A DNA stretch of 64,000 nucleotides from Phycicoccus flavus (GTDB lineage: Bacteria > Actinomycetota > Actinomycetes > Actinomycetales > Dermatophilaceae). The notes beneath the pieces were generated by a model. It was not told the DNA's origin. It worked only from the letters and a program-made list of their open reading frames with translations, and made no database searches. Both the position numbers and the translations under genes were made by a program. The stretch lies in contig NZ_SAYU02000001.1 in assembly GCF_004025965.2 (NCBI RefSeq), positions 124,001 through 188,000 of the forward strand, written 5' to 3'. Shown piece after piece: positions 1-64,000 of this stretch (within the stretch, counting starts at the first letter, position 1; each line of letters starts with the position of its first letter).

Positions 1-76
1 AGGGCGAGACGCCGGGGTCGGCGAAGACGACCTGCGGGTCGACCAGGACCAGCAGGTCGTCGGCAGGAGCGGTCAC
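1..76 (-). CDS. Cysteine hydrolase (isochorismatase-like), N-terminal fragment
   Basis: Only the first 25 residues lie in the window; the gene runs off the left edge. The peptide begins VTAPADDLLVLVDPQ and continues VVFADP, matching the first beta strand and catalytic-Asp region of the isochorismatase/nicotinamidase superfamily (LLVVDxQ..F). The GTG start overlaps the TGA of the upstream permease gene by four bases, so the two are probably co-transcribed. Cysteine hydrolases of this superfamily often act on amides from nucleobase or N-carbamoyl breakdown, which fits a nucleobase permease partner. The substrate cannot be told from this fragment. Confidence 0.6.
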   Translation of the reverse strand, partial: MTAPADDLLVLVDPQVVFADPGVSP

Positions 77-1611
77 GCCGGGACGGACTCGGCGGTGCGC
101 TCGCCGGCCGCGCGCTCCTGCCGCCGGACCTTGGGGCGGCGGGCGAGCCCGGTGACGACGAAGCCGATGGCGAACGCGAGCAGCACGCCGATGTTCGAGT
201 ACGGCCACGCGCCGTCCCAGTACGGGCCGCCGTCGGCGGCGGTGACGAAGGTCCCGAGGCCGAGCGGCTCCAGCAGGTAGCCCTGCCAGTTGTTCCACGA
301 CGCGTCGCTGGCGAACCCGTTGACGACCAGCCCCCAGCCGACGACGGACGCGAGGACCATCGTCGCGATGGAGATCCAGTCCCAGGCGCCGTACCGGCCG
401 GAGGCGTCGAACAGCGCGCGCTCACCGTCCGGGCCGGCGTCGTAGTCGCGGCGGCGCAGCGCGAGGTCGGCGATGAAGATGCCGGCCCACGCCGCGAGCG
501 GCACGCCGAGGGTGATGAGGAAGGACTGGAAGGGGCCGAGGAAGTTCTGCGTGAAGAACACGACCCAGATGGTCCCGAGGGTGAGGATGACGCCGTCGAC
601 GGCGGCCGCGGCCGGGCGGGGCACCCGCACCCCGAGGGAGAGCAGAGTCAGCCCGGAGGAGTAGATGCCGAGCACGGCACCGGAGACCAGCGAGAGGATG
701 ACCGCGACGAGGAAGGGCACGAGGAACCACGTCGGCAGGACCGTGGCCAGGGTGCCGATAGGGTCGTTCGGGATGCCCTGGAGGACGGTCTCGTCCGACG
801 CGGCCAGCAGCAGCCCGAAGAGGACGAGCAGCACCGGTGCCACGGCGCCGCCGATCGTGTTCCACAGGACGATGGCGCCGCCCGCGGCGTCCCGCCGCTG
901 GTAGCGCGACCAGTCGGCGGCGATGTTGATCCAGCCCAGGCCGAACCCGGTCATGAGCATGACGAAGGCGCCGACGACGGCCTGGGGCGGCCCGCCGGGG
1001 ACGGCCTGCACGGCCGACCAGTCAATGTTGCCGGCCGCGACGACGACGAAGAGGACGGTGACGAGCCCGGTCAGCCAGGTGAGCACCGACTGCATCCGCA
1101 TGATGACGTGGTAGCCCGCCACCGAGGCCGCGACGATGAGGGCCGCGACGAGCACCGCGGCGACGACCTTGGTCCCGGTGCCGCCGCCCCAGCCGAGCCG
1201 GGTGAAGATCGTCGAGGTGGCGAGGACGGCGAGGATCGCGAGGAAGGTCTCCCAGCCGATCGAGACCAGCCAGGAGATGACACCCGGCACCTTCTGCCCG
1301 ACCACCCCGAACGAGGCGCGGGACAGGATCATCGTCGGGGCCGAGCCGCGCTTCCCGGCCACGGCGACGAGGCCGCACAGGAGGAAGGAGACGACGATGC
1401 CGAGCACGGTGACGACCGCGCCCTGCCACACCGAGATCCCGAACTGGAGGACGAACGCCGCGTAGGAGATCCCGAAGACCGAGACGTTGGCCGCGAACCA
1501 CGGCCAGAACAGGTCGCGGGGAGCGGCGGTGCGCTCGGCCTCGTCGATGATCTCGATACCGGTGGTCTCGACGCCGAGCCGACGGGTCTCGGCCGCTGTG
1601 GGAGCGCTCAT
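73..1611 (-). CDS. NCS1-family nucleobase:cation symporter (cytosine/purine permease type)
   Basis: This 512-residue integral membrane protein has about twelve hydrophobic segments and the features of the nucleobase:cation symporter-1 family: an N-terminal cytoplasmic arm, the DLFWPWFAANVSVFGISY opening helix, the SRASFGVVGQKVP segment and the TGFGLGWINIAADWSRY motif in the middle. Family members import cytosine, purines, allantoin, hydantoin or related bases with H+ or Na+. The length is typical. It overlaps by four bases the start of a cysteine hydrolase gene, suggesting a two-gene uptake-and-hydrolysis operon for a nitrogenous base or amide. The exact substrate is not assignable from sequence alone. 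Confidence 0.9.
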   Translation of the reverse strand: MSAPTAAETRRLGVETTGIEIIDEAERTAAPRDLFWPWFAANVSVFGISYAAFVLQFGISVWQGAVVTVLGIVVSFLLCGLVAVAGKRGSAPTMILSRASFGVVGQKVPGVISWLVSIGWETFLAILAVLATSTIFTRLGWGGGTGTKVVAAVLVAALIVAASVAGYHVIMRMQSVLTWLTGLVTVLFVVVAAGNIDWSAVQAVPGGPPQAVVGAFVMLMTGFGLGWINIAADWSRYQRRDAAGGAIVLWNTIGGAVAPVLLVLFGLLLAASDETVLQGIPNDPIGTLATVLPTWFLVPFLVAVILSLVSGAVLGIYSSGLTLLSLGVRVPRPAAAAVDGVILTLGTIWVVFFTQNFLGPFQSFLITLGVPLAAWAGIFIADLALRRRDYDAGPDGERALFDASGRYGAWDWISIATMVLASVVGWGLVVNGFASDASWNNWQGYLLEPLGLGTFVTAADGGPYWDGAWPYSNIGVLLAFAIGFVVTGLARRPKVRRQERAAGERTAESVPA

Positions 1612-1654
1612 GCCGGGAGCATGGCACGCCGTGGCGGCACGTGGCGAACAGCGT

Positions 1655-1693
1655 GCAGCACGGCATCTCGCCCCCGAGGGGGCGGTGTGCTGC
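1655..1693 (-). terminator. Hairpin downstream of the DUF3073 gene
   Basis: Outer arms GCAGCAC/GTGCTGC (1655-1661, 1687-1693) enclose an inner stem CGCCCCC/GGGGGCG (1669-1675, 1678-1684) with a two-base loop. It lies 21 bases past the stop of the DUF3073 gene and upstream of the permease gene on the same strand. There is no U-tract, as is common for GC-rich actinobacterial terminators. Confidence 0.55.
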
Positions 1694-1713
1694 GGAGGAG
1701 GGTCAGGTCGGCG

Positions 1714-1902
1714 TCAACGCCGGCCGGAGGCCCAGGAGTCGTAGTCGTCCTCGTCGTCCCGGTCGCGACGGTCGGGGGTCCGGCCGTTCTGCGACTGTCC
1801 GTGAAGTTCCTGCTCAAGCGCCGAGAGGTCGGTGTCGGGGCTGAAGTACTTCAGCTCGCGGGCGACCTTCGTCTGCTTGGCCTTTGCTCGGCCGCGCCCC
1901 AT
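1714..1902 (-). CDS. DUF3073 family small protein
   Basis: This is a 62-residue protein beginning MGRGRAKAKQTKVARELKY, followed by FSPDTDLSALEQEL and an acidic/arginine-rich tail. That is the signature of the actinobacterial DUF3073 family (basic N-terminus, conserved YFSPDTD). The function is unknown; the basic head suggests nucleic-acid or ribosome contact, which is inference only. In other actinobacteria DUF3073 is found close to valine dehydrogenase, as here. The ATG at 1902 gives exactly the family length; the upstream in-frame extension is composition-driven and not part of the protein. Confidence 0.85.
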   Translation of the reverse strand: MGRGRAKAKQTKVARELKYFSPDTDLSALEQELHGQSQNGRTPDRRDRDDEDDYDSWASGRR

Positions 1903-2120
1903 GGCGTGACCCCCTCGTGCGTCTGCCGGGGCGGCATCGCTGGTCCGACGGCCCCTTGCGGTGGTCGTCACACGTCGCGGAGCGGCTCCGGGGATGGTGT
2001 GCAATCGTGCCGCCAACTCTACATGGCCCGGGGCGTCACCGGGCACCTTGGGCGCCTCGTCGGACGGCGCGGCGCGGCGGCCGGGCACCGCGCCGCGGAC
2101 GTGGCCGCGCGACGACGGGC

Positions 2121-3227
2121 TCAGGACGCCGGCGGCCTCGTGTCCGCCCCTCGGGACGGGGCGGCGGGCAGCCACGGCACCGGGCCACCGCCGGCGATCC
2201 GCTGCTCGGCGAGGCGGTCGGCGGCCGTCGCCGGGGTGACGTCGTCGGCCTCCGCGGCCTGCAGCACGGCGAGCGTGGCGTCGAAGATGGCCTCGGTCCG
2301 GGCCGCGGCGCGCTCGGCGTCGAAGCCGTGCAGCTCGTCGCTGACCTGGATGACCCCACCGGCGTTGACGAGGAAGTCGGGGGCGTAGACGACCCCGCGG
2401 GCGGCCAGCCGCTCGGCCGTCCCGTCGTGGGCCAGCTGGTTGTTCGCGCCGCCGCAGACCAGGCCGGCGGTCAGGGCGTCGACGGTGTCGTCGTCCAGCG
2501 CGCCGCCGAGGGCGTTGGGGCTGTAGACGTCCAGCGGCATCCGGACCAGGGCCCGCGCGTCCTCGGCGACGGTGAGCGCGGGGTGGCGCTCGACGAGGCG
2601 GGCCACGGCGGCGTGGTCGACGTCGGTGACGACGACCTCGGCGCCGTCGTCGAGGAGGTGTCCGGCGAGGCGGGAGCCGACCTTGCCGACGCCGGCGATG
2701 CCGACCCGTCGCCCGGCGAGCGTCGGCTCGCCCCACAGGTGCTGCGCCGCGGCCCGCATGCCGCGCAAGACGCCGAGCGCGGTGAGCAGCGAGGAGTCCC
2801 CGGCGCCGCCGCGCTCGGGCGAGCGGCCGGTGGCCCAGCGCGTCTCCTGCGCGACGACGTCCATGTCGGTGACGTAGGTGCCGACGTCGCAGGCGGTGAC
2901 GTAGCGGCCGCCCAGCGACTCCACGAACCGCCCGTAGGCCCGCAGCAGCTCCGGCGTCTTGTCCGTCCGCGGGTCGCCGAGGACGACCGCCTTGCCCCCG
3001 CCGTGGTCGAGGCCGGCGAGGGCGTTCTTCGACGACATCGCCCGTGAGAGCCGCAGGACGTCGGCCAGCGCCGCGTCCATCGACGGGTACGGGTGGAAGC
3101 GGGTGCCGCCGAGCCCGGGACCGAGGGCCGTCGAGTGCAGCGCGATGACCGCGCGCAGGCCGGTGGCGGGGTCGGAGCAGAAGACCACCTGCTCGTGGCC
3201 GGACAGGTCGACGAGGTCCGTGGGCAC
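2121..3227 (-). CDS. vdh: Valine/leucine dehydrogenase (Glu/Leu/Phe/Val dehydrogenase family)
   Basis: This 368-residue NAD-dependent amino-acid dehydrogenase oxidatively deaminates branched-chain amino acids (valine in actinomycetes), feeding 2-oxo acids to branched fatty acids. The catalytic region [15 protein letters not shown] carries the two lysines known from leucine dehydrogenase. The C-terminal Rossmann domain has GIAGVGKVG and the NNQLA motif near GGANNQLA. The length matches Streptomyces Vdh, and the neighbouring DUF3073 gene supports the actinobacterial vdh assignment. Leucine dehydrogenase is the alternative. The upstream gap, shared with the divergent VOC gene, contains a perfect palindrome at 3253-3281. 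Confidence 0.88.
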
Positions 3228-3252
3228 CTCGCCACGCTATCCCCGCTGCGGT

Positions 3253-3281
3253 GGACATTTCGGGGTGACCCCGAAATGTCC
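3253..3281. repeat. 29-bp perfect palindrome, copy 1
   Basis: The arms GGACATTTCGGGG and CCCCGAAATGTCC flank a TGA centre. The identical 29-base sequence recurs at 24130-24158. Both copies lie between divergently transcribed genes (here vdh and the VOC gene) and both have an ACCCCGGTTC element beside them. It could be a repetitive extragenic palindrome or a shared operator. Confidence 0.8.
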
Positions 3282-3286
3282 TCAGG

Positions 3287-3326
3287 ACCCCGGTTCCTAA
3301 GCCCGTCGTGGAGGACGAACCGGGGT
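3287..3326. repeat. Inverted repeat ACCCCGGTTC...GAACCGGGGT
   Basis: Perfect 10-base arms (3287-3296 and 3317-3326) are separated by 20 bases, immediately after the 29-bp palindrome. Related ACCCCGGTTCG and CGAACCGG arms sit beside the second palindrome copy near 24085-24121, so the two elements appear to travel as a unit. The rest of the 277-base gap between vdh and the VOC gene shows nothing clear. Confidence 0.6.
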
Positions 3327-3504
3327 CTCGGGGCGCGGTGGCCCGCTCGCGCCCGCCTACGACCGGCGGTCCCGGTGCGGGCGTGCCCTGTCCGGTGCCT
3401 GCCCGGGTGGACGGGGCGAGCCGGCTCGTCGCGGCGTAGACCGGAGGGACCAGCGCCGCCGGGACCCCGGCCGGCGGCGGACCTCCACGGCAAAGGAGCC
3501 GAGC

Positions 3505-3900
3505 ATGGCCTTCCCCGGACTGCAGCACGTCGCCGTCACCGTCAGCGACCTCGAGCGGAGCACGCGCTGGTACGCGGCCCTCTTCGACGCCGAGCCCGTG
3601 CTCGACGAGGACGAGGAGGGGGGCCGCTTCCACCACACGGTGTTCGCGCTGGACGGGGGCCAGCTGTTCGGGCTGCACACCCACCAGGGCCGCGAGTCCG
3701 GCGACGCCTTCGACGAGGAGCGCACCGGCCTGGACCACGTCGGGTTCGCCGTCGGCTCGGTCGAGGACCTGCGGCAGTGGGAGAGCCGGCTCGACGAGCT
3801 CGGCATCGCGCACGGCGGGGTGAAGTCGGCCGGGTACGGCCACGGGCTGTCCTTCCGCGACCCCGACAACATCGCGCTCGAGCTCTTCGCCGGCGCCTGA
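3505..3900 (+). CDS. VOC family (glyoxalase/bleomycin-resistance fold) protein
   Basis: This 131-residue protein has a two-module vicinal-oxygen-chelate fold. The first module starts LQHVAVTVSDLERSTRWYAALF and the second LDHVGFAVGSVEDL, ending with FRDPDNIALELF. His residues at the start of each module and the Glu in ALELF are in the places of the usual metal ligands. Members include glyoxalases, dioxygenases and antibiotic-binding proteins; nothing here selects among them. It stands alone, followed by a strong hairpin, so it is probably monocistronic. A purine-rich stretch (ggcaaaggagccgagc) before the ATG provides the ribosome binding site. Confidence 0.85.
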   Translation: MAFPGLQHVAVTVSDLERSTRWYAALFDAEPVLDEDEEGGRFHHTVFALDGGQLFGLHTHQGRESGDAFDEERTGLDHVGFAVGSVEDLRQWESRLDELGIAHGGVKSAGYGHGLSFRDPDNIALELFAGA

Positions 3901-3911
3901 GCACGGGCGCC

Positions 3912-3950
3912 ACGCCGACGCGCCGGCCGACCGGGCCGGCGCGTCGGCGT
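3912..3950 (+). terminator. Strong 17-bp stem terminator after the VOC gene
   Basis: Perfect arms at 3912-3928 (ACGCCGACGCGCCGGCC) and 3934-3950 with a five-base loop, starting 12 bases after the VOC stop codon. No U-tract follows. Confidence 0.75.
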
Positions 3951-4067
3951 CGTCATGTGCCCCCGGCCGCCCGGCGGGCAGGCCGCGCAGCGGATTCGCA
4001 GCGACGCCGTAGCGGGCTCCGGCAGAGTCGTTCCCAACGCACCACCGGGGGAGACGGAGATGCGGGA

Positions 4068-4147
4068 CCCGGGCCGTCGGGGGGTCGACGGCCCGGGACA
4101 GCACCACCACGGGGTGCGGACCGTTCGAGGGGGACGGTCCGCACCCC
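4068..4147 (+). other. Two overlapping alternative hairpins in a 376-bp gap
   Basis: Between the VOC gene and fgd there is no gene. Hairpin A pairs CCCGGGCCGTCG (4068-4079) with CGACGGCCCGGG (4086-4097). Hairpin B pairs GGGGTGCGGACCGT (4111-4124) with ACGGTCCGCACCCC (4134-4147). B can be extended by pairing the GGGACAGC region (about 4095-4102) with GCTGTCC downstream (about 4152-4158), and that extension uses bases of hairpin A's right arm. The two folds are therefore mutually exclusive. This may be a terminator pair or an attenuator-like leader for fgd; the sequence does not decide. Confidence 0.45.
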
Positions 4148-4276
4148 GAAGCGCTGTCCGGGGCCGGGGCGTCGTCCAGCAGGCGGACCGAGGGTGAGGG
4201 CACGACCGTCGGCCGTTGTGCGGCCGGTGATCCGCCGGCCGGTCGCCGCGCGCGGCCGCTGTAGCAGGATGGGCCC

Positions 4277-5314
4277 ATGACGGCATCGCGCGGAGTCCGG
4301 ATCGGGTACAAGGCGTCGGCGGAGCAGTTCGCGCCGGCCGAGCTGGCGGGCTTCGCGGTCCTCGCCGAGGAGCTGGGGCTGGACTCGGCGACGATCTCGG
4401 ACCACTTCCAGCCCTGGCGACTCGAGGGCGGCCACGCGCCGAACTCCCTGGCCTGGATGTCCTGGGTGCTCGCCCGCACGGAGCGGATCATGGTCGGCAC
4501 CTCGGTGATGACGCCGACCTTCCGCTACAACCCGCCGGTCGTCGCCCAGACCTTCGCGACGATGGCCTGCCTGGCCCCCGGCCGGGTCATGCTCGGCGTC
4601 GGCACCGGCGAGGCGCTCAACGAGATCGCCGTCGGGTCGGTGGCCGAGGGGGAGTGGCCGGAGTTCAAGGAGCGCTTCGGGCGGCTGCGCGAGGCAGTGA
4701 CGCTCATGCGCCAGCTGTGGACCGAGCCGCGGGTCACCTTCGAGGGCGAATACTACCGCACCGAGGACGCCGCCATCTACGACCGCCCGGACACCCCGGT
4801 CCCGGTCTACATCGCCGCCGGCGGTCCGATGGTGGCGCGCTACGCGGGTCGGCACGGCGACGGGTTCATCTGCACCTCCGGCAAGGGCGAGGAGCTCTAC
4901 CGCGACCAGCTCGTCCCGTCCGTCGACGAGGGCCTGGACAAGGCCGGCCGCGACCACGACGAGATCGACCGGATGATCGAGATCAAGGTGTCCTGGGACC
5001 CCGACCCCGAGCGGGCGCTGGAGAACACCCGGTTCTGGGCGCCGCTGTCGCTGACCGCCGAGCAGAAGCACTCCATCCACAGCCCCGAGGAGATGGAGCG
5101 CGCCGCCGACGAGCTGCCCATCGAGCAGGTCGCCAAGCGCTGGGTCGTCGCGTCGGACCCGCAGGACGTCGTCGAGGCGCTGCGGTTCTACACCGACCTC
5201 GGGTTCGACCACCTCGTCGTCCACGGCCCCGGTCACGACCAGGAGCGGTTCCTGCGCACCTTCACCGAGCAGGTCGTCCCCGGTCTGCGCGAGCTCGTGC
5301 CCGCGCAGCGGTGA
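4277..5314 (+). CDS. fgd: F420-dependent glucose-6-phosphate dehydrogenase
   Basis: This 345-residue cytosolic luciferase-like (LLM) TIM-barrel enzyme oxidises glucose 6-phosphate to 6-phosphogluconolactone and reduces coenzyme F420, supplying F420H2 for reductases. It matches mycobacterial Fgd1 almost motif for motif: [55 protein letters not shown] and [15 protein letters not shown]. Asp42, His43 and Glu112 fall at the positions of the catalytic Asp39, His40 and Glu109 of the mycobacterial enzyme. It overlaps the following CoA-transferase gene by four bases, so the two share a transcript. Presence of this enzyme implies the host makes F420. Confidence 0.95.
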
Positions 5315-6525
5315 CCGACGGCGCCGGGGCCGACCCCGCGAAGCCCGAGCCCGGGCCCGACGCCGGCGGACCGCTGGCCGGGACGCGCGTCGTCGAGCTG
5401 GGCGGCATCGGCCCCGGGCCCTTCGCGGCCATGTACCTCGCCGAGCTCGGCGCCGACGTCGTCCGCGTCGACCGGCCGGGCGAGGCGAACCCGCTGGCTC
5501 TCACCGGCGGGCTGCGGCGCTCGCGGCCGAGCATCGCCGTCGACCTCAAACACCCCGACGGGCTCGGGGTCGTGCGCCGCCTGGTCGACGACGCCGACGT
5601 CCTCCTCGAGGGGTACCGGCCGGGGGTCCTGGAACGACTGGGCCTGGCTCCCGACGACCTGTGGACCCGCAACCCGGGGCTCGTCGTCGGGCGGATGACC
5701 GGGTGGGGCCAGGACGGGCCGTGGGCGGCGCGGGCCGGGCACGACCTCACCTACGCCGCGGTGTCGGGCACGCTGCACGCGATGGGCCCGGCGGACCGGC
5801 CGATCACGCCGGTGCCGGCGCTCGGCGACTACGGGGGCGGGTCGATGTACCTCGTGGCCGGGGTGCTGGCCGCACTCCTCGCGCGCGGGCGGACGGGGCG
5901 GGGGCAGGTCGTCGACGCGGCGATGGTCGACGGCTCCGCGCACCTGGTCTCGATGCTGCACGCGATGGTCGGCGCCGGGACGTGGCGGGACGAGCGGGAG
6001 GCGAACCTGCTCGACGGCGGCGCGCCGTTCTACGCGGTCTACCGGTGCGCCGACGGCCGGTTCGTGGCGGTCGGGGCGCTGGAGCCGCAGTTCTGGGCCG
6101 AGCTGGTGGCCGTCCTACGGGACGAGGCCGGGGCCGACCTGCCGGGCGACCAGTACGACACCGCGACCTGGCCGGCGCAGCGGGCCGCGTTCACCGCCGC
6201 CTTCGCCGCGCGCTCGCGGGACGAGTGGGCGGCGGTGTTCGACGGGACGGACGCGTGCGTCGCGCCGGTGCTGTCGCTGGCCGAGGCCTCGCGCCACCCG
6301 CAGGCCGTGGCCCGGGGATCTTTCGTCCCGGGGCCGACCGGTTCGCCGGTGCCCGCCCCGACGCCCGGCTTCTCGGGCACGCCCCTGGGCATACCCGGTC
6401 CCGAGCCCGCGCCGGGCGCGGACACCGTGTCGTTCCTGCGGGCCACCGGTCTCACGGCCGACGAGGTCGAGGCGCTGCTCGCCTCCGGCGCGGTCAGCCA
6501 GGCCAGCGACGACCCGGCACGCTGA
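5311..6525 (+). CDS. CaiB/BaiF-type (family III) CoA-transferase or alpha-methylacyl-CoA racemase
   Basis: The 404-residue protein begins at the GTG overlapping the fgd stop. It has the family III CoA-transferase fold: [27 protein letters not shown] at the N-terminus, the DLKHPDG segment, [26 protein letters not shown] and [12 protein letters not shown]. Alpha-methylacyl-CoA racemase is the closest named relative, with its GHD(L/I)xY region and an aspartate in ALGDYGGGS; a CoA-transferase is the alternative. Racemases of this type act on 2-methyl-branched acyl-CoAs. Co-transcription with an F420-reducing dehydrogenase is unusual and suggests, without proving it, a shared lipid-oxidation pathway. 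The C-terminal segment is Pro/Gly-rich. Confidence 0.85.
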
Positions 6526-6573
6526 CGGCGCGTTCGGGACCTGCCGGACCCTGGTCGTCGGTAGAGGCTCGGC

Positions 6574-6966
6574 TCAGGAGCCGCCGGCCGCGCGCAGTCC
6601 GTCCCGCAGTGCGGCCGTGCTCGTCCGCCAGTCGTCGTTGCCGGCCTCGTCGTGCAGTTCCGCGAGCTCGGAGCCGTCCAGCACCCGGTCCAGCGCGGCC
6701 GCCGCCTCGGCGGCGAGGAGTCGCACCTCGCCGGGGTCTGCGCCCGCGGCCCACTCGTCGACCTCCTCGGCTGACTCGACCGGCACCCCGAGCACGACGC
6801 CGACGGCCGCCGCGGCGGCCACCGCCTCGGCGGCCTCAGGGGCCTCGAGGTAGCCCTCGTCCGTGCGCAGCGCGGCGGTGACGGCGGCGAGCCCGTCGTC
6901 CTCCAGGCCGAACACCCAGTCGGCGGCGTCATCGTTCTCGAACGGTCTGAGTCCCCACGTGCCCAT
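6574..6966 (-). CDS. DUF4259 domain protein
   Basis: This 130-residue acidic protein starts MGTWGLRPFENDDAADWVF, the defining opening of the DUF4259 family (GxWGxxxFENDxAxDW), followed by alanine-rich helices. The function is unknown. It is the third gene of a minus-strand cluster with a DUF4241 protein and a leucine-rich-repeat protein, 58 bases downstream of DUF4241. DUF4259 genes often sit beside small immunity-like or SMI1-like proteins in actinobacteria, so a role in toxin immunity or contact inhibition is conceivable but only inferred. Confidence 0.8.
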   Translation of the reverse strand: MGTWGLRPFENDDAADWVFGLEDDGLAAVTAALRTDEGYLEAPEAAEAVAAAAAVGVVLGVPVESAEEVDEWAAGADPGEVRLLAAEAAAALDRVLDGSELAELHDEAGNDDWRTSTAALRDGLRAAGGS

Positions 6967-7024
6967 GGCGGCATCCTGCCTCAAGGCGGGTCCTCGAGGG
7001 TGGAGTGGAACGGGTCGGGATCGG

Positions 7025-7693
7025 TCATCGGGGTGCGTCGCCAGTTGCCGTCGCGGGGTGGTCGGAGTCGACGAGGTTCGACTCCTCGAGCCAGTCGACG
7101 TCGACGAGGACCGCGACGGACCTGCCCTCGTCGTCGAGGCCCACGTGAACGGGGTAGGTCCACGACCCCTGCGACGGGGCGAAGGCGACCGCCGCGACCC
7201 CATCGCCCACCTCCATGGCGGTGAGCCGGTCCGAGCCCTGCGGCGTGGCGTCCATGACCGTGGCCATGTGGTCGTCGTCGTCCGCCAGCACCCGCAGGGC
7301 GTCGATCGCCGCAGCGTCGGCGACTGCCCCGAGCCCGGTTCCCACGTCGGCCCGGAACGGCTCACCGTCGACGACCAACGTTCGCCACGCCGCGACCAGG
7401 TCAGCTCGCCCGAGGACCGCCGCGCAGCCCACCGGCCAGATCGCCCCGTCAGGGTCGGGCAGGTGCACCACGCCCAGGGTGGTGGGGTGCCGACCCGGGG
7501 ACAGCCGCACCTGGGCGTCCTGCGGCCAGAAGTCCGGGGACCACGCGTCGAGGAGGAGCACATCTCCTGACCGGAGGGTGACCTCCGGGCCGGGGACGGC
7601 GACCAGCTCTGCGGTCGCCGCTCGACCCCCTTCGCGTTCCGGGAAGGTGAAGGTGCGGCCGTAGGCGACCAGCAGCTCGGGGGACGTCGCCAT
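7025..7693 (-). CDS. DUF4241-like protein
   Basis: The 222-residue soluble protein carries, near its C-terminus, a WTYPVHVGLDDEGRSVAVLVDVDWLEE segment resembling the DUF4241 signature, in which a (G/D)xxYPVxWGxDxxGxxxxLVxDF stretch closes the domain. The N-terminal half contains a segment GDVLLLDAW-S, also found in that family. The function is unknown. The start codon overlaps by one base the stop of the upstream LRR gene, so translation is probably coupled. No catalytic motif, signal peptide or membrane segment is visible. The family call rests on pattern recognition only. Confidence 0.6.
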   Translation of the reverse strand: MATSPELLVAYGRTFTFPEREGGRAATAELVAVPGPEVTLRSGDVLLLDAWSPDFWPQDAQVRLSPGRHPTTLGVVHLPDPDGAIWPVGCAAVLGRADLVAAWRTLVVDGEPFRADVGTGLGAVADAAAIDALRVLADDDDHMATVMDATPQGSDRLTAMEVGDGVAAVAFAPSQGSWTYPVHVGLDDEGRSVAVLVDVDWLEESNLVDSDHPATATGDAPR

Positions 7694-8616
7694 CAGTAGC
7701 GCAGTCGCAGAACGGCGTAGTCGCGAGAAACGTCGTCCTCCTCGGCGAACGTGACGAGGTCGGGGAAGGTTGAGAGGTCCGGCGTCCAGTCGCGGCTGCG
7801 GTACCCGCCGACGGCGCGGAGCCGGGGAAGGTCCCGCAGTGCCGCCAGCGACATGTCGGCGGTCTTCTGGAACAGCACGTACTCCAGCGACGGGTGGCCC
7901 GCCAGCGGCCCGAGCGACTCCACTCCTCGCTGGTCCCCGAGGTCCAGCAGCCGGAGCCCGCGGGCGGCGGCCACCTCGTCGAGCGTCGTCACCCCGCGGG
8001 CGGAGGAGATGCCCAGGACCTCCAGCCGGGTCATGGCAGCCAGCGACGAGAGGTCCCGAAGACGGGGCACTCCCGAGAGCACCAGCACCTCGAGGGTGTC
8101 GGCGTGGGCCTCGAGCCCGGTGAGACTCTCGAGCTTCGGCGAGGACAGGCGGAGCTCACGCAGGCGCGGTGCGGTCACCTCGGTCAGCTCGGTGCCGGCG
8201 AACCGGTTCAGCCCCAGCACCTCGACCGTCGGATGGGCGTACACCGACTCGACGCCCCCGCCGCGCGGTGGTGCCCCCACGGCGAACCGCTGCAGCCGCG
8301 GCCACCCGGTGGCATCGATCCGGCCGCCGTCCCAGCCGACCGCCTCGAAGCTGCGCAGCCGTGGGAGAGAAGCCGCGGGTCCGATGTCCCCCGCGTCACC
8401 GAGCCGCAAGTGCTCGAGCTCGGGGAGCTCGGCGAGGAAGGAGAGGTCCTTGCCGGTGACCGAGAGCGCCGCGACGTCGTGCTGCTGGGCCTCGCGCACC
8501 ACCGCCGCGGGGTCGGCGCCCTGCTCCACCACCCACTGGCCACCGGCGTCCATGAGCTCGCGGTGGGCCGGGATGTCCCGCCGGAGCAGAGGGTTCGGCG
8601 TGAGGGCGGGCGTCAC
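7693..8616 (-). CDS. Leucine-rich-repeat-like protein
   Basis: This soluble protein of about 307 residues consists mostly of irregular leucine-rich units, such as LEVLGL, LRELRLSSPKLESL, LEVLVLSGVPRLRDLSSL, LEVLGISSARGVTTL and LRLLDLGDQRGVESL. It has no signal peptide, so it is presumably cytosolic. The GTG at 8616 is chosen because a GGAGG lies five bases before it; the longer in-frame extension upstream is low in family-like character. It is the first gene of the three-gene cluster with DUF4241 and DUF4259. LRR proteins of this simple kind mediate protein binding; the partner is unknown. Confidence 0.7.
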   Translation of the reverse strand: MTPALTPNPLLRRDIPAHRELMDAGGQWVVEQGADPAAVVREAQQHDVAALSVTGKDLSFLAELPELEHLRLGDAGDIGPAASLPRLRSFEAVGWDGGRIDATGWPRLQRFAVGAPPRGGGVESVYAHPTVEVLGLNRFAGTELTEVTAPRLRELRLSSPKLESLTGLEAHADTLEVLVLSGVPRLRDLSSLAAMTRLEVLGISSARGVTTLDEVAAARGLRLLDLGDQRGVESLGPLAGHPSLEYVLFQKTADMSLAALRDLPRLRAVGGYRSRDWTPDLSTFPDLVTFAEEDDVSRDYAVLRLRY

Positions 8617-8852
8617 GACAGCCTCCGTCCGGAGATGTCCGGGCTCGAAGACACGGCCGGCCAGGCCCCGGGCCCTCGGGGTCCTACGCCCGCAGCGGGC
8701 GTGTCGAGCTCCACGCCGGTCCCCCCGTCGATCCGTCATCACCGTGCGCCGAACCTAGCGGCGTCGTCCGACACCCACTAGCCCCGGCCGCCACCCCGAG
8801 CCGAACGGCCGAACCGCTCCCGCGGCGGTGGTCCATCGGTCGGTGGGCCAGG

Positions 8853-9623
8853 ATGGGCGGCATGAGCAGCGCACGGGTCCGCGTGGAGGCGGACGGAGCC
8901 ATCGGCCGGATCACCCTCGACGCCCCCGAGCGCCTCAACGCCGTCGACCCCGAGATGTGCGCGGCCGTCGTCGCCGCCCTGCGCGAGCTCGACGCCGATC
9001 CCGCCGTCCGGGTCGTCGCGCTGACCGGGGCCGGGCGGGGCTTCTGCTCCGGCGCGCCGCTGACCGCGGAGGGCGCCCAGATGGGGGTCCTCGAGGCCGG
9101 CGCCGAGCTGGTCCGCACCCTGCTGGGGACGACGACGCCGGTCGTCGCCCTCGTGCACGGCGTCGCCGCCGGGATCGGCGTCCCCATGGCCCTAGCCTGC
9201 GACTACGCCCTCGTGGCCGACGAGGCGCCGTTCGTGCTCGCCTTCACCCGCATCGGCCTCATGCCCGACGGCGGGGCCACCGCGCTCGTCACGGCCGCGG
9301 TCGGTCGGGCCCGCGCCATGCGTCTCGCGCTCACCGGCGAGGCCCTGCCCGGCGCCACCGCCGCGCAGTGGGGGCTCGTCGCCGAGAGCGTCCCCGCCGA
9401 CGGCTTCGACGCCCGTGCCGCCGAACTGCTCGAGAGCTTCGCGGCCGGCCCACCGCTGGCCTACGCCGAGACCAAGGCGGCGGTCAACGCGGCGGGGCTC
9501 GACGTCGAGGCGGCCCTGGCCCTCGAGGACGCCGGGCAGCGCCGGCTCGGTGCGACGGCCGACCACCGCGAGGGCGCGGCGGCGTTCGTCGGCAAGCGCC
9601 GGCCCGAGTTCACCGGCCACTGA
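8853..9623 (+). CDS. Enoyl-CoA hydratase/isomerase family protein
   Basis: This 256-residue crotonase-fold protein has the oxyanion-hole motif GFCSGAPLTAEG and the helix HGVAAGIGVPMALACDYALVAD, followed by FTRIGLMPDGGAT. Family members hydrate or isomerise acyl-CoA double bonds in beta-oxidation. The usual catalytic pair is partly kept: at the second catalytic position the sequence has LMPDGG, with Asp in the place often held by Asp or Glu in isomerases (PDxG). ATG at 8853 or the internal ATG at 8862 (MSSARV) could be the start; neither has a decisive ribosome site. It is a single-gene unit between two minus-strand groups. Confidence 0.85.
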   Translation: MGGMSSARVRVEADGAIGRITLDAPERLNAVDPEMCAAVVAALRELDADPAVRVVALTGAGRGFCSGAPLTAEGAQMGVLEAGAELVRTLLGTTTPVVALVHGVAAGIGVPMALACDYALVADEAPFVLAFTRIGLMPDGGATALVTAAVGRARAMRLALTGEALPGATAAQWGLVAESVPADGFDARAAELLESFAAGPPLAYAETKAAVNAAGLDVEAALALEDAGQRRLGATADHREGAAAFVGKRRPEFTGH

Positions 9624-9693
9624 CCCGCCGCTGCGGGCGTCCGCGTCCGGGGCTTCCGCGGGTGTCGCTGCCTCGGAGGGTCGGAGTGCGCCG

Positions 9694-10344
9694 TCAGGCG
9701 CCCTCGACGACGACGTCGGCCCGGCTCCGCGACTGCTCGACGAGTTCGGCGTTGACCTGGTCCGACCCGTCGCTGCGCTCGACCGCCGCCGCGTGGTCGC
9801 GGCCGAAGGTCATGTGCCGCGCGACGAGCCACTCCCGTCGCAGCGCCGGCCCCGGGTCGACGAACCAGGACTCGTCGAGGAGGGCGGCGACCGGGTCGAA
9901 GCCGTGCGCGTCGGTCAGCAGGTAGTTGCCCTCGACGACGACGAGCGGGACCTCGCGCGGGACGGCGACGGCGCCGGCGACCGGCTCCTCGAGGTCGCGG
10001 CGGAAGGTCGGCGCGTAGACGACGTCCTCGTCGGCCGCCCGGACCCGCCGCAGCAGATGGACGAAGCCGGCGGCGTCGAAGGTGTCGGCCGCGCCCTTGG
10101 TCGCCGTCCGCCCGAGGTCCTCGAGCACGGACTGCGCGAGGTGGAAGCCGTCCATCGGCAGCAGCACCGCCTGCGGTCCGAGAGCGGCGACGAGCGCCTC
10201 GGCCAGCGTCGACTTCCCGGCGCCGGGCGACCCGGTGAGGCCGAGCAGGCGGCGCCCGCCACGGCCGGCCAGGGCCCGGGCCCGCTCGACGAGGCGGGCG
10301 GTGTCCGCGCGCGGCAGGCGGACCTGGTCGGGGGCCGTCGTCAC
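9694..10344 (-). CDS. Nucleoside/nucleotide kinase family protein (uridine kinase/phosphoribulokinase-like)
   Basis: The 216-residue P-loop kinase has Walker A GSPGAGKST, the PMDGFHL motif typical of the uridine kinase/pantothenate kinase/phosphoribulokinase superfamily, TFDAAGF in the place of FDHPDAF, YAPTFRR and VVEGNYLL. These proteins phosphorylate small hydroxylated substrates such as nucleosides, pantothenate or fructose derivatives; the substrate is not identifiable here. The GTG start overlaps the stop of the HAD gene by four bases, so the two form one operon. A sugar or nucleoside kinase next to a HAD phosphatase/dehalogenase may handle the same metabolite. Confidence 0.82.
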   Translation of the reverse strand: MTTAPDQVRLPRADTARLVERARALAGRGGRRLLGLTGSPGAGKSTLAEALVAALGPQAVLLPMDGFHLAQSVLEDLGRTATKGAADTFDAAGFVHLLRRVRAADEDVVYAPTFRRDLEEPVAGAVAVPREVPLVVVEGNYLLTDAHGFDPVAALLDESWFVDPGPALRREWLVARHMTFGRDHAAAVERSDGSDQVNAELVEQSRSRADVVVEGA

Positions 10345-11036
10345 GCGGAGAACCGCTCGGCGAGGGCGGTCAGCGAGTCGACGGTCACCTCGGGCTCGCG
10401 CATCGTCGTCGGGTACGGGGTGCCGGTGCGGGCGACGTAGCAGCTGCGGAGCCCGGCGACCGCGGCGCCGTGGGTGTCCCACGGGTGCACCGCGACGAGC
10501 ATGGCGTCCTCGGGTTCGACCTCGCACGCGGACAGGGCGTAGGCGTAGGCGCGGTTGTCCGGCTTCCACAGCGGGGCGTCGGCGACGGAGAGCACCTGCT
10601 CGAAGACGTCGTCCAGGCCGTTGCGCTCGACGAGACCCTGGGCGACGGCGGTCGAGCCGTTGCTCAGCGTGACCATGCGGATGCCGAGGTCGGCGAGCGC
10701 GCGCAGGCCCGGTTCGACGTCCGGGTGCAGGGGCAGGTCCATGAAGGTGGCGACGACCCGGTCGGCGGCCTCGTCGAGGTCCTCCGGGGCGCCGGGCCGC
10801 CCGGCCGCCACGGTGTGGAAGCCGGCCGTGGCCAGGTCCGCGAACGCCGGGTTCTCACCGGTGACGGTGAGGGCCATGCCGTCGCGCAGCACACCCGCGA
10901 ACCACGTCGCGGCGAGGTGCTCGGGCAGACCCAGCTCGGCGAACGTCGCGGCCACCGGCGACAGGTCCGACAGCGTCTCGTTGACGTCGAAGATCAGCAG
11001 ACCGGGGGGCGGGCAGGGGACGACGGTGTCACTCAT
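10341..11036 (-). CDS. Haloacid dehalogenase type II family hydrolase
   Basis: This 231-residue HAD hydrolase has the nucleophile motif FDVNETLSD, motif II TLSNGST and motif III with LWKPDNRAYAYAL, matching the type II (L-2-haloacid dehalogenase) subclass, in which KPDxxxY is diagnostic. The last motif, AVHPWDTHGAAVAGL, matches the subclass consensus (A.H.WD..GA..AGL). Such enzymes release halide from 2-haloacids, but many uncharacterised members may be phosphatases. It overlaps the downstream kinase gene by four bases. Confidence 0.87.
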   Translation of the reverse strand: MSDTVVPCPPPGLLIFDVNETLSDLSPVAATFAELGLPEHLAATWFAGVLRDGMALTVTGENPAFADLATAGFHTVAAGRPGAPEDLDEAADRVVATFMDLPLHPDVEPGLRALADLGIRMVTLSNGSTAVAQGLVERNGLDDVFEQVLSVADAPLWKPDNRAYAYALSACEVEPEDAMLVAVHPWDTHGAAVAGLRSCYVARTGTPYPTTMREPEVTVDSLTALAERFSA

Positions 11037-11096
11037 CGCCCCATCATCCACCGGGAGGGGCCCGCCGACGAGCGACCGCCGAGGAGGGCCGGACGC

Positions 11097-11132
11097 GCGG
11101 AGGGCGGGCACCGTGCGGTGCCCGCCCTCCGC
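11097..11132 (-). terminator. 16-bp stem terminator after the SRPBCC gene
   Basis: Arms centred on GGAGGGCGGGCACC (11099-11112) and GGTGCCCGCCCTCC (11117-11130), extended by two further pairs, with a GTGC loop. It lies 14 bases beyond the SRPBCC stop codon on the minus strand. Confidence 0.75.
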
Positions 11133-11146
11133 CGTCGATGCCGTGC

Positions 11147-11608
11147 TCAGCCGGTGGTGGCGGCCAGCTTGGCGAGGGTGTCCTCGAGCTGGCTCTGGCT
11201 GACCAGGGGGAAGGAGACCTTCTGCAGCAGCTCGGGGTCGGTGACCTGGGCCCAGTCGTAGGTGACGGACACCAGCGTGCTGTCGGGACCCTGGGGCTCG
11301 AGCTCCCAGACCCACTGCCACCCGGGCGGCTCGGTGCCGGCCGGGGCGGTCTTCCACGCCACGAGCTTGTTCGGCTCGTAGCCGACGACGTGGTTGTCGG
11401 TCTTGTAGTCGCCGCCCATGTGGTCGCCGGTCATGTTCATGGTGAACACCTGCCCGGTGCCGGTGATGCGGTCGTTGTGCTCGTCGGACACCACGAACCC
11501 CGAGCCGTCGAGCTCGACGTGGTTGGCCGGGAGGGTGAGCACGTCGAACACCTCGGCGGCCGAGGAGTCGATGGTGCGGCTGACCGTGATCTTCTTGTCG
11601 TCGTCCAT
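11147..11608 (-). CDS. SRPBCC (START-like) ligand-binding protein
   Basis: This 153-residue protein begins ITVSRTIDSSAAEVFDVLTLPANH, the usual first strand and helix of the polyketide-cyclase/START-like fold, with strands such as VVGYEPNKLVAWKTAP and GWQWVWELEPQGPDSTLVSVTYDW and a long C-terminal helix. Members bind hydrophobic ligands or act in cyclase or stress roles. There is no clear catalytic signature. It is transcribed alone, ends at a strong hairpin, and lies upstream of the HAD gene on the same strand. Confidence 0.82.
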   Translation of the reverse strand: MDDDKKITVSRTIDSSAAEVFDVLTLPANHVELDGSGFVVSDEHNDRITGTGQVFTMNMTGDHMGGDYKTDNHVVGYEPNKLVAWKTAPAGTEPPGWQWVWELEPQGPDSTLVSVTYDWAQVTDPELLQKVSFPLVSQSQLEDTLAKLAATTG

Positions 11609-11716
11609 GTCCTCGATCCTCCCCGGTCAGGACGCCCAGCGGGGCTCTCGGTGCGCGCCGGGCGGTGGGGTGGACGCGGGGGCGGCCCACGTCCCGGGGG
11701 CGGACATCATGGGGGC

Positions 11717-12148
11717 GTGCTCGTCCGCTCCGCGCCCCTGTCCGCCGTCCCGCCCGTCACGCTCTACGCGGTGCTCCGGCTGCGCCAGGACGTGTTCGTC
11801 CTCGAGCAGCAGTGCCTCTACCCCGACCTCGACGGCCGCGACCTCGAGCCCGGCGCCGTCCACTACTGGGCCGAGGCCGACGACGGCGCGGTGCTTGGCA
11901 CGCTGCGCGCGCTGGACGAGGGCGGCGGCGTCGTGCGGGTCGGCCGGGTGGCGACCGCGACGTCGGCCCGCGGCACGGGGGTCGCCGCCGCGCTCGTCCA
12001 GGCCGTGCTGGCGGCCACCCGCGGGCCGGTCGTCCTCGACGCCCAGAGCCACCTCGAGGGCTGGTACGAGCGGCTGGGGTTCGGCCGCGACGGCGCCGAG
12101 TTCGTCGAGGACGGGATCCCCCACGTCCCCATGCGCCTCACCCGCTGA
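11717..12148 (+). CDS. GNAT-family N-acetyltransferase (ElaA-like)
   Basis: The 143-residue protein opens with LYAVLRLRQDVFVLEQQCLYPDLDGRDLE, the diagnostic N-terminus of ElaA-like GNATs (LRxxVFVVEQxCxYxExDxxD). The acetyl-CoA-binding motif A follows as VGRVATATSARGTGVAAALVQAVL. The protein acetylates an unknown amine substrate. The GTG at 11717 is chosen because it gives the family length; a GGGGG stretch lies just upstream. It precedes the DNA ligase gene by 130 bases, in which no other feature is evident. Confidence 0.85.
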   Translation: MLVRSAPLSAVPPVTLYAVLRLRQDVFVLEQQCLYPDLDGRDLEPGAVHYWAEADDGAVLGTLRALDEGGGVVRVGRVATATSARGTGVAAALVQAVLAATRGPVVLDAQSHLEGWYERLGFGRDGAEFVEDGIPHVPMRLTR

Positions 12149-12278
12149 CCCGCGTCCCGGACGTCCCCCCTGGGGGCGCCACAACGCACGGCGGGGGCGG
12201 GCGACCGGACGGACGAGGTCCACGACCCGGCCGGGCCGGGGAAGGACCGGTGTCGGCGGCGCGCGGCAGGATGACGGC

Positions 12279-13817
12279 ATGGACACCGCGCTCGCCGACC
12301 TCGTCGCCACCTCGCGCGAGGTCGCGGCCACCCGGTCGCGCACCGCGAAGACCGAGGCCATCGCCGCACTGCTGACCCGCGCGGGTGCCGACGAGGTCGG
12401 CACCGTCGTCGCCTTCCTCTCCGGGGTGCTGCCGCAACGCCGGCTCGGGGTCGGCCACCAGTCGCTGCGGTCTCTGCCCGAACCCGCCCCGGACTCCTCG
12501 CTCACCGTCGCCGAGGTCGACGCCGCCTTCGACCGTCTGGCCGCCGCCGCGGGATCCGGGTCGTCCACCGCCCGACGCGCCGAGCTGGTGTCCCTCCTGG
12601 GCGCGGCCACCGCCGACGAGCAGCGCTTCCTGCGCGACCTCATGACCGGCAACCTCCGTCAGGGCGCGCTCGACGGCGTCGTCCAGGCCGCCGTCGCCCG
12701 CGCCTACGAGATCCCGGACGCCGTCGTCCGCCGGGCCATCATGCTCGCGGGCTTCACCCACGTCGTCGCCGGACTGGCCGCGCGTGGCGGGCAGCCGGCC
12801 CTGGAGGACGTGCGTCTGGTCGTCGGGCGGCCGCTGCGGCCGATGCTCGCGGCGTCGGCCAAGACCACGGCCGAGGCCGCCGACACCTTCGCCGGCGCCG
12901 AGATGCTCGTCGACGGCAAGCTCGACGGCATCCGGGTGCAGGTCCACCGGCTGGACGGCGCCGTGACCGTCTTCACCCGGAGCCTCGACGACATCACCGA
13001 CCGCGTGCCCGAGGTCGTCGAGGCCGTGGCCGCCCTGCCCGGCGGCGACCTCGTCCTCGACGGCGAGGCCATCGTCCTGCGCGAGGGCGGCCGTCCGGCG
13101 CCGTTCCAGGTCACCGGCGCCCGCACGGCCAGCTCGGCCGACGTCGAGCGGCTGCGCGCCGAGGTCCCCCTGACGACGTACCTCTTCGACGTCCTGCGCG
13201 CCGACGGGCGCGACCTCGTCGACGCCCCGGCCCGCGAGCGGCACGAGGTGCTCATCGCCCTCGCACCCCACCTCGTCGTGCCGCGCCTGCTGACCGACGA
13301 CGCCGACGCGGCGGCCACCTTCTTCGACGACCTCGTCGCCGCCGGGCACGAGGGCGTCGTCGTCAAGGACGCCGACGCCCCCTACGCCGCCGGCCGGCGC
13401 GGCAGCGGCTGGGTCAAGGTGAAGCCGACGCACACCCTGGACCTCGTCGTCCTCGCCGTCGAGCAGGGGTCCGGCCGGCGGCGCGGCTGGCTGTCGAACA
13501 TCCACCTCGGCGCCCGCGACCCCGAGTCCGGCGGGTTCGTCATGGTGGGCAAGACCTTCAAGGGGATGACCGACGAGATGCTGCGCTGGCAGACCGAGCG
13601 CTTCACCGACCTCGCCGACGGACCGGCCGACGGGTACGTCGTCACCGTGCGGCCCGAGCAGGTCGTCGAGATCGCGATCGACGGCATCCAGAGGTCCACC
13701 CGCTACCCGGGCGGCATCGCCCTGCGCTTCGCCCGGGTGCTGCGCTACCGCGACGACAAGCGCCCCGACGAGGTCGACACCATCGACGCCGTGCGGTCGT
13801 ACTCGACGTCCGATTAG
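12279..13817 (+). CDS. ATP-dependent DNA ligase (LigB/LigD-independent actinobacterial type)
   Basis: This 512-residue ligase has an N-terminal DNA-binding domain (about 1-190), an adenylation domain with nucleophile Lys214 in VDGKLDGIRVQVH, the EGVVVKD motif, and motif V at WVKVKPTHTLDLVV, then an OB-fold domain. It joins DNA nicks using ATP and is the second ligase of many actinobacteria, beside NAD-dependent LigA. Oddly, the last ~85 residues (from about Lys425) are duplicated downstream at 14361-14606, on the far side of an unrelated small gene. The C-terminal tail here reads VRSYSTSD, whereas the downstream copy ends VRALGPG. The enzyme looks intact. Confidence 0.93.
   Translation: MDTALADLVATSREVAATRSRTAKTEAIAALLTRAGADEVGTVVAFLSGVLPQRRLGVGHQSLRSLPEPAPDSSLTVAEVDAAFDRLAAAAGSGSSTARRAELVSLLGAATADEQRFLRDLMTGNLRQGALDGVVQAAVARAYEIPDAVVRRAIMLAGFTHVVAGLAARGGQPALEDVRLVVGRPLRPMLAASAKTTAEAADTFAGAEMLVDGKLDGIRVQVHRLDGAVTVFTRSLDDITDRVPEVVEAVAALPGGDLVLDGEAIVLREGGRPAPFQVTGARTASSADVERLRAEVPLTTYLFDVLRADGRDLVDAPARERHEVLIALAPHLVVPRLLTDDADAAATFFDDLVAAGHEGVVVKDADAPYAAGRRGSGWVKVKPTHTLDLVVLAVEQGSGRRRGWLSNIHLGARDPESGGFVMVGKTFKGMTDEMLRWQTERFTDLADGPADGYVVTVRPEQVVEIAIDGIQRSTRYPGGIALRFARVLRYRDDKRPDEVDTIDAVRSYSTSD
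13551..13795 (+). repeat. Direct repeat, upstream copy: 3' end of the ligase gene
   Basis: This ~245-base segment recurs at 14361-14606. I count about 15 differences, including one inserted C in the downstream copy just before its ATG. The upstream copy is in frame with the full-length ligase. The two copies bracket the hypothetical gene at 13918-14325. Confidence 0.9.
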
Positions 13818-13917
13818 GCCGCAACATCGGCAACGGTGGTGAGTTGTGGCGCCGGATAGTCGGCCTACGGTCCTTCCTCGGTGTTCCCGCCAGCGGGTCA
13901 TGACAACGTGACGAGGC

Positions 13918-14325
13918 ATGAGCGAGATGACCGCCGACGACTACGAGTCCATCGATCGCGCATCCCGTGCCCTCCACGCTCGGGGTTGGCGAAAGGCGTT
14001 CACGCTGAACGAGATGCTCGGGGCGTGGGCCTCCCTCGTCGACGAAGTCGAGACCGGCTATGACCAGATGGTCTACGAGTACACGAACGACATGGCGTGC
14101 CGCGATTGGATCGCGCTCGTCTGGCCGATGGTGACGGATGGTGTTCGCGATGCACGAAGCGAGGAGTTGAAAGCCCTCGATGCCCGCTTCGAGGCGGCGA
14201 CCGAGGACGATGACGGGATCGCGATCGGTCGCTACTACCGCATCGAGGACAAGGACGGCTGGTGGTGGCGCCGACGGCCTCTCAAGGTCGCGGGCGTGTT
14301 CGCAGCCGATCTAGCCCGGGAATGA
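13918..14325 (+). CDS. Hypothetical protein carried between two ligase 3' ends
   Basis: I do not recognise this 135-residue acidic protein. It begins MSEMTADDYESIDRASRALH and ends with YYRIEDKDGWWWRRRPLKV and a short Ala-rich tail. It has no signal peptide or membrane segment; the run of tryptophans and arginines near the C-terminus is notable. Its codon use is visibly less GC-biased than its neighbours (GAT, CGA, GTT and TTG codons occur), suggesting recent acquisition. A GACGAGG stands just upstream of the ATG. The gene sits exactly between the intact ligase and a duplicated ligase 3' fragment, as expected for cargo brought in by recombination or integration in the ligase gene. Confidence 0.75.
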   Translation: MSEMTADDYESIDRASRALHARGWRKAFTLNEMLGAWASLVDEVETGYDQMVYEYTNDMACRDWIALVWPMVTDGVRDARSEELKALDARFEAATEDDDGIAIGRYYRIEDKDGWWWRRRPLKVAGVFAADLARE

Positions 14326-14360
14326 ACACACGTCCCGTCGTTCGGTCACCTCTGGCTCGC

Positions 14361-14606
14361 AGGACCTTCAAGGGGCATGACCGACGAGATGCTGCGCTGG
14401 CGGACCGAGCGCTTCACCGACCTCGCCGACGGACCGGCCGACGGGGACGTCGTCACCGTCCGGCCCGAGCAGGTCGTCGAGATCGCGATCGACGGCATCC
14501 AGCGGTCAACCCGCTACCCGGGCGGCATCGCCTTGGCCTTCTCCCGGGTGCTGGGCTACCGCGACGACAAGCGCTTCGACGAGGTCGACACCGTCGACGC
14601 CGTGCG
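14361..14606 (+). repeat. Direct repeat, downstream copy of the ligase 3' end
   Basis: Second copy of the 13551-13795 segment. Similarity begins abruptly at AGGACCTTCAAGGGG and ends at GACGCCGTGCG, after which the two flanks differ completely. Confidence 0.9.
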
Positions 14607-14625
14607 TGCCCTCGGGCCCGGCTGA
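14377..14625 (+). pseudogene. DNA ligase C-terminal remnant
   Basis: This open frame encodes 82 residues starting [19 protein letters not shown], which align with the last 83 residues of the upstream ligase. It lacks the DNA-binding and adenylation domains and cannot be a ligase alone. One extra base before the ATG breaks the ligase reading frame at the edge of the repeat. Its terminal residues, [10 protein letters not shown], look like an ordinary LigB-type C-terminus. It may therefore be the original gene end, displaced when the upstream copy arrived with its cargo gene. Whether the fragment is translated is unknown. Confidence 0.8.
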
Positions 14626-14641
14626 CCGGCAGGATGACGGG

Positions 14642-15364
14642 ATGAGCGGCAGCCGAGGGATCTGGACCTGCACGACCGACGCCGACCTGCTGCTGCGGCT
14701 GGCGGGTGCGGGCTTGGACTGGCTCGCCCTCGACGCCCAGCACGGGCCGGTCGACCGGGCCGCGCTGCCCGCGCTCGGCCGAGCGCTCGCCGGGGCCGCG
14801 ACGCCGTTCCTCGTGCGGGTGCCGGCGGTCGACGCGGCGTGGATCGGTGCGGCGCTGGACGCCGGGGCCGCGGGCGTCGTCGTCCCCTCCGTCACCGGAC
14901 CCGACGACGCCCGGCGTGCCGCCCTCGCCGCGCGGTACCCGCCGCTCGGGGAGCGCAGCTGGGGCCCGTTCGCGCCGCTGTGGGGCGGCGACGCGCCGAC
15001 GCCCGAGGCGGCGAACGAGGCCGTGCGGTGCTGGGTGATGGTCGAGACCCCCGGGGCGCTCGACACCGTCGACGAGATCGCCGCCACCCCCGGCGTCGAC
15101 GGCCTCTTCGTCGGCCCGCTCGACCTCTCGCTCTCGCTGGGCACGACGGCCGACGCGCTGCTCGACGACACCTCGGACGACGGGCGGCTGGCGCGGGTCG
15201 TCGCCGCGGCTCGACGGCAGGGGATCGACACCGCGGGGTTCGCCGGCACGCCGGGCAACGCCCGCCGGATGCGCGCCCACGGCCTCGACCACGTCGCCGT
15301 GACCACCGACGCCGCCGTCGTCGCGGCCGGGGTGCGCGCGGTGCTCGCCGAGCTCGACGACTGA
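14642..15364 (+). CDS. HpcH/HpaI aldolase family protein
   Basis: The 240-residue protein has the class II pyruvate-aldolase pattern: GLDWLALDAQHGPVDRAAL (motif with the catalytic His), PFLVRVPAVDAAWIGAALDAGAAGVVVPSV, RSWGPFAP, VMVETPGALDTVDEIAATPGVDGLFVGPLDLSLSLG and the metal-binding Glu in VMVETP. Relatives cleave 4-hydroxy-2-oxo acids to pyruvate and an aldehyde with a divalent metal. The protein is slightly shorter than typical HpaI. The ATG at 14642 follows the ligase remnant by 16 bases, preceded by GGCAGGATGACGGG. Confidence 0.88.
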   Translation: MSGSRGIWTCTTDADLLLRLAGAGLDWLALDAQHGPVDRAALPALGRALAGAATPFLVRVPAVDAAWIGAALDAGAAGVVVPSVTGPDDARRAALAARYPPLGERSWGPFAPLWGGDAPTPEAANEAVRCWVMVETPGALDTVDEIAATPGVDGLFVGPLDLSLSLGTTADALLDDTSDDGRLARVVAAARRQGIDTAGFAGTPGNARRMRAHGLDHVAVTTDAAVVAAGVRAVLAELDD

Positions 15365-15427
15365 CGGCGCTCGGGCCGCGGGCGACCCGAGCCATCCGGT
15401 GACCGCCGATGCGCCGAACCAGGCGGT

Positions 15428-16339
15428 ATGACCCGGTTCGACGACCTGCGAGCCCTCGCCCTGCAGTGGTCCGCGCCGCTCACCGTCCGGTACGGCGAGC
15501 CGTTGCGCTTCGCCGGCCGGGACCTGCCCGGGCCCGAGCGGCTGCGGGTCCCGACGCGGCACGGTCGGGTCCCGGCGCACCTCTACCGTCCGCCCGGCAG
15601 CGCCGACCGCCCCTCGGACCCGCCCGTCGTCGTCCACTTCCACGGCGGCGCCTTCGTCATGCGCTACCCGCAGATGGACGACTGGTGGTGCCGCTACCTC
15701 GCGGCCACCGCCGGCGTCGCGGTCGCCAATGTCGACTGGTCCGTCGCGCCGCAGGCCCGTTACCCCGTCGGGCAGGAGGAGGGCCACGACGTCGCGGAGG
15801 CCCTCGCGACCCACGGCGCGGAGTACGGCGTCGACGGACGCCGGCTGGTCGTCAGCGGGTTCAGCGCCGGCGGGAACGTCGCGGCGTCGGTCTGCCTCCA
15901 GGCCCGGGACCGCGGCTCGTTCGCGCCGGCCCTCCAGGTGCTCGGGGTGCCCGCGCTCGACCTCGCGTCCGAGGTGCCGGAGGACGGGCCCGGCATGCTC
16001 GCGCCGGGGATGCGCCGCCTCGTCCGCCGCGTCTACTTCCCCGACGTCGAGCGTCGGCGCGAGCCGTACGCCTCGCCGCTGCTCGCCGAGGACCTCTCCG
16101 GGCTCCCGCCGACCGTCGTGCTCACCGGCGAGCGCGACGCCCTGCGACCCGACGGCGACGACTACGCGCGGCGCCTGCGGGCGGCCGGCGTCGAGGTCAT
16201 CCACGACGTCACGCCCGGCGTCGACCACTACTTCCTCACCGACGACCCGGTGCGGGCCCGCCGGACGATGGCGATGGTCGCCGCCCGGGTCGCCTCCGCC
16301 GTCGGCGCGGACGCCACCCCGTCGCCGCCGGGCGGCTGA
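15428..16339 (+). CDS. Alpha/beta hydrolase, hormone-sensitive-lipase-like esterase
   Basis: The 303-residue hydrolase has the HSL-family oxyanion motif VHFHGGAFVMR, the nucleophile elbow GFSAGGN (catalytic Ser), a catalytic Asp near LTGERDALRPDGDDYA and the His in GVDHYFL. Such esterases cleave short-chain acyl esters in the cytosol. It is transcribed in line with the aldolase gene 63 bases upstream, and a long bidirectional hairpin follows its stop. Confidence 0.88.
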   Translation: MTRFDDLRALALQWSAPLTVRYGEPLRFAGRDLPGPERLRVPTRHGRVPAHLYRPPGSADRPSDPPVVVHFHGGAFVMRYPQMDDWWCRYLAATAGVAVANVDWSVAPQARYPVGQEEGHDVAEALATHGAEYGVDGRRLVVSGFSAGGNVAASVCLQARDRGSFAPALQVLGVPALDLASEVPEDGPGMLAPGMRRLVRRVYFPDVERRREPYASPLLAEDLSGLPPTVVLTGERDALRPDGDDYARRLRAAGVEVIHDVTPGVDHYFLTDDPVRARRTMAMVAARVASAVGADATPSPPGG

Positions 16340-16365
16340 CCGGCGTCCCAGCGGCCGCTCGGAGG

Positions 16366-16427
16366 GTCGAGGGGTCACGACGCGCGGCATCCCCACTCGC
16401 CGGTGCCGCCCGTCGCGACCCCTCGAC
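16366..16427. terminator. 62-bp hairpin between convergent genes, family shared with 37656-37713
   Basis: Outer arms GTCGAGGGGTC (16366-16376) and GACCCCTCGAC (16417-16427) enclose an imperfect inner stem with ACGACGCGCGGCA. A closely related sequence (CGAGGGGTCGCGACGCGCGG plus matching right arm) lies at 37656-37713. Both are between convergent gene pairs, so both probably terminate transcription in either direction. Confidence 0.65.
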
Positions 16428-16451
16428 GGACGGGGGAGCCGGCGGCCCCGC

Positions 16452-17420
16452 TCAGAAGCCGGTGGGCTCCCGCGGCGTGTACGCCGACTCCAGCGCCTCG
16501 ACCTCGTCGTCGGTGAGGTCGAGGTCCAGCGCGGCGACGGCGTCGGGCAGGTGGTGCTCCTTGGTGGCGCCGACGATCGGGGCGTCGACGACGGGGTTGC
16601 GCAGCACCCAGGCCAGTGCGACCGACGCCATGGCCACGCCCCGGTCGGCCGCGATCCGCTCGACGGCCGCGACGATGTCCGCGTCGGAGTCCTGGAACAG
16701 CCTCTTGCCGAACTCGTCGGTGCCGCTGCGGTCGGTCTGCTCACCCCACGGCCGGGCCAGGCGACCGCGCGCCAGCGGGCTCCACGGGATCGACCCGACC
16801 CCCTGGTCGGCGAGCAGCGGCAGCATCTCCCGCTCCTCCTCGCGCATGAGGAGGCTGTACTGGTCCTGCATCGAGACGAACCGCGTCCACCCGTTGAGTT
16901 CGGCGGCGTGCTGCATCGACGCGAACTGCCAGGCGTACATCGAGGACGCCCCGATGTAGCGCGCCTTGCCGGCCTTGACGACGTCGTGCAGCGCCTCCAT
17001 GGTCTCCTCGACCGGCACCTCGGGGTCGAGACGGTGGATCTGGTAGAGGTCGACGTAGTCGGTGCCGAGGCGGGTGAGGGAGGCGTCGACCTGCTCGAGG
17101 ATCGCCTTGCGCGACAGGCCCGACCCGCCCGGTCCGTCGTGCATGTGGCCGTGCACCTTCGTGGCCAGCACGATGTCCTCGCGGCGGCTGTACTCCCGGA
17201 TCGCCCGGCCGACGAACTCCTCGGACGTGCCCGCGCTGTAGACGTTCGCGGTGTCCCAGAACGTGATCCCGAGCTCGACGGCCTGGCGGAAGAACGCGCC
17301 GGAGGTCTCCTCGTCCAGGGCCCACGGGTGGTTGCCGGCCGAGGCGTCCGCGTAGGTCATGCAGCCGAGGGCGATACGGCTGATCGTGAGGCCGGTGCGG
17401 CCGAGGCGGGTGTACTCCAT
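16452..17420 (-). CDS. Aldo/keto reductase
   Basis: This 322-residue NADPH-dependent TIM-barrel oxidoreductase starts MEYTRLGRTGLTISRIALG. The catalytic tetrad is recognisable: Asp in FWDTANVY with Tyr four residues on, Lys in VLATKVHG and His in LYQIHRLD. NADPH-binding residues near VGATKEHHL complete the signature. It reduces an unknown carbonyl compound. It is transcribed toward the esterase gene and is divergent from the amidase gene. Confidence 0.92.
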   Translation of the reverse strand: MEYTRLGRTGLTISRIALGCMTYADASAGNHPWALDEETSGAFFRQAVELGITFWDTANVYSAGTSEEFVGRAIREYSRREDIVLATKVHGHMHDGPGGSGLSRKAILEQVDASLTRLGTDYVDLYQIHRLDPEVPVEETMEALHDVVKAGKARYIGASSMYAWQFASMQHAAELNGWTRFVSMQDQYSLLMREEEREMLPLLADQGVGSIPWSPLARGRLARPWGEQTDRSGTDEFGKRLFQDSDADIVAAVERIAADRGVAMASVALAWVLRNPVVDAPIVGATKEHHLPDAVAALDLDLTDDEVEALESAYTPREPTGF

Positions 17421-17615
17421 GCTCGTGCTCCTCGAGGGTCGGGGTCGTGAGGTCTCCTCGCATCATGCGCCTCCCGGTCCGCCCGTCGGCCCGGCGGGTC
17501 GCGCCGATCGCGAGGTGACCGGTCCGGGAGCCGGGCGGTCACCTCGGCGGCGTGCCAGGGTGGGACGACGAGCCGGGCCCGCGCCCGGTGCACCGACCCG
17601 AGCGGGAGGCCGCCC

Positions 17616-19046
17616 GTGACCGACGCCGTCCACCCGGCAGGTGCCGGACCGCTGCCCACCGCCTCCGCCCTGGCCGCCGGGTTCGCCGACGGCAGCGCCG
17701 ACCCGGTGGCCGCGGCCGAGCGGTCGCTCGCCGCCGTCGCCGCCCACGACCCGGCCGTGAACGCGATGACGCAGGTCTTCGCCGAGGAGGCGCTCGAGGC
17801 GGCCCGGGTCAGCGCCGACCGCTGGGCGTCCGGCCGGCCGCTGAGCCCGGTCGACGGCGTGCCCGTCACCGTCAAGGACCTCTTCCTCACCCGCGGCCGG
17901 CCGACCCTGCGCGGCAGCACGCTCGTCGACCCGGCCGGCCCGTGGGACGAGGACGCGCCGGCCGTCGCCCGCCTCCAGGAGTCGGGCGCCGTCGTCCTCG
18001 GGAAGACGACGACGCCGGAGTTCGCGTGGAAGGGCGTCACCGACTCGGTCCTCGCCGGCTCCACCGGCAACCCGTGGGGCGCGCACCTCACCGCCGGCGG
18101 CTCGTCGGGCGGGTCGGCGGCGGCCGTCGGGCTGGGCATGGGCGCGTGGTCGATCGGCACCGACGGCGGCGGGTCGGTGCGCATCCCCGCCGCGTTCACC
18201 GGCACCGTGGCCATCAAGCCGACCTTCGGGCTCGTGCCCATCCACCCGCCGAGCCCGTACGGCACGCTCTCGCACGCGGGCCCGATGACCCGCACGGTCC
18301 GGGACGCGGCGCTCCTGCTCGACGTCCTCACCGGGTTCGACGCCCGTGACTGGTTCGCCCTGCCGCGGCCGACGGGGTCCTTCCTCGACGGGCTCGACGA
18401 CGGTGTCGCCGGCCTGCGCGTCGCGTTCTCGCCGACGCTGGCCGGCACCGGTGTCAACGACCCCGAGGTCGAGGCCGCGGTGCGGGCCGCCGTCGAGGTG
18501 CTGGCCGGTCTCGGCGCCGAGGTCGAGGAGGTCGACCCCGAGGTCGGCGAGGTCCGGGACGCGTTCGAGACGCTGTGGTTCACCGGCGCCGGCAAGGTGG
18601 TCGAGCCCTATGGTGCCGACGCCCTCGACCGGATCGACCCGCTGCTCGCCGAACACGTCCGCCGGCACGCCGGTGACACCGCGTCGGACTACCTCGGCGC
18701 CGTCGACATCCGGATGCGGCTCGGCGCGACGATGGGCCGCTTCCACGAGCGCTACGACCTGCTGCTCACCCCGACGATGCCGATCGCCGCCTTCGCGCGC
18801 GACCGCGACGCCCCCGCCGGCTGGCCCGAGGACCTGTGGACCTCGTGGACGCCGTACACCTACCCCTTCAACCTCACCGGCCAGCCGGCGTTGTCGGTGC
18901 CGTGCGGGTTCACCGGGGCCGGTCTCCCCGTCGGTCTCCAGGTCGTCGGCGCCCGCCACGCCGACCGGCTCGTCCTGCGCGCCGGCCACGCCTACGAGGC
19001 CGCCACCGACTGGAGCGCGCGCACCCCGAGCGTGCTGGGCCCCTGA
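17616..19046 (+). CDS. Amidase (amidase-signature family)
   Basis: This 476-residue amidase has the Ser-cisSer-Lys triad: Lys in PVDGVPVTVKDLF, the Gly/Ser-rich signature GGSSGGSAAAVGLG and the nucleophile Ser within GTDGGGSVRIPAAF. It hydrolyses an amide, possibly an aryl or acyl amide; it is not obviously GatA, since no GatB or GatC gene is beside it. The GTG start overlaps a purine-rich AGCGGGAGG site. The gene lies upstream of the tRNA cluster, converging on it, with a hairpin between. Confidence 0.9.
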   Translation: MTDAVHPAGAGPLPTASALAAGFADGSADPVAAAERSLAAVAAHDPAVNAMTQVFAEEALEAARVSADRWASGRPLSPVDGVPVTVKDLFLTRGRPTLRGSTLVDPAGPWDEDAPAVARLQESGAVVLGKTTTPEFAWKGVTDSVLAGSTGNPWGAHLTAGGSSGGSAAAVGLGMGAWSIGTDGGGSVRIPAAFTGTVAIKPTFGLVPIHPPSPYGTLSHAGPMTRTVRDAALLLDVLTGFDARDWFALPRPTGSFLDGLDDGVAGLRVAFSPTLAGTGVNDPEVEAAVRAAVEVLAGLGAEVEEVDPEVGEVRDAFETLWFTGAGKVVEPYGADALDRIDPLLAEHVRRHAGDTASDYLGAVDIRMRLGATMGRFHERYDLLLTPTMPIAAFARDRDAPAGWPEDLWTSWTPYTYPFNLTGQPALSVPCGFTGAGLPVGLQVVGARHADRLVLRAGHAYEAATDWSARTPSVLGP

Positions 19047-19085
19047 CGGGCGGGACGTCGGCGCCGGGACCCGGCAGGGACGACG

Positions 19086-19117
19086 GAGCCGCAGCGGAGG
19101 GACTCACGCTGCGGCTC
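19086..19117. terminator. Hairpin between the amidase gene and the tRNA cluster
   Basis: Arms GAGCCGCAGCG (19086-19096) and CGCTGCGGCTC (19107-19117) with a 10-base loop. It lies just past tRNA-Phe on the minus strand and 40 bases past the amidase stop on the plus strand, so it can serve both. Confidence 0.75.
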
Positions 19118-19122
19118 GGGAG

Positions 19123-19196
19123 TGGCCAGGGGCGGGGTCGAACCGCCGACCTTCCGATTTTCAGTCGGACGCTCGTACCAACTGAGCTACCTGGCC
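19123..19196 (-). tRNA. tRNA-Phe (GAA)
   Basis: A 74-base cloverleaf read on the minus strand: acceptor GGCCAGG/CCTGGCC, D-loop AGCTCAGTTGGTA, anticodon loop CTGAAAA with anticodon GAA, T-arm GGCGGTTCGACCCCGCC and discriminator A. No CCA is encoded. Confidence 0.96.
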
Positions 19197-19209
19197 GGAC
19201 CTACCAGAA

Positions 19210-19231
19210 GGGGCCGGAAGGATCCGGCCCC
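19210..19231 (-). other. Hairpin between tRNA-Asp and tRNA-Phe
   Basis: Perfect arms GGGGCCGGA (19210-19218) and TCCGGCCCC (19223-19231) with an AGGA loop inside the tRNA operon. It may be a processing site or an internal terminator that lowers tRNA-Phe output. Confidence 0.6.
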
Positions 19232-19243
19232 CGCATGGAGGAG

Positions 19244-19317
19244 CGACCCCGACGGGACTCGAACCCGCGACCTCCGCCGTGACAGGGCGGCGCGCTAACC
19301 AACTGCGCTACGGGGCC
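19244..19317 (-). tRNA. tRNA-Asp (GTC)
   Basis: A 74-base cloverleaf: acceptor GGCCCCG/CGGGGTC (one G-T pair), D-loop AGCGCAGTTGGTTAGCGC, anticodon loop CTGTCAC with anticodon GTC, T-arm with GGGTTCGAGTCCC, discriminator G as expected for Asp. Confidence 0.96.
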
Positions 19318-19335
19318 TTGACTGGTGCAAGACCG

Positions 19336-19408
19336 TATCCCCAACGGGATTCGAACCCGTGCTACCGCCGTGAAAGGGCGGGGTCCTGGGCCGCTAGACG
19401 ATGGGGAC
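19336..19408 (-). tRNA. tRNA-Glu (TTC)
   Basis: A 73-base cloverleaf: acceptor GTCCCCA/TGGGGAT, D-arm CGTCTAGCGGCCCAGGA, anticodon loop CTTTCAC with anticodon TTC, T-arm ACGGGTTCGAATCCCGT. It is the first gene of the Glu-Asp-Phe transcription unit. Confidence 0.96.
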
Positions 19409-19624
19409 CCGACCTCGGTCGGACCTTGACGTCATGCAACCCGGCGCTCGGATCCGTCGAGGACTTGCGAAAGCATAGGGGACGCCAGGCCAGCCACCAA
19501 AACGGGGTCCGTGGCCGCCGTCCGGGTCGCCGGACGCGCCGCGGGCGGGCCGTGGCGTCCCGTGCACCGGGCGACCGCGGAGCCGTCGCGGGGTCGCCGT
19601 GGCGCCGGGGCGCGGCGGTCGCGG

Positions 19625-20677
19625 TCAGGCTCCGGCGGCCCAGTCCCGGACGCGGTCGACGTTCCAGGTCGTCACGATGCGGTCGGCGGGGACGCCGAGC
19701 CGCTCGGCCCGCTCGCAGCCGTACGCCTTCATGTCCAGCTGCCCCGGCGCGTGGGCGTCGGAGTCGATGGAGAACAGGCAGCCGATCTCGAGGGCCAGGG
19801 TGACGAGCTCGTCCGGCGGGTCGCAGCGCTCGGGCCGGCTGTTGATCTCGACGGCGGTGTCGTGCTCGGCGCAGGCCTCGAAGACGGCCCGGGCGTCGAA
19901 CTCGGACTGTGGGCGCTTCCCGCGGGATCCGGTGACGAGGCGGCCGGTGCAGTGCCCGAGGACGTTGACCCGGGGGTTGCTCACCGCGGCGACCATCCGC
20001 GCCGTCATCGGGCCGTGGTTCATCCGCAGCTTGCTGTGCACCGACGCCGTGACGAGGTCGAGCCGGCCGAGCATCTCCTCGGTCTGGTCCAGCGACCCGT
20101 CGTCGAGGATGTCGACCTCGATGCCCTTGAGCAGGGTGAACGAGCCGTCGAGCGAGCGGTTCACCCCGTCGACGATGGCCAGCTGCTTGCGCAGCCGCTC
20201 GACGGAGAGCCCGTTGGCGACGCGCAGCTGCGGGCTGTGGTCGGTGAGGACCATCCAGTCGTGCCCGAGCTCGACGCCGGTGAGGACCATCTCGTCGATC
20301 GGCGACCCGCCGTCGCTCCAGTCCGAGTGCAGGTGGCAGTCGCCGCGCAGGGCGGCGTAGAGGTCCTCGCCGCCGTCGACGAGCGGGCCGCCGGCTTTCT
20401 CCTGCAACGACGCCAGGTAGGACGGCAGCTCTCCGGCGACGGCCTCGGCGATGACCCCCGACGTCGACTTCCCGATGCCGTCGAGCTGCTGCAACGTCCC
20501 GGCCTCGGCGCGCTCGCGGACCTCGTCGTCGTCCAGGCCGCGCAGGGTCTTCACGGCGTTGCGGAACGCCTCGACCCGGTAGGTGCCGGCCCGGGTGCGC
20601 TCGAGGAGGAAGGCGATCCGGCGCAGCGCGTCGACCGGGTCGACGGGGGCCTCCAGCGGCTCGAGCAGCGCGACCAT
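19625..20677 (-). CDS. PHP-domain metal-dependent hydrolase with N-terminal helix-hairpin-helix region (PolX-like without polymerase)
   Basis: This 350-residue protein has an N-terminal helical region (about 1-90) resembling the 8-kDa/helix-hairpin-helix part of PolX (RIAFLLERTRAGTYRVEAFRNA, LQQLDGIGKSTSGVI). A PHP phosphoesterase domain follows with metal ligands in GDCHLHSDWSDGG, VLTDHSP, GIEVDIL, HCTG, EINSRP and SIDSDAHAP. The polymerase palm of PolX is missing. It may act in DNA repair as a phosphoesterase or be a histidinol-phosphatase-like enzyme; the HhH region favours DNA. A 421-base repeat-filled gap lies upstream. Confidence 0.85.
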   Translation of the reverse strand: MVALLEPLEAPVDPVDALRRIAFLLERTRAGTYRVEAFRNAVKTLRGLDDDEVRERAEAGTLQQLDGIGKSTSGVIAEAVAGELPSYLASLQEKAGGPLVDGGEDLYAALRGDCHLHSDWSDGGSPIDEMVLTGVELGHDWMVLTDHSPQLRVANGLSVERLRKQLAIVDGVNRSLDGSFTLLKGIEVDILDDGSLDQTEEMLGRLDLVTASVHSKLRMNHGPMTARMVAAVSNPRVNVLGHCTGRLVTGSRGKRPQSEFDARAVFEACAEHDTAVEINSRPERCDPPDELVTLALEIGCLFSIDSDAHAPGQLDMKAYGCERAERLGVPADRIVTTWNVDRVRDWAAGA

Positions 20678-20706
20678 GGGCCGATGCTCGCACAGCGTCT
20701 CGACGG

Positions 20707-20843
20707 CGGACCGGCCGACGACACGCAGGGTCCGTCGGCCGACGAGTCGCAGTGTCCGTCGGCCGACGACTCGTAGTCCCCTGACGGGCGGGTGGGCGGC
20801 GGACGGACCGACGACACGCAGTGTCCGTCGGCCGGCGGGTCGG
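20707..20843. repeat. 24-bp tandem repeats (about five units)
   Basis: Units related to TCCGTCGGCCGACGAGTCGC plus AGTG start at 20707, 20731 and 20755 with exact 24-base spacing. Further diverged units lie at about 20801 and 20824 after a 22-base interruption. The array lies just upstream of the PHP gene in a gap with no gene. Confidence 0.8.
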
Positions 20844-20909
20844 GGGCCGTGGCGGCGCAGGCGGCGCGTCCTGGTCGTCCGCTCGTCGGCTCAGGACCCC
20901 GGCGTCGAC

Positions 20910-21105
20910 CCGTCGCCGTGAGCTTCGAGGTCGACGCTCGGCAGCACGAGCCCCGTCGTCGGCGCGCCGCAGGACGAGCGCCCGTGGTCGGCCCGTCGCC
21001 GTGATCCTCGACGTCGGTGCGCGGCACCACGAGCCCCGTCGGCGGCGCGCCGCAGGATGAAAGCCCGTGGTCGGCCCGTCGCCGCACGAGCCCCGGTCTC
21101 AGCCT
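20910..21105. repeat. 83-bp tandem repeat (about 2.2 units)
   Basis: CCGTCGCC recurs at 20910, 20993 and 21076, an exact 83-base period. Each unit holds a CACGAGCCCC element and GGCGCGCCGCAGGA. The last unit is truncated and runs into the 3' end of the cysteine-desulfurase-like gene. Together with the 24-bp array this fills most of the 20678-21098 gap; I see no gene there. Confidence 0.75.
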
Positions 21106-22322
21106 GCCAGCAGCGCGGTGAGCCCGTCGAGCAGACGGTCGACGTCGCCGTCGTCCGTGTAGGGCGCGAGGCCCACCCGCACCCCGCCGGTGTCGCCGAG
21201 CCCGAGGTGGCGCGAGCACTCGACGGCGTAGAAGCTGCTCGCCGGCGCGTTGACGCCGCGCTCGGCCAGCCCGCGGTAGACGTCGGCGCCCTCGACCCCG
21301 TCGACCGTGAAGAGCAGCGTCGGCGTGCGGTGCTCGGCGTTGGAGTGCACGGTGACGCCGGGCAGGGCGCGCAGGGCGGGCTCCAGCCGGTCCATGAGGC
21401 CCTTCTCGTGCTGCTCGAGGGCGTCCATCGACGTGAGCAGGCGGGCGCGGCGGTGCTCGGGCGTCACCTCCCGGTCGAGGTCGTCGAGCCGGGCCAGGAA
21501 GTCGACGGCCGCGGTCGTCCCGGCCATGAGCTCGTAGGGCAGGGTGCCGGCCTCGAAGCGCTCGGGGACGGCGTCGGAGCTGGGCTGCAGCTTGTCCGGG
21601 TGCAGCGTCTCCAGCAGGCCGGGCGCGGCGGCGAGGACCCCGCAGTGCGGCCCGAGGAACTTGTACGGCGAGCAGACCCAGACGTCGGCGCCGAGCTCGG
21701 CGACGTCGACCGACGCGTGCGGGGTGGCGTGCACGCCGTCGACCCAGTGCAGCGCGCCGACGGCGTGGACCGCCTCGGAGATCTGCCGGGTGGGCGGCCG
21801 GGTGCCGATGAGGTTCGACGCGGCGGTCGTCGCCACGAGCCGGGTGCGGTCGGAGAGGACGGCCTCGACGTGGGCGAGGTCCAGCTCGCCGGTCGCGGGG
21901 TCGAAGTCGACCCAGCGGAGCGTGGCGCCAGCGGCCTCGGCGTGCTGCACCCACGGCCGGACGTTGGCGTCGTGGTCCAGGCGGGTGACGACGACCTCGT
22001 CGCCCGGTCCCCAGGTCCTGGCCAGCGCGCGGCCGACGTCGTAGGTCAGGGCGGTGGCGCTGCGGCCGAAGACGATGCCCGCCGGGTCGGCGCCCAGCAG
22101 GTCGGCGAGGGCGGACCGGCAGGCGAGGACGACGTCGGCGGCGCGGCGCTCGGAGGCGGTGACCGTGCCGCGGTTGGAGATGGCCGAGGTCAGCGTGTCG
22201 GCGACGGCGCGGGCGACGACGTCGGGCACCTGGCTCCCACCGGGCCCGTCGAAGTGCGCGAGGGCGTCGGGTCCCTCGAGGGCGGGGAAGTGCGAGCGGA
22301 TGCGGGAGACGTCGTAGGCCAT
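21099..22322 (-). CDS. Cysteine desulfurase-like protein (class V aminotransferase fold)
   Basis: This 407-residue PLP enzyme of the SufS/NifS fold has the PLP-lysine motif VCSPYKFLGPHCG, the H-A-N-x-x-P segment DHDANVRPWVQHA and the pocket motif WVDGVHATPH. It matches the actinobacterial cysteine-desulfurase-like branch more than true SufS: no suf genes are near and the active-site Cys loop is not clear (SSFYAVECSRHLG contains a candidate). The ATG at 22322 (MAYDVSRIRSHFPAL) is preferred over the GTG two codons upstream because the family begins at MAYD. An array of 62-base repeats starts eight bases upstream. Confidence 0.87.
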   Translation of the reverse strand: MAYDVSRIRSHFPALEGPDALAHFDGPGGSQVPDVVARAVADTLTSAISNRGTVTASERRAADVVLACRSALADLLGADPAGIVFGRSATALTYDVGRALARTWGPGDEVVVTRLDHDANVRPWVQHAEAAGATLRWVDFDPATGELDLAHVEAVLSDRTRLVATTAASNLIGTRPPTRQISEAVHAVGALHWVDGVHATPHASVDVAELGADVWVCSPYKFLGPHCGVLAAAPGLLETLHPDKLQPSSDAVPERFEAGTLPYELMAGTTAAVDFLARLDDLDREVTPEHRRARLLTSMDALEQHEKGLMDRLEPALRALPGVTVHSNAEHRTPTLLFTVDGVEGADVYRGLAERGVNAPASSFYAVECSRHLGLGDTGGVRVGLAPYTDDGDVDRLLDGLTALLAG

Positions 22323-22330
22323 GCCCACGA

Positions 22331-22530
22331 TTCTCGCCTGATCCCGGAAGGTTCGGGTTCGCCGGTCTTCGGTGGGTGCGCGAACCCGAAGGTTCTCGCC
22401 TGATCCCGGAAGGTTCGGGTTCGCCGGTCTTCGGTGGGTGCGCGAACCCGAAGGTTCTCGCCTGATCCCGGAACGTTCGGGTTCGCCGGCCTTTCGACGT
22501 TGAGCGAACGCGGGGTTCCGGGATCAGGCG
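22331..22530. repeat. 62-bp tandem palindromic repeats (three units) closed by an inverted repeat
   Basis: TTCTCGCCTGATCCCGGAA recurs at 22331, 22393 and 22455 with an exact 62-base period; the first two units are nearly identical and the third diverges. Each of the first two units contains CGGGTTCGC paired with GCGAACCCG, a stem-loop. The third unit's CGCCTGATCCCGGAAC (about 22459-22474) is matched by a perfect inverted copy GTTCCGGGATCAGGCG (about 22515-22530). The array fills the gap between guaB1's end and the aminotransferase gene's start. Confidence 0.88.
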
Positions 22531-22570
22531 GGAGAGGGGGACGGCCGGGGCGGCGGCTCGGGGGAGGGGG

Positions 22571-25457
<2,887 letters not shown>

Positions 25458-25563
25458 GCGCCGTCCCCCGGGCCCGGCCCAGCGGCGCCCGGCCGACAGG
25501 CGCCCCGCACCGCTCCCGGCCCGCCCTGGCCGCGCCCGGTCCGGGCCTGCGATGCTGGGCGGC

Positions 25564-26028
25564 GTGAGCACGACGGTCGACCTCTCCGCGCCCGGACGCC
25601 GGATCGCCGTCGCCGCGGTGCTCACGGCCGCGGTCCTCGGCGTCCTGGACGCCCTCTGGCTGGGCGTGGTCTCGGGGGACCTGTACGCGAGCCAGATCGG
25701 CGACCTCCTCGCCGAGGAGCAGCACGTCGGCGCCGCCGTGGCCTTCTACCTCGTCTACGTCGTCGGGCTCGTCTGGTTCGTCCTGCGCCCCGCCCTGGCC
25801 CGCCTCGACGCCGGGACGGGCGGCATCCGCCGCGCGCTGGTCGACGCCGCACTCTTCGGCCTCGTCACCTACGCGACGTTCGACCTCACCTCGATGGCGG
25901 TCCTCGACGGCTTCCCGCTGCTCGTCGCGGCGGTCGACCTCACCTGGGGCGTCGCGCTCTGCACGGTGACGACCGCCGTCGTCCTCGTCGCGATGAAGTC
26001 CCTCGGGCCGGACGACGCCACCCGCTAG
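25564..26028 (+). CDS. DUF2177 family membrane protein
   Basis: The 154-residue protein has four predicted membrane segments and the DUF2177 pattern DALWLGVVSGDLYASQIGDLL near the N-terminus, LVYVVGLVWFVLRPAL and YATFDLTSMAVL. Its function is unknown. In many bacteria DUF2177 occurs in gene clusters with CFA synthase, DUF1365 and an FAD oxidoreductase, which here begin on the other strand 26 bases past its stop. It probably belongs functionally to that lipid locus although it is transcribed toward it. Confidence 0.87.
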   Translation: MSTTVDLSAPGRRIAVAAVLTAAVLGVLDALWLGVVSGDLYASQIGDLLAEEQHVGAAVAFYLVYVVGLVWFVLRPALARLDAGTGGIRRALVDAALFGLVTYATFDLTSMAVLDGFPLLVAAVDLTWGVALCTVTTAVVLVAMKSLGPDDATR

Positions 26029-26053
26029 TCCGGCCCACCCCGGACCCGGGCGG

Positions 26054-26851
26054 TCAGGCGCGGCGCGGCGGCCGCGGGAAGAACATGCTCGTGCGCTCCA
26101 TGTACTTTGGGTAGCCCGGCCGCTTGGCCATCTCCGACTCCAGCAGCCGCGCCCCGGTGGCGAAGGCGAGGAAGTACGTCATCACCACCGGTGACAGGAC
26201 GGTGAGCACCCCCGGCCAGGCGCCGGCGGCGACCACCCAGAGGCCCCACCAGACGGCGGAGTCGCCGAAGTAGTTCGGGTGGCGCGTCCACGCCCACAGG
26301 CCCCGGTCCATGACCCGGCCCCTGTTCGCGGGGTCGGCCTTGAACGCCTTCAGCTGGGCGTCGCCCACGGTCTCGAACGCGACACCGACGAGCCAGACGA
26401 GCACCCCGAGCGCGGCGACCCAGCCGAGCGCGCTGTCGGTGGCGGCCGCCACCTGGAGGGGCAGCGAGACGAACCACGCCGCGACGCCCTGGGTCCCGAA
26501 GACGCGGACGAGGGCGTAGCGGAAGCGCTCCTCGGGAGGCTTCTGCGACAGCATCTTCTCGTACCGCGGGTCCTCGCCCTGTCCGAGCGCCCGGCCCCGG
26601 ATGTGCCAGGCCAGCCGGCCGCCCCACACCGTGACGAGCACGGCCAGCAACAGCGAGCGCCCGGAGTGCTGACCGACGGCGTACGCCACCCACCCGATGG
26701 CGACGAACACGAGCCCCCAGGTGACGTCGACGACGGCGACCCGCCCGACCCGCCGGGCGACCAGCGCGGTGACCCCCATGGCGAGCGCCGACGTGACGGC
26801 CGACGCCACGAGGACGGCGACGAGGGTGCCCCCGGAGAACCCTCCGTCCAT
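26054..26851 (-). CDS. DUF1295 (steroid 5-alpha-reductase-like) membrane protein
   Basis: This 265-residue polytopic protein ends with the conserved C-terminal signature of the DUF1295/ICMT-like superfamily: DRGLWAWTRHPNYFGDSAVWWGLW and FLAFATGARLLESEMAKRPGYPKYMERTSMFFP. Relatives reduce or methylate lipophilic substrates using NADPH or SAM; the precise chemistry is unknown. The start overlaps the stop of the CFA-synthase-like gene by one base, so the pair is translationally coupled. It likely modifies the product of that methyltransferase or a membrane lipid. Confidence 0.87.
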   Translation of the reverse strand: MDGGFSGGTLVAVLVASAVTSALAMGVTALVARRVGRVAVVDVTWGLVFVAIGWVAYAVGQHSGRSLLLAVLVTVWGGRLAWHIRGRALGQGEDPRYEKMLSQKPPEERFRYALVRVFGTQGVAAWFVSLPLQVAAATDSALGWVAALGVLVWLVGVAFETVGDAQLKAFKADPANRGRVMDRGLWAWTRHPNYFGDSAVWWGLWVVAAGAWPGVLTVLSPVVMTYFLAFATGARLLESEMAKRPGYPKYMERTSMFFPRPPRRA

Positions 26852-28152
26852 CAGCGGGCGGGGTCGGAGACGACGGGTGCACCACCCGGGCGGCGCAGGA
26901 GCAGCTGGTCGACGCCCATCCGGTTGTCCCGGAAGGCCTGCGACCCGCCGACGAGGTACAGCCGCCAGACCCGCGCGCCCTCCTCGCCGATGAGCTCGAC
27001 GGCGCGGTCCCAGTTCTCCTCGAGGGTGGCGTGCCAGGCGTCGACGGTCCACACGTAGTGCTCGCGCAGGGCGTGCACGCCGCGGACCTCGAGCCCGGCG
27101 TCTTGGAGGAAGGTCAGGGTGTCGCCGACCGGGCGCATCGTCATGTCGGGGGCGATGAACTGCTCGATGAACGGTCCGCCGCCGGGGTGGTGACCCCGCA
27201 CGCGCGACATCTGCTGGACGAGGACGTAGCCACCGGGCCGGACGAGGCGGTGCAGCGCCCGCGCGTAGGTGGCGTAGTTCTTCTCGCCGACGTGCTCGCC
27301 CATCTCGAGGGAGGCGACGGCGTCGAACGGCTCGTCGCGGACCTCGCGGTAGTCCTGCAGGCGGATCTCGACCCGGTCCTCGAGGCCGCGCTCGCGGATG
27401 CGGGCGTCGATGAACGCCTTCTGCTCCGCAGCGATGGTGACGCCGGTGACCCGGGCCCCGAAGTGCTCGGCGGCGTAGAGCGACAGCGAGCCCCAGCCGC
27501 AGCCGACGTCGAGGAAGCGCATGCCCTCGGTGAGGCCGACCTTCCGACAGACGAGGTCGAGCTTGGCCGCCTGCGCGTCGACGAGCGGCATCTCCGGGCC
27601 GTCGGCGTAGAAGGCGCACGAGTACGCCAGGTGCGGGTCGAGGAGGAACTCGTAGAACGCGTTCGACAGGTCGTAGTGGTGGCTGATCGAGGCCCGGTCG
27701 CGGGCGAGGGAGTGCAGCCGCCCCTTGACGACGGCCTGCGTCGCGGGCGGGGCGGGCGGGCGGCCCATCGCCCCGGTGTCCCGGGCCAGCCGGACGAGGT
27801 CGGGGAGCAGTCGGGCGACCCGGGCCGGGGTCAGCGGTGGCAGCGAGCGCGCGGCGACGGTCTCGCGGACGAGGTCGAGCACGTCGCCGACCGGGGCGTG
27901 CACCTCGAGCTCTCCGGTGACGTACGCCTGCGCCGCCCCGAGCTCGCCCGGGTGCCACAGCAGCCGCGTGAGGGCCTGCGGGGAGCGCAGCTCGACGAGC
28001 GGTGCGTCCTGCGGTCCGGCCTCGGACCCGTCCCAGGCGCGCAGCCGGACGGGCAGCGGTCCGGCGAGGAGGGGGCGCAGCGCGCTCTCGATGCGGACCG
28101 CCACCCCCGAGGTGGGGGTGGCGGTGGCGGGCACGTGTTCGGTCTGCGTCAT
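26851..28152 (-). CDS. Cyclopropane-fatty-acyl-phospholipid synthase family methyltransferase (first paralogue)
   Basis: The 433-residue SAM enzyme transfers a methylene or methyl group to unsaturated acyl chains of membrane lipids. It has the family block ISHHYDLSNAFYEFLLDPHLAYSCAFY, the SAM motif FLDVGCGWGSLSLYAAEHFGARVTGVT and the SLEMGEHVG motif with the catalytic Glu. Where standard enzymes have a YIFPGG loop, it has FIEQFIAPDMTM, so it belongs to a different subfamily from the second CFA-like enzyme at 31460. AGGAG lies eight bases before the ATG. It is the middle gene of the regulator-methyltransferase-DUF1295 unit. Confidence 0.9.
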   Translation of the reverse strand: MTQTEHVPATATPTSGVAVRIESALRPLLAGPLPVRLRAWDGSEAGPQDAPLVELRSPQALTRLLWHPGELGAAQAYVTGELEVHAPVGDVLDLVRETVAARSLPPLTPARVARLLPDLVRLARDTGAMGRPPAPPATQAVVKGRLHSLARDRASISHHYDLSNAFYEFLLDPHLAYSCAFYADGPEMPLVDAQAAKLDLVCRKVGLTEGMRFLDVGCGWGSLSLYAAEHFGARVTGVTIAAEQKAFIDARIRERGLEDRVEIRLQDYREVRDEPFDAVASLEMGEHVGEKNYATYARALHRLVRPGGYVLVQQMSRVRGHHPGGGPFIEQFIAPDMTMRPVGDTLTFLQDAGLEVRGVHALREHYVWTVDAWHATLEENWDRAVELIGEEGARVWRLYLVGGSQAFRDNRMGVDQLLLRRPGGAPVVSDPAR

Positions 28153-28210
28153 CGGGGCTCCTGTCGACGAGCGGCCGGAGCGCGCGTGCAGGCGGGCACG
28201 GCCGGAGGGG

Positions 28211-29338
28211 TCACGCGTGCGGTTCGGAGTCCGAGCGGGCCTCGGATGTCGCGTGGGCCGCGTGGCCGTTGACGCGCCCGTTCACCGGCTCGGCCTGACG
28301 GCCGTTCACGGACCCGTTGCGCTGCGCGTCGGACCGCTCGCCGTGCTCCTGCTCGACGGCCTCGGACCGCTCGCCGGCCGCGCGGCGCCGCTGCCGGGCG
28401 AACTCGGTCAGCTGCTGCACGTCCGCGACGAGGTCGGGACCGAGGTGGTAGGCGCGGATCTCCTCGAGGATGCGCGGCGTGGTGCCACGACCCGCCACCC
28501 ACACCGGGTGCCGGTCGCCGAGCCGGCGCAGCTCCTTGGCGTGGGCACGGAAGCCGGACGGGCGGCGCGAGGCCAGCACGACGGCGTCGGGGGAGGTGAG
28601 GTCGGCGGCCGCCGTGAGGGAGGCGATCGGGGTGTCCGGGCCGAGGTAGCGCACCCGCCAGCCGGCCCGCCCGAGGAGGACGCCGAAGCTCAGCAGGATG
28701 ATGTCGTGGAACTCGCCCGGGGGGCAGGCGAGGACGGCGACCGGCCCCGTGCCGAGACCCCAGGTCATCGACAGCGCGCCGAGGCGGCGGCGGACGAGGC
28801 TGGAGGCGAAGTGCTCCTGGGCGATGCCGATGCGGCCGAGCTCCCACTGCTCGCCGACCTTGACGAAGAACGGCACGAGGACGTCCACGACCGCGCTCTC
28901 GACCGACCGGTCGAGGAAGGCGGTGTCGAGGACGGCGTGGGCCCGGTCCTCGTCGAGGGCGGTGATGGCGTCGAGGAGCTGCGTGACGAGCATCGGGGGG
29001 TCGACGCGCAGGCTGCCGTCGCCGTTCGCCGCCACGCGCGAGCCGGTGTCGAGACCCGGGTCGTCGCCGTCGGCCTCGCCGGTGGCCTGGGCGCCGGCAC
29101 GCTCGGCCGCGAGGACCTGCCGCGCGGCCTCCATGGCGCTGACGCCCTGGTCGCGCAGCGAGAGGACCTCACGGACGCGCCGCTCGTCGTCGACCCCGTA
29201 GAGCCGGTACCCGCCGGAGGACCTGGAGGGGGTGAGCAACCCGTACCGCGACTCCCACGCACGCAGGACGTGGGTGCTCACGCCGACGCGAGTGGCGAGC
29301 TCGCCAATCCGCATCGATGGAGGAACCGAACGTCTCAT
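28211..29338 (-). CDS. MerR-family regulator with B12-binding photoreceptor domain (CarH/LitR type)
   Basis: This 375-residue regulator has a MerR helix-turn-helix (about 10-78, IGELATRVGVSTHVLRAWESRYG). A four-helix bundle follows with the adenosylcobalamin signature W165-x9-E175-H176 (WELGRIGIAQEH), then a Rossmann B12 domain with lower-ligand His211 in GEFHDIILLSFG, 35 residues after His176 as in Thermus CarH. The C-terminus (about 317-375) is a low-complexity tail. CarH/LitR proteins bind AdoCbl as dark repressor tetramers and fall apart in light. The residue after Trp165 is Glu, not the His reported as light-state ligand in Thermus CarH. ATG 29338 is chosen for its GGAG site. It is likely autoregulated. 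Confidence 0.9.
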   Translation of the reverse strand: MRRSVPPSMRIGELATRVGVSTHVLRAWESRYGLLTPSRSSGGYRLYGVDDERRVREVLSLRDQGVSAMEAARQVLAAERAGAQATGEADGDDPGLDTGSRVAANGDGSLRVDPPMLVTQLLDAITALDEDRAHAVLDTAFLDRSVESAVVDVLVPFFVKVGEQWELGRIGIAQEHFASSLVRRRLGALSMTWGLGTGPVAVLACPPGEFHDIILLSFGVLLGRAGWRVRYLGPDTPIASLTAAADLTSPDAVVLASRRPSGFRAHAKELRRLGDRHPVWVAGRGTTPRILEEIRAYHLGPDLVADVQQLTEFARQRRRAAGERSEAVEQEHGERSDAQRNGSVNGRQAEPVNGRVNGHAAHATSEARSDSEPHA

Positions 29339-29345
29339 GCGCTCC

Positions 29346-29408
29346 ACGGTACGTCTCCGGCGGAGTTTTGACAAACCTTTGACGATCCTGAGCGAAAGGT
29401 TCTACGGT
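29346..29408. promoter_or_regulatory. Divergent overlapping promoters between the CarH-like gene and the lipid operon
   Basis: Minus strand: -35 TTGTCA (29374-29369), 17-base spacer, -10 TACCGT (29351-29346). Plus strand: -35 TTTGAC (29378-29383), 19-base spacer, -10 TACGGT (29403-29408). An inverted repeat AACCTTT (29374-29380)/AAAGGTT (29395-29401) covers the plus -35 and spacer and touches the minus -35: a candidate operator for the B12 regulator. The plus start point would fall close to the ATGs at 29410/29416, suggesting a leaderless mRNA. Box assignments are by eye. Confidence 0.55.
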
Positions 29409-29409
29409 C

Positions 29410-30702
29410 ATGGACATGAGCCCCCTGCACCCCCGGGAGCGCGAGAGCGCCCCCGAGCGCGTCGTCGTGGTCGGGGCGGGGATCTCCGGGCTCACCGCCG
29501 CCCACGTGCTCGCCACCCGTCACGACGTCACGCTCGTCGAGGCGGAGGACCGCCTCGGCGGCCACGCGCACACCCACACGGTGCCGACGGAGCACGGCGA
29601 CCTGCGGGTCGACTCCGGCTTCATCGTCCACAACGACCGCACCTACCCCTACCTGCGACGGCTCTTCCGCGAGCTCGGCGTGCGGACCCACGACACCGAG
29701 ATGTCGATGAGCATCCGCGACGACTCCACCGGCCTGGAGTACGCCGGCGGCCGGGGCGTCAAGGGGTTCGTCGCCCGCCCCCGCCAGCTCCTGGACCGGG
29801 AGTACGTCGGGATGCTGCGGGCGGTCAAGCGCTTCCACGTGCTGGCCAACCGCTTCCTCGACTCCACGGACGACGGCGACACGACGACGTACGGCGAGTT
29901 CATCCGCGAGCACGGCTTCCCCGAGTCCTTCTCACGGCTCTACGCCGTCCCGGTCGTGGCCTGTGTGTGGTCCAGCGGTGAGGGCGACGCGCTCGACTAC
30001 CCGGCGCGCTACCTCTTCCGCTTCCTGCGCCACCACGGGATGCTCCAGGTCGGCGACTCCCCGCAGTGGATGACCGTCGTCGGCGGCTCGCGCAGCTACG
30101 TCGACGAGCTCGCCTCCCGCCTGGACGACGTCCGCAGCGGTGACGCCGTCACCTCGGTCGCGCGCACCCCCGACGGCGTCGAGGTCCGCACGGCCTCGGG
30201 CCGGACCGACCACTACGACCGCGTCGTCCTCGCGACGCACGCGGACGACGCGCTGAAGCTCCTCGCCGACCCCTCGCCCGCCGAGAAGGAGGTCCTCGGG
30301 GCGTTCCGCTACTCGCGCAACGAGACCGTGCTGCACCGCGACGGCTCGCTCATGCCCCGGGCCCGGCTGGCCCGCGCGTCGTGGAACTACCTCGTCGGCT
30401 CCGAGCCCGGAGCCGGCGCGATCGTCACGTACTGGATGAACCGGCTGCAGGGACTCCCGCAGGAGGAGCCGTTCTACGTGACCCTCAACGCGACCGACCG
30501 GATCGACCCCAGTAGCGTCGTCGCCACGATGCAGTACACCCACCCGCTGTACGACCTCGCCGCCGTGCGCGCCCAGGGCCGGATCCCGGATATCACCACC
30601 GAGCGCACGGCGTTCGCCGGTGCCTACCAGGGGTGGGGCTTCCACGAGGACGGCTGCCGGTCGGGGGTCGAGGCGGCGCGGGCGTTCGGGGTGGAGTGGT
30701 GA
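29410..30702 (+). CDS. FAD-dependent oxidoreductase of the CFA-cluster (amine-oxidase-like) type
   Basis: This 430-residue flavoprotein has the dinucleotide fold VVVVGAGISGLTAAHVL, then EAEDRLGGHAHTH and, near the end, FAGAYQGWGFHEDGCRSGVEAA, which closes the FAD site. It is the COG2907-type NAD/FAD protein regularly found with DUF1365 and CFA synthase, thought to oxidise, saturate or desaturate a lipid or isoprenoid intermediate; the substrate is not established here. It is the first gene of a plus-strand operon, starting at 29410 or 29416 (MSPLHP). Its stop overlaps the next start by four bases. Confidence 0.88.
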   Translation: MDMSPLHPRERESAPERVVVVGAGISGLTAAHVLATRHDVTLVEAEDRLGGHAHTHTVPTEHGDLRVDSGFIVHNDRTYPYLRRLFRELGVRTHDTEMSMSIRDDSTGLEYAGGRGVKGFVARPRQLLDREYVGMLRAVKRFHVLANRFLDSTDDGDTTTYGEFIREHGFPESFSRLYAVPVVACVWSSGEGDALDYPARYLFRFLRHHGMLQVGDSPQWMTVVGGSRSYVDELASRLDDVRSGDAVTSVARTPDGVEVRTASGRTDHYDRVVLATHADDALKLLADPSPAEKEVLGAFRYSRNETVLHRDGSLMPRARLARASWNYLVGSEPGAGAIVTYWMNRLQGLPQEEPFYVTLNATDRIDPSSVVATMQYTHPLYDLAAVRAQGRIPDITTERTAFAGAYQGWGFHEDGCRSGVEAARAFGVEW

Positions 30703-31463
30703 CCGCCTCCGTCACGGCCGCGGACCTGCCCACGCTGCCCGCCCTCGTCGTCGGCCGGGTGCACCACGTCCGCCACCGTCCGCTGCACCACGCCTTCACC
30801 CACCGGCACACCCAGTGGCTCGTGGACCTCGACGCGATGCCCCGGCTGCCCCGGGCGCTGCGCTGGGCGGCGACCTTCCGCGGCGAGGACCACCTCTCCG
30901 GCAACCCGGGCATCGCGGCGCTCAAGGCCAACGTGCTGAGGGTGCTCGAGCGCGACGGTCTCGCGACGACGGCGCGGGACCGGGTCGTCATGCTCGCCCA
31001 CGCCCGGGTCCTCGGGCACGTCTTCGACCCCATGAGCGCCTTCTGGGTCTTCGCGCCCGACGGCGCCCTGCGCGGCGTGCTCGTCGAGGTGCACAACACC
31101 TACGGCGGGCGGCACGCCTACGTGCTCCGCCCGGACGCCGCCGGCCGCGACGACGTGGACAAGGACTTCTACGTCAGCCCCTTCAACGACGTCGAGGGCT
31201 CGTACGCCATCCGCCTCACGATGAGCCCGCAGCGGGTCGGGGTGGCCATCCGGCTGCGGGTCGGCGACGAACCACTGGTGACCGCGACCGTCTCCGGGAC
31301 CCCCCGACCGGCCACGACCGCCCAGGTGGCCCGGAGCGCGGTGCGCGACCCGTTGATGCCCCAGCGGGTGAGCGGGCTCATCCGGGTCCACGGCATCTGG
31401 CTGTGGCTGCGGAGGCTGCCCGTCCGCCCCCGCCCCGAGACCAGCCTGGAGAGTGTGCGATGA
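30699..31463 (+). CDS. DUF1365 family protein
   Basis: The 254-residue protein matches DUF1365: VVGRVHHVRHRPLHHAFTHR at the N-terminus, ARVLGHVFDPMSAFWVF, VLVEVHNTYGGRHAYVL and KDFYVSPFNDVEGSYAIRL. The function is unknown, but DUF1365 is tightly linked across bacteria to the FAD protein and CFA synthase on either side. It has no signal peptide. GTG start and stop both overlap neighbours by four bases, giving a translationally coupled trio. Confidence 0.9.
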   Translation: MTASVTAADLPTLPALVVGRVHHVRHRPLHHAFTHRHTQWLVDLDAMPRLPRALRWAATFRGEDHLSGNPGIAALKANVLRVLERDGLATTARDRVVMLAHARVLGHVFDPMSAFWVFAPDGALRGVLVEVHNTYGGRHAYVLRPDAAGRDDVDKDFYVSPFNDVEGSYAIRLTMSPQRVGVAIRLRVGDEPLVTATVSGTPRPATTAQVARSAVRDPLMPQRVSGLIRVHGIWLWLRRLPVRPRPETSLESVR

Positions 31464-32704
31464 CCGCCGACACCCCGCGACTCGAGCTCGCGACCCCGCG
31501 ACTCGGCTTCCCCCGCGTCCTCACCCGTGGCGCCGTCGCCAAGGCGATCACCGAGGTCGCCGTCCGGCCCATGCCGGTGCGGATGCGCTACCCCGACGGC
31601 ACGGTCGTCGGCGACGGCGGGCCGGACAGCCCCGTCCTCGACGTCGTCAGGCCGCGGGCGATGTTCCGCCGCCTCGAGGCCCACCCCAAGATCGGACTCG
31701 GCGAGGCGTACATGGCCGGCGACTGGCGCGCGGGGGAGGGCACCGACCTCGCCGAGGCGCTCATGCCCTTCGCCGCGCGGATGGGCGAGCTCGTGCCCAA
31801 GCCGCTGCTGTCCCTGCGCGGCCTCGTCGACCGGGCCATCCCCAAGACCATGCGCAACACCCTCGAGGGCTCGCGCAGCAACATCAGCGCCCACTACGAC
31901 CTGTCCAACGACCTCTTCGCCGCGTTCCTCGACCCGTCGATGTCCTACAGCTCCGCGCTGTTCGACCCGGCGCTCCCGGTGCGCGAGCAGGACCTGCACG
32001 AGGCGCAGGTCCGCAAGGTCGAGTCCATCCTCGACGCCGCCGACGTCCGCGCCGGCAGCCGCGTCCTCGAGATCGGCACCGGCTGGGGCGAGCTCGCGAT
32101 CCGGGCCGCCGCCCGCGGCGCCACCGTCACCTCCGTCACCCTGTCGGCCGAGCAGCGCGACCTAGCGCTGCGGCGCATCGAGGCCGCCGGCCACGCCGAC
32201 CGGGTCCAGGTCCTCCTGCAGGACTACCGCGAGACCACCGGCGAGTTCGACTCCATCGTCAGCGTCGAGATGATCGAGGCGGTCGGCGAGGAGTACTGGG
32301 AGGCCTACTTCGCCAAGATCGACGAGCTGCTCGCCCCCGGCGGCGCCGTCGCCATCCAGGCCATCCTCATGGAGCACCACCGGCTGCTGGCCACCAAGGG
32401 CAGCTTCGGGTGGATCCAGAAGTACATCTTCCCCGGTGGTCTCATCCCCTCGCTCCAGGCGATCAAGGACGTGACGCGTGACGGCACCTCCTTGCGGGTA
32501 GAGCGGGTGCAGGCTTTCGGCGCCGACTACGCCGAGACGTTGCGCCGCTGGCGCGAGACGTTCACCGACCGGTGGGACGACATCTCGCGGCACGGTTTCG
32601 ACGAGACGTTCCGCCGGATGTGGGAGTTCTACCTCGCGTACTGCGAGGCGGGGTTCGCCACCGGGTACCTGGACGTCGCCCAGATCCGTCTCTCCAGGAG
32701 GTAA
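31460..32704 (+). CDS. Cyclopropane-fatty-acyl-phospholipid synthase family methyltransferase (second paralogue)
   Basis: The 414-residue enzyme has the classic CFA-synthase layout: an N-terminal lipid-binding domain (about 1-125), ISAHYDLSNDLFAAFLDPSMSYSSALF, the SAM motif VLEIGTGWGELAIRAAARGATVTSVTLS, SVEMIEAVGEEYW with the catalytic Glu, and the IQKYIFPGGLIPS loop. It should transfer a methylene group to cis double bonds of phospholipid acyl chains, protecting membranes. It is closer to canonical CFA synthases than the paralogue at 26851. It is co-expressed with the FAD and DUF1365 genes, whose proteins may process the same lipid. Confidence 0.92.
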   Translation: MTADTPRLELATPRLGFPRVLTRGAVAKAITEVAVRPMPVRMRYPDGTVVGDGGPDSPVLDVVRPRAMFRRLEAHPKIGLGEAYMAGDWRAGEGTDLAEALMPFAARMGELVPKPLLSLRGLVDRAIPKTMRNTLEGSRSNISAHYDLSNDLFAAFLDPSMSYSSALFDPALPVREQDLHEAQVRKVESILDAADVRAGSRVLEIGTGWGELAIRAAARGATVTSVTLSAEQRDLALRRIEAAGHADRVQVLLQDYRETTGEFDSIVSVEMIEAVGEEYWEAYFAKIDELLAPGGAVAIQAILMEHHRLLATKGSFGWIQKYIFPGGLIPSLQAIKDVTRDGTSLRVERVQAFGADYAETLRRWRETFTDRWDDISRHGFDETFRRMWEFYLAYCEAGFATGYLDVAQIRLSRR

Positions 32705-32707
32705 TGC

Positions 32708-33139
32708 ATGTCGACGACCGTCGAACGCACGATCCACACGACCGCGGCGCCCGAGGTCGTCTTTCCCTACCTCGTCGACTTCCGCAACGCGACGGAGTGG
32801 GACGCGGGCACCGAGTCCTGCGAGCGGGTCTCCGGTGACGGTGGGGTCGGGACGAAGTACAAGAACGTCTCGAAGTTCGCCGGCAACACCGTCGAGCTCG
32901 AGTACACGACCGAGGAGGTCGCCGAGCCGACCTTCAAGATCACCGGGCGCAACGACACGACGGCGAGCCACGACACGATCACCGTCGAGCCGGACGGCAC
33001 CGGGTCCAAGGTCACCTACCGCGCGGACTTCGAGTTCAGCGGCATGGCCCGGTTCCTCGGCCCGGTGATGACCCCGCTGCTGGAGCGGCTCGGCGACCGG
33101 ACGGCCGCCCAGCTCAAGGAGGCTCTGGACAAGCGGTGA
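32708..33139 (+). CDS. SRPBCC family lipid/ligand-binding protein
   Basis: The 143-residue START-like protein has the sequence VERTIHTTAAPEVVFPYLVDFRNATEWDAGT, then a central strand series (VELEYTTEEVAEPTFKITG) and a C-terminal helix ending LKEALDKR. It probably binds a hydrophobic molecule of the lipid pathway. AGGAGG sits four bases before the ATG and overlaps the end of the CFA gene, and its stop overlaps the next start by four bases. Confidence 0.85.
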   Translation: MSTTVERTIHTTAAPEVVFPYLVDFRNATEWDAGTESCERVSGDGGVGTKYKNVSKFAGNTVELEYTTEEVAEPTFKITGRNDTTASHDTITVEPDGTGSKVTYRADFEFSGMARFLGPVMTPLLERLGDRTAAQLKEALDKR

Positions 33140-34152
33140 GCGGAGACGGAGGCGCGGGTCGCCGCGCACTGGTCACCGGGTCGACGGGCTACATCGGCTC
33201 GCGGCTCGTCCCCGCCCTGCTCGACGAGGGCTGGACGGTCCGGGTGCTCACCCGCAGCGCCGACAAGGTGGCCGAGCGGGCGTGGGTGGACCGGGTCGAG
33301 GTCGTCGAGGGCGACGCGACGTCGCGGATCTCCCTCGACGCCGCGCTCGCCGACGTCGACGTGGCGTACTACCTGCTGCACTCGATGGACAGCGAGGGCG
33401 GCTTCGTCGAGCGCGACCGGGAGATGGCCCGCGGCTTCGGCCGGGCGGCCTTCGAGGCCGAGACCTCGCGCATCGTCTACCTCTCCGGGCTGCACCCGGA
33501 CGGCAAGCTGAGCAACCACCTCGCCTCGCGCGTCGAGGTCGGCGACCTGCTCATGGCCAGCGGGGTGCCGACGGCGGTGCTGCAGGCGGCCGTCATCGTC
33601 GGGTCCGGCTCGGCGTCCTTCGAGATGCTGCGCCACCTCACCCGGCGGCTGCCGGTCATGCTCACCCCGAAGTGGCTCGGCAACCGGATCCAGCCGATCG
33701 CCGTGCGCGACGTGCTGCACTACCTCGTCGGGGCGGCCGACCTACCGCCCGAGGTCAACCGGACGCTGGACATCGGCGGCGACGAGGTCCTCACCTACCG
33801 CGAGATGATCACCCGCTTCGCCCGGCTGTCCGGGCTCATGCGCCGGACCATCGTCACCGTGCCGGTCCTGACCCCGAGCCTGGCCAGCCACTGGGTCGGC
33901 TTCGTGACGCCGGTGCCGACCGGGCTGGCCCAGCCCCTCGTCGAGAGCCTGCTGCACGAGGTCGTCTGCCACGAGCACGACGTCGAGGACCTCATCGGCC
34001 CCCCGCCCGGCGGGCACCTGTCCTTCGACCGGGCGGTGACCGACGCCATCGCCGGGGACGACGCCGACCCGTTGCCCGAGCCCGGGACCACCGACCCCGC
34101 GCACATCACGGCGGCCGACCCCGCGTGGGCCGGAGGCGGCGCCGGATCGTGA
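33136..34152 (+). CDS. NAD(P)H-binding (atypical SDR/NmrA-like) protein
   Basis: The 338-residue Rossmann protein begins with ALVTGSTGYIGSRLVPALLDEGWTVRVLTRSADK, followed by VEGDATSRISLDAALADVDVAYYLLHSM and IVYLSGLHPDG. The fingerprint is that of complex-I-NDUFA9-like/NmrA-type atypical SDRs, which often lack a full catalytic triad and may bind NADPH only. It carries an in-line DUF2867-free C-terminus. The role in the lipid operon is unknown; quinone, terpene or lipid reduction is possible. Confidence 0.85.
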   Translation: MSGDGGAGRRALVTGSTGYIGSRLVPALLDEGWTVRVLTRSADKVAERAWVDRVEVVEGDATSRISLDAALADVDVAYYLLHSMDSEGGFVERDREMARGFGRAAFEAETSRIVYLSGLHPDGKLSNHLASRVEVGDLLMASGVPTAVLQAAVIVGSGSASFEMLRHLTRRLPVMLTPKWLGNRIQPIAVRDVLHYLVGAADLPPEVNRTLDIGGDEVLTYREMITRFARLSGLMRRTIVTVPVLTPSLASHWVGFVTPVPTGLAQPLVESLLHEVVCHEHDVEDLIGPPPGGHLSFDRAVTDAIAGDDADPLPEPGTTDPAHITAADPAWAGGGAGS

Positions 34153-34195
34153 CGGCCGCCGGGACCAGGTGCGGCCTCCGCCGCGGGGGGACGCC

Positions 34196-34918
34196 GTGAA
34201 CCCGGTGGGAGAGCTGCGCGCCTTCGTGCGGGCGGCCCTCGTCGACCCCGTCCCGCGCGACCACAGCCAGCCGGACTCGGCCTTCCGTCGCCGGCGGGTC
34301 GTCGCGGCGGTCACGCTGCTCCTCGGTGCCGGGCTGCTCGGCTGGGCCCTGCGCATCGAGCCCGGTGACCCCGCCTTCTACGTCGCGACCTTCGCCCTGG
34401 CCGCCGTGTGGGCCGTCGGCGCCTTCGCCTCGGGTCCGCTGCACCTCGGGCATGCCCACACCCGCGACGGCCGGGCGGACAGCCGGGCCGTCGTGCAGTC
34501 GCTGATGCTGGGCCTCGCGCTGCTCGGGCTCTTCCTGCTCGGGGCGGTCGTCGTCGCGCAGGTGCCCTTCCTCCGCGACCCGGTCCAGCAGCTGCTCGAC
34601 CACGCGCAGTACGGCTCGCTGCTCGTCGTCGCGGCCATCACCGCCGTCAACGGCGTCGCCGAGGAGCTGTACTTCCGCGGCGCCCTCTACGCCGGGGTGG
34701 GCCGACGGCACGCGGTGGCCGTGACGACCGTCGTCTACGCGCTGGTCACCGCCACCTCGCTCATCCCGCTGCTCGTCCTCGCCGCCGCGCTCGTGGGGCT
34801 CGTCGTCGGGCTGCAGCGCCGGGTCACCGGCGGCATCCTCGGGCCGATCGTCACCCACCTCACCTGGTCGCTGGGCATGCTCTTCCTCCTCCCGCCCGTC
34901 CTGGACCGACTCTCCTGA
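34196..34918 (+). CDS. CPBP-family intramembrane metalloprotease-like protein
   Basis: The 240-residue polytopic protein contains the CPBP (Abi/CAAX) signature: EELYFRG (EExxxR) in the first motif and a His in IVTHLTW in the last, with about six membrane segments. Members process prenylated or small membrane peptides or have immunity roles, and many are unassigned. The GTG start follows GCGGGGGGACGCC, a strong ribosome site. It sits between the NAD(P)H-binding protein and the photolyase, 13 bases before the latter. Confidence 0.83.
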   Translation: MNPVGELRAFVRAALVDPVPRDHSQPDSAFRRRRVVAAVTLLLGAGLLGWALRIEPGDPAFYVATFALAAVWAVGAFASGPLHLGHAHTRDGRADSRAVVQSLMLGLALLGLFLLGAVVVAQVPFLRDPVQQLLDHAQYGSLLVVAAITAVNGVAEELYFRGALYAGVGRRHAVAVTTVVYALVTATSLIPLLVLAAALVGLVVGLQRRVTGGILGPIVTHLTWSLGMLFLLPPVLDRLS

Positions 34919-34931
34919 GAGGCGCCCCCGC

Positions 34932-36296
34932 ATGACCTCCGTCCTCTGGCTCCGGCGCGACCTGCGCCGCCGTGACCACCCCGCTCTGCTCGCCGCGCGC
35001 GACGCCGCCGGCGACGGTGACCTCGTCGTCGCGTTCGTTGTCGACCCCCGGCTGTGGGAGGGCGGCGGGCCCGTCCGCAAGGCCTGGCTGGCGGCCAACC
35101 TGCGCGCCCTCGACGAGTCGCTCGACGGCAACCTCACGCTGCTGCACGGCGACCCCCGCACGGTGGTGCCCGAGCTCGCGTCGCGGGTCGAGGCGTCCTC
35201 CGTGCACGTCACGCGCGAGACCACGCCGTCCGGGGTGCGCCGCGACGAGGCGGTGAAGAAGGCGCTGGAGGGCGACGACGTCGAGTGGGTCGAGACCGGC
35301 ACGCCCTACGCCGTCGGACCCGGCCTCGTCGTCAACGGGTCGGGGGAGCCGTACAAGGTGTTCACCCCGTTCTCCAAGGCCTGGCGGAAGCACGGCTGGC
35401 CGGACCCGGCGTCGACCCCGCGGACGCTGCCGCTGCGGCACGCCCGCAACGACGCCGACGCGACGAAGGCGCTGGACGACGCCCTGTCGGCGTCCGACCT
35501 GCCCGACCTGCCGGCGCCGGGGGAGGAGGCCGCGCTGCGCCGCTGGCGGTCCTTCCGCGACGAGGACCTCGCCGACTACGACGGGCAGCGCGACGACCCC
35601 GCCGCCGACGCGACGTCGCGCATGTCGGCCTACCTCAAGCTCGGGGTCGTGCACCCGCGCACGCTGCTGCACGACATCGCCGACCGGTCCGGGAACGACG
35701 TCGAGACCTACCGCGACGAGCTCGCCTGGCGCGAGTTCTACGCCGACGTCCTGCACCAGAACCCCAGGAGCGCCTGGCACGACCTGCGGCCGATGTCCGG
35801 CATGCGCTACGACGAGCCCGAGGACGCCATCGAGGCGTGGAAGAAGGGCGAGACCGGCTACCCCGTCGTGGACGCGGGCATGCGCCAGCTGCTCGCCGAG
35901 GGCTGGATGCACAACCGGGTGCGGATGATCACCGCGAGCTTCCTCACCAAGGACCTCCACGTGTGGTGGCCGGTCGGGGCGCGACACTTCCTCGACCACC
36001 TCTGCGACGGCGACCTCGCGTCGAACAACCACGGCTGGCAGTGGGTGGCCGGCACCGGGACCGACGCCTCGCCGTACTTCCGGGTGTTCAACCCGGTGAC
36101 CCAGGGGCAGAAGTTCGACCCGTCCGGCGAGTACGTCCGCCGCTGGGTCCCCGAGCTGAGGCACCTGTCCGGCAAGGCGGCGCACGAGCCGTGGGAGCAC
36201 GAGGACGGGTACGCCCACGGCTACCACGAGCGGATCGTCGACCACAAGGAGGAGCGCCAGGAGGCGCTGGACCGGTACGAGAAGACCCGCCGCTGA
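34932..36296 (+). CDS. phrB: Deoxyribodipyrimidine photo-lyase
   Basis: The 454-residue flavoprotein repairs UV-induced cyclobutane pyrimidine dimers using light. The N-terminal antenna domain starts VLWLRRDLRRRDHPAL; the FAD domain has the motifs RMSAYLKLGVVHPR, ELAWREFYADVLHQNPRSAW, TGYPVVDAGMRQLLAEGWMHNRVRMITASFL, DLHVWWPVGARHF and DGDLASNNHGWQWVAGTGTDASPYFRVFNPVTQ. All residues typical of class I CPD photolyase appear present. Its place at the end of the operon under a B12 light-sensor supports light induction. Confidence 0.95.
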   Translation: MTSVLWLRRDLRRRDHPALLAARDAAGDGDLVVAFVVDPRLWEGGGPVRKAWLAANLRALDESLDGNLTLLHGDPRTVVPELASRVEASSVHVTRETTPSGVRRDEAVKKALEGDDVEWVETGTPYAVGPGLVVNGSGEPYKVFTPFSKAWRKHGWPDPASTPRTLPLRHARNDADATKALDDALSASDLPDLPAPGEEAALRRWRSFRDEDLADYDGQRDDPAADATSRMSAYLKLGVVHPRTLLHDIADRSGNDVETYRDELAWREFYADVLHQNPRSAWHDLRPMSGMRYDEPEDAIEAWKKGETGYPVVDAGMRQLLAEGWMHNRVRMITASFLTKDLHVWWPVGARHFLDHLCDGDLASNNHGWQWVAGTGTDASPYFRVFNPVTQGQKFDPSGEYVRRWVPELRHLSGKAAHEPWEHEDGYAHGYHERIVDHKEERQEALDRYEKTRR

Positions 36297-36379
36297 CGGC
36301 TCGTCCCACCCCTTCCCCTGCGGAATGGTGCGCGTAGAGGTTCGTCGGGCGGGGTGGGGCGGAGTTTCCGCACACGGGC

Positions 36380-36409
36380 TTGGGGAAATGCGGGCGCCCC
36401 CCGTATCCT
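36380..36409 (+). promoter_or_regulatory. Candidate promoter of the terC gene
   Basis: A -35-like TTGGGG (36380-36385) and a -10-like TATCCT (36404-36409) are separated by 18 bases. The start point would be about 36416, just before the riboswitch. Weak by-eye assignment; it lies 84 bases past the photolyase stop. Confidence 0.4.
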
Positions 36410-36417
36410 GGACCCAG

Positions 36418-36540
36418 ACGAGGGGAGTACTTCCCAAGTCCGCTCCGGTCAGTACGGACGCCCCACGGCGGCCCCGGTGCGGCGCCGCCCCCGGGCGGTG
36501 AAGGAGACCTCAGGACCGCAACGTCGTGCCCTGAGGAGCA
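36418..36540 (+). promoter_or_regulatory. yybP-ykoY-type manganese riboswitch upstream of terC
   Basis: The aptamer's conserved GGGGAGTA (36422-36429) and the matching GGAGACCTCAGG (36503-36514) occur at the expected ends, with a GTCAGTACGGACGCCCC arm between. P1 pairs GAGG (36420-36423) with CCTC (36508-36511). The same CCTCAGG (36508-36514) can instead pair with CCTGAGG (36529-36535), which overlaps the ribosome site GAGGAG (36533-36538) nine bases before the terC ATG. Aptamer formation would free the site, so Mn2+ should switch translation on, as in known members that control Mn2+ exporters. Confidence 0.8.
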
Positions 36541-36544
36541 TCCG

Positions 36545-37609
36545 ATGTCCTTCCCCTCCACCCTCCTGACCGCGGCCGAGCCCGCCGCCGCCGAGCAGTC
36601 CGTCGGCACCCCGATGCTGTGGGCCGTCACCATCGCCGGCGTCCTCGCGATGTTCGCCCTCGACTTCGTCCTCACCCGCAAGCCGCACGAGGTGTCGATG
36701 AAGGAGGCCGCCGGCTGGTCCGCCTTCTACATCGCGCTCCCGCTGCTGTTCGGCGTCTTCGTGTGGACGCAGTACGGCGGGGACCGCGGGCTGGAGTACT
36801 ACACCGGCTACCTCGTCGAGAAGTCGCTGTCGGTCGACAACCTCTTCGTCTTCATGCTCCTGCTCGCCGCCTTCGCGGTGCCCGACGCGCTCAAGCAGCG
36901 GGTCCTGCTCATCGGCGTGGCCGGGGCCCTGGTGCTGCGCGGCATCTTCATCGCCGTCGGCGCCCAGCTCATCGCGATGTTCTCCTGGACCTTCCTGCTG
37001 TTCGGCGTCATCCTCCTCGCGACCGCGGTCAAGGTGCTCAAGGACGCGATGTCCGACGAGGACGAGGCCGTCGACATCGGGTCGCTGCGCACGGTCAAGG
37101 TGCTGCGGCGATTCTTCCCCGTCACCGAGGACTACCGCGGGCCGAACCTCACCGTCCGCGAGGCCGGCAAGCGCGCGCTGACGCCCCTGGGGCTCGTCGC
37201 CGTCGCCATCCTCGGCACCGACATCGTCTTCGCCGTCGACTCTGTGCCCGCGGTGTTCGGCATCACCGGCGACGCCTACCTCGTCTTCGCGACGAACGCC
37301 TTCGCGCTGCTCGGGCTGCGGGCGCTCTACTTCGTCCTCGAGGGGCTGCTCGGGGCGCTGCGTCACCTCGGGTTCGGCCTCGCGGCCATCCTCGCGTTCA
37401 TCGGCGTCAAGCTCGTCCTGCACTGGGCGCACGGCATCTGGCCGGGCACCCCGGAGGTCCCGACGCTGGCCTCGCTCGGCGTCATCGTCGGCATCCTCGG
37501 GCTCGTCACCGTGACGAGCCTCTTCGCCAACCGGCGCGACCGCGTGGCGCAGGCGATCCAGGAGCCGGAGGGCACCCCGCCGGAGACGGTCGACTCCGAC
37601 CGCTCCTGA
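36545..37609 (+). CDS. TerC-family membrane protein (putative manganese exporter, Alx type)
   Basis: This 354-residue protein has about nine membrane segments and the TerC/Alx signatures EKSLSVDNLFVFMLLL and GTDIVFAVDSVPAVFGITGD, whose acidic residues bind metal. N-terminal residues 1-20 form a short cytoplasmic or periplasmic arm. Members such as Alx and MeeF/MeeY are linked to Mn2+ efflux or metalation of exported proteins. The riboswitch in the leader, with its conserved GGGGAGTA, gives an independent reason to call this a manganese protein. Confidence 0.92.
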   Translation: MSFPSTLLTAAEPAAAEQSVGTPMLWAVTIAGVLAMFALDFVLTRKPHEVSMKEAAGWSAFYIALPLLFGVFVWTQYGGDRGLEYYTGYLVEKSLSVDNLFVFMLLLAAFAVPDALKQRVLLIGVAGALVLRGIFIAVGAQLIAMFSWTFLLFGVILLATAVKVLKDAMSDEDEAVDIGSLRTVKVLRRFFPVTEDYRGPNLTVREAGKRALTPLGLVAVAILGTDIVFAVDSVPAVFGITGDAYLVFATNAFALLGLRALYFVLEGLLGALRHLGFGLAAILAFIGVKLVLHWAHGIWPGTPEVPTLASLGVIVGILGLVTVTSLFANRRDRVAQAIQEPEGTPPETVDSDRS

Positions 37610-37617
37610 CGGTCAGG

Positions 37618-37643
37618 CCCCGTCCCCACGCGCGGGGACGGGG
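37618..37643 (+). terminator. terC terminator hairpin
   Basis: Arms CCCCGTCCCC (37618-37627) and GGGGACGGGG (37634-37643) with a six-base loop, starting nine bases after the terC stop. Confidence 0.75.
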
Positions 37644-37655
37644 GCATCGTCCGGA

Positions 37656-37713
37656 CGAGGGGTCGCGACGCGCGGCACCGGACCCGCCCGGTGTCGCGCG
37701 CCGCGACCCCTCG
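37656..37713. terminator. 58-bp hairpin, family shared with 16366-16427
   Basis: Arms CGAGGGGTCGCG (37656-37667) and CGCGACCCCTCG (37702-37713) with a GC-rich inner stem. It strongly resembles the hairpin at 16366-16427 and also lies between convergent genes (terC and the Ig-repeat protein). Confidence 0.65.
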
Positions 37714-37776
37714 CCTGTCGGACACCGCGGACGGGGCCTGAGTCCCTGGAGGGAACCCAGCCCCGGACGCAGTGGA

Positions 37777-37810
37777 CGGGGCCGGGTGCCCCTGCAAGCA
37801 CCCGACCCCG
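37777..37810 (-). terminator. Hairpin after the Ig-repeat gene
   Basis: Stem CGGGG-GGGTGC paired with GCACCC-CCCCG, with a two-base internal mismatch and an eight-base loop. It lies just past the minus-strand stop at 37830. Confidence 0.6.
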
Positions 37811-37829
37811 CCACGATGGGCTCAGCGCG

Positions 37830-40800
37830 TCACTTGAGCTTGAACTGCGCCGAGATGGTCGACCCGTCCTGCGTGGTCATCGTGACCCGGTAGCAGACAC
37901 CCGCGGTCTTGGGCGTCTGCCAGTTCTGGACGAACTGGCCGCCCGTCGCGTCGTACCGCAGCGAGGTGCCACCGGTCGTCGTGACCTCGATGGCGTCCTC
38001 GGCCGCCGAGCCGTCACAGGCGATCTTGGTCTGCGTGAAGGTCTTCACGGCCGAGGTGGCGGTCAGCTCGCTGCCTCCGGAGAAGACGTTGAACTTCAGC
38101 GGGACCGTCGAGCCGTTCTTCACGGTGTTGAGCACGCCGCCCATGTCGACCGGCTGGTAGAAGCCCTTGAGGTTCCACGCCGCGATGGAGAAGGTCGCGG
38201 ACCCCGAGGAGCCGGTGTGGTTCCCGTCGCCGGCGTAGCTCGCCGACGCCGTCGCCGTGCCGACCGCCGTGTTGTTGGCGAAGGTCACCGGGGTGACCGC
38301 CACGTCGAGACCGCCGGCCCCGGTGGCCCGGGCGGTGCACGCCGGGGTGATGGGCGACCCGGTGAACGGGAACGGCCCGGCGGGGCAGGTGACGACGGTG
38401 CTCGAGGTCGCCTTGGCGACCGCGAACTGCACCGACTTCGTGCTGCCGGTGTGGTTGCGGTCGCCCTCCCAGGTGGCGGAGGCGCCCGCCGTGCCGGCGT
38501 CGACGTTGCCGGTGTAGTCGACCCTGAGGGTGACCGCCGACATCCCGACGCCCTGGGCCGTGGCCGCGCAGGGCGTGACCGCCGAGCCGGTGTAGACGGA
38601 GGGACCGTCGCAGACGATGACGACCGTCGAGGGCGCCTGGGCGATGACGTACGAGCCCGTGGCGGAGCCGCCCTGGTGGTTGGCGTCGCCCTCGTAGGCG
38701 GCCGACACCGAGACCGTGCCCGCCCCGGTGACGTCGTTCGGGTAGGCGACCGGGACGGACTCGCTCAGGCCGCCGGCACCGGTGACGAGTGCCGAGCAGG
38801 GGGTCTGCGCGGTGCCGTTGTAGACGACCGACCCGGGGCAGGTGATGGTGACGTCGACGGGCGCCTTCGTCACGGCGAACGTCGTCGAGGCCTTCGACCC
38901 GTCGTGGTTGACGTCGCCCGGGTAGGTGACGCCGGCCGTCGCGGTGCCCACGACGACGTTGTTCTCGTAGGAGGGCGTGAGCTTCTCGTCGAGCCCACCG
39001 ATGCCGGTGACGGCGCCGGTGCACGGGGTCAGGGGGGACCCGGTGTAGACGCGGCTCTCCGGGCAGCTGATCGTGCTCGTCGAGCCGGCCTTGGCGATGG
39101 TGAAGACGGCCGTGCCGGTCGACGCCTTGTGGTTGTCGTCGCCGTCCCACGTCGCGGTCGCGGTGGCCTCACCGGCGTTCGTGTTGTCGGCGTAGGTCAC
39201 CTCCAGGCCGGTGACGTCGTCCATGGCCACGCCGCTCGCCGAGGCCGTGCAGGGCTTCTGCGTCCCGCCGGTGTAGGTGACCGGACCGGTGCAGGTGACC
39301 GTGGTGGTCGAGGACGCCTTGGCGATGGTGAAGTCCTTCGACCCCGTGGCGGCGACGTGGTTGCGGTCGCCGGCGTAGGACGCGGAGGCGGTGGCCGTCC
39401 CGGCGTTCACGTTGCCGGAGTAGGTGACGGTCAGCGGCCGGTCGAGCCCGCCGGCGCCGGTGACGTCCGCGGAGCACGGCTCTTGCGCCTTGCCGGTGTA
39501 GGTGAACGGCCCGCCCGGGCAGGTCACGGTGACGAGCGAGGCGGCCGGGGCGATGGTGAAGGTCGTGGCGTCCGAGGACGACGAGTGGTTCGTGTCGCCC
39601 AGGTAGAGGGCGCCCGCGTGCGCGGTCCCCGCGTCGATGTTGTCCGAGTAGGAGACCGGTGCGGTGGTCGAGAGACCGCCGACGCCGGTGACCGCCGCGG
39701 AGCAGGGGGTGAGGGCGGAGCCGGTGTACTCGACGGCGTCGCCGGGGCAGGTCACCGTTGTCGTCGACGGGGCCTTGGTGATGACGAACGACGCGGAGTC
39801 GCTGCTCGCCTCGTGGTTCCTGCCGCCGGCGTAGGACGCCGAGGCGGTCGCGGTGCCGGCGTCGGTGTTCGCGCCGTAGGTGACCCCGGCAGTCGTCGAG
39901 AGGCCGCCGGCGCCGGTGACCGTCGCGGAGCACGGGGTCTGCGCGGAGCCGTCGTAGGTGACGGCCTTCGGGCAGGTGACCGTGGTGGTGCTCTGGGCGC
40001 GGGCGATGGTGACGGCGACGGTGCCGGTCTGGTCGGCGTAGTTCGTGCCGCCCGAGAAGGACCACGGCACGTCGTAGCTGCCCGCGTCGGTGTGGGTGGC
40101 GCCGAGGTCCACGCTGCCGACGACCGCGCCGCCGGCGCCGGTGCACGAGCCGCTGAGGCCGTGGGCCTTGCCGTCGTAGGTGCCGGTGAACCCGGTGATG
40201 GTGCAGGTCGCGGCGGCCTGGCCGATGGTGAAGGTCTGGCCGGCCTTGGACCCGGTGTGGTTGGCGTCGCCGGCGTACACGGCGTCGGCGCTCGCGGTGC
40301 CGGCGTCGGTGTTGTTCGTGTAGGTGACCGTCGCGGTGCCGAGGCCGGTGCCCACCCCGGTGACGGTGGCCGAGCAGGGCTGCAGCGACGAACCGGTGTA
40401 GGTGACGTCCTTGCAGGTGAGCGTCGTCGTGCTGGACGCCTTGGCGATGGTGAAGGTCTTGGTGTCGCTGCTCGCGAGGTGCGTGGCGTCACCGGCGTAG
40501 GTCGCGGTGACCGACGCGGTGCCGGCCTCGGTGTTGGCCGAGTAGGCCAGCGTCGGCGAGGCGGTGAAGCCGTTCGTCCCGGTGGTCGTGGCCGAGCACG
40601 GCGTCTGGGCGGAGCCGGAGTAGACGACCGGGGCGGCGCAGGAGAGCGTCGTGGTCGTCGCGCTCTTGGCCGGGGCGGTGACGACCACGTCGAACGTCGC
40701 GGGGGCGAGGGAGAAGGTGCCGTCGGTCGTGTTGGCCGTCTGGGTGAGGGTCACCCGGGCCGTGCCGCTCGTCGTCCCCGCCTTGACCGTCACCGGGTAC

Positions 40801-41111
40801 TCGGTGTTGCAGGCAGCGAACGTGATCGAGGCCGGCGTCACGGTCGCGACCGCCGTGTTCGAGGACGCCACTGCGGCGGTGAGGACGGTGCTACCCGTGA
40901 GGTTGCAGCCGCTCTTGCCGTCGTTGTTGGCCGGGATGACACGCATCGTCGTCGACCCGGTGGCGCCGGGGACGAGGGTCATGACCTCGACGGTCGCGTC
41001 CACGGTGCCGTCGAGGCCGTTGGAGACGTCGTCGGCGAAGGCCGGCGTCCCGCCGACGAGGAGGAGGGTCATGGCGGAGGTCGCCACGACGAGTGCTTGT
41101 CTGATTCGCAT
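37830..41111 (-). CDS. Secreted protein with eleven Ig-like (MBG/YDG-type) repeats and C-terminal PxKF domain
   Basis: This 1,093-residue extracellular protein has a Sec signal peptide (residues 1-26, cleaved after AFA), an N-terminal beta domain with a C-x32-C pair (27-146), eleven ~75-residue repeats (about 147-978) and a C-terminal PxKF domain (about 979-1093, with NGSTVPLKFNVFSGG). Most repeats carry VTCP...YTGSAxTPCSAxVTGxGGL and then AGTAxAxAxYAGDxNHxxS, giving a Cys pair about 14-17 residues apart, probably one disulfide each; repeat 3 diverges (CTITGFTGTYDGKAH). No sortase motif or membrane anchor is visible, so it may be released or wall-bound. It lies downstream of a response regulator on the same strand. 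Confidence 0.9.
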   Translation of the reverse strand: MRIRQALVVATSAMTLLLVGGTPAFADDVSNGLDGTVDATVEVMTLVPGATGSTTMRVIPANNDGKSGCNLTGSTVLTAAVASSNTAVATVTPASITFAACNTEYPVTVKAGTTSGTARVTLTQTANTTDGTFSLAPATFDVVVTAPAKSATTTTLSCAAPVVYSGSAQTPCSATTTGTNGFTASPTLAYSANTEAGTASVTATYAGDATHLASSDTKTFTIAKASSTTTLTCKDVTYTGSSLQPCSATVTGVGTGLGTATVTYTNNTDAGTASADAVYAGDANHTGSKAGQTFTIGQAAATCTITGFTGTYDGKAHGLSGSCTGAGGAVVGSVDLGATHTDAGSYDVPWSFSGGTNYADQTGTVAVTIARAQSTTTVTCPKAVTYDGSAQTPCSATVTGAGGLSTTAGVTYGANTDAGTATASASYAGGRNHEASSDSASFVITKAPSTTTVTCPGDAVEYTGSALTPCSAAVTGVGGLSTTAPVSYSDNIDAGTAHAGALYLGDTNHSSSSDATTFTIAPAASLVTVTCPGGPFTYTGKAQEPCSADVTGAGGLDRPLTVTYSGNVNAGTATASASYAGDRNHVAATGSKDFTIAKASSTTTVTCTGPVTYTGGTQKPCTASASGVAMDDVTGLEVTYADNTNAGEATATATWDGDDNHKASTGTAVFTIAKAGSTSTISCPESRVYTGSPLTPCTGAVTGIGGLDEKLTPSYENNVVVGTATAGVTYPGDVNHDGSKASTTFAVTKAPVDVTITCPGSVVYNGTAQTPCSALVTGAGGLSESVPVAYPNDVTGAGTVSVSAAYEGDANHQGGSATGSYVIAQAPSTVVIVCDGPSVYTGSAVTPCAATAQGVGMSAVTLRVDYTGNVDAGTAGASATWEGDRNHTGSTKSVQFAVAKATSSTVVTCPAGPFPFTGSPITPACTARATGAGGLDVAVTPVTFANNTAVGTATASASYAGDGNHTGSSGSATFSIAAWNLKGFYQPVDMGGVLNTVKNGSTVPLKFNVFSGGSELTATSAVKTFTQTKIACDGSAAEDAIEVTTTGGTSLRYDATGGQFVQNWQTPKTAGVCYRVTMTTQDGSTISAQFKLK

Positions 41112-41299
41112 GTGTGCTCTGCCCCTGCTGCAAAGGATCGACGCCGGTCCTGGTGCCGGCCGCCTCACCGTAAGAACCCCCGGGGGCACACGTCCACGGA
41201 ATGCGTGAGGAGGGGTGTTGAGATTCCTCAACGCGGCTCGGGCGCACGCGCCTCGCGACGGTCGGTCCCCGCCGGCCACCCCGGACGGCGGGAGGACCG

Positions 41300-42025
41300 T
41301 CAGTCGCCGCGGACGAGCCGCACCGCGGCCTCGCGGTCGGGCACCCGGAGCTTCTTGAGGATGGCCCGCACGTGGGTGCGGACGGTGACCGGGGCGACGA
41401 ACATCGCGGCGGCGATCTGGTCGGTGCTGCGGCCCTCGACCATGAGGTCGAGCACCTCGGCCTCCCGCTCGGTGAGCTTGGCGGTCCCGGGACGCGACCA
41501 GCGGCTGAGCCGGCGCGGCGGCTGGGTGCGGAACTGCTCCATGACCCGCCGGACGAGCCAGGAGGGCATCGCCCCCTCACCCCGAACGACCCCGGCGAGT
41601 GCGTCCGGCAGGCGGGCCGGGTCCATGTCCTTGAGCAGGTAGCCGGAGGCGCCGGCCCGCAGCGCGCCGAAGAGATCCTCGTCCCCCCGCGACGAGGTGA
41701 GCATGACGACGGCGACGTCGGGGTGGGCCTGGGTGACCTCGAAGGCCGCGAGGACGCCGCCGCCGGGCATCCGCACGTCGAGCAGGGCCACGTCCAGCCC
41801 GCCCGCGGCGACGGCCTCGCGCACCCGGTCGACGGCACCGGCGCCGTCCGCGGCCTCGCCGACGACGACGCAGCCGCCGGCCTCCAGCGCCTGACGGACC
41901 CAGCCGCGGGTGGGGGCGTGGTCGTCGGCGATGACGACCCGCAGCGGCCCGCCCGCCCGGTCCTCGGCGTCGGCGGACGCGGCCCCGGCGTCGTCCCGGC
42001 GGTCCTCGTCCTCGGGCCGAGTCAC
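41300..42025 (-). CDS. LuxR/NarL-type response regulator
   Basis: The 241-residue regulator has a receiver domain (VVIADDHAPTRGWVRQAL, phosphorylatable Asp in LLDVRMPGGG, Lys in YLLKDMDP) and a C-terminal LuxR helix-turn-helix (TEREAEVLDLMVEGRSTDQIAAAMFVAPVTVRTHV). The N-terminal 28 residues are acidic and extra to the family. It is phosphorylated by the kinase encoded immediately upstream, whose stop overlaps this start by four bases (GTG at 42025; the GTG one codon earlier is also possible). The Ig-repeat gene begins 188 bases downstream and may be a target. Confidence 0.92.
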   Translation of the reverse strand: MTRPEDEDRRDDAGAASADAEDRAGGPLRVVIADDHAPTRGWVRQALEAGGCVVVGEAADGAGAVDRVREAVAAGGLDVALLDVRMPGGGVLAAFEVTQAHPDVAVVMLTSSRGDEDLFGALRAGASGYLLKDMDPARLPDALAGVVRGEGAMPSWLVRRVMEQFRTQPPRRLSRWSRPGTAKLTEREAEVLDLMVEGRSTDQIAAAMFVAPVTVRTHVRAILKKLRVPDREAAVRLVRGD

Positions 42026-43470
42026 CACGTCACCGTCACGTCCGTGCCCCGGCCCGGTGCCGAGACGACCTCGAGCGTGCCGCCCACCGCGGCCGCCCGC
42101 TCCCGCATGCTTGTCATGCCGTAGCCGCCCTGCCCGCGCCGGCGACGGGCCGCCCGGGGGGAGAACCCGGACCCGTCGTCGCTCACCGACAGCCGCGCGG
42201 CCGGGGCGGCGGGGTCCGCGGCCCCCGCCGGCTCCGCCTCGACCAGCGCGATCCGGACGTGCCGCGCCCCGCCGTGCCGGACGGCGTTGGTCACGGCCTC
42301 GGCGACGATCCGGAGCAGCTGGTCCACGGCGCCCGGCGAAGGAGCCCCGGCGGGCCCGTCCGCGGCGTCGACCTCGACCGCCACCTCGTGCCGGCCGGCG
42401 AGGTCTGCGGCGAGCCCGCGCAGCTCGTCGGCCAGGGAGCGCGGGTCCTCACGGTCGAGAGCGTCGATGGCGCGGCGGGCCTCGTCCAGGGCGCGGGCGG
42501 CGGCGTCCTCGATGCGCACCAGCGTGCGTTCGTCGTGGGTGCCGCCCGCGACGAGGGTGCGGGAGCGGGCGAGGATGTAGGTGAGCTCCTGGGTCATGCC
42601 GTCGTGCAGGTCGCGGGCCAGGCGGCGCCGCTCGTCGAGCACCGCGGAACGGGCCCGCAGCCGCCAGTAGCCCTCGATCTCCTGGAGGGCCCCGACGAGC
42701 AGACAGCCGTAGAACCCGGCCCGCAGCGCGTCCCCGGTGTAGACGACGTCGGACAGCAGCGACGGGTAGAGCAGGTAGTGCAGCCGGGCCCAGGCGGCGA
42801 GGATCGTCCCCGTGGCGAGCCAGAGCGTCAGCCGGTCGCCGGTGGACAGCCCGCGCCGGGTGAAGACGACGGCGGCGATGCCGAGCAGGACGAGACCGGC
42901 GGCCTGGCTCACGACGACCACCGGGTGCACGTCCAGGGTCGTCGCCCCGTCCGGCGCGACGACGCGCACGAGCACCGGCGGGGGCAGCCGCCCGCTGAGC
43001 AGCGCGAGCGCGCCGGCCACCGCGGTGACGAGCAGCACGCCCTGGAGGACCCGGGCCCGGGGCCGGGTGAGGCGGGCGCCGGTGGGCGCGAGCGCCGACG
43101 CGCACAGCAGCGCCGACCCGAGCAGGCGGCCGAGCACCGAGGCCCAGCGCAGGGACTCGACGGCCGCCGACTCCTCCATGGCGGCTGCCGCCCCGAGGGC
43201 GAGGTTGGCCGCCGCGAGGACGACGAGGGCGTCGACGAGCAGCAGCTGGTGCAGCCGGCCGTCCTGCTGGTAGCGGCCGAGGACGAGCACGGCGACGAGC
43301 AGACCGACGAGGACGTTGGCGGTCTCGATGGCGACGTGCAGGTCGGGCGCGCGGACGGCGGCGGGCACGGTCGGCGCGAGGAGGACGAGGAGGGTCGTGA
43401 CGACGCCGGCCACGGTGGCGACGACCACGGGCAGCCACGCCGGCAGCGGGCCCGGGCCGCGGGTCACCAT
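42022..43470 (-). CDS. Sensor histidine kinase (HisKA_3 type)
   Basis: The 482-residue kinase has about seven or eight N-terminal membrane segments forming an integral sensor domain (about 10-260). A HisKA_3 domain follows with the phospho-acceptor His289 in RRRLARDLHDGMTQEL, then an HATPase with RIVAEAVTNAVRHGGA and DDGSGFSP/GGYGMTSMRERAAAVGG. It signals to the adjacent response regulator. The membrane sensor resembles 7TM-like inputs of unknown ligand. Translation is coupled to the regulator. Confidence 0.92.
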   Translation of the reverse strand: MVTRGPGPLPAWLPVVVATVAGVVTTLLVLLAPTVPAAVRAPDLHVAIETANVLVGLLVAVLVLGRYQQDGRLHQLLLVDALVVLAAANLALGAAAAMEESAAVESLRWASVLGRLLGSALLCASALAPTGARLTRPRARVLQGVLLVTAVAGALALLSGRLPPPVLVRVVAPDGATTLDVHPVVVVSQAAGLVLLGIAAVVFTRRGLSTGDRLTLWLATGTILAAWARLHYLLYPSLLSDVVYTGDALRAGFYGCLLVGALQEIEGYWRLRARSAVLDERRRLARDLHDGMTQELTYILARSRTLVAGGTHDERTLVRIEDAAARALDEARRAIDALDREDPRSLADELRGLAADLAGRHEVAVEVDAADGPAGAPSPGAVDQLLRIVAEAVTNAVRHGGARHVRIALVEAEPAGAADPAAPAARLSVSDDGSGFSPRAARRRRGQGGYGMTSMRERAAAVGGTLEVVSAPGRGTDVTVTW

Positions 43471-43758
43471 GCCCGGTCCCGGCCGGTCGCTGCGACCCCT
43501 GCCATCGGCTCCCCTCCTGTCGCGCCGCCCCGGGCGGAGCGACCCCGGCGGATCGCGGTGCCGCGTCCGGACGGCCCGGGACGCCGGCGACGCGGCACGT
43601 CGTCGTGCCCGGTCAGGCTAACGGCGCGGACCGCCCGAGGGGCACGAGTCGACGCAACCCCGGCCGTCCGCACGAGCAGGGGTTCGCCGCGGTCCCGGTC
43701 ATCGGATGGGGCGGTCGCCAGAGGTGCACCGGGTCGCCCGGGTGCCTAGGGTCGGAGG

Positions 43759-44586
43759 ATGACCGACACCCCCCACGCCCGCGAGGTCGACGGGCCCGCC
43801 TGCACCGGCGAGCTGCTCGACGAGGGCGCGCTCGTGCTGCGCTGGGCGCCGGACGGCCGCGAGCCCGTCCTCTTCGTCCACCCCGACGTCGCGCCCCGCG
43901 CGGGGACCCCGCCGCACGCGGGCATCCCGGTGTGCTGGCCCTGGTTCGGACCCGGCCCGACGGACGACGCCCCGAGCCACGGCTTCGCCCGGAACGCGGT
44001 GTGGGAGCACGTGGGGACCACGACGGAGGCGTCGGGCACGACGGTGTCCTACCGGCTCACCGACGCCGAGGCCACGCACCCCGCCTGGCCGCATCCGTAC
44101 CGGCTCGAGCTGACCGCCGTGCTCGCCGACACCCTGACGATCTCCTTGACGACGCACAACACCGGCGACGAGGACGTCGTCGTCGGCGAGGCCCTGCACG
44201 CCTACCTCGCGGTCGGCGACGTGCGCGAGGCCGTCGTCACCGGGCTCGACGGCGCCCGCTACCACGACAAGGTCACCGACGAGGACGAGGTGCAGTCCGG
44301 CGACCTCGTCCTGGGCGGGCGCACCGACCGGGTCTACTGCACCACCGGCGCCGTCGTCGTCGAGGACCCGGTGCTGCGGCGGCGGCTGCGGGTGGAGGCC
44401 GACGGCGCCAGCTGCCGGGTGGTGTGGAACCCCTGGGACGACCTGGCCGCGGACCTCGACGACGTCGGGGAGGCCTGGCCGCGGTTCGTCTGCGTCGAGG
44501 CGGCCAACGTGCTCGACGACGTCGTCACCGTGCCCGCGGGCGGGTCCCACACGCTGACCTACCGGCTGACCGTCGAGGACGCCTGA
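43759..44586 (+). CDS. D-hexose-6-phosphate mutarotase (glucose-6-phosphate 1-epimerase)
   Basis: The 275-residue aldose-1-epimerase-like enzyme has the family motif GIPVCWPWFGPGPTDDAPSHGFARNAVWE, ALHAYLAVGDVREAVVTGLDGARYHDKV and VVWNPWDDLAADLDDVGEAWPRFVCVEAANV. The catalytic His (HGFAR) and Glu (CVEAAN) are present. It interconverts hexose-6-phosphate anomers in the cytosol. It is a single gene, divergent from the kinase gene across a 288-base gap in which only weak hairpins (for example 43594-43609) are visible. Confidence 0.92.
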   Translation: MTDTPHAREVDGPACTGELLDEGALVLRWAPDGREPVLFVHPDVAPRAGTPPHAGIPVCWPWFGPGPTDDAPSHGFARNAVWEHVGTTTEASGTTVSYRLTDAEATHPAWPHPYRLELTAVLADTLTISLTTHNTGDEDVVVGEALHAYLAVGDVREAVVTGLDGARYHDKVTDEDEVQSGDLVLGGRTDRVYCTTGAVVVEDPVLRRRLRVEADGASCRVVWNPWDDLAADLDDVGEAWPRFVCVEAANVLDDVVTVPAGGSHTLTYRLTVEDA

Positions 44587-44602
44587 CCGGGCCGGTCCGG
44601 GC

Positions 44603-45541
44603 TCAGAACCAGTCGAGCGAGCGGCCGAGCAGCTCCTCGGTGGCCCGCACGTGCGGCCGGTAGTACTCCTCGAGCCGGGCCCGGGTGTCCTCCGGCAGGG
44701 ACGAGCGCGGCAGCTTGTTGTACTGCGGGAACGCCTCGGCGCCGTGCAGCCGCAGCCCGAGGTGGTCGCACACCTTGGCCAGCTCCGCGGCCGGGTCGGC
44801 GTAGAAGTCCTCCGCACGCAGGACGAGCAGGCGCTCGGGCGGGAAGAGGTCCAGGAGCACGGCCAGCTGCTCGTCGTAGCGTCCGCGGGCCAGGTAGGAC
44901 GACAGGTCGTGGTGGTGGCTGTAGTACGACGGCGAGTCCGCGACGATCCGCTCGGCCTCGCCCATGAGGCGGCCGGTCTCGGCCTCCAGCGCGTCGTCGA
45001 ACGACAGCGTCTCGGTTTGCCCCGCGACCCGCTCGTGGTAGTGGCTCCAGATCCGGTCCACCGGGTTGCGCAGGCTGACGACGAGCCGGACGGACGGCAG
45101 GTCGGCGGCGATCCGCTGCGGCGCCAGCGGGTGGAACATGTAGTACGGCGAGGCCTCACCGGCCAGCGCGCGGTTGCCGGTCCGGCGCTCGTGGCGGTCC
45201 CGCTCGGCCTCGGTCGGGAAGTGCGATCGGTACCAGCGGCGGCCGCGGTCGTAGTGGATGTCGAAGTAGTGCGGGGACTTGATCTCCTGGCTGGCCGGGA
45301 ACATCGGCAGCACGTCCGGGTGCTCGACGAGGTAGTTCCACAGCGACGTCGTGCCACCGCGCTTGGTGCCGACGACGAGGAAGTCGGGGTCGGTGCGGCG
45401 CGCGGCCGTCGCCAGTCCCGCCGCCCGGGTCGTGTGCCGGGCAAGGTCCTTGACCGGCTTCGGCACGCGCTTCTTCAGCGCCCGCAGCGTGCTCGGCACC
45501 TCGAGCTGCCGGACGTCCTTCGGGGTGGCGCCCTGGCTCAT
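44603..45541 (-). CDS. PAPS-dependent sulfotransferase
   Basis: The 312-residue enzyme has the 5'-phosphosulfate loop FLVVGTKRGGTTSLWNYLVEHPDV and the 3'-phosphate-binding motif VRLVVSLRNPVDRIWSHYHERV, both diagnostic. The fold matches heparan/carbohydrate sulfotransferases that transfer sulfate from PAPS to sugars. The start overlaps the stop of the flippase gene by four bases, which ties it to the polysaccharide locus and suggests the exopolysaccharide or a lipid-linked sugar is sulfated. No membrane segment is visible. Confidence 0.88.
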   Translation of the reverse strand: MSQGATPKDVRQLEVPSTLRALKKRVPKPVKDLARHTTRAAGLATAARRTDPDFLVVGTKRGGTTSLWNYLVEHPDVLPMFPASQEIKSPHYFDIHYDRGRRWYRSHFPTEAERDRHERRTGNRALAGEASPYYMFHPLAPQRIAADLPSVRLVVSLRNPVDRIWSHYHERVAGQTETLSFDDALEAETGRLMGEAERIVADSPSYYSHHHDLSSYLARGRYDEQLAVLLDLFPPERLLVLRAEDFYADPAAELAKVCDHLGLRLHGAEAFPQYNKLPRSSLPEDTRARLEEYYRPHVRATEELLGRSLDWF

Positions 45542-47115
45542 CGTGTTCCTTCCGTGGTGCGGTCGGACCCGCGCCGGCGCAGCGCGCCGACGAGCTCGTC
45601 GAGGCGTACCTGTCGTCGCACGAGCACGAGGCTAGCCGCGTGCGCGAGGAGGCCGCCGACCGCGACCAGGACCGTGACGGTCTCGCCCGCGCCGAGGGTC
45701 GCGGCGACCCCGAGCGGCAGGCCGACGGTGGCGGCGGCGACGGCCGCCGCGACGAGGGCGGGCCGTCCGATCGCCCACACCCCGAGCCGGGCCCGGACGA
45801 CGGCGACGTAGGCGGCGCTCTCGACGACGAGGGCGACCCCCCAGGCCACGGCGGCGCCGAGCGCCCCGTGGTCGGGGACGAGCAGGAAGATGAGGACGAG
45901 GTTGCTCGCGAGGGCCAGCAGCGACACCCCGAGCCCGAGCGCGCTCCAGCCGGCCATGAGGACGAGGGACTGCGCCGGCCCGACGAGCGACGGGACGAGC
46001 ATGGCCAGCGCGACGGCCGTGAGCGCGGGTGCCCCGGCGACGAAGCCCTCGCCGAAGAGCCGGAGCACCGTGACGCTGGCCGCCGCGAGGACGAGGTAGC
46101 CGGGCCAGGCGAGCGCGGCGATCCAGCCCGACCCGGTCTGGTGCAGCCGGCGGACCCCGGCGACGTCGTCGCCGGCCAGCAGGCCCGCGATGTTCGGGGC
46201 GACGACGATGCGGACCGCCTGCCACACGAGCATGCCCGCGAGGGCCAGCCGGTTGACCGCGCCGAAGAGGCCGGCCTCGGACGCGCCGGCCAGCCGCCCG
46301 ACGAGGGTGACGCCGATGCTCAGCGTGAGGATCTCGACCGCCTGGGCCACGGCGCGCGGCAGGGTGTAACGCCACAGCGCCCGCGCCGAGGACTCGTCGG
46401 GGACGTCGGCCGCGGCCGTCACCGCGTCGCCCGCCGCGGACTCGGCGTGGCCGAGGCGCCGCCGCAGGACGAGCACGGAGACGACGATGCCGACGGCGAC
46501 CGGCGCGGCCCACGCGACGGTGACCCCGAGGACGCCCGGCAGCAGCAGCGCGAAGGCTCCGACGAGCACCACCCGCAGCACGGGCTTGAGCACCTGGTCG
46601 ACGAGGACGAGCGTGCGGATGTCGCCGAGGCCGCGCAGCAGCGCCAGCAGGACGACGGTGAGGGTCTGGGCGGGCACGAGCACCGCGAGCGCGACGACCG
46701 AGGCGACCGCCCCCGCCGTCCGGTCCGAGCCGCCGAGCGCCGCCCGCGCCACCTCGGGCGCGAGCAGCGCGACGGCCACTCCGGTGAGGACGGTGAGGAC
46801 GAGGACGGGGGCGGTGAGCCGCCAGGCGACGGACCGCACGTCGCGCACCCGGCCGAGGGCGACGAGCCGGGCCGCGACCCGGACCGACGTCGTGTCGGTC
46901 CCGAGCTTGAGCACGGTCGTGGCGATGGTGAAGAGCGAGGTGAGGACGAAGACGACACCGGCGCCGGCCGTCCCCAGGGTGCGGCCGGCGGCGACGGTGA
47001 AGGCGAACCCGGCGAGGGCGGACACGACCGCCCCGATGCCTGTCAGCGCACCGGCGCGGGCCACCTGCCGGGTCACGGGCGAGGACGACGACGCCGCGGC
47101 CGGCCGGGTGCTCAC
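45538..47115 (-). CDS. Oligosaccharide flippase (Wzx-like, MOP superfamily)
   Basis: The 525-residue protein has about fourteen membrane segments and the polysaccharide-transporter layout, beginning VARAGALTGIGAVVSALAGFAFTVAAGRTLGTAGAGVVFVLTSL, with an arginine-rich loop after TM6 and the central repeat RYTLPRAVAQAVEILTLSIGVTLVGRLAGASEAGLFGAVNRL. It should flip lipid-linked repeat units across the membrane. GTG start overlaps the end of the ligase gene by four bases and its stop overlaps the sulfotransferase start. Confidence 0.88.
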   Translation of the reverse strand: MSTRPAAASSSSPVTRQVARAGALTGIGAVVSALAGFAFTVAAGRTLGTAGAGVVFVLTSLFTIATTVLKLGTDTTSVRVAARLVALGRVRDVRSVAWRLTAPVLVLTVLTGVAVALLAPEVARAALGGSDRTAGAVASVVALAVLVPAQTLTVVLLALLRGLGDIRTLVLVDQVLKPVLRVVLVGAFALLLPGVLGVTVAWAAPVAVGIVVSVLVLRRRLGHAESAAGDAVTAAADVPDESSARALWRYTLPRAVAQAVEILTLSIGVTLVGRLAGASEAGLFGAVNRLALAGMLVWQAVRIVVAPNIAGLLAGDDVAGVRRLHQTGSGWIAALAWPGYLVLAAASVTVLRLFGEGFVAGAPALTAVALAMLVPSLVGPAQSLVLMAGWSALGLGVSLLALASNLVLIFLLVPDHGALGAAVAWGVALVVESAAYVAVVRARLGVWAIGRPALVAAAVAAATVGLPLGVAATLGAGETVTVLVAVGGLLAHAASLVLVRRQVRLDELVGALRRRGSDRTTEGTR

Positions 47116-48617
47116 GCGGGCACCGCGGGCCGGTCGACGGTGGCGGGGGCGGGCCGCAGACCGGTGCCGCCGCGGCCGTCCGGACCCACGCGGTCGACGG
47201 CGCGGGCCGCCGTCCCGAGCACGAGGCCGAGCATCGTCCACGCCATCGGGATGAGGTAGGGGTTGGTGTAGTTGACGTCGATCATCCCGTGCACCGCCAC
47301 CCCGCCGAGCAGTGCGCCGAGCAGGGCGAGGGTGGTCCGCACCTGCCGCGCCCGGGCGGCGGTGGCCTCGTCCCCGGACTCGGCGGCGAGGTCGCGCGCC
47401 GTCCGCAGCGCCCCGAGGGAGCGTCGCGTCACGTGGATGGCCACGCCGGTGACGACGGCGAGGGCCAGCACGCCGAGGACCCCGGTCTCGGCGGCGAGGT
47501 CGAGCGGGACGGAGTGGGCGTGGATGTACGGGCGCCGGACGAGCAGCGGCGAGGCGCCGCTGGCGACGTCGGCGAAGGTGCCGGGTCCCTGGCCGAGGAG
47601 GGGGTGCGCGAGCCAGGTGCGGAACGCCTCCGCGTAGATGACCGGGCGGTCGTCCTGGGGGTTGGGCACCCCGCCGGTCAGCGTCCCGAACCGGGAGGCG
47701 AGCAGCCCGAAGGGCGGGACGGACAGGGCCGCCCCGACGCCGGCCAGCACGAGCCCGCCGCCGGCCACCGGCACGACGCGACGCAGGAGCGTCGGCGCGA
47801 GCAGGCAGGCGAATGCGACGAGGGCCATCGCCCCGATCCACGAGCCCCGCGAGAAGGACAACCCCAGGCCGGCGAGGCCCACGATGAGGCCGACGGCGCC
47901 GATGACCCGGTCGGCCCGGCGGTCGGCGGCCACGGTCAACGCCCAGGCCACCCCGATGCAGTAGAGGGAGAACTCGCCGAAGTCGTTCGGCTGGGCGAAG
48001 ACGCCCTGGGCCCGGTCGGTGACGACGGCACCGCCGAACCGGGCGGACCCGGCCGCGGCGGCGGGCAGGTTGGGCAGGAGCACGACGAGCGAGGCCAGCG
48101 TCCACAGCCGCAGCACCTCGCGCAGCCAGGCGTGCGAGCGGCGCGCGACCATCGCGGCGGCCACGCAGACGAGCAGGCCGAGCACGTGGTTGACCGAGAC
48201 CTTGAGGCTGCGGAACGGGTCGATCGAGGTCAGGGTCGCGAGGAGCAGCGCCGCGACGAGCACGCCCCCGACCGCCACGGTGAGCGGGGGGAGGGGCACC
48301 TGTCGGCGGAGGACGGCCAGGGCGACGACGGCGATGACGGCGACGAGGAGGAGGTGGATGACCTGGGCGCCCTGGGCCCCCGGGATGTCCCGCAGGGCGA
48401 CGGGCGCCGCCAGCAGGGGGACGGCGATGGCCACGGAGGCCCGCCGGGTGACGACGGCCGCGACGACGACGAGGGCCACGCCGAGGAGGGCCACGACCGG
48501 TCCCTGCCAGACGACGACGGCCACGACGAGCAGGGGGAGCAGGACGGCGGCGCTCGCGGTCACCCAGGTCGAGGCGCGCGAGGCGTCCGGCAGGATCGGG
48601 ACGCGGTCGTCGCTCAC
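47112..48617 (-). CDS. O-antigen ligase/polymerase (Wzy-type) membrane protein
   Basis: The 501-residue protein has about twelve membrane segments and the O-antigen ligase-like block ending GLSFSRGSWIGAM and the periplasmic loop TWLAHPLLGQGPGTFADV...RPYIHAHSVPLDLAAETGVLGVLAL, whose HxHS and ETG motifs are typical of WaaL/Wzy-domain proteins. It polymerises lipid-linked oligosaccharide on the outer face of the membrane. It is coupled by four-base overlaps to the glycosyltransferase upstream and the flippase downstream. Confidence 0.88.
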   Translation of the reverse strand: MSDDRVPILPDASRASTWVTASAAVLLPLLVVAVVVWQGPVVALLGVALVVVAAVVTRRASVAIAVPLLAAPVALRDIPGAQGAQVIHLLLVAVIAVVALAVLRRQVPLPPLTVAVGGVLVAALLLATLTSIDPFRSLKVSVNHVLGLLVCVAAAMVARRSHAWLREVLRLWTLASLVVLLPNLPAAAAGSARFGGAVVTDRAQGVFAQPNDFGEFSLYCIGVAWALTVAADRRADRVIGAVGLIVGLAGLGLSFSRGSWIGAMALVAFACLLAPTLLRRVVPVAGGGLVLAGVGAALSVPPFGLLASRFGTLTGGVPNPQDDRPVIYAEAFRTWLAHPLLGQGPGTFADVASGASPLLVRRPYIHAHSVPLDLAAETGVLGVLALAVVTGVAIHVTRRSLGALRTARDLAAESGDEATAARARQVRTTLALLGALLGGVAVHGMIDVNYTNPYLIPMAWTMLGLVLGTAARAVDRVGPDGRGGTGLRPAPATVDRPAVPA

Positions 48618-50767
48618 GAGCCCTCCCGGCGGGCGCGCAGGAGCCCCTCGGCGCAGCCGCGCGCCTTCGTGAGGTCGCGGTAGGCGCCGAGCACCGGGAC
48701 GAGCGCCGCGGTGCGCAGCGGCCGGTCCCCGGAGAGGGCGCGGACCAGGGGCAGCGAGAGGTAGGCGCCGAGGCCGGCGACGGCGGCCAGTCGCCCGCGT
48801 CGGCTCAGGGCGAGCACCGGCAGCGAGCCGTAGACCAGGGCGCGGGCGAGGTTGCGTCCGACGAGCACGGGGTCGCCGGACAGTCCGTCGCCGCGCCCGT
48901 AGCCGCGGAACATCCGTCCGTTCGAGGCGACGGTGGGACGCTGCCCCCACACGACGGCGGCGTCCAGGGTCAGCACCGGGCGGGCGCCGGCCTCGACCGC
49001 GGCCATCCCGAAGCGCACGTCCTCGGCGGTGGCCAGGTGCTCGGGGAAGCCGCCGGCGGCCTCGGCGGCCGCGGTCGTGAAGGCCACCGACCGGCCGGTG
49101 CACAGCCGGGCGTCGTAGGCGCGACCGAAGAGGCGTCCGTAGGCGCGGACCAGGGGGGTGCGCCGGCGGTGCTCCTGCGGGTCCGGGTAGGCGACGGCGG
49201 CGAGGGCGCGCTCCCAGTCCGACCCGCTGCCGTCGGCCTCGTAGACCCCGGTGACGAGGTCGTAGCGGCCCGTGGCCGCGGCGCGACGGAAGCCCTCGAG
49301 CCATCCGGGCACCGGGCGGCAGCCGACGTCGGTGCAGGCGACCCAGTCGGTGGTGGCCCGGCGGATGCCGAGGTTCCGTCCCTCGGAGATCCCGGCGCCG
49401 GGGGAGGACAGCACCGTGAGGCGGGGCTCTCGGCCGGCCCGCTCCCGGAGGGCCTCGAGCGTGCCGTCGGTGGATCCGCCGTCGACGGCGACGACGCGGT
49501 CGTCCTCGCGCAGCTGGGGCACGAGCAGGTCGAGCAGGTCGTCGACCCCGTCCACCTCGTCCAGCACGGTGGAGACGACGGTGATCGCCGGTCCGCCCGT
49601 GAGGCCCGCCCCCGGCCGGGTGGCGGCCTCGGCGAGCACGGTGAGGACGGTGTCGGCGACGTCGGCCGGTCGGGGGTGGCCGGCGTCGACCGTGCGCCCG
49701 CCGTCGGCGACCCGGCGGCGCTCGTCCGGGTCCGTGAGGCGCCCCAGCGCCGTCGCGACCGCACCGGCGTCCGTGGCGTCGACGGCGACGCACCCCGTCG
49801 CGGACGTCCCCCTGGCCGGGGGGACGGTACGCGGGTCGGCGACGACGGCGGTGCCGGCGGCGAAGGCCTCGATGAGCGTGAGGGGGTGGCCCTCGGCGGA
49901 GGGGTAGCCAGGCACGCCGGCCCGGGTGAGCAGGGCGAGGGCGTCGAAGCCCGCGGCGAGCCGTCCGGCGCCGTCGACGTGGCCCAGCCAGGTGACCCGG
50001 TCCGCGACGCCCAGCCGGTCCGCGAGCGCCCGCAGCCGGGAGGCCTCGTCCGGCGCCCCGGGGTCCTCGACACCGGCGACGACGAGCCGCCACCGCTCAC
50101 CACCCTCACGGGCCAGGGCCTCGACCGCGGTGTCGACGCCCTTGTAGGGCGCGAGGCGGGTGGCCATGCCGAGCAGGAGCAGACCGTCCTCGGGGACGCC
50201 GAGCGCGCGCAGCCGGCCGAGGGCGTCCTCGCGGGGCAGCGGCTCGGCGAGCAGCGGAGGGGGCACGACGATCGCGCCGGGGAGCTCGACCTCCGAGGCG
50301 CCCTCCGGGGTCACCGTCACGGTGCGCGAGGCGAGGGCGTGGACGGCGCGGCCGAGCGTGGCGTCGAAGCTGGGGTCGTGCCGGACCCAGACGAGCGGCA
50401 CGCCGGCGGCCCACGCCACCGGCGCCACGGCGGCGGCCGCCTTGACGCCGTTGGCGAGGACGACGTCGGGGTCGGTCCGGGCGATCTCGGCCCACAGGTC
50501 GGCCGCTGCGCCGACGAGGTCGACCGGACGGGGACCAGTGCGGCGCACTGTGGTCGACACTCCGCGGGTGCGCAGCTCGTCGGCCAGCCGGCCGGCGTCG
50601 AGAAGGACCGCGCGCGCCTCCAGCCTCGACCCCGCGGCGTCGAGCAGGGAGAGCAGCCAGGACTCGGCCCCGCCGACGAACCCCTTGGGCGCGACGAGCA
50701 GGACCCGCAGCGCGCCGCGGTCCCCACCGTCGGCCGGCGACGGGCGGGATCCCGCGTCCGGCGTCAT
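48614..50767 (-). CDS. Two-domain glycosyltransferase: GT4 fused to GT2
   Basis: The 717-residue protein joins two enzymes. Residues about 20-385 form a GT4 (GT-B) domain: RVLLVAPKGFVGGAESWLLSLL, then TRLAPYKGVDTAVEAL and the sugar-nucleotide motif YPSAEGHPLTLIEAFAAGTAVVADP. Residues about 390-690 form a GT2 (GT-A) domain: ITVVSTVLDEVDGVDDLLDLL, DRVVAVDGGSTDGTLEAL, GAGISEGRNLGIRRATTDWVACTDVGCR and TGRSVAFTTAAAEAAGGFPEHLATAEDVRFG. Both look active. The fusion would couple two successive sugar additions. The end of the GT2 part has two hydrophobic stretches. It overlaps neighbours on both sides. Confidence 0.9.
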   Translation of the reverse strand: MTPDAGSRPSPADGGDRGALRVLLVAPKGFVGGAESWLLSLLDAAGSRLEARAVLLDAGRLADELRTRGVSTTVRRTGPRPVDLVGAAADLWAEIARTDPDVVLANGVKAAAAVAPVAWAAGVPLVWVRHDPSFDATLGRAVHALASRTVTVTPEGASEVELPGAIVVPPPLLAEPLPREDALGRLRALGVPEDGLLLLGMATRLAPYKGVDTAVEALAREGGERWRLVVAGVEDPGAPDEASRLRALADRLGVADRVTWLGHVDGAGRLAAGFDALALLTRAGVPGYPSAEGHPLTLIEAFAAGTAVVADPRTVPPARGTSATGCVAVDATDAGAVATALGRLTDPDERRRVADGGRTVDAGHPRPADVADTVLTVLAEAATRPGAGLTGGPAITVVSTVLDEVDGVDDLLDLLVPQLREDDRVVAVDGGSTDGTLEALRERAGREPRLTVLSSPGAGISEGRNLGIRRATTDWVACTDVGCRPVPGWLEGFRRAAATGRYDLVTGVYEADGSGSDWERALAAVAYPDPQEHRRRTPLVRAYGRLFGRAYDARLCTGRSVAFTTAAAEAAGGFPEHLATAEDVRFGMAAVEAGARPVLTLDAAVVWGQRPTVASNGRMFRGYGRGDGLSGDPVLVGRNLARALVYGSLPVLALSRRGRLAAVAGLGAYLSLPLVRALSGDRPLRTAALVPVLGAYRDLTKARGCAEGLLRARREGS

Positions 50768-51696
50768 CGGGACTTGCGGGTGCGTGCGGTCGAGCTCCGG
50801 CGCCGGGGGGCCCGCTGTGGTGTCCGCGGATCCGACGGCCGTTTCGCGGCGCCTCCGGAGGTGGCCGCGGGGACGGGCTCCGTGCCCGCCTCGTCCTCGG
50901 CGTCCGGCTCGTCGGCGGTCGCCGCGGTCCCCTCGGTCCGCGCGGGCTCCTCGTGCGCGTCCGCCGGGACCGTGGGCTCGGCGGCACCCGTGGCAGCGGT
51001 GGTCGACGGCGCACGGTCGGTGCTCCGGTCCTCCTCCGGATGGGACGGCTGCGGCCCGCCCGGGCCGACGACGGGCCGGTCGGGGGGCTCCGTCGTCCCC
51101 GCCGCGTCGCCGCCGAGCAGGTCGGGGCGGCGGCGCAGCAGCAGCCCGCTGAGCACCCACGTGGCGGTGGCGGCGCCCACGCCCACGACGACGGCGACGA
51201 GGACCGTGGCCCCGAGGAGGATTCCGCGCGGCGGGCCCGACGGGCGCAGCGGGACGGCCGCGCGGGCCAGCACCTGGGCGTAGACGACGGGGTCGCTCAC
51301 GGTGCGGGTGGAGACGGCCGAGGCGAGGGCGTTGGCCCCCCGGGCGGCGCGGTCGGGGTCGGTGGTCTCGAAGTCGATGCGGATGGTCGCGGTGGCGGGG
51401 AGCTGGGTGACGCTGAGGCCGTCCTTGAGCGCCGCGGAGTCCTCGCCGATGCCCTCGGCCACCTCCCGCAGCGTCGCCGGGGCGGAGAGGAACGCGACGT
51501 AGCCCGCCGCCGCGGACTGCACGGAGTCGGAGCCGGACACGCTGCCGTTCTCGGTGGGCCGGGAGCCGAAGATGACGACCGTCGAGGCGGTGTACTCGTC
51601 GGGTAGGCCTGAGGCGTAGGCCTGGCCGAGCACACCGGCGGCCAGGGCGAGCAGCAGTCCGACCACGGCGCTCGTGAGGATGCGGCGGCGCAGCAC
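50764..51696 (-). CDS. Wzz-like polysaccharide chain-length determinant/capsular protein
   Basis: The 310-residue protein starts with a membrane segment (residues 8-28, ILTSAVVGLLLALAAGVLGQAYA), an extracytoplasmic Wzz domain with YTASTVVIFGS and TIRIDFETTDPDRAARGANALASAV, and a second membrane segment (about 165-187). The C-terminal ~120 residues are a low-complexity Pro/Glu/Ser/Arg tail ending in a basic cluster. The usual BY-kinase partner is missing. GTG (51696) is the start, with GAGAGGGAACCC before it. It is the first gene of the minus-strand polysaccharide unit. Confidence 0.85.
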   Translation of the reverse strand: MLRRRILTSAVVGLLLALAAGVLGQAYASGLPDEYTASTVVIFGSRPTENGSVSGSDSVQSAAAGYVAFLSAPATLREVAEGIGEDSAALKDGLSVTQLPATATIRIDFETTDPDRAARGANALASAVSTRTVSDPVVYAQVLARAAVPLRPSGPPRGILLGATVLVAVVVGVGAATATWVLSGLLLRRRPDLLGGDAAGTTEPPDRPVVGPGGPQPSHPEEDRSTDRAPSTTAATGAAEPTVPADAHEEPARTEGTAATADEPDAEDEAGTEPVPAATSGGAAKRPSDPRTPQRAPRRRSSTARTRKSR

Positions 51697-51752
51697 GGGT
51701 TCCCTCTCTGGCCCCGGGCATCGACACCCGTCGGCCCACGTCGGCTAGTCGT

Positions 51753-51767
51753 TACCATGACACGGTA
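51753..51767. promoter_or_regulatory. Small inverted repeat TACC-N7-GGTA in a divergent gap
   Basis: TACC (51753-51756) and GGTA (51764-51767) around ATGACAC lie between the Wzz-like gene and the divergent secreted-protein gene. It may be an operator or part of a promoter. A separate hairpin CGTCCGT/ACGGACG is at 51788-51805. Weak evidence. Confidence 0.3.
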
Positions 51768-51900
51768 GGGCCTGCGACCGGCCATCACGTCCGTTTCCAC
51801 GGACGCCGCCCTCGCGGGAGCGGTCGCCCGGAACCGCCTCACCCTCCGGGCAGAGACCGCCCGGTCGTGACCCTCCGGGCTGGAGGAGGTTCCCGCGCTC

Positions 51901-52806
51901 ATGCGTGTCGTCGCCGTCGTCGTCACCGCCGTGTTCGTCGCGGCGGTCGCCGTCGGGGCCGTCGTGCTCGGGACCCGCGGCGGGGCGGCGGCCACCCGGC
52001 TGGAGACCACGTACGCCGCCGGGACGCCGCGGTGCGAGATCACCGACCCCCGGCTCCCCGAGATCAGCGGCACCGCCGAGCTCGACGGGGAGCTGTGGAT
52101 GGTCAACGACAAGGGCGCGACGCTGTACCGCGTCGACAGTGCCTGCCGCGTGACGCGCTCGGTCGACCTGCTGCCCCAGCTCACGGACCGCAAGGTGCGG
52201 GTGCGCGACGTCGAGGACCTCGTCGCCTCGCCCGACGGCTGGCTCTGGATGGCCGACACCGGCGGCAACCGGGCGCCACGCTTCGCGGTGCAGCTCATCG
52301 GGTGGAACCCGACGACGCAGCAGACGAAGGTCGTCGTCCTCGACTACCCGAGCGGACGGCACGACACCGAGGCCCTCCTCGTCGGCGTCGACGGACGGGC
52401 GGTGCTCGTCACCAAGGAGGAGTTCGGTCCCGGGACGGTGTTCGTCACGCCGGGCCCGCTCGTGGACGGCAACCGGACCGCGCTCGTGCGGCAGGGCACG
52501 GTGGACCTCGGGGACCCCGGCGGGGCCTCGCGCGACCGGCTGGTCACCGGCGCCGCGGTGTCGTCCACCGGCGTCTTCGCCGTCCTGCGCACCTACCGGG
52601 ACGCCTACGAGTACGACGTCGTCGACGGCGACATCGCCGCCGCGCTCGTCGGGGGGACGCCGCGCACCGTGCCGCTGCCCCCGAGCCGGCAGGGTGAGGC
52701 CATCACCTACGCCGACGCGGGCACGGCCTTCATCGCGACGACCGAGGGCCTGCCGGCCTCCGTCGACACCGTGCGGATCACCCGCACCCGCGTCGAGGTG
52801 CCGTGA
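51901..52806 (+). CDS. Secreted or membrane-anchored beta-propeller-like protein
   Basis: I do not recognise a named family. The 301-residue protein has an N-terminal signal anchor (residues 1-25, VVAVVVTAVFVAAVAVGAVVLG) and then repeated beta segments with small loops: ISGTAELDGELWMVNDKGATLYRVD, VEDLVASPDGWLWMADTGGN, TEALLVGVDGRAVLVTKE and ISYADAGTAFIA-like ends (ITYADAGTAFIATTE). The pattern resembles the lactonase/6-phosphogluconolactonase or SdiA-regulated propeller-like secreted proteins. GGAGGAGG stands eleven bases before the ATG. Its stop overlaps the GH gene by four bases. Confidence 0.7.
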   Translation: MRVVAVVVTAVFVAAVAVGAVVLGTRGGAAATRLETTYAAGTPRCEITDPRLPEISGTAELDGELWMVNDKGATLYRVDSACRVTRSVDLLPQLTDRKVRVRDVEDLVASPDGWLWMADTGGNRAPRFAVQLIGWNPTTQQTKVVVLDYPSGRHDTEALLVGVDGRAVLVTKEEFGPGTVFVTPGPLVDGNRTALVRQGTVDLGDPGGASRDRLVTGAAVSSTGVFAVLRTYRDAYEYDVVDGDIAAALVGGTPRTVPLPPSRQGEAITYADAGTAFIATTEGLPASVDTVRITRTRVEVP

Positions 52807-53933
52807 GCCGGCGCCTGATCGCCGTGGCCGGCGCGATGGCCGTCGCGCTGCTCGGAGGGGTGGCCGTGCACCACACGGGGCAGGCCGTGACCGAGGCCGC
52901 CCGGGACGCCGGGCCCACCCCACGCGCGTCCGCCACCCCGTTGGCGCACGTGCCGCCGGTCGTCGGTGTGCAGTACACCGCCCTCTGGGACGGCGTCGAG
53001 GAGGCGGACCGGCGGCAGATGGTCGACGCCGTCTCCGGCGCCGGGGCGGGCTGGGTGCGGCTCGACGTCGCCTGGGCGACGCTGCAGCCCTCGGGACCGG
53101 ACCGGTACGACACCGACTGGGGGGCGCGGCGCGTCGACGAGGCCATCACGACGGCCCGGGCCGGGGGACTCAAGGTCCTGCTCACCTTCTACTGGGCGCC
53201 GGGCTGGGCCACCGGCGGCGACGGCAAGGCGGCCCACCCCGACCCGGCGGCGTACGCCCGGGCGCTGCGGTGGGTCGCGGACCGGTGGGGTGACGACGTC
53301 GACGCCTACGAGGTGTGGAACGAGCCCAACGGCAAGCGGTTCTGGAACCCGCCGGACGCGAGGGCGTACGCGGCCCTCCTGCGGGCGGCCTACCCCGCCG
53401 TCAAGGCCGCCGACCCGACGGCCGAGGTCGTCATGGGCGGGCTGGAGTACGTCGACCTCGAGTGGCTCCAGGAGCTCTACGCCGCCGGCGCCAAGGGGTC
53501 CTACGACGTGCTCGCCGTCCACCCCTACCCCAGCCCCGGGGACCTGCCGCCGGGCGCGCCGCCGGACGGGTCGAAGTACCGGTTCCGCAACCTCGACGAG
53601 CTCATGGTCCTCATGCGCGAGCACGGGGAGGCGACGGTGCCGGTCTGGCTCACCGAGGTCGGCTGGTCCGCCCACGAGAACGACGCCGACGCCGAGGTGT
53701 GGGCGCTCGGCGTGAGCCCCGTCGACCAGGGCGCCTACCTCTACGACTCCGTCCGCCTCGTCACCGAGCGCTACCCGCAGGTGAAGGGCTGGTTCTGGTA
53801 CACCGTGCGCGACACCGCGCTCGGCGACGTGCACCAGGACTCGTTCGGGCTCCTCCGGGCCGACGGCTCGCGCAAGCCGGCCTGGTACGCCCTGCGGTGC
53901 GTCACCGTGGGGGACTGCGCGGATGCTCCCTGA
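52803..53933 (+). CDS. Secreted glycoside hydrolase of clan GH-A (GH39/cellulase-like)
   Basis: The 376-residue protein has a signal peptide or anchor (residues 1-25) and a TIM barrel with GVQYTALWDGVEEADRRQMVDAVSGAGAGWVRLDVAWATLQPSG. The acid/base Glu174 is in VWNEPN and the nucleophile Glu285 in VWLTEVGW. These are the clan GH-A landmarks. It probably trims or releases the polysaccharide made by this locus, a common partner of secreted polysaccharide synthesis. The GTG start overlaps the upstream stop by four bases and its own stop overlaps the phosphotransferase start by eleven. Confidence 0.85.
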   Translation: MSRRLIAVAGAMAVALLGGVAVHHTGQAVTEAARDAGPTPRASATPLAHVPPVVGVQYTALWDGVEEADRRQMVDAVSGAGAGWVRLDVAWATLQPSGPDRYDTDWGARRVDEAITTARAGGLKVLLTFYWAPGWATGGDGKAAHPDPAAYARALRWVADRWGDDVDAYEVWNEPNGKRFWNPPDARAYAALLRAAYPAVKAADPTAEVVMGGLEYVDLEWLQELYAAGAKGSYDVLAVHPYPSPGDLPPGAPPDGSKYRFRNLDELMVLMREHGEATVPVWLTEVGWSAHENDADAEVWALGVSPVDQGAYLYDSVRLVTERYPQVKGWFWYTVRDTALGDVHQDSFGLLRADGSRKPAWYALRCVTVGDCADAP

Positions 53934-54756
53934 CGACGTCGCGGCCGCCGTCCGCGCGGCCGGTCCCGACCCGGACGGCCTGCGGGAGGTGCGCAAGCCC
54001 GGGCCGCCGCGCCCCGTCCGGCGCTGGACCGGCGACACCGTGCTGCTGGACCTCGCGACCTCCGCCGAGGGGCGCCGGCTCGTCGCGGCCGAGGTGGCCG
54101 GGCGTCGGTGGGCCGCGGAGGCCGGTGTCCCCGTCCCGGCCGTCCTCGCCGTCGGAGCCGGCGACGGCTGGATGCTCACCGCGCGCGCTCCCGGCGTCTC
54201 CTGCCGGGGGGCGGGCGCCGTGCGCGCGGCCCTGGCGGCGGCCGACGCCGTCGCCGCCTGCCGGGCCCCCCTGCCCACCGTGCCGGCGTCGACGTGGCGC
54301 GGTGACCAGCGCACCCTCGTCGCGCGCGTCGCCCGGTCCGCCGTCGGCGGGCTCCCGCTGCGCCGGTTCCGGGCGGCGCGAGCCGCGGCGGCGGCGCTCA
54401 CCGACCAGGCCCCGGGCCACGGCGACCTCTACCGCCGCAACGTCCTCGCCGACGGTGACCGCGTCTCGGTGGTCGACTGGGAGTTCCTCTCCACGCACCC
54501 GCGGTGGACCGACCACGTGCGTCTCTGGTCGACGCTCACGGACCCGGCCGACCGGGCCGTCGCGGTGGCGCACCTCGAGGCGGTCGTGCCGGCCGCGGCC
54601 CATGGCCACCTGGCCGTCCTCGTCCGTCACCTGAGCCTGCGGCTGCTCGCGGAGAACCTCGCCGCGCCGCCCGCCGAAAGAAATTCCGATGACGTGGATC
54701 ACGCTCGCCGCGTTGTCCCCGAGGGCGAACGGCTGGCCTCCGTCCTCATCACCTGA
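53923..54756 (+). CDS. Aminoglycoside-phosphotransferase-like kinase (APH/choline kinase fold)
   Basis: The 277-residue protein has the APH catalytic loop GHGDLYRRNVLADGDRVSVVDWEFL, with the catalytic Asp in HGD and metal-binding Asp in VVDWE. The N-terminal lobe contains VLAVGAGDGWMLTARAPG. It phosphorylates an unknown sugar or small alcohol; in this locus a lipid-linked or sugar intermediate is likely. ATG at 53923 overlaps the GH stop. The gene ends the three-gene plus-strand group. Confidence 0.82.
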   Translation: MLPDDVAAAVRAAGPDPDGLREVRKPGPPRPVRRWTGDTVLLDLATSAEGRRLVAAEVAGRRWAAEAGVPVPAVLAVGAGDGWMLTARAPGVSCRGAGAVRAALAAADAVAACRAPLPTVPASTWRGDQRTLVARVARSAVGGLPLRRFRAARAAAAALTDQAPGHGDLYRRNVLADGDRVSVVDWEFLSTHPRWTDHVRLWSTLTDPADRAVAVAHLEAVVPAAAHGHLAVLVRHLSLRLLAENLAAPPAERNSDDVDHARRVVPEGERLASVLIT

Positions 54757-54949
54757 GCCCGGAAGGCCCTCGGACCGGGTTTTCCACGTCCGGGAATAAT
54801 CCGCTGCGGCAAGCGGTTAACCACCGTCGAGACAGGACGACGACTGCGCGTGTATCACGGCGCGGGAGCGTTCGTTCCTGTTTCACGACAACCACACATC
54901 GCCTCCTCGTCACGGGGAACGGCTCGTCCACATGGTCCGATCGGGCCGG

Positions 54950-54979
54950 TTGCGTGGCCGTCCGGGAACCGTGCACTAT
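54950..54979 (+). promoter_or_regulatory. Candidate promoter for the sugar transferase operon
   Basis: -35-like TTGCGT (54950-54955), 18-base spacer, -10-like CACTAT (54974-54979). The start would be about 54986, with GGGGGAGCTTCATC before the GTG at 55021. The 264-base gap before the gene also holds a comparatively AT-rich patch (about 54780-54825) and a small hairpin CCGCT/AGCGG at 54801-54816. Confidence 0.45.
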
Positions 54980-55020
54980 GGGGGCTTCCGCGACACCGCT
55001 CTTGCAGGGGGAGCTTCATC

Positions 55021-55701
55021 GTGGCGTTTATTGACGACCTCATTTCCAGGCCGGCGTATCCGGCTGCCGCACGTCCACATCCGGTGGTGACACGTCTCGA
55101 ACGTGTCGTCAAGCGGGTGCTGGACCTTCTCATCGCCTCCGTGGCACTGCTCGTGCTGCTCATCCCGTTCGTCGTGGTGGCAGCGCTGGTCAAGTTCGAC
55201 TCCAAGGGCCCGGTCTTCTTCCGGCACACCCGGGTCGGCGCGCACGGCCGCAGCTTCCGCATGTGGAAGTTCCGCACCATGGTCAACGACGCGGAGGCCC
55301 GCCTCCGTGAGCTGTCCGCGGTCGGCAACGTCTACGCGGACGGGCCGTTCGTGAAGATCGACCACGACCCGCGGATCACCAGGCTCGGTGCCTTCCTCCG
55401 GAAGACCTCCGTCGACGAGCTGCCACAGCTCCTCAACGTGGTCACCGGCGAGATGTCCCTCGTCGGACCCCGGCCGCTCGTCGCGGCCGAGGTCGAGGCG
55501 CTGGGTGACTCGGCGGAGGAGCGGCAGCGGGTGCTGCCCGGGATCACCGGCCTCTGGCAGGTGTCCGGCCGCTCCTCGACCACCAGTGACGAGCGCCTCG
55601 AGCTCGACCTCGAATACGTGCGCCGCCGCGGGCTCTCCTTCGACCTCCGCATCCTGCTCCTCACCGTCCCGGCCGTCCTCTGGCGCCGGGGGGCCATGTG
55701 A
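55021..55701 (+). CDS. Initiating sugar-phosphate transferase (bacterial sugar transferase, WbaP/WcaJ C-terminal type)
   Basis: The 226-residue enzyme transfers a sugar phosphate to undecaprenyl phosphate, the first step in polysaccharide assembly. It has one N-terminal membrane helix (about 34-55, [22 protein letters not shown]) and the family block [30 protein letters not shown], then [34 protein letters not shown] and [29 protein letters not shown]. It lacks the long membrane domain of WbaP, i.e. it is the short form. Its stop overlaps the next GTG by four bases. Confidence 0.93.
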
Positions 55702-57005
55702 GCAGCGCTCCTCCGTCGCCCCGGGTCCTCCACGTCGCCCAGCCGGTCACCGCCGGCATCGCCGTCGCCGTCACCGGCTACGTGTCGATGCTCGCCGAGC
55801 GGGGCTGGGAGTCCGTCGTGGCCTGCCCGCCGGGCGGTGACCTCGCCGCGACGGCGCAGGCCGCGGGAGCGCGCTGGGTGCGCTGGGACGCGACCCGGTC
55901 TCCCGGCCGGTCCTCGCTGGCCGAGGCGCGCGCGCTGGCCCGGGTCGTCGAGGAGGTGCGCCCCGACGTCGTGCACCTGCACAGCAGCAAGGCCGGGCTC
56001 GCCGGCCGGCTGCTCGGCCGCTCCGGCGTGCCCGTCGTCCTCACCCCGCACGCCTGGAGCTGGCACGGCACCAGCGGGCCCGTGGCCCGCGCGGCCCGGA
56101 CCTGGGAGCGCGCAGCGGCCCGGCGCGCCGACGTCGTGCTCTGCTGCGGGTCCGACGAGGTCGACGAGGGCGTGGCGGCCGGCGTCAGACCCCACCGCTG
56201 GGACGTCCTCGCCAACACCGTCGACCCCGACGCGCTGCCGCCGCTGGACCGGGCCGCAGCCCGGTCCCGGCTCGGTGTCCCGGCCGACCGGGCGGTCGTC
56301 GTCTGCGCCGCGCGGGTCAGCCACCAGAAGGGCCAGGACGTGCTCTTCGAGGCCTGGCGGGCCGCCGCCCCGGACGCCACGCTCGTCCTCGTCGGTGCGG
56401 TCGCCGACCGCGACCGGATCCTCGCGCTCGCCCCGCCCGGCACCGTCGTCGTCGTGCCCGCGTCCCGGACGGACGTCCTGCTGTGGTGCGGTGCCGCCGA
56501 CCTCGTCGTCGCTCCGTCGCGCTACGAGGGCCTGTCGCTGGCCGCCCTGGAGGCCGCCGCGATGGGCGCCCCGGTGCTCGCCACGGACGTCGGCGGGATG
56601 CGGGAGGCCCTGACGGGTACTCCCGCCCGACTGCTCCCCACCGAGGACGCGCTGGCCCTGGCCGCCGCGATCTCCGACGGACTGGTGCGCCGCGCGGAGC
56701 TCGCGCTCACGGCCACCTCCGCCGCCGCGGACCTGCGGCAGCGCCTCCGGACCCGATGGGCCGACAACGCCGACCACCTCGACCGGCTGTACCGCGAGCT
56801 CGTCATCACGCACGCCCCCGTCGTGCCCTCCGTCGCCCCCCGCTCTCGCGCGGCGACCTCCGCCCGTCCCCCGTCGGTTCTGCCGACGGCCCCGGGCACC
56901 ACCGAGCGGCCCGTGCCGCCGGCCCACGACCGGGCGCCTCGTCCCGACGTGCACCACCTCACCCCGACCTCGGTCGGGGGTGTTCCCGCAGGAGGATCTC
57001 GATGA
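55698..57005 (+). CDS. GT4-family glycosyltransferase with Pro/Ser-rich C-terminal tail
   Basis: The 435-residue protein has GT-B signatures: [21 protein letters not shown], the [19 protein letters not shown] segment, [29 protein letters not shown] and the donor motif [29 protein letters not shown]. It adds the second sugar or a later one. The ~60 residues after about 375 are a low-complexity Pro/Ser/Ala stretch with no known domain. Start GTG 55698 overlaps the sugar transferase stop, and its stop overlaps the next ATG. Confidence 0.9.
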
Positions 57006-60000
57006 TCCGTCGTCTCGCGTGCGTGCTGCTCGCAGCCGCATCGATGGTCATCACCGTCCCGGCCCCTCAGGCATCCGCAGTGGATGCCGGGATCGAGACA
57101 CTCACCGCCACGCCGCTCGACACGTGGCAGACGAACGGCACGGTCTGGGCCATCCAGGTCGTCGGCGACGTCGCCTACGTCGGTGGCAGCTTCACCACGG
57201 TCCGGCCACCGGGTGCCGCCCCCGGGACCCAGGAGGTCTCGCGGCGGTTCGCCGCGGCCTTCGACGCCCGCACCGGGGCGCTGCTGCCGTGGAACCCGAC
57301 GTTCTCGGGCACGGTCAGCTCCTCGACCGACACCAACTGCCCCTCCGTCGGCGGCGGGAAGCGCGAGTGCGGCACGGTCTGGGACATGGACGTCACGCCC
57401 GACGGCAGGACGCTCTACATGTCGGGTGACTTCACCCAGGTCAACGGCCAGTGGCGGATGGGCCTGGTCGGCTTCGACACCGCCACCGGCGCCATGACCG
57501 ACGTCTACCGCGCCGGCATCTACGGCCGCGCGATGGCCGTCACCGCGACGAACACGACGGTCTACGTCGGCGGCAACTTCAGCAAGCTGTCCGACGGCAG
57601 CGTCCGCAGCCGCCTCGCGGCCTTCTCCCGGACCACCGGGGAGACGCTGCCCTGGGCGCCGTCCGCCGACGACACCGTCCGCAAGCTCAAGGTCGCGCCG
57701 GACGGCTCCAAGCTCGTCGTCGGCGGCAACTTCTCCACGATCGACGGCACCGGCCCGCGGCGCCTCTCGGCCGTGACCCTCGACACCGGCGCGCACATCA
57801 CGTCGTTCAACGCGACGAACAACTTCGCGACCAACGCCTGGGTCGAGGACATCGAGGTCTTCGGTGACTCGCTCTACGTCGCCGGCGAGGCCTCGGGCTC
57901 GATCAACGAGGGCATCGACCAGTACGACAGCGCCGGCGTGCGCCAGCACTTCGACAACTGCCTCGGCGCCTCGCACTCCGTCGCCGTGCTCCGCGGGGTC
58001 GTCTACGCCGGCTCGCACTCGCACAACTGCGGGTCGACCGCCAGCGGCTCGGGGATGGTCGACGGCTTCACCGAGCAGTACCAGTCCACCGACCCCGAGA
58101 CCTCCCGCCGCTACAAGCTGCGCGCCGAGGTCCCCGTGGGCGACGGCAAGTTCCAGCTGCTGAACTGGACCCCGCAGACCGACGACGGCAACGGCCCGCG
58201 CGAGATGGCGACGGTCGGCAACGACATGCTGTGGATCGGCGGCGAGTTCACCCTCGTCAACGACAACCTCCCCCAGCAGGGGCTCACCCGCTTCGCGTAC
58301 AAGGACGCCGGCGGCGTGCCGTCGGCCCCGCGCCGCGGCGACGCCCCGATCGCCTACTCCTCGGTCCCCGGGCGGGCCACCGTCACGTGGTCCACCGGCG
58401 AGGACCGCGACAGCCGCACCGTCACCTACCAGGTGGTCAAGGACGGCAACACCTCCGCGCCGGTCTACTCGACGGCGATGGAGACCAAGCCCTGGTACCC
58501 CGGGTGGATGTCCTGGACCGACTCCAGCGTCGTGCCGGGCTCCACGCACACCTACGCCGTCCGCGGCGTCGATCCCGACGGCCGGGTCGGGCCGCTGTCG
58601 CCGGCCACGACGGTCGTCGTCCCGAGCAGCGCCACCGCGCCCAGGGACGTCCCGGCCAAGGACGGCGCGCGCCTGTCCTACCCGCTGGACGAGAGCGCCG
58701 GCTCGAGCACGGTGCGGGACGTCGTCGCCGGCCGCTCCCTCTCCGTCGGCTCCCGGGCGACGCTCGGACGCCCCGGCGTCACGGGCCTCGGCGGCACCGC
58801 GGTCTCCCTGAGCGGCCTCAGCGGCGCCGCCCTGGCGGACCAGACCGCGGAGTGGGCGAAGAAGCAGGCAAGCATCGAGCTGTGGTTCTCGACGTCGTCG
58901 TCGCTGGGAGGCCGGCTGGCCGGGATGGGCAACTCGCGCAGCACCGGTGGCACCTCGAGCAGCACCGACCGCGTCGTCTACCTCACCAACGACGGGCGGG
59001 TCGCCTTCGGCGTCGCGTCCGACCAGCGACGCACGCTGTTCTCCGGCAGCGGCCTCAACGACGGCAGGTGGCACCACGTCGTCGCCACCATCGACTCCCT
59101 CAACGGGACCGTGCTGTACGTCGACGGCAAGGCCGTCGGGTCCGACCCCGACGCGCACACCATCGCCCGCCTCAACGGGTACTGGCGTCTCGGCGGCGAC
59201 TCGCTGAGCGGGTGGCCCTCGCGTCCGTCCAGCGACTGGTTCTCGGGCACCGTCGACCAGTTCGCGCTCTACACCTACCCGATGACCCCGGGCCAGGTGT
59301 CCCGGCACTACGGGCTCGCGGGCGGGCCGGTCGCCGACACCCAGCCGCCCACGGTCCCCGGCGGGGTCTCGGCCGCGGCGAACGGCCAGGACGTCACGGT
59401 GTCGTGGAACGCCTCCACCGACGACGACTCGGTGGCCGAGTACCGCGTCTACCGCGGGACGTCGGCGGGCTTCACCGCGGACGACGCCTCGCAGGTCGCC
59501 CGGACCGGCGCCCTGTCGACCGTCGACCCGGGCGTGGCCGCCGGCACCTGGTACTACAAGGTCGCCGCCGTCGACCCCAGCGGCAACGTCAGCGCGGCCT
59601 CGTCGGCCGCCTCGGTGACGGTGACCGAGCCGCCCCCGACCCCGCAGGCGCTCGCGCCGCTCGAGGACACCTGGGTGAACTCGACGAGCACCGGAACGAA
59701 CTACGGCGCCAGCTGGGTGATGCGCTCGCGGGGAGGGACCTCCGAGCAGGTCTCCTACCTGAAGTTCCGGGTGCCGACGGTGCCGGCGGGCAAGGCGCTG
59801 AAGAGCGCCACGCTGGCGCTGTCGTCCTCGGCGAACAGCTGGGCGTCGACCACCGAGACGCAGGAGATCCGGGTCGTCACCGACTCCTCCTGGTCGCAGT
59901 CGACGATGACCTGGGCCAACCGGCCGGCGGTGTCCGGCACCGTCGCCGGGACGCTCGCGGGCATCGGGGTCGACGAGAACCGGACGGTGACCCTCGACCC

Positions 60001-60130
60001 GGCGACGCTCAGCGCGTACGCCGGGCAGGACCTCACCCTCGCCGTCGTCGGGACCGGCGCGGACAACGCCGAGTTCGACACGAGAGAGGCCCCGTCCGGG
60101 TCTCCCGCCCTCACCGTGCTGATCGGCTGA
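57002..60130 (+). CDS. Secreted multidomain protein: beta-propeller, Fn3-like, LamG, Fn3, DNRLRE
   Basis: The 1,042-residue protein has a signal peptide (residues 1-26, cleaved at ASA). An N-terminal beta-propeller-like domain (about 30-430) carries the motif [17 protein letters not shown]. An Fn3-like region (about 439-543), LamG jelly roll (about 553-776, [11 protein letters not shown]...[24 protein letters not shown]), Fn3 (about 782-878) and a C-terminal DNRLRE carbohydrate/surface domain (about 883-1042, [15 protein letters not shown]) follow. LamG and DNRLRE domains suggest binding of polysaccharide. It has no sortase motif. It overlaps the upstream GT4 stop by four bases, tying it to polysaccharide synthesis. 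Confidence 0.88.
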
Positions 60131-60135
60131 CGGCG

Positions 60136-63100
60136 ATGCGCGGCGGTCGCCTGCGGGCAGCGGTCCTGGTCCTCACCACGGCGATCCTCGCCGCCACCGG
60201 AACCGCGCTCGCCCCGGGCGCCGCCGCCGTCGTCGACCCCGCCCCCCTCGCCTCCTGGCGCCCGGACAACGGGCACACCTACGCCATGGTGCGGGCCGGC
60301 GACACGATGGTCCTCGGCGGGGACTTCTCGTGGATGCGGGGCCCGGACGGGTCGGTCACCCGTCGCTACGGTCTCGCCGCGGTGAGCCTCACCACCGGCG
60401 AGCTGCTGCCCTGGGCGCCGGCGGTCGACGGTGCCGTGTGGTCGCTCGAGCTCACCCCGGACGGCGGCAGCGTCTACGTCGGCGGGTCGTTCACCGCGGT
60501 GGGCGGGACGGCCCGGGGCAACCTGGCCCGGGTCGGCCTGTCCTCCGGGGCGGTCGCCTCGTGGCGGGCCGACACCAACGGGCAGGTCCGGGACACCGCG
60601 CTGCACGACGGGCAGCTCTACGTGGTCGGCTCGTTCTCGACCGTCGGCGGACAGTCCCGCGGGCGCGGGGCGACCCTCGACCCCGGCAGCGCGGCGGTCG
60701 GCGCGTGGAACCCCCGGGCCAACAGCGGCATCCGGTCCGTCGCCTTCGGGCCCACCGGCGCCACCGCCTACCTCGGCGGCACCTTCACGACCCTGTCCGG
60801 CGCGGCCCGCGAGTTCGCCGGCGCGGTGGACGCCACGAGCGGGGCGGTCACCTCGTGGGTCCCCCGCTCGTCGTGCAACGACGCGAACAACCCCTGCTAC
60901 GTCTTCGACGTCGTCGTCACCGACGACCTCGTCCACCTCGCCGTCGGGGGACCTGGCGGACGGGTCACGACGCTTGACCGGGCCACGGGGTTCGAGCGCT
61001 GGTGGGCGGGTGGCGACGGTGACGTCCAGGTGCTCCGGCTGCGCGACGGCAAGCTGTACGCCGGCGGGCACTTCGACACCGCGTTCGCCGGGTCCCCGCG
61101 GGCAGGGGTCGTCGTCCTCGACGCCCTGAGCGGGGCCGTCCTGCCGGACGTCACCGCCCGGGTCCTCGGCTGGTCCGGCGTGTGGGCGATGACCCTCGAC
61201 GGGTCGCGGTTCGGTATCGGCGGGCACTTCGAGACCGTCGACGGCGTGACGACCCGGCGGTACGCCGCGTTCTCCGTCGTCCCCGACCCCGCGGACACCT
61301 CGCCGCCCTCGGTGCCCGGCTCCGTCGTCGCCCCCGCCGCGCTGTCGGACGAGGTCAGCCTGTCGTGGAACGAGTCCCAGGACGACGTCGCCGTGTCGCA
61401 CTACGTCGTGCACCGCGACGGTCAGCCCGTCGCCGAGGTCAACCGGCCGTTCTTCCGCGACCGGACGGTGCTGCCCGGCACCCAGTACCGCTACACGGTG
61501 CGCGCGGTCGACACCTCGGGCAACGCCGGCGATGCCAGCGGCGTGGTCACGGTGACCACCGAGGCCGCGCGCTCGCTGCTCGTCGGCCACACGACGCCGG
61601 TCCGGTTCCTGTCCACCGGCAACGCCCCGTCCGGCGCCTGGACCACGACGGGCTACGACGACTCCGGCTGGTCCGTGGGCGCCGGCGAGCTCGGCTACGG
61701 TGACGGCGACGAGGACACCTTCATCAGTCCCCTCGGTGTCGCGCACTACTTCCGCACCGCGTTCACGATCCCCGACCTGTCGGCGGTGTCCGGGCAGCGA
61801 CTGCGGCTGCTCGTCGACGACGGCGCGGTCGTGTACCTCAACGGCTCGGAGCTCGTCCGCGAGAACATGCCGAACGGGACCGTGTCCAGCACGACGCTCG
61901 CGTCGTCGGGCATCGGCGGCACGGGCGAGATGGACTGGTCGACCTACGCCGTCCCGGGCGGCCGGCTGGTCCAGGGCGCCAACGTCCTCGCCGTCGAGGT
62001 GCACAACGCGTCGTCCTCCTCGTCGGACGTCAGCTACGCGGCGCGGGTGGAGTACACGCCGCAGTCCGCGCCGGCGACCCCGACCGGTCTGACCGCGACG
62101 GCGACGTCGTCGTCCTCGGTGGACCTCACCTGGGGCTCGGCGGCCGGGGCCACGGGCTACGACGTCCAGCGGGGCGGCACCACCGTCGCCACGGTGGCCT
62201 CGCCCGCGTTCACCGACACCGGCCTCACCGAGAGCACGCAGTACTCATACCGGGTGCTCGCCCGCAACGCCTCCGGGGCGAGCGCGCCCAGCGCGGCGGT
62301 GTCGGTGACCACGTCGGCCGCGCCCGCCCCGCCCGCGAGCCCGGCCGCACCCGTCCTGACGGCCCCGAGCTCGACGAGCGTACAGGTCGGCTGGAGCGCC
62401 GTGGCCGGCGCCACCGGGTACACCGTGCGCCGCGACGGCACGGCGGTGGCCACGACGTCCAGCACCTCGTTCCTCGACTCCGGGCTCTCTCCGCAGACGC
62501 AGTACACGTACTCGGTGGTCGCCTCCAACGACGCCGGGTCCAGCGCGCCCGGGCCGGGTGCCTCGGTCACGACCCCGGCCGCCCCGGCGGCGCCGCCGCC
62601 GGCCCCCACCGGGCTCGCGTCGTCGGCCGTGACCTCGACGGCGGCGACCCTGTCCTGGCAGCCGGCCGCCGGCGCCGAGTCGTACACGGTCCAGCGGGAC
62701 GGCACGGCCGTCGCGACCGTCACGGGCACGGGCTGGGAGGACACCGGCCTCTCGGCGGACCTGACCTACGACTACCGGGTCCTCGCGAGCAACGGCAACG
62801 GGTCGAGCGCGCCGAGCGCGACCCTCACCGTCCGGACCCGGACCCTGCTCCTCAGCGGTGACACCTGGCGGATGAACGGCACCGGCGCCGACCTCGGGAC
62901 GGCCTGGCGGGCCCCGACCTACGACGACTCCTCGTGGCAGCGCGGGCCCAGCCAGTGGGGCGTGGGCGACGGCGACGAGGCCACCGTCCTGCAGTGGGCG
63001 ACCGCCCCGCGTCCGGTCACCGCCTACGGCCGCACGACCGTCGACATCGGCCCGACCACCGCCGACGTCACCGCGCTGCGGATGCGCCTGCTCGTCGACG

Positions 63101-63345
63101 ACGGCTGCGTCGTCTACGTCAACGGCAGCGAGGTCTACCGCTTCAACCTGCCCACCGGGCCGATCGACTCGCAGACCCGGGCGCTGCGCTATATCGCGGG
63201 CAGCGAGGAGAACCTGTGGCGCACCGTCGACGTCCCCGCGAGCGCCCTGGTCCCCGGCCGGAACGTCGTCGCGGTGGAGGTCCACCAGGACCAGCCGAGC
63301 TCGAGCGACATCTCGCTCGACCTGGAGCTGGGTCCGGTCCGCTGA
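60136..63345 (+). CDS. Secreted multidomain protein: beta-propeller, Fn3 repeats and twin galactose-binding-like domains
   Basis: The 1,069-residue protein is a paralogue of its upstream neighbour in the N-terminal propeller (signal peptide 1-31; propeller about 35-385, with VYVGGSFTAVGG and TAYLGGTFTTLSG). Then come Fn3 (about 388-474), a galactose-binding/PA14-like domain (about 475-640, GYDDSGWSVGAGELGYGDGDEDTF and LLVDDGAVVYLNGSEL), three Fn3 repeats (about 645-901) and a second such domain (about 903-1069, TYDDSSWQRGPSQWGVGDGDEATV and LLVDDGCVVYVNGSEV). It is presumably surface-active on glycans. It starts five bases after the upstream stop and ends at a convergent terminator. Confidence 0.88.
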   Translation: MRGGRLRAAVLVLTTAILAATGTALAPGAAAVVDPAPLASWRPDNGHTYAMVRAGDTMVLGGDFSWMRGPDGSVTRRYGLAAVSLTTGELLPWAPAVDGAVWSLELTPDGGSVYVGGSFTAVGGTARGNLARVGLSSGAVASWRADTNGQVRDTALHDGQLYVVGSFSTVGGQSRGRGATLDPGSAAVGAWNPRANSGIRSVAFGPTGATAYLGGTFTTLSGAAREFAGAVDATSGAVTSWVPRSSCNDANNPCYVFDVVVTDDLVHLAVGGPGGRVTTLDRATGFERWWAGGDGDVQVLRLRDGKLYAGGHFDTAFAGSPRAGVVVLDALSGAVLPDVTARVLGWSGVWAMTLDGSRFGIGGHFETVDGVTTRRYAAFSVVPDPADTSPPSVPGSVVAPAALSDEVSLSWNESQDDVAVSHYVVHRDGQPVAEVNRPFFRDRTVLPGTQYRYTVRAVDTSGNAGDASGVVTVTTEAARSLLVGHTTPVRFLSTGNAPSGAWTTTGYDDSGWSVGAGELGYGDGDEDTFISPLGVAHYFRTAFTIPDLSAVSGQRLRLLVDDGAVVYLNGSELVRENMPNGTVSSTTLASSGIGGTGEMDWSTYAVPGGRLVQGANVLAVEVHNASSSSSDVSYAARVEYTPQSAPATPTGLTATATSSSSVDLTWGSAAGATGYDVQRGGTTVATVASPAFTDTGLTESTQYSYRVLARNASGASAPSAAVSVTTSAAPAPPASPAAPVLTAPSSTSVQVGWSAVAGATGYTVRRDGTAVATTSSTSFLDSGLSPQTQYTYSVVASNDAGSSAPGPGASVTTPAAPAAPPPAPTGLASSAVTSTAATLSWQPAAGAESYTVQRDGTAVATVTGTGWEDTGLSADLTYDYRVLASNGNGSSAPSATLTVRTRTLLLSGDTWRMNGTGADLGTAWRAPTYDDSSWQRGPSQWGVGDGDEATVLQWATAPRPVTAYGRTTVDIGPTTADVTALRMRLLVDDGCVVYVNGSEVYRFNLPTGPIDSQTRALRYIAGSEENLWRTVDVPASALVPGRNVVAVEVHQDQPSSSDISLDLELGPVR

Positions 63346-63351
63346 GCCCGG

Positions 63352-63386
63352 CGGGCCCGGGGTGGAGGCGAGACCCCCCGGGCCCG
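63352..63386. terminator. Terminator between convergent genes
   Basis: An 11-bp stem: CGGGCCCGGGG (63352-63362) and CCCCGGGCCCG (63376-63386) with a 13-base loop, six bases past the stop of the large secreted protein and just beyond the end of the minus-strand transglutaminase gene. Confidence 0.75.
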
Positions 63387-63389
63387 TCG

Positions 63390-64000
63390 TCAGCGCAGGG
63401 CCACCCACTCTCCCGGGTCCTCGTCCGGGAGGTCGGGCTGGGCGAGGGCGAGCACCCGCACCGACGGCAGGTCGGTCTGGGCGCCGAGGGTCGTCATGAG
63501 CGCGGCGTCGCAGGCGTCGCGTCCGGTCCCGGCCCGCACCATCGAGCGCCGCGGGGCGAGCCGGGTGGCGTCGAGCACCCACCACGCGTCGTCGACCGCG
63601 ACCTCCGCGACGGCGTGCGAGTCCATCGGTGACAGGCCCGGCGCGTAGACCGACACGTAGCGGGCCGGGATCTCCAGGGCTCGCAGCACGGCGACGAGCA
63701 GGTGGGCGTAGTCCCGGCAGACCCCGCGTCCGGTGAGCAGCGGGACGAGCGCGTCGTCGCCGGGTCCGGTCGACCCGGGCACGTACTCGGTGCGCTCGTG
63801 CACCCACTCGGCGGCGCGCAGGGCCCGGACGCGGTCGTCGGCCCGCGAGCCGAACTCGCGCTCGGCCCACCCGGCCAGCCGGTCGCTCGGGCAGTAGCGG
63901 CTGGGCAGGACGAAGGTGAGCCGGTCGGCGTCGGTGACCTCGGGGGAGAGGGCGGCGCCCGGTCCGCCGCGCCCGACGACGCCGGAGTAGCGCACGTGCA
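63390..64000 (-). CDS. Transglutaminase-like domain protein, truncated by the window edge
   Basis: At least 202 residues are visible; the N-terminus lies beyond the right edge. The catalytic triad of the transglutaminase-like superfamily is present: Cys in GRGVCRDYAHLLVAVLRALEIPARYVSVY, His in MDSHAVAEV and Asp in WWVLDATRLAPR. Members are cysteine proteases, amidases or transamidases. There is a preceding helix LRAAEWVHERTEYVPG. The substrate is unknown; the GTG at 63995 could be a start but the open frame continues to the edge. Confidence 0.85.
   Translation of the reverse strand, partial: HVRYSGVVGRGGPGAALSPEVTDADRLTFVLPSRYCPSDRLAGWAEREFGSRADDRVRALRAAEWVHERTEYVPGSTGPGDDALVPLLTGRGVCRDYAHLLVAVLRALEIPARYVSVYAPGLSPMDSHAVAEVAVDDAWWVLDATRLAPRRSMVRAGTGRDACDAALMTTLGAQTDLPSVRVLALAQPDLPDEDPGEWVALR

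Follow-up and report, generated by a model that had tools for sequence, protein, structure and literature searches.

A CarH-like LitR of Phycicoccus flavus rather probably represses the ufaD operon in the dark, and light would free the AdoB12-bound repressor so that the UfaD-UfaO-UfaM trio makes a furan fatty acid and a photolyase repairs DNA. The genes lie within a 64,000-nucleotide stretch of the P. flavus genome (the window), with a CarH-type operator located between litR and the operon. The parts of such a system are known elsewhere; what is unusual is the B12 pocket of this LitR and the pairing of a light-sensor-type gene with candidate furan genes in an actinobacterium. Among the matches listed in our literature search, no such LitR/furan locus was described in actinobacteria.

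Gene layout and the furan fatty acid trio

The frames of most genes were chosen by a scan of GC3-GC2 contrast, while DUF1295, CFA2 and DUF2177 escaped the scan and are based on Pfam. Every gene named in the earlier note on this DNA, including the adjacent DUF2177, was recovered by Pfam profile matches. litR (28211-29338, minus strand) is divergent from a tight run of seven plus-strand genes (29416-36296). This run encodes, in order, a UfaD-like FAD oxidoreductase resembling flavin amine oxidases (29416-30702), a UfaO-like DUF1365 protein (30699-31463, 211 bits), the UfaM-like fatty acyl methylase CFA2 (31460-32704, 288 bits), an SRPBCC protein of the polyketide cyclase/lipid transport type (32708-33139), an NmrA-type NAD(P)-binding protein (33136-34152), a CPBP (Rce1-like) membrane protein (34169-34918) and a DNA photolyase with FAD_binding_7 and DNA_photolyase domains (34932-36296), all assigned with Pfam. 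The intergenic gaps are -4, -4, 3, -4, 16 and 13 bases, and the seven genes may be carried on a single transcript. An ATG at 29410 could also start ufaD; that at 29416 is the one kept in seven close loci. On the minus strand, litR is followed by CFA1, a SAM-dependent enzyme belonging to a second CFA-like subfamily (26851-28152, Pfam 263 bits), and the run ends with a steroid-reductase-like DUF1295 membrane protein (26054-26851, Pfam 234 bits). The neighbouring DUF2177 gene (25564-26028, plus strand; Pfam) also encodes a membrane protein. Any roles of CFA1, DUF1295, SRPBCC, NmrA and CPBP in the proposed pathway are putative.

By their families and order, the first three genes of the plus-strand run match UfaD-UfaO-UfaM, the pathway demonstrated in alpha-proteobacteria for making furan fatty acids. 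The trio chemistry, which had been described as not established and possibly furan, therefore has a strong candidate. The reactions of the homologous R. sphaeroides and R. palustris enzymes have been established, the furan step being that of the R. sphaeroides DUF1365 member (PMC7380195, excerpted text); in the present lineage the chemistry is a prediction. In the window, DUF1365 sits beside the flavin oxidoreductase and the CFA-like methylase in the order D-O-M, the order also given by the R. palustris locus numbers RPA2571-2570-2569 (PMC7380195, excerpted text). Of at least 581 confirmed loci, the 80 named ones with the highest DUF1365 similarity were compared; 76 have the same UfaD-DUF1365-CFA2 order, and the remaining four are at or near contig ends. 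By analogy, UfaM would methylate the unsaturated chain of a membrane phospholipid, UfaD would desaturate the methylated chain and UfaO would insert O2-derived oxygen, yielding a methylated furan fatty acid. Methylated furan fatty acids scavenge singlet oxygen.

CFA2 has Ala and Gln at the positions equivalent to 240 and 266 of E. coli CFA in 78/78 rows, the window included, and this pattern also occurs in the CFA genes linked to the trio in Azospirillum, Aeromonas, Rhodococcus and Tsukamurella. In CFA1 the residues at positions 139, 240 and 266 of the same numbering are Cys, His and Gln. We take His266 and His240 of the E. coli enzyme to be active-site positions. Assignment as true cyclopropane synthases was rejected, with His266 lacking in both CFA2 (Q, A) and CFA1 (Q, H). 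The product of the trio could nevertheless be another modified lipid, such as a 10-methyl, cyclopropane or methyl-branched unsaturated chain: the substrate may have its double bond at another position than in R. sphaeroides, additions or reductions could be made by DUF1295 and the second CFA-like enzyme, and identities to the two alpha-proteobacterial relatives used for comparison, from Azospirillum and Qingshengfaniella, are 33-44%. We consider a non-furan product unlikely, since the trio is complete and its gene order kept, including DUF1365, the family of the furan step in R. sphaeroides (PMC7380195, excerpted text), and since neither His position of CFA synthase is retained in CFA2.

The predicted UfaO model is confident (pLDDT 90.7). 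Among the 50 PDB hits listed in a fold search, the best had an E value of 0.007 and none a TM score above 0.42; they include weak matches to barrels of lipocalin or nitrobindin type. We draw no mechanism from the UfaO fold, and the want of a confident PDB match counts against the favoured reading. For an Agrococcus strain with a furan fatty acid, a 2022 study reported in its excerpted text that a UfaO-like enzyme was lacking (PMC9323897).

LitR and its B12 pocket

LitR has 375 aa counted from the ATG at 29338, in an ORF that is open as far as 29374, and consists of a MerR HTH, a four-helix bundle with Wx9EH and a Rossmann domain with EFHDII. The N-terminal MerR HTH of class I CarH/LitR is present by Pfam (MerR_1, 55 bits), and B12-binding_2 also matches (55 bits). 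The weaker B12-binding match is borderline, at 29.7 bits in the protein scan and 32.4 bits in the genome search against a cut-off of 32.1, and the match to the NCBIfam CarH equivalog, at 136 bits, falls short of the cut-off of 400. Alignment and predicted fold locate the lower axial His and the Rossmann domain, and the B12 domain of the predicted model fits T. thermophilus CarH at ~2.2 Å over ~196 columns. Class V LitR of Micrococcales is described as being without a B12-binding domain (PMC9758184, excerpted text); membership of this class was rejected, the domain having been found by Pfam and in the predicted fold. The genome also encodes a cobalamin adenosyltransferase and, by profile search, further B12-domain proteins.

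W131, E141, H142 and H177, the residues around the adenosyl group and cobalt, are conserved in 59/59 LitR rows, the window LitR among them (at least five loci were entered twice, the same genome occurring in two collections), and represent 4 of the 17 invariant columns across 28 LitR. Wx9EH in the four-helix bundle is likewise present in 59/59 rows, including that of the window. The full motif of class I CarH/LitR has been defined as D/ExHx2G/P - SxT/V - GG (PMC9304148). It was not found in the window LitR, which has EFHDII, A.R and AG at these positions; Gly180 is replaced by Ile, SxT/V by A.R and GG by AG. Because the classic B12 motif is eroded beyond the adenosyl/cobalt residues, this LitR is, judged from its sequence, a CarH variant and not a proven class I CarH. 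Of the CarH/LitR B12 signature claimed in the earlier note, the relationship is thus borne out by sequence and fold, but the motif is not intact.

These eroded positions favour a rival in which LitR, with a degenerate tail pocket, is no longer a B12 sensor and answers to a partner or to singlet-oxygen products while controlling the same operon. There is precedent in class II LitR, which has a LOV partner (PMC9758184, excerpted text), and the same clade also carries a conserved HTH-less CarH-type B12-domain protein. That protein is 75-86% identical in the five other clade genomes searched; among 99 genomes, none of the matches listed from elsewhere exceeded 44%. The loss of B12 sensing nevertheless seems improbable to us, given that the invariance of all four adenosyl/cobalt residues would be difficult to account for without a corrinoid. 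More doubtful still is a remodelled or split light sensor in this clade. LitR would then keep the adenosyl/cobalt side minus the classic nucleotide-tail motif, either reading an adenosylated corrinoid whose lower base is different or absent or sharing sensing with the HTH-less protein, and would drive furan lipid synthesis and DNA repair, with extra sites before, for example, a LigD-type polymerase gene.

The operator and its conservation

TTGACAAACCTTTGACG between litR and ufaD is a tandem 11-bp repeat of the CarH operator type as read from the DNA. The predicted operator, TTGACA-N5-TTGACG (29368-29384, plus strand; sequence and alignment), comprises two 11-bp direct repeats that correspond to the tandem TnnACA sites of class I CarH, the second repeat being TnnACG. 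The predicted promoter of the plus-strand run (29379-29408, plus strand), based on sequence and a LitR-anchored alignment, has a -35 element, TTGACG (29379-29384), that is the second operator repeat, an 18-base spacer and a -10 element, TACGGT (29403-29408). The position of this site supports the earlier proposal that LitR is tied to the lipid and photolyase genes. In the mechanism that we favour, the CarH-like repressor would bind the two repeats overlapping the -35 element and hold the ufaD operon off in the dark; light would strip the adenosyl group from the bound B12 coenzyme, and LitR would release the DNA, allowing expression of the operon and repair of DNA by the photolyase.

In the LitR-anchored alignment of seven close loci, 17/17 motif columns are invariant compared to 20/54 flanking columns; with two more distant relatives added, the values are 16/17 and 14/54. 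Operator scoring was possible in 77 of the 80 named trio loci, and LitR was absent from the stretch read in 48 of them. Where LitR lies within 1.6 kb, 23 of 25 loci have the operator core upstream of ufaD (the exceptions being L158 and L200); the core was located there in none of the 4 loci whose LitR is further off and in 3 of the 48 LitR-less loci, plus one of these 48 on the opposite strand. A Fisher test of 23/25 against 3/48 gave p of about 1e-13, which we do not take as proof because the loci share ancestry, inflating the contrast; the link between LitR and operator corresponds to 4-5 independent switches, for which a sign test was not significant. The site at 29368-29384 is the only perfect match in the 4.26 Mb searched. 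Near matches were found before unrelated genes, and matches with up to three mismatches numbered 3 in the window compared to 3.25 in shuffles; loose matches were therefore discarded and only the perfect match counts.

Five Phycicoccus-type genomes for which wide flanks were read (L070/L135, L071/L139, L072, L137 and L138) retain the DUF1295-to-photolyase block, more than chance would suggest; DUF2177 is present in 3/5, being absent from L071/L139 and L137. DUF1365 was found in 33/297 genomes of the order searched. The trio of Azospirillum and the UfaD-DUF1365 pair of Qingshengfaniella have genes for a sigma factor and for a cupin or ChrR protein as neighbours, the ChrR-type UfaD-UfaO gene run of Qingshengfaniella also has a DUF2177 family member, and the Aeromonas trio adjoins a MerR gene and phrB. 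Among 10 scanned of the 46 nearest upstream genes listed for LitR-less trio loci, no recognised LitR was found; these 10 include one LysR and one fatty acid desaturase. LysR genes were also visible by eye upstream of trio loci.

Could the neighbourhood be due to chance, with LitR controlling itself and one neighbour and the lipid and photolyase genes as passengers? The trio often occurs without LitR, and in two relatives, L105 and L108, the contig read carries litR-SRPBCC-NmrA-CPBP but not the trio. Against this, the same gene partners recur in changing order across several genera, no gap in the plus-strand run exceeds 16 bases, and the operator stays beside litR whether the divergent gene is ufaD, PHR or SRPBCC (the latter two in L098, L103, L105, L108 and L109). 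We regard chance as very improbable.

The earlier observation that no carotenoid genes are visible is true locally, but the one phytoene synthase match of the genome is on contig C70, with a lycopene cyclase gene adjoining. No tandem TnnAC(A/G) site was found in the 19 kb read around these crt genes, and LitR control of them was set aside; control from a distance may occur.

Should the favoured reading of light-controlled furan synthesis hold, singlet-oxygen-scavenging furan fatty acids would be made, in part under light control, by a set of actinobacteria that is patchy yet recurs. The exact predicted operator, gene set and named strains are supplied here, and the natural series of LitR with altered B12 pockets could reveal which parts of the pocket are required for light sensing.

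Comparison with known systems

The window LitR shares with CarH/LitR of Thermus thermophilus, Bacillus megaterium and Myxococcus the MerR HTH, four-helix bundle and Rossmann fold, Wx9EH and the lower-ligand His, together with an operator of 11-bp TnnACA direct repeats over the -35 element. In contrast to these proteins, it carries Ile at the Gly/Pro position of ExHx2G/P, Ala-x-Arg in place of SxT/V and AG in place of GG, lacks the His after Trp, and has lipid and photolyase genes, not crt genes, as its neighbours. An actinobacterial LitR with light induction is found in the litR-crt locus of Streptomyces coelicolor, the output of which is carotenoid. The class II LitR (PplR/PmlR) regulon of Pseudomonas putida and P. 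mendocina likewise combines a LitR-family regulator with phrB, an FAD oxidoreductase and ufaM, and its short-chain dehydrogenase is counted as a further likeness; class II LitR has the four-helix bundle only and works with a LOV protein, whereas a full cobalamin-binding fold is predicted for the window LitR. UfaD, UfaO (DUF1365) and UfaM are shared with the Rhodobacter sphaeroides RSP1091-1087 operon plus ufaM (raised in a chrR mutant) and with R. palustris RPA2571-2569. The trio order in the window is that of R. palustris, and DUF2177 is common to a related Rhodobacterales gene run. Unlike the window, the R. sphaeroides and R. palustris systems have no LitR named, and the sensor of the Rhodobacter furan system is the RpoE/ChrR pair, which responds to singlet oxygen.

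Gene content and order around litR

The earlier note had observed a set of genes around LitR, a CarH-type MerR regulator (28211-29338, minus strand). All of these were present, as two runs that diverge from the litR/ufaD intergenic region (~29339-29415) of the P. flavus genome (4.26 Mb, 153 contigs). The left run consists of litR, the CFA-like enzyme CFA1 (26851-28152, minus strand) and DUF1295 (26054-26851, minus strand), with DUF2177 just past the latter. The right run comprises seven genes separated by gaps of -4 to 16 bases: the trio of UfaD-like FAD oxidoreductase (29416-30702), UfaO-like DUF1365 (30699-31463) and UfaM-like CFA2 (31460-32704), followed by SRPBCC, NmrA, CPBP and, last, the photolyase, ending at 36296. 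TerC (36380-37609), directly after the photolyase, is kept in Phycicoccus relatives but was not counted as part of the system, since wider evidence is lacking. Elsewhere in the window, the region 45640-51739 holds long ORFs that overlap one another and show a strong AT skew and an atypical GC content by codon position; the minus-strand ORF at 48614-51739 carries glycosyltransferase domains.

Comparative genomics, as proposed in the earlier note, revealed that the block order is retained within the genus and that the same partners occur in different orders at the loci compared from other genera. DUF1365 was present in 33 of 297 genomes of the order. Confirmed loci were ranked by DUF1365 similarity, and the best 80 of 581 (the named loci) include the closest named relatives at this locus, Phycicoccus avicenniae, P. 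endophyticus and P. jejuensis. UfaD, DUF1365 and CFA2 stand in this order in 76 of the 80; in the other four, CFA2 was not found in two and UfaD in two, and the DUF1365 match lies at, or within ~1 kb of, a contig end in every case. The divergent partner of litR varies: it is ufaD, the photolyase (L098) or SRPBCC (L103, L105, L108, L109). The order in L105 and L108 is litR-SRPBCC-NmrA-CPBP, and the trio was not found in the contig read for these two.

The predicted operator and similar sites

In published work, CarH targets tandem 11-bp repeats of the form nnnnTnnACAn, and the -35 element may fall within one of them (PMC9304148). A tandem repeat of this type is predicted between litR and ufaD, where positions 29368-29384 read TTGACAAACCTTTGACG. 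This is the only perfect match to TNGACAAACNTTNGAC in the genome; with up to two mismatches, the genome search gave 19 matches versus 5 for the reversed pattern. Where LitR lies within 700 bases of ufaD (14 loci including the window), the strict tandem pattern was found in 8 and a looser one in 11; neither occurred in the 5 loci where LitR is more distant or in the 15 that lack LitR. Background windows were positive in 21 of 2417 cases, LitR-linked operators counted in. Among the named loci (77 scored of the best 80), the operator core was detected in 23 of the 25 that have LitR close by, in 0 of the 4 with a distant LitR and in 3 of the 48 without LitR, and on the opposite strand in one further of these 48. 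Of the three LitR-less loci with the core, one (L177, from P. elongatus Lp2) seems to have a LitR at another site, next to the photolyase and together with the operator (L098, genome G068), and a second (L170) has a LitR HTH fragment; the third is L204. On the UfaD tree (n = 77), LitR state changed at least five times, with four independent pairs on well-supported branches, and a sign test was not significant. LitR-anchored alignment of seven close loci showed 17/17 motif columns invariant versus 20/54 flanking columns, and 16/17 versus 14/54 when two more relatives were added, all within one clade.

Similar sites, which may serve LitR or some other regulator, were found beyond the locus. Across 10 genomes, TNGACAAACCTTNGAC with at most one mismatch gave 39 matches, litR sites included, and its reversed control gave none. 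A triple-repeat pattern (up to two mismatches) gave 15 matches, some overlapping, in 7 of the 10, and its control also gave none. A gene for a small secreted protein with YPWC(G) at its C-terminus lies downstream of CarH-like repeats in P. flavus (G000:C79:15537; L113, L132), G053 (L248), G079 (L233, L253) and G092 (L242, L254); it is divergent from a LigD-type primase-polymerase gene in the genomes checked (G000, G053, G079). G044 has a similar site (L252), and three to four repeats occur in G044, G079 and G092. An imperfect CarH-like site of three repeats precedes a DUF4193 gene in P. flavus (G000:C1:200356-200383; L129, L256), and by eye a similar site precedes its likely counterpart in G001 (L236). 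Other downstream genes encode a Ser/Thr kinase (G000, G053), TspO (G068) and DUF6458 (G000; by eye G083).

The LitR sensor domain and an HTH-less relative

The LitR structure model (mean pLDDT 86.4; 92-98 across most of the B12 domain) best matched T. thermophilus CarH, with a large rmsd over full-length chains and ~2.2 A for the B12 domains alone. The CarH/LitR B12 signature reported in the earlier note held in part. In an alignment of 59 rows, in which at least five loci are present twice, Trp131, Glu141, His142 and His177 were invariant, while position 180 varied (I 9, V 2, M 1, A 16, P 12, G 19) and the GG was retained in 14 rows. Judging by methionine synthase, the eroded positions presumably line the nucleotide tail. 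In the window LitR, the residue after Trp is Glu, in contrast to His132 of Thermus CarH, so from the sequence a bis-His light state would not be expected. A second type of LitR, separated from ufaD by SRPBCC, was seen in L147, L149, L150, L152, L159, L166, L169, L171, L176, L180, L182 and L184; its ligand motif has A, G, V or T in place of Glu and retains W, EH and the ligand His.

P. flavus also encodes a 254-aa CarH-type cobalamin-binding-type protein (G000:C20:24-788; L106). It carries both B12 Pfam domains, and the Pfam scan gave no MerR match. Relatives with 75-86% identity were found in G001, G053, G083, G044 and G079, and no listed match exceeded 44% elsewhere among 99 genomes. When the LitR HTH was used as query, five of the six stretches encoding this protein gave no HTH match up to E 0.1; the sixth (L269) gave a 29-residue match (E 0.012) ~1.5 kb away from the B12 domain, and two control LitR loci gave E values of 8e-42 and 3e-30. 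The genomes with 75-86% matches are the ones in which position 180 of LitR is Ile or Val, a co-occurrence that may be explained by shared ancestry.

Trio enzymes and known systems

The synthesis of methylated furan fatty acids on phospholipid has been assigned to UfaD, UfaO and UfaM, UfaO being a DUF1365 carrier and the ring oxygen coming from O2 (PMC7380195). The earlier note had considered the trio chemistry unestablished and possibly furan-forming; the window enzymes are strong candidates for this set, and the chemistry of the homologues is already in that paper. Identities of the window UfaD, UfaO and UfaM are 42%, 33% and 44% to the Azospirillum homologues and 48%, 49% and 54% to those of Rhodococcus. 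Relative to E. coli CFA (whose numbering is used), CFA2 is changed at 240 (Ala, 78/78 rows, window included), 266 (Gln, 78/78) and 139 (Ser or Ala, 77/78), and shares Glu239 (78/78) and Tyr317 (77/78, one gap). Four outside trio-linked relatives (Azospirillum, Aeromonas, Rhodococcus, Tsukamurella) show the same CFA2 residues; CFA1-type rows have His240, Gln266 and Met268 (17/17). Two Aeromicrobium loci have a co-oriented fatty acid desaturase gene upstream of ufaD (L154:490-1959, with one small gene between; L156:6952-8610), whose product would supply an unsaturated chain. The P. flavus genome has two PF00487 desaturases, both outside the locus.

The earlier statement that no carotenoid genes are visible is right for the locus and does not extend to the genome, where phytoene synthase and lycopene cyclase genes lie next to a photolyase-related (DPRP) gene (G000:C70:21500-40500; L107). 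In several Micrococcales, the MarR regulator CrtR is reported to adjoin crt genes (PMC6739363). Overall, the earlier interpretation of a B12 light-sensor locus controlling lipid methylation and photolyase was partly supported and sharpened.

A mainly open-access literature search returned no actinobacterial LitR-furan locus among the matches listed. Beyond actinobacteria, trio genes accompany sensors of other kinds. In Azospirillum and in Qingshengfaniella, where UfaD and DUF1365 alone represent the trio, they lie beside a sigma factor and a cupin or ChrR protein; in Aeromonas the neighbours are phrB and a MerR gene. The blue-light response of Vibrio cholerae is described as involving a MerR protein and ChrR and as raising photolyase-family and CFA-type genes (PMC5241685), and in P. 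putida 19 light-induced genes, including phrB and ufaM, are reportedly under the control of class II LitR (PMC9758184).
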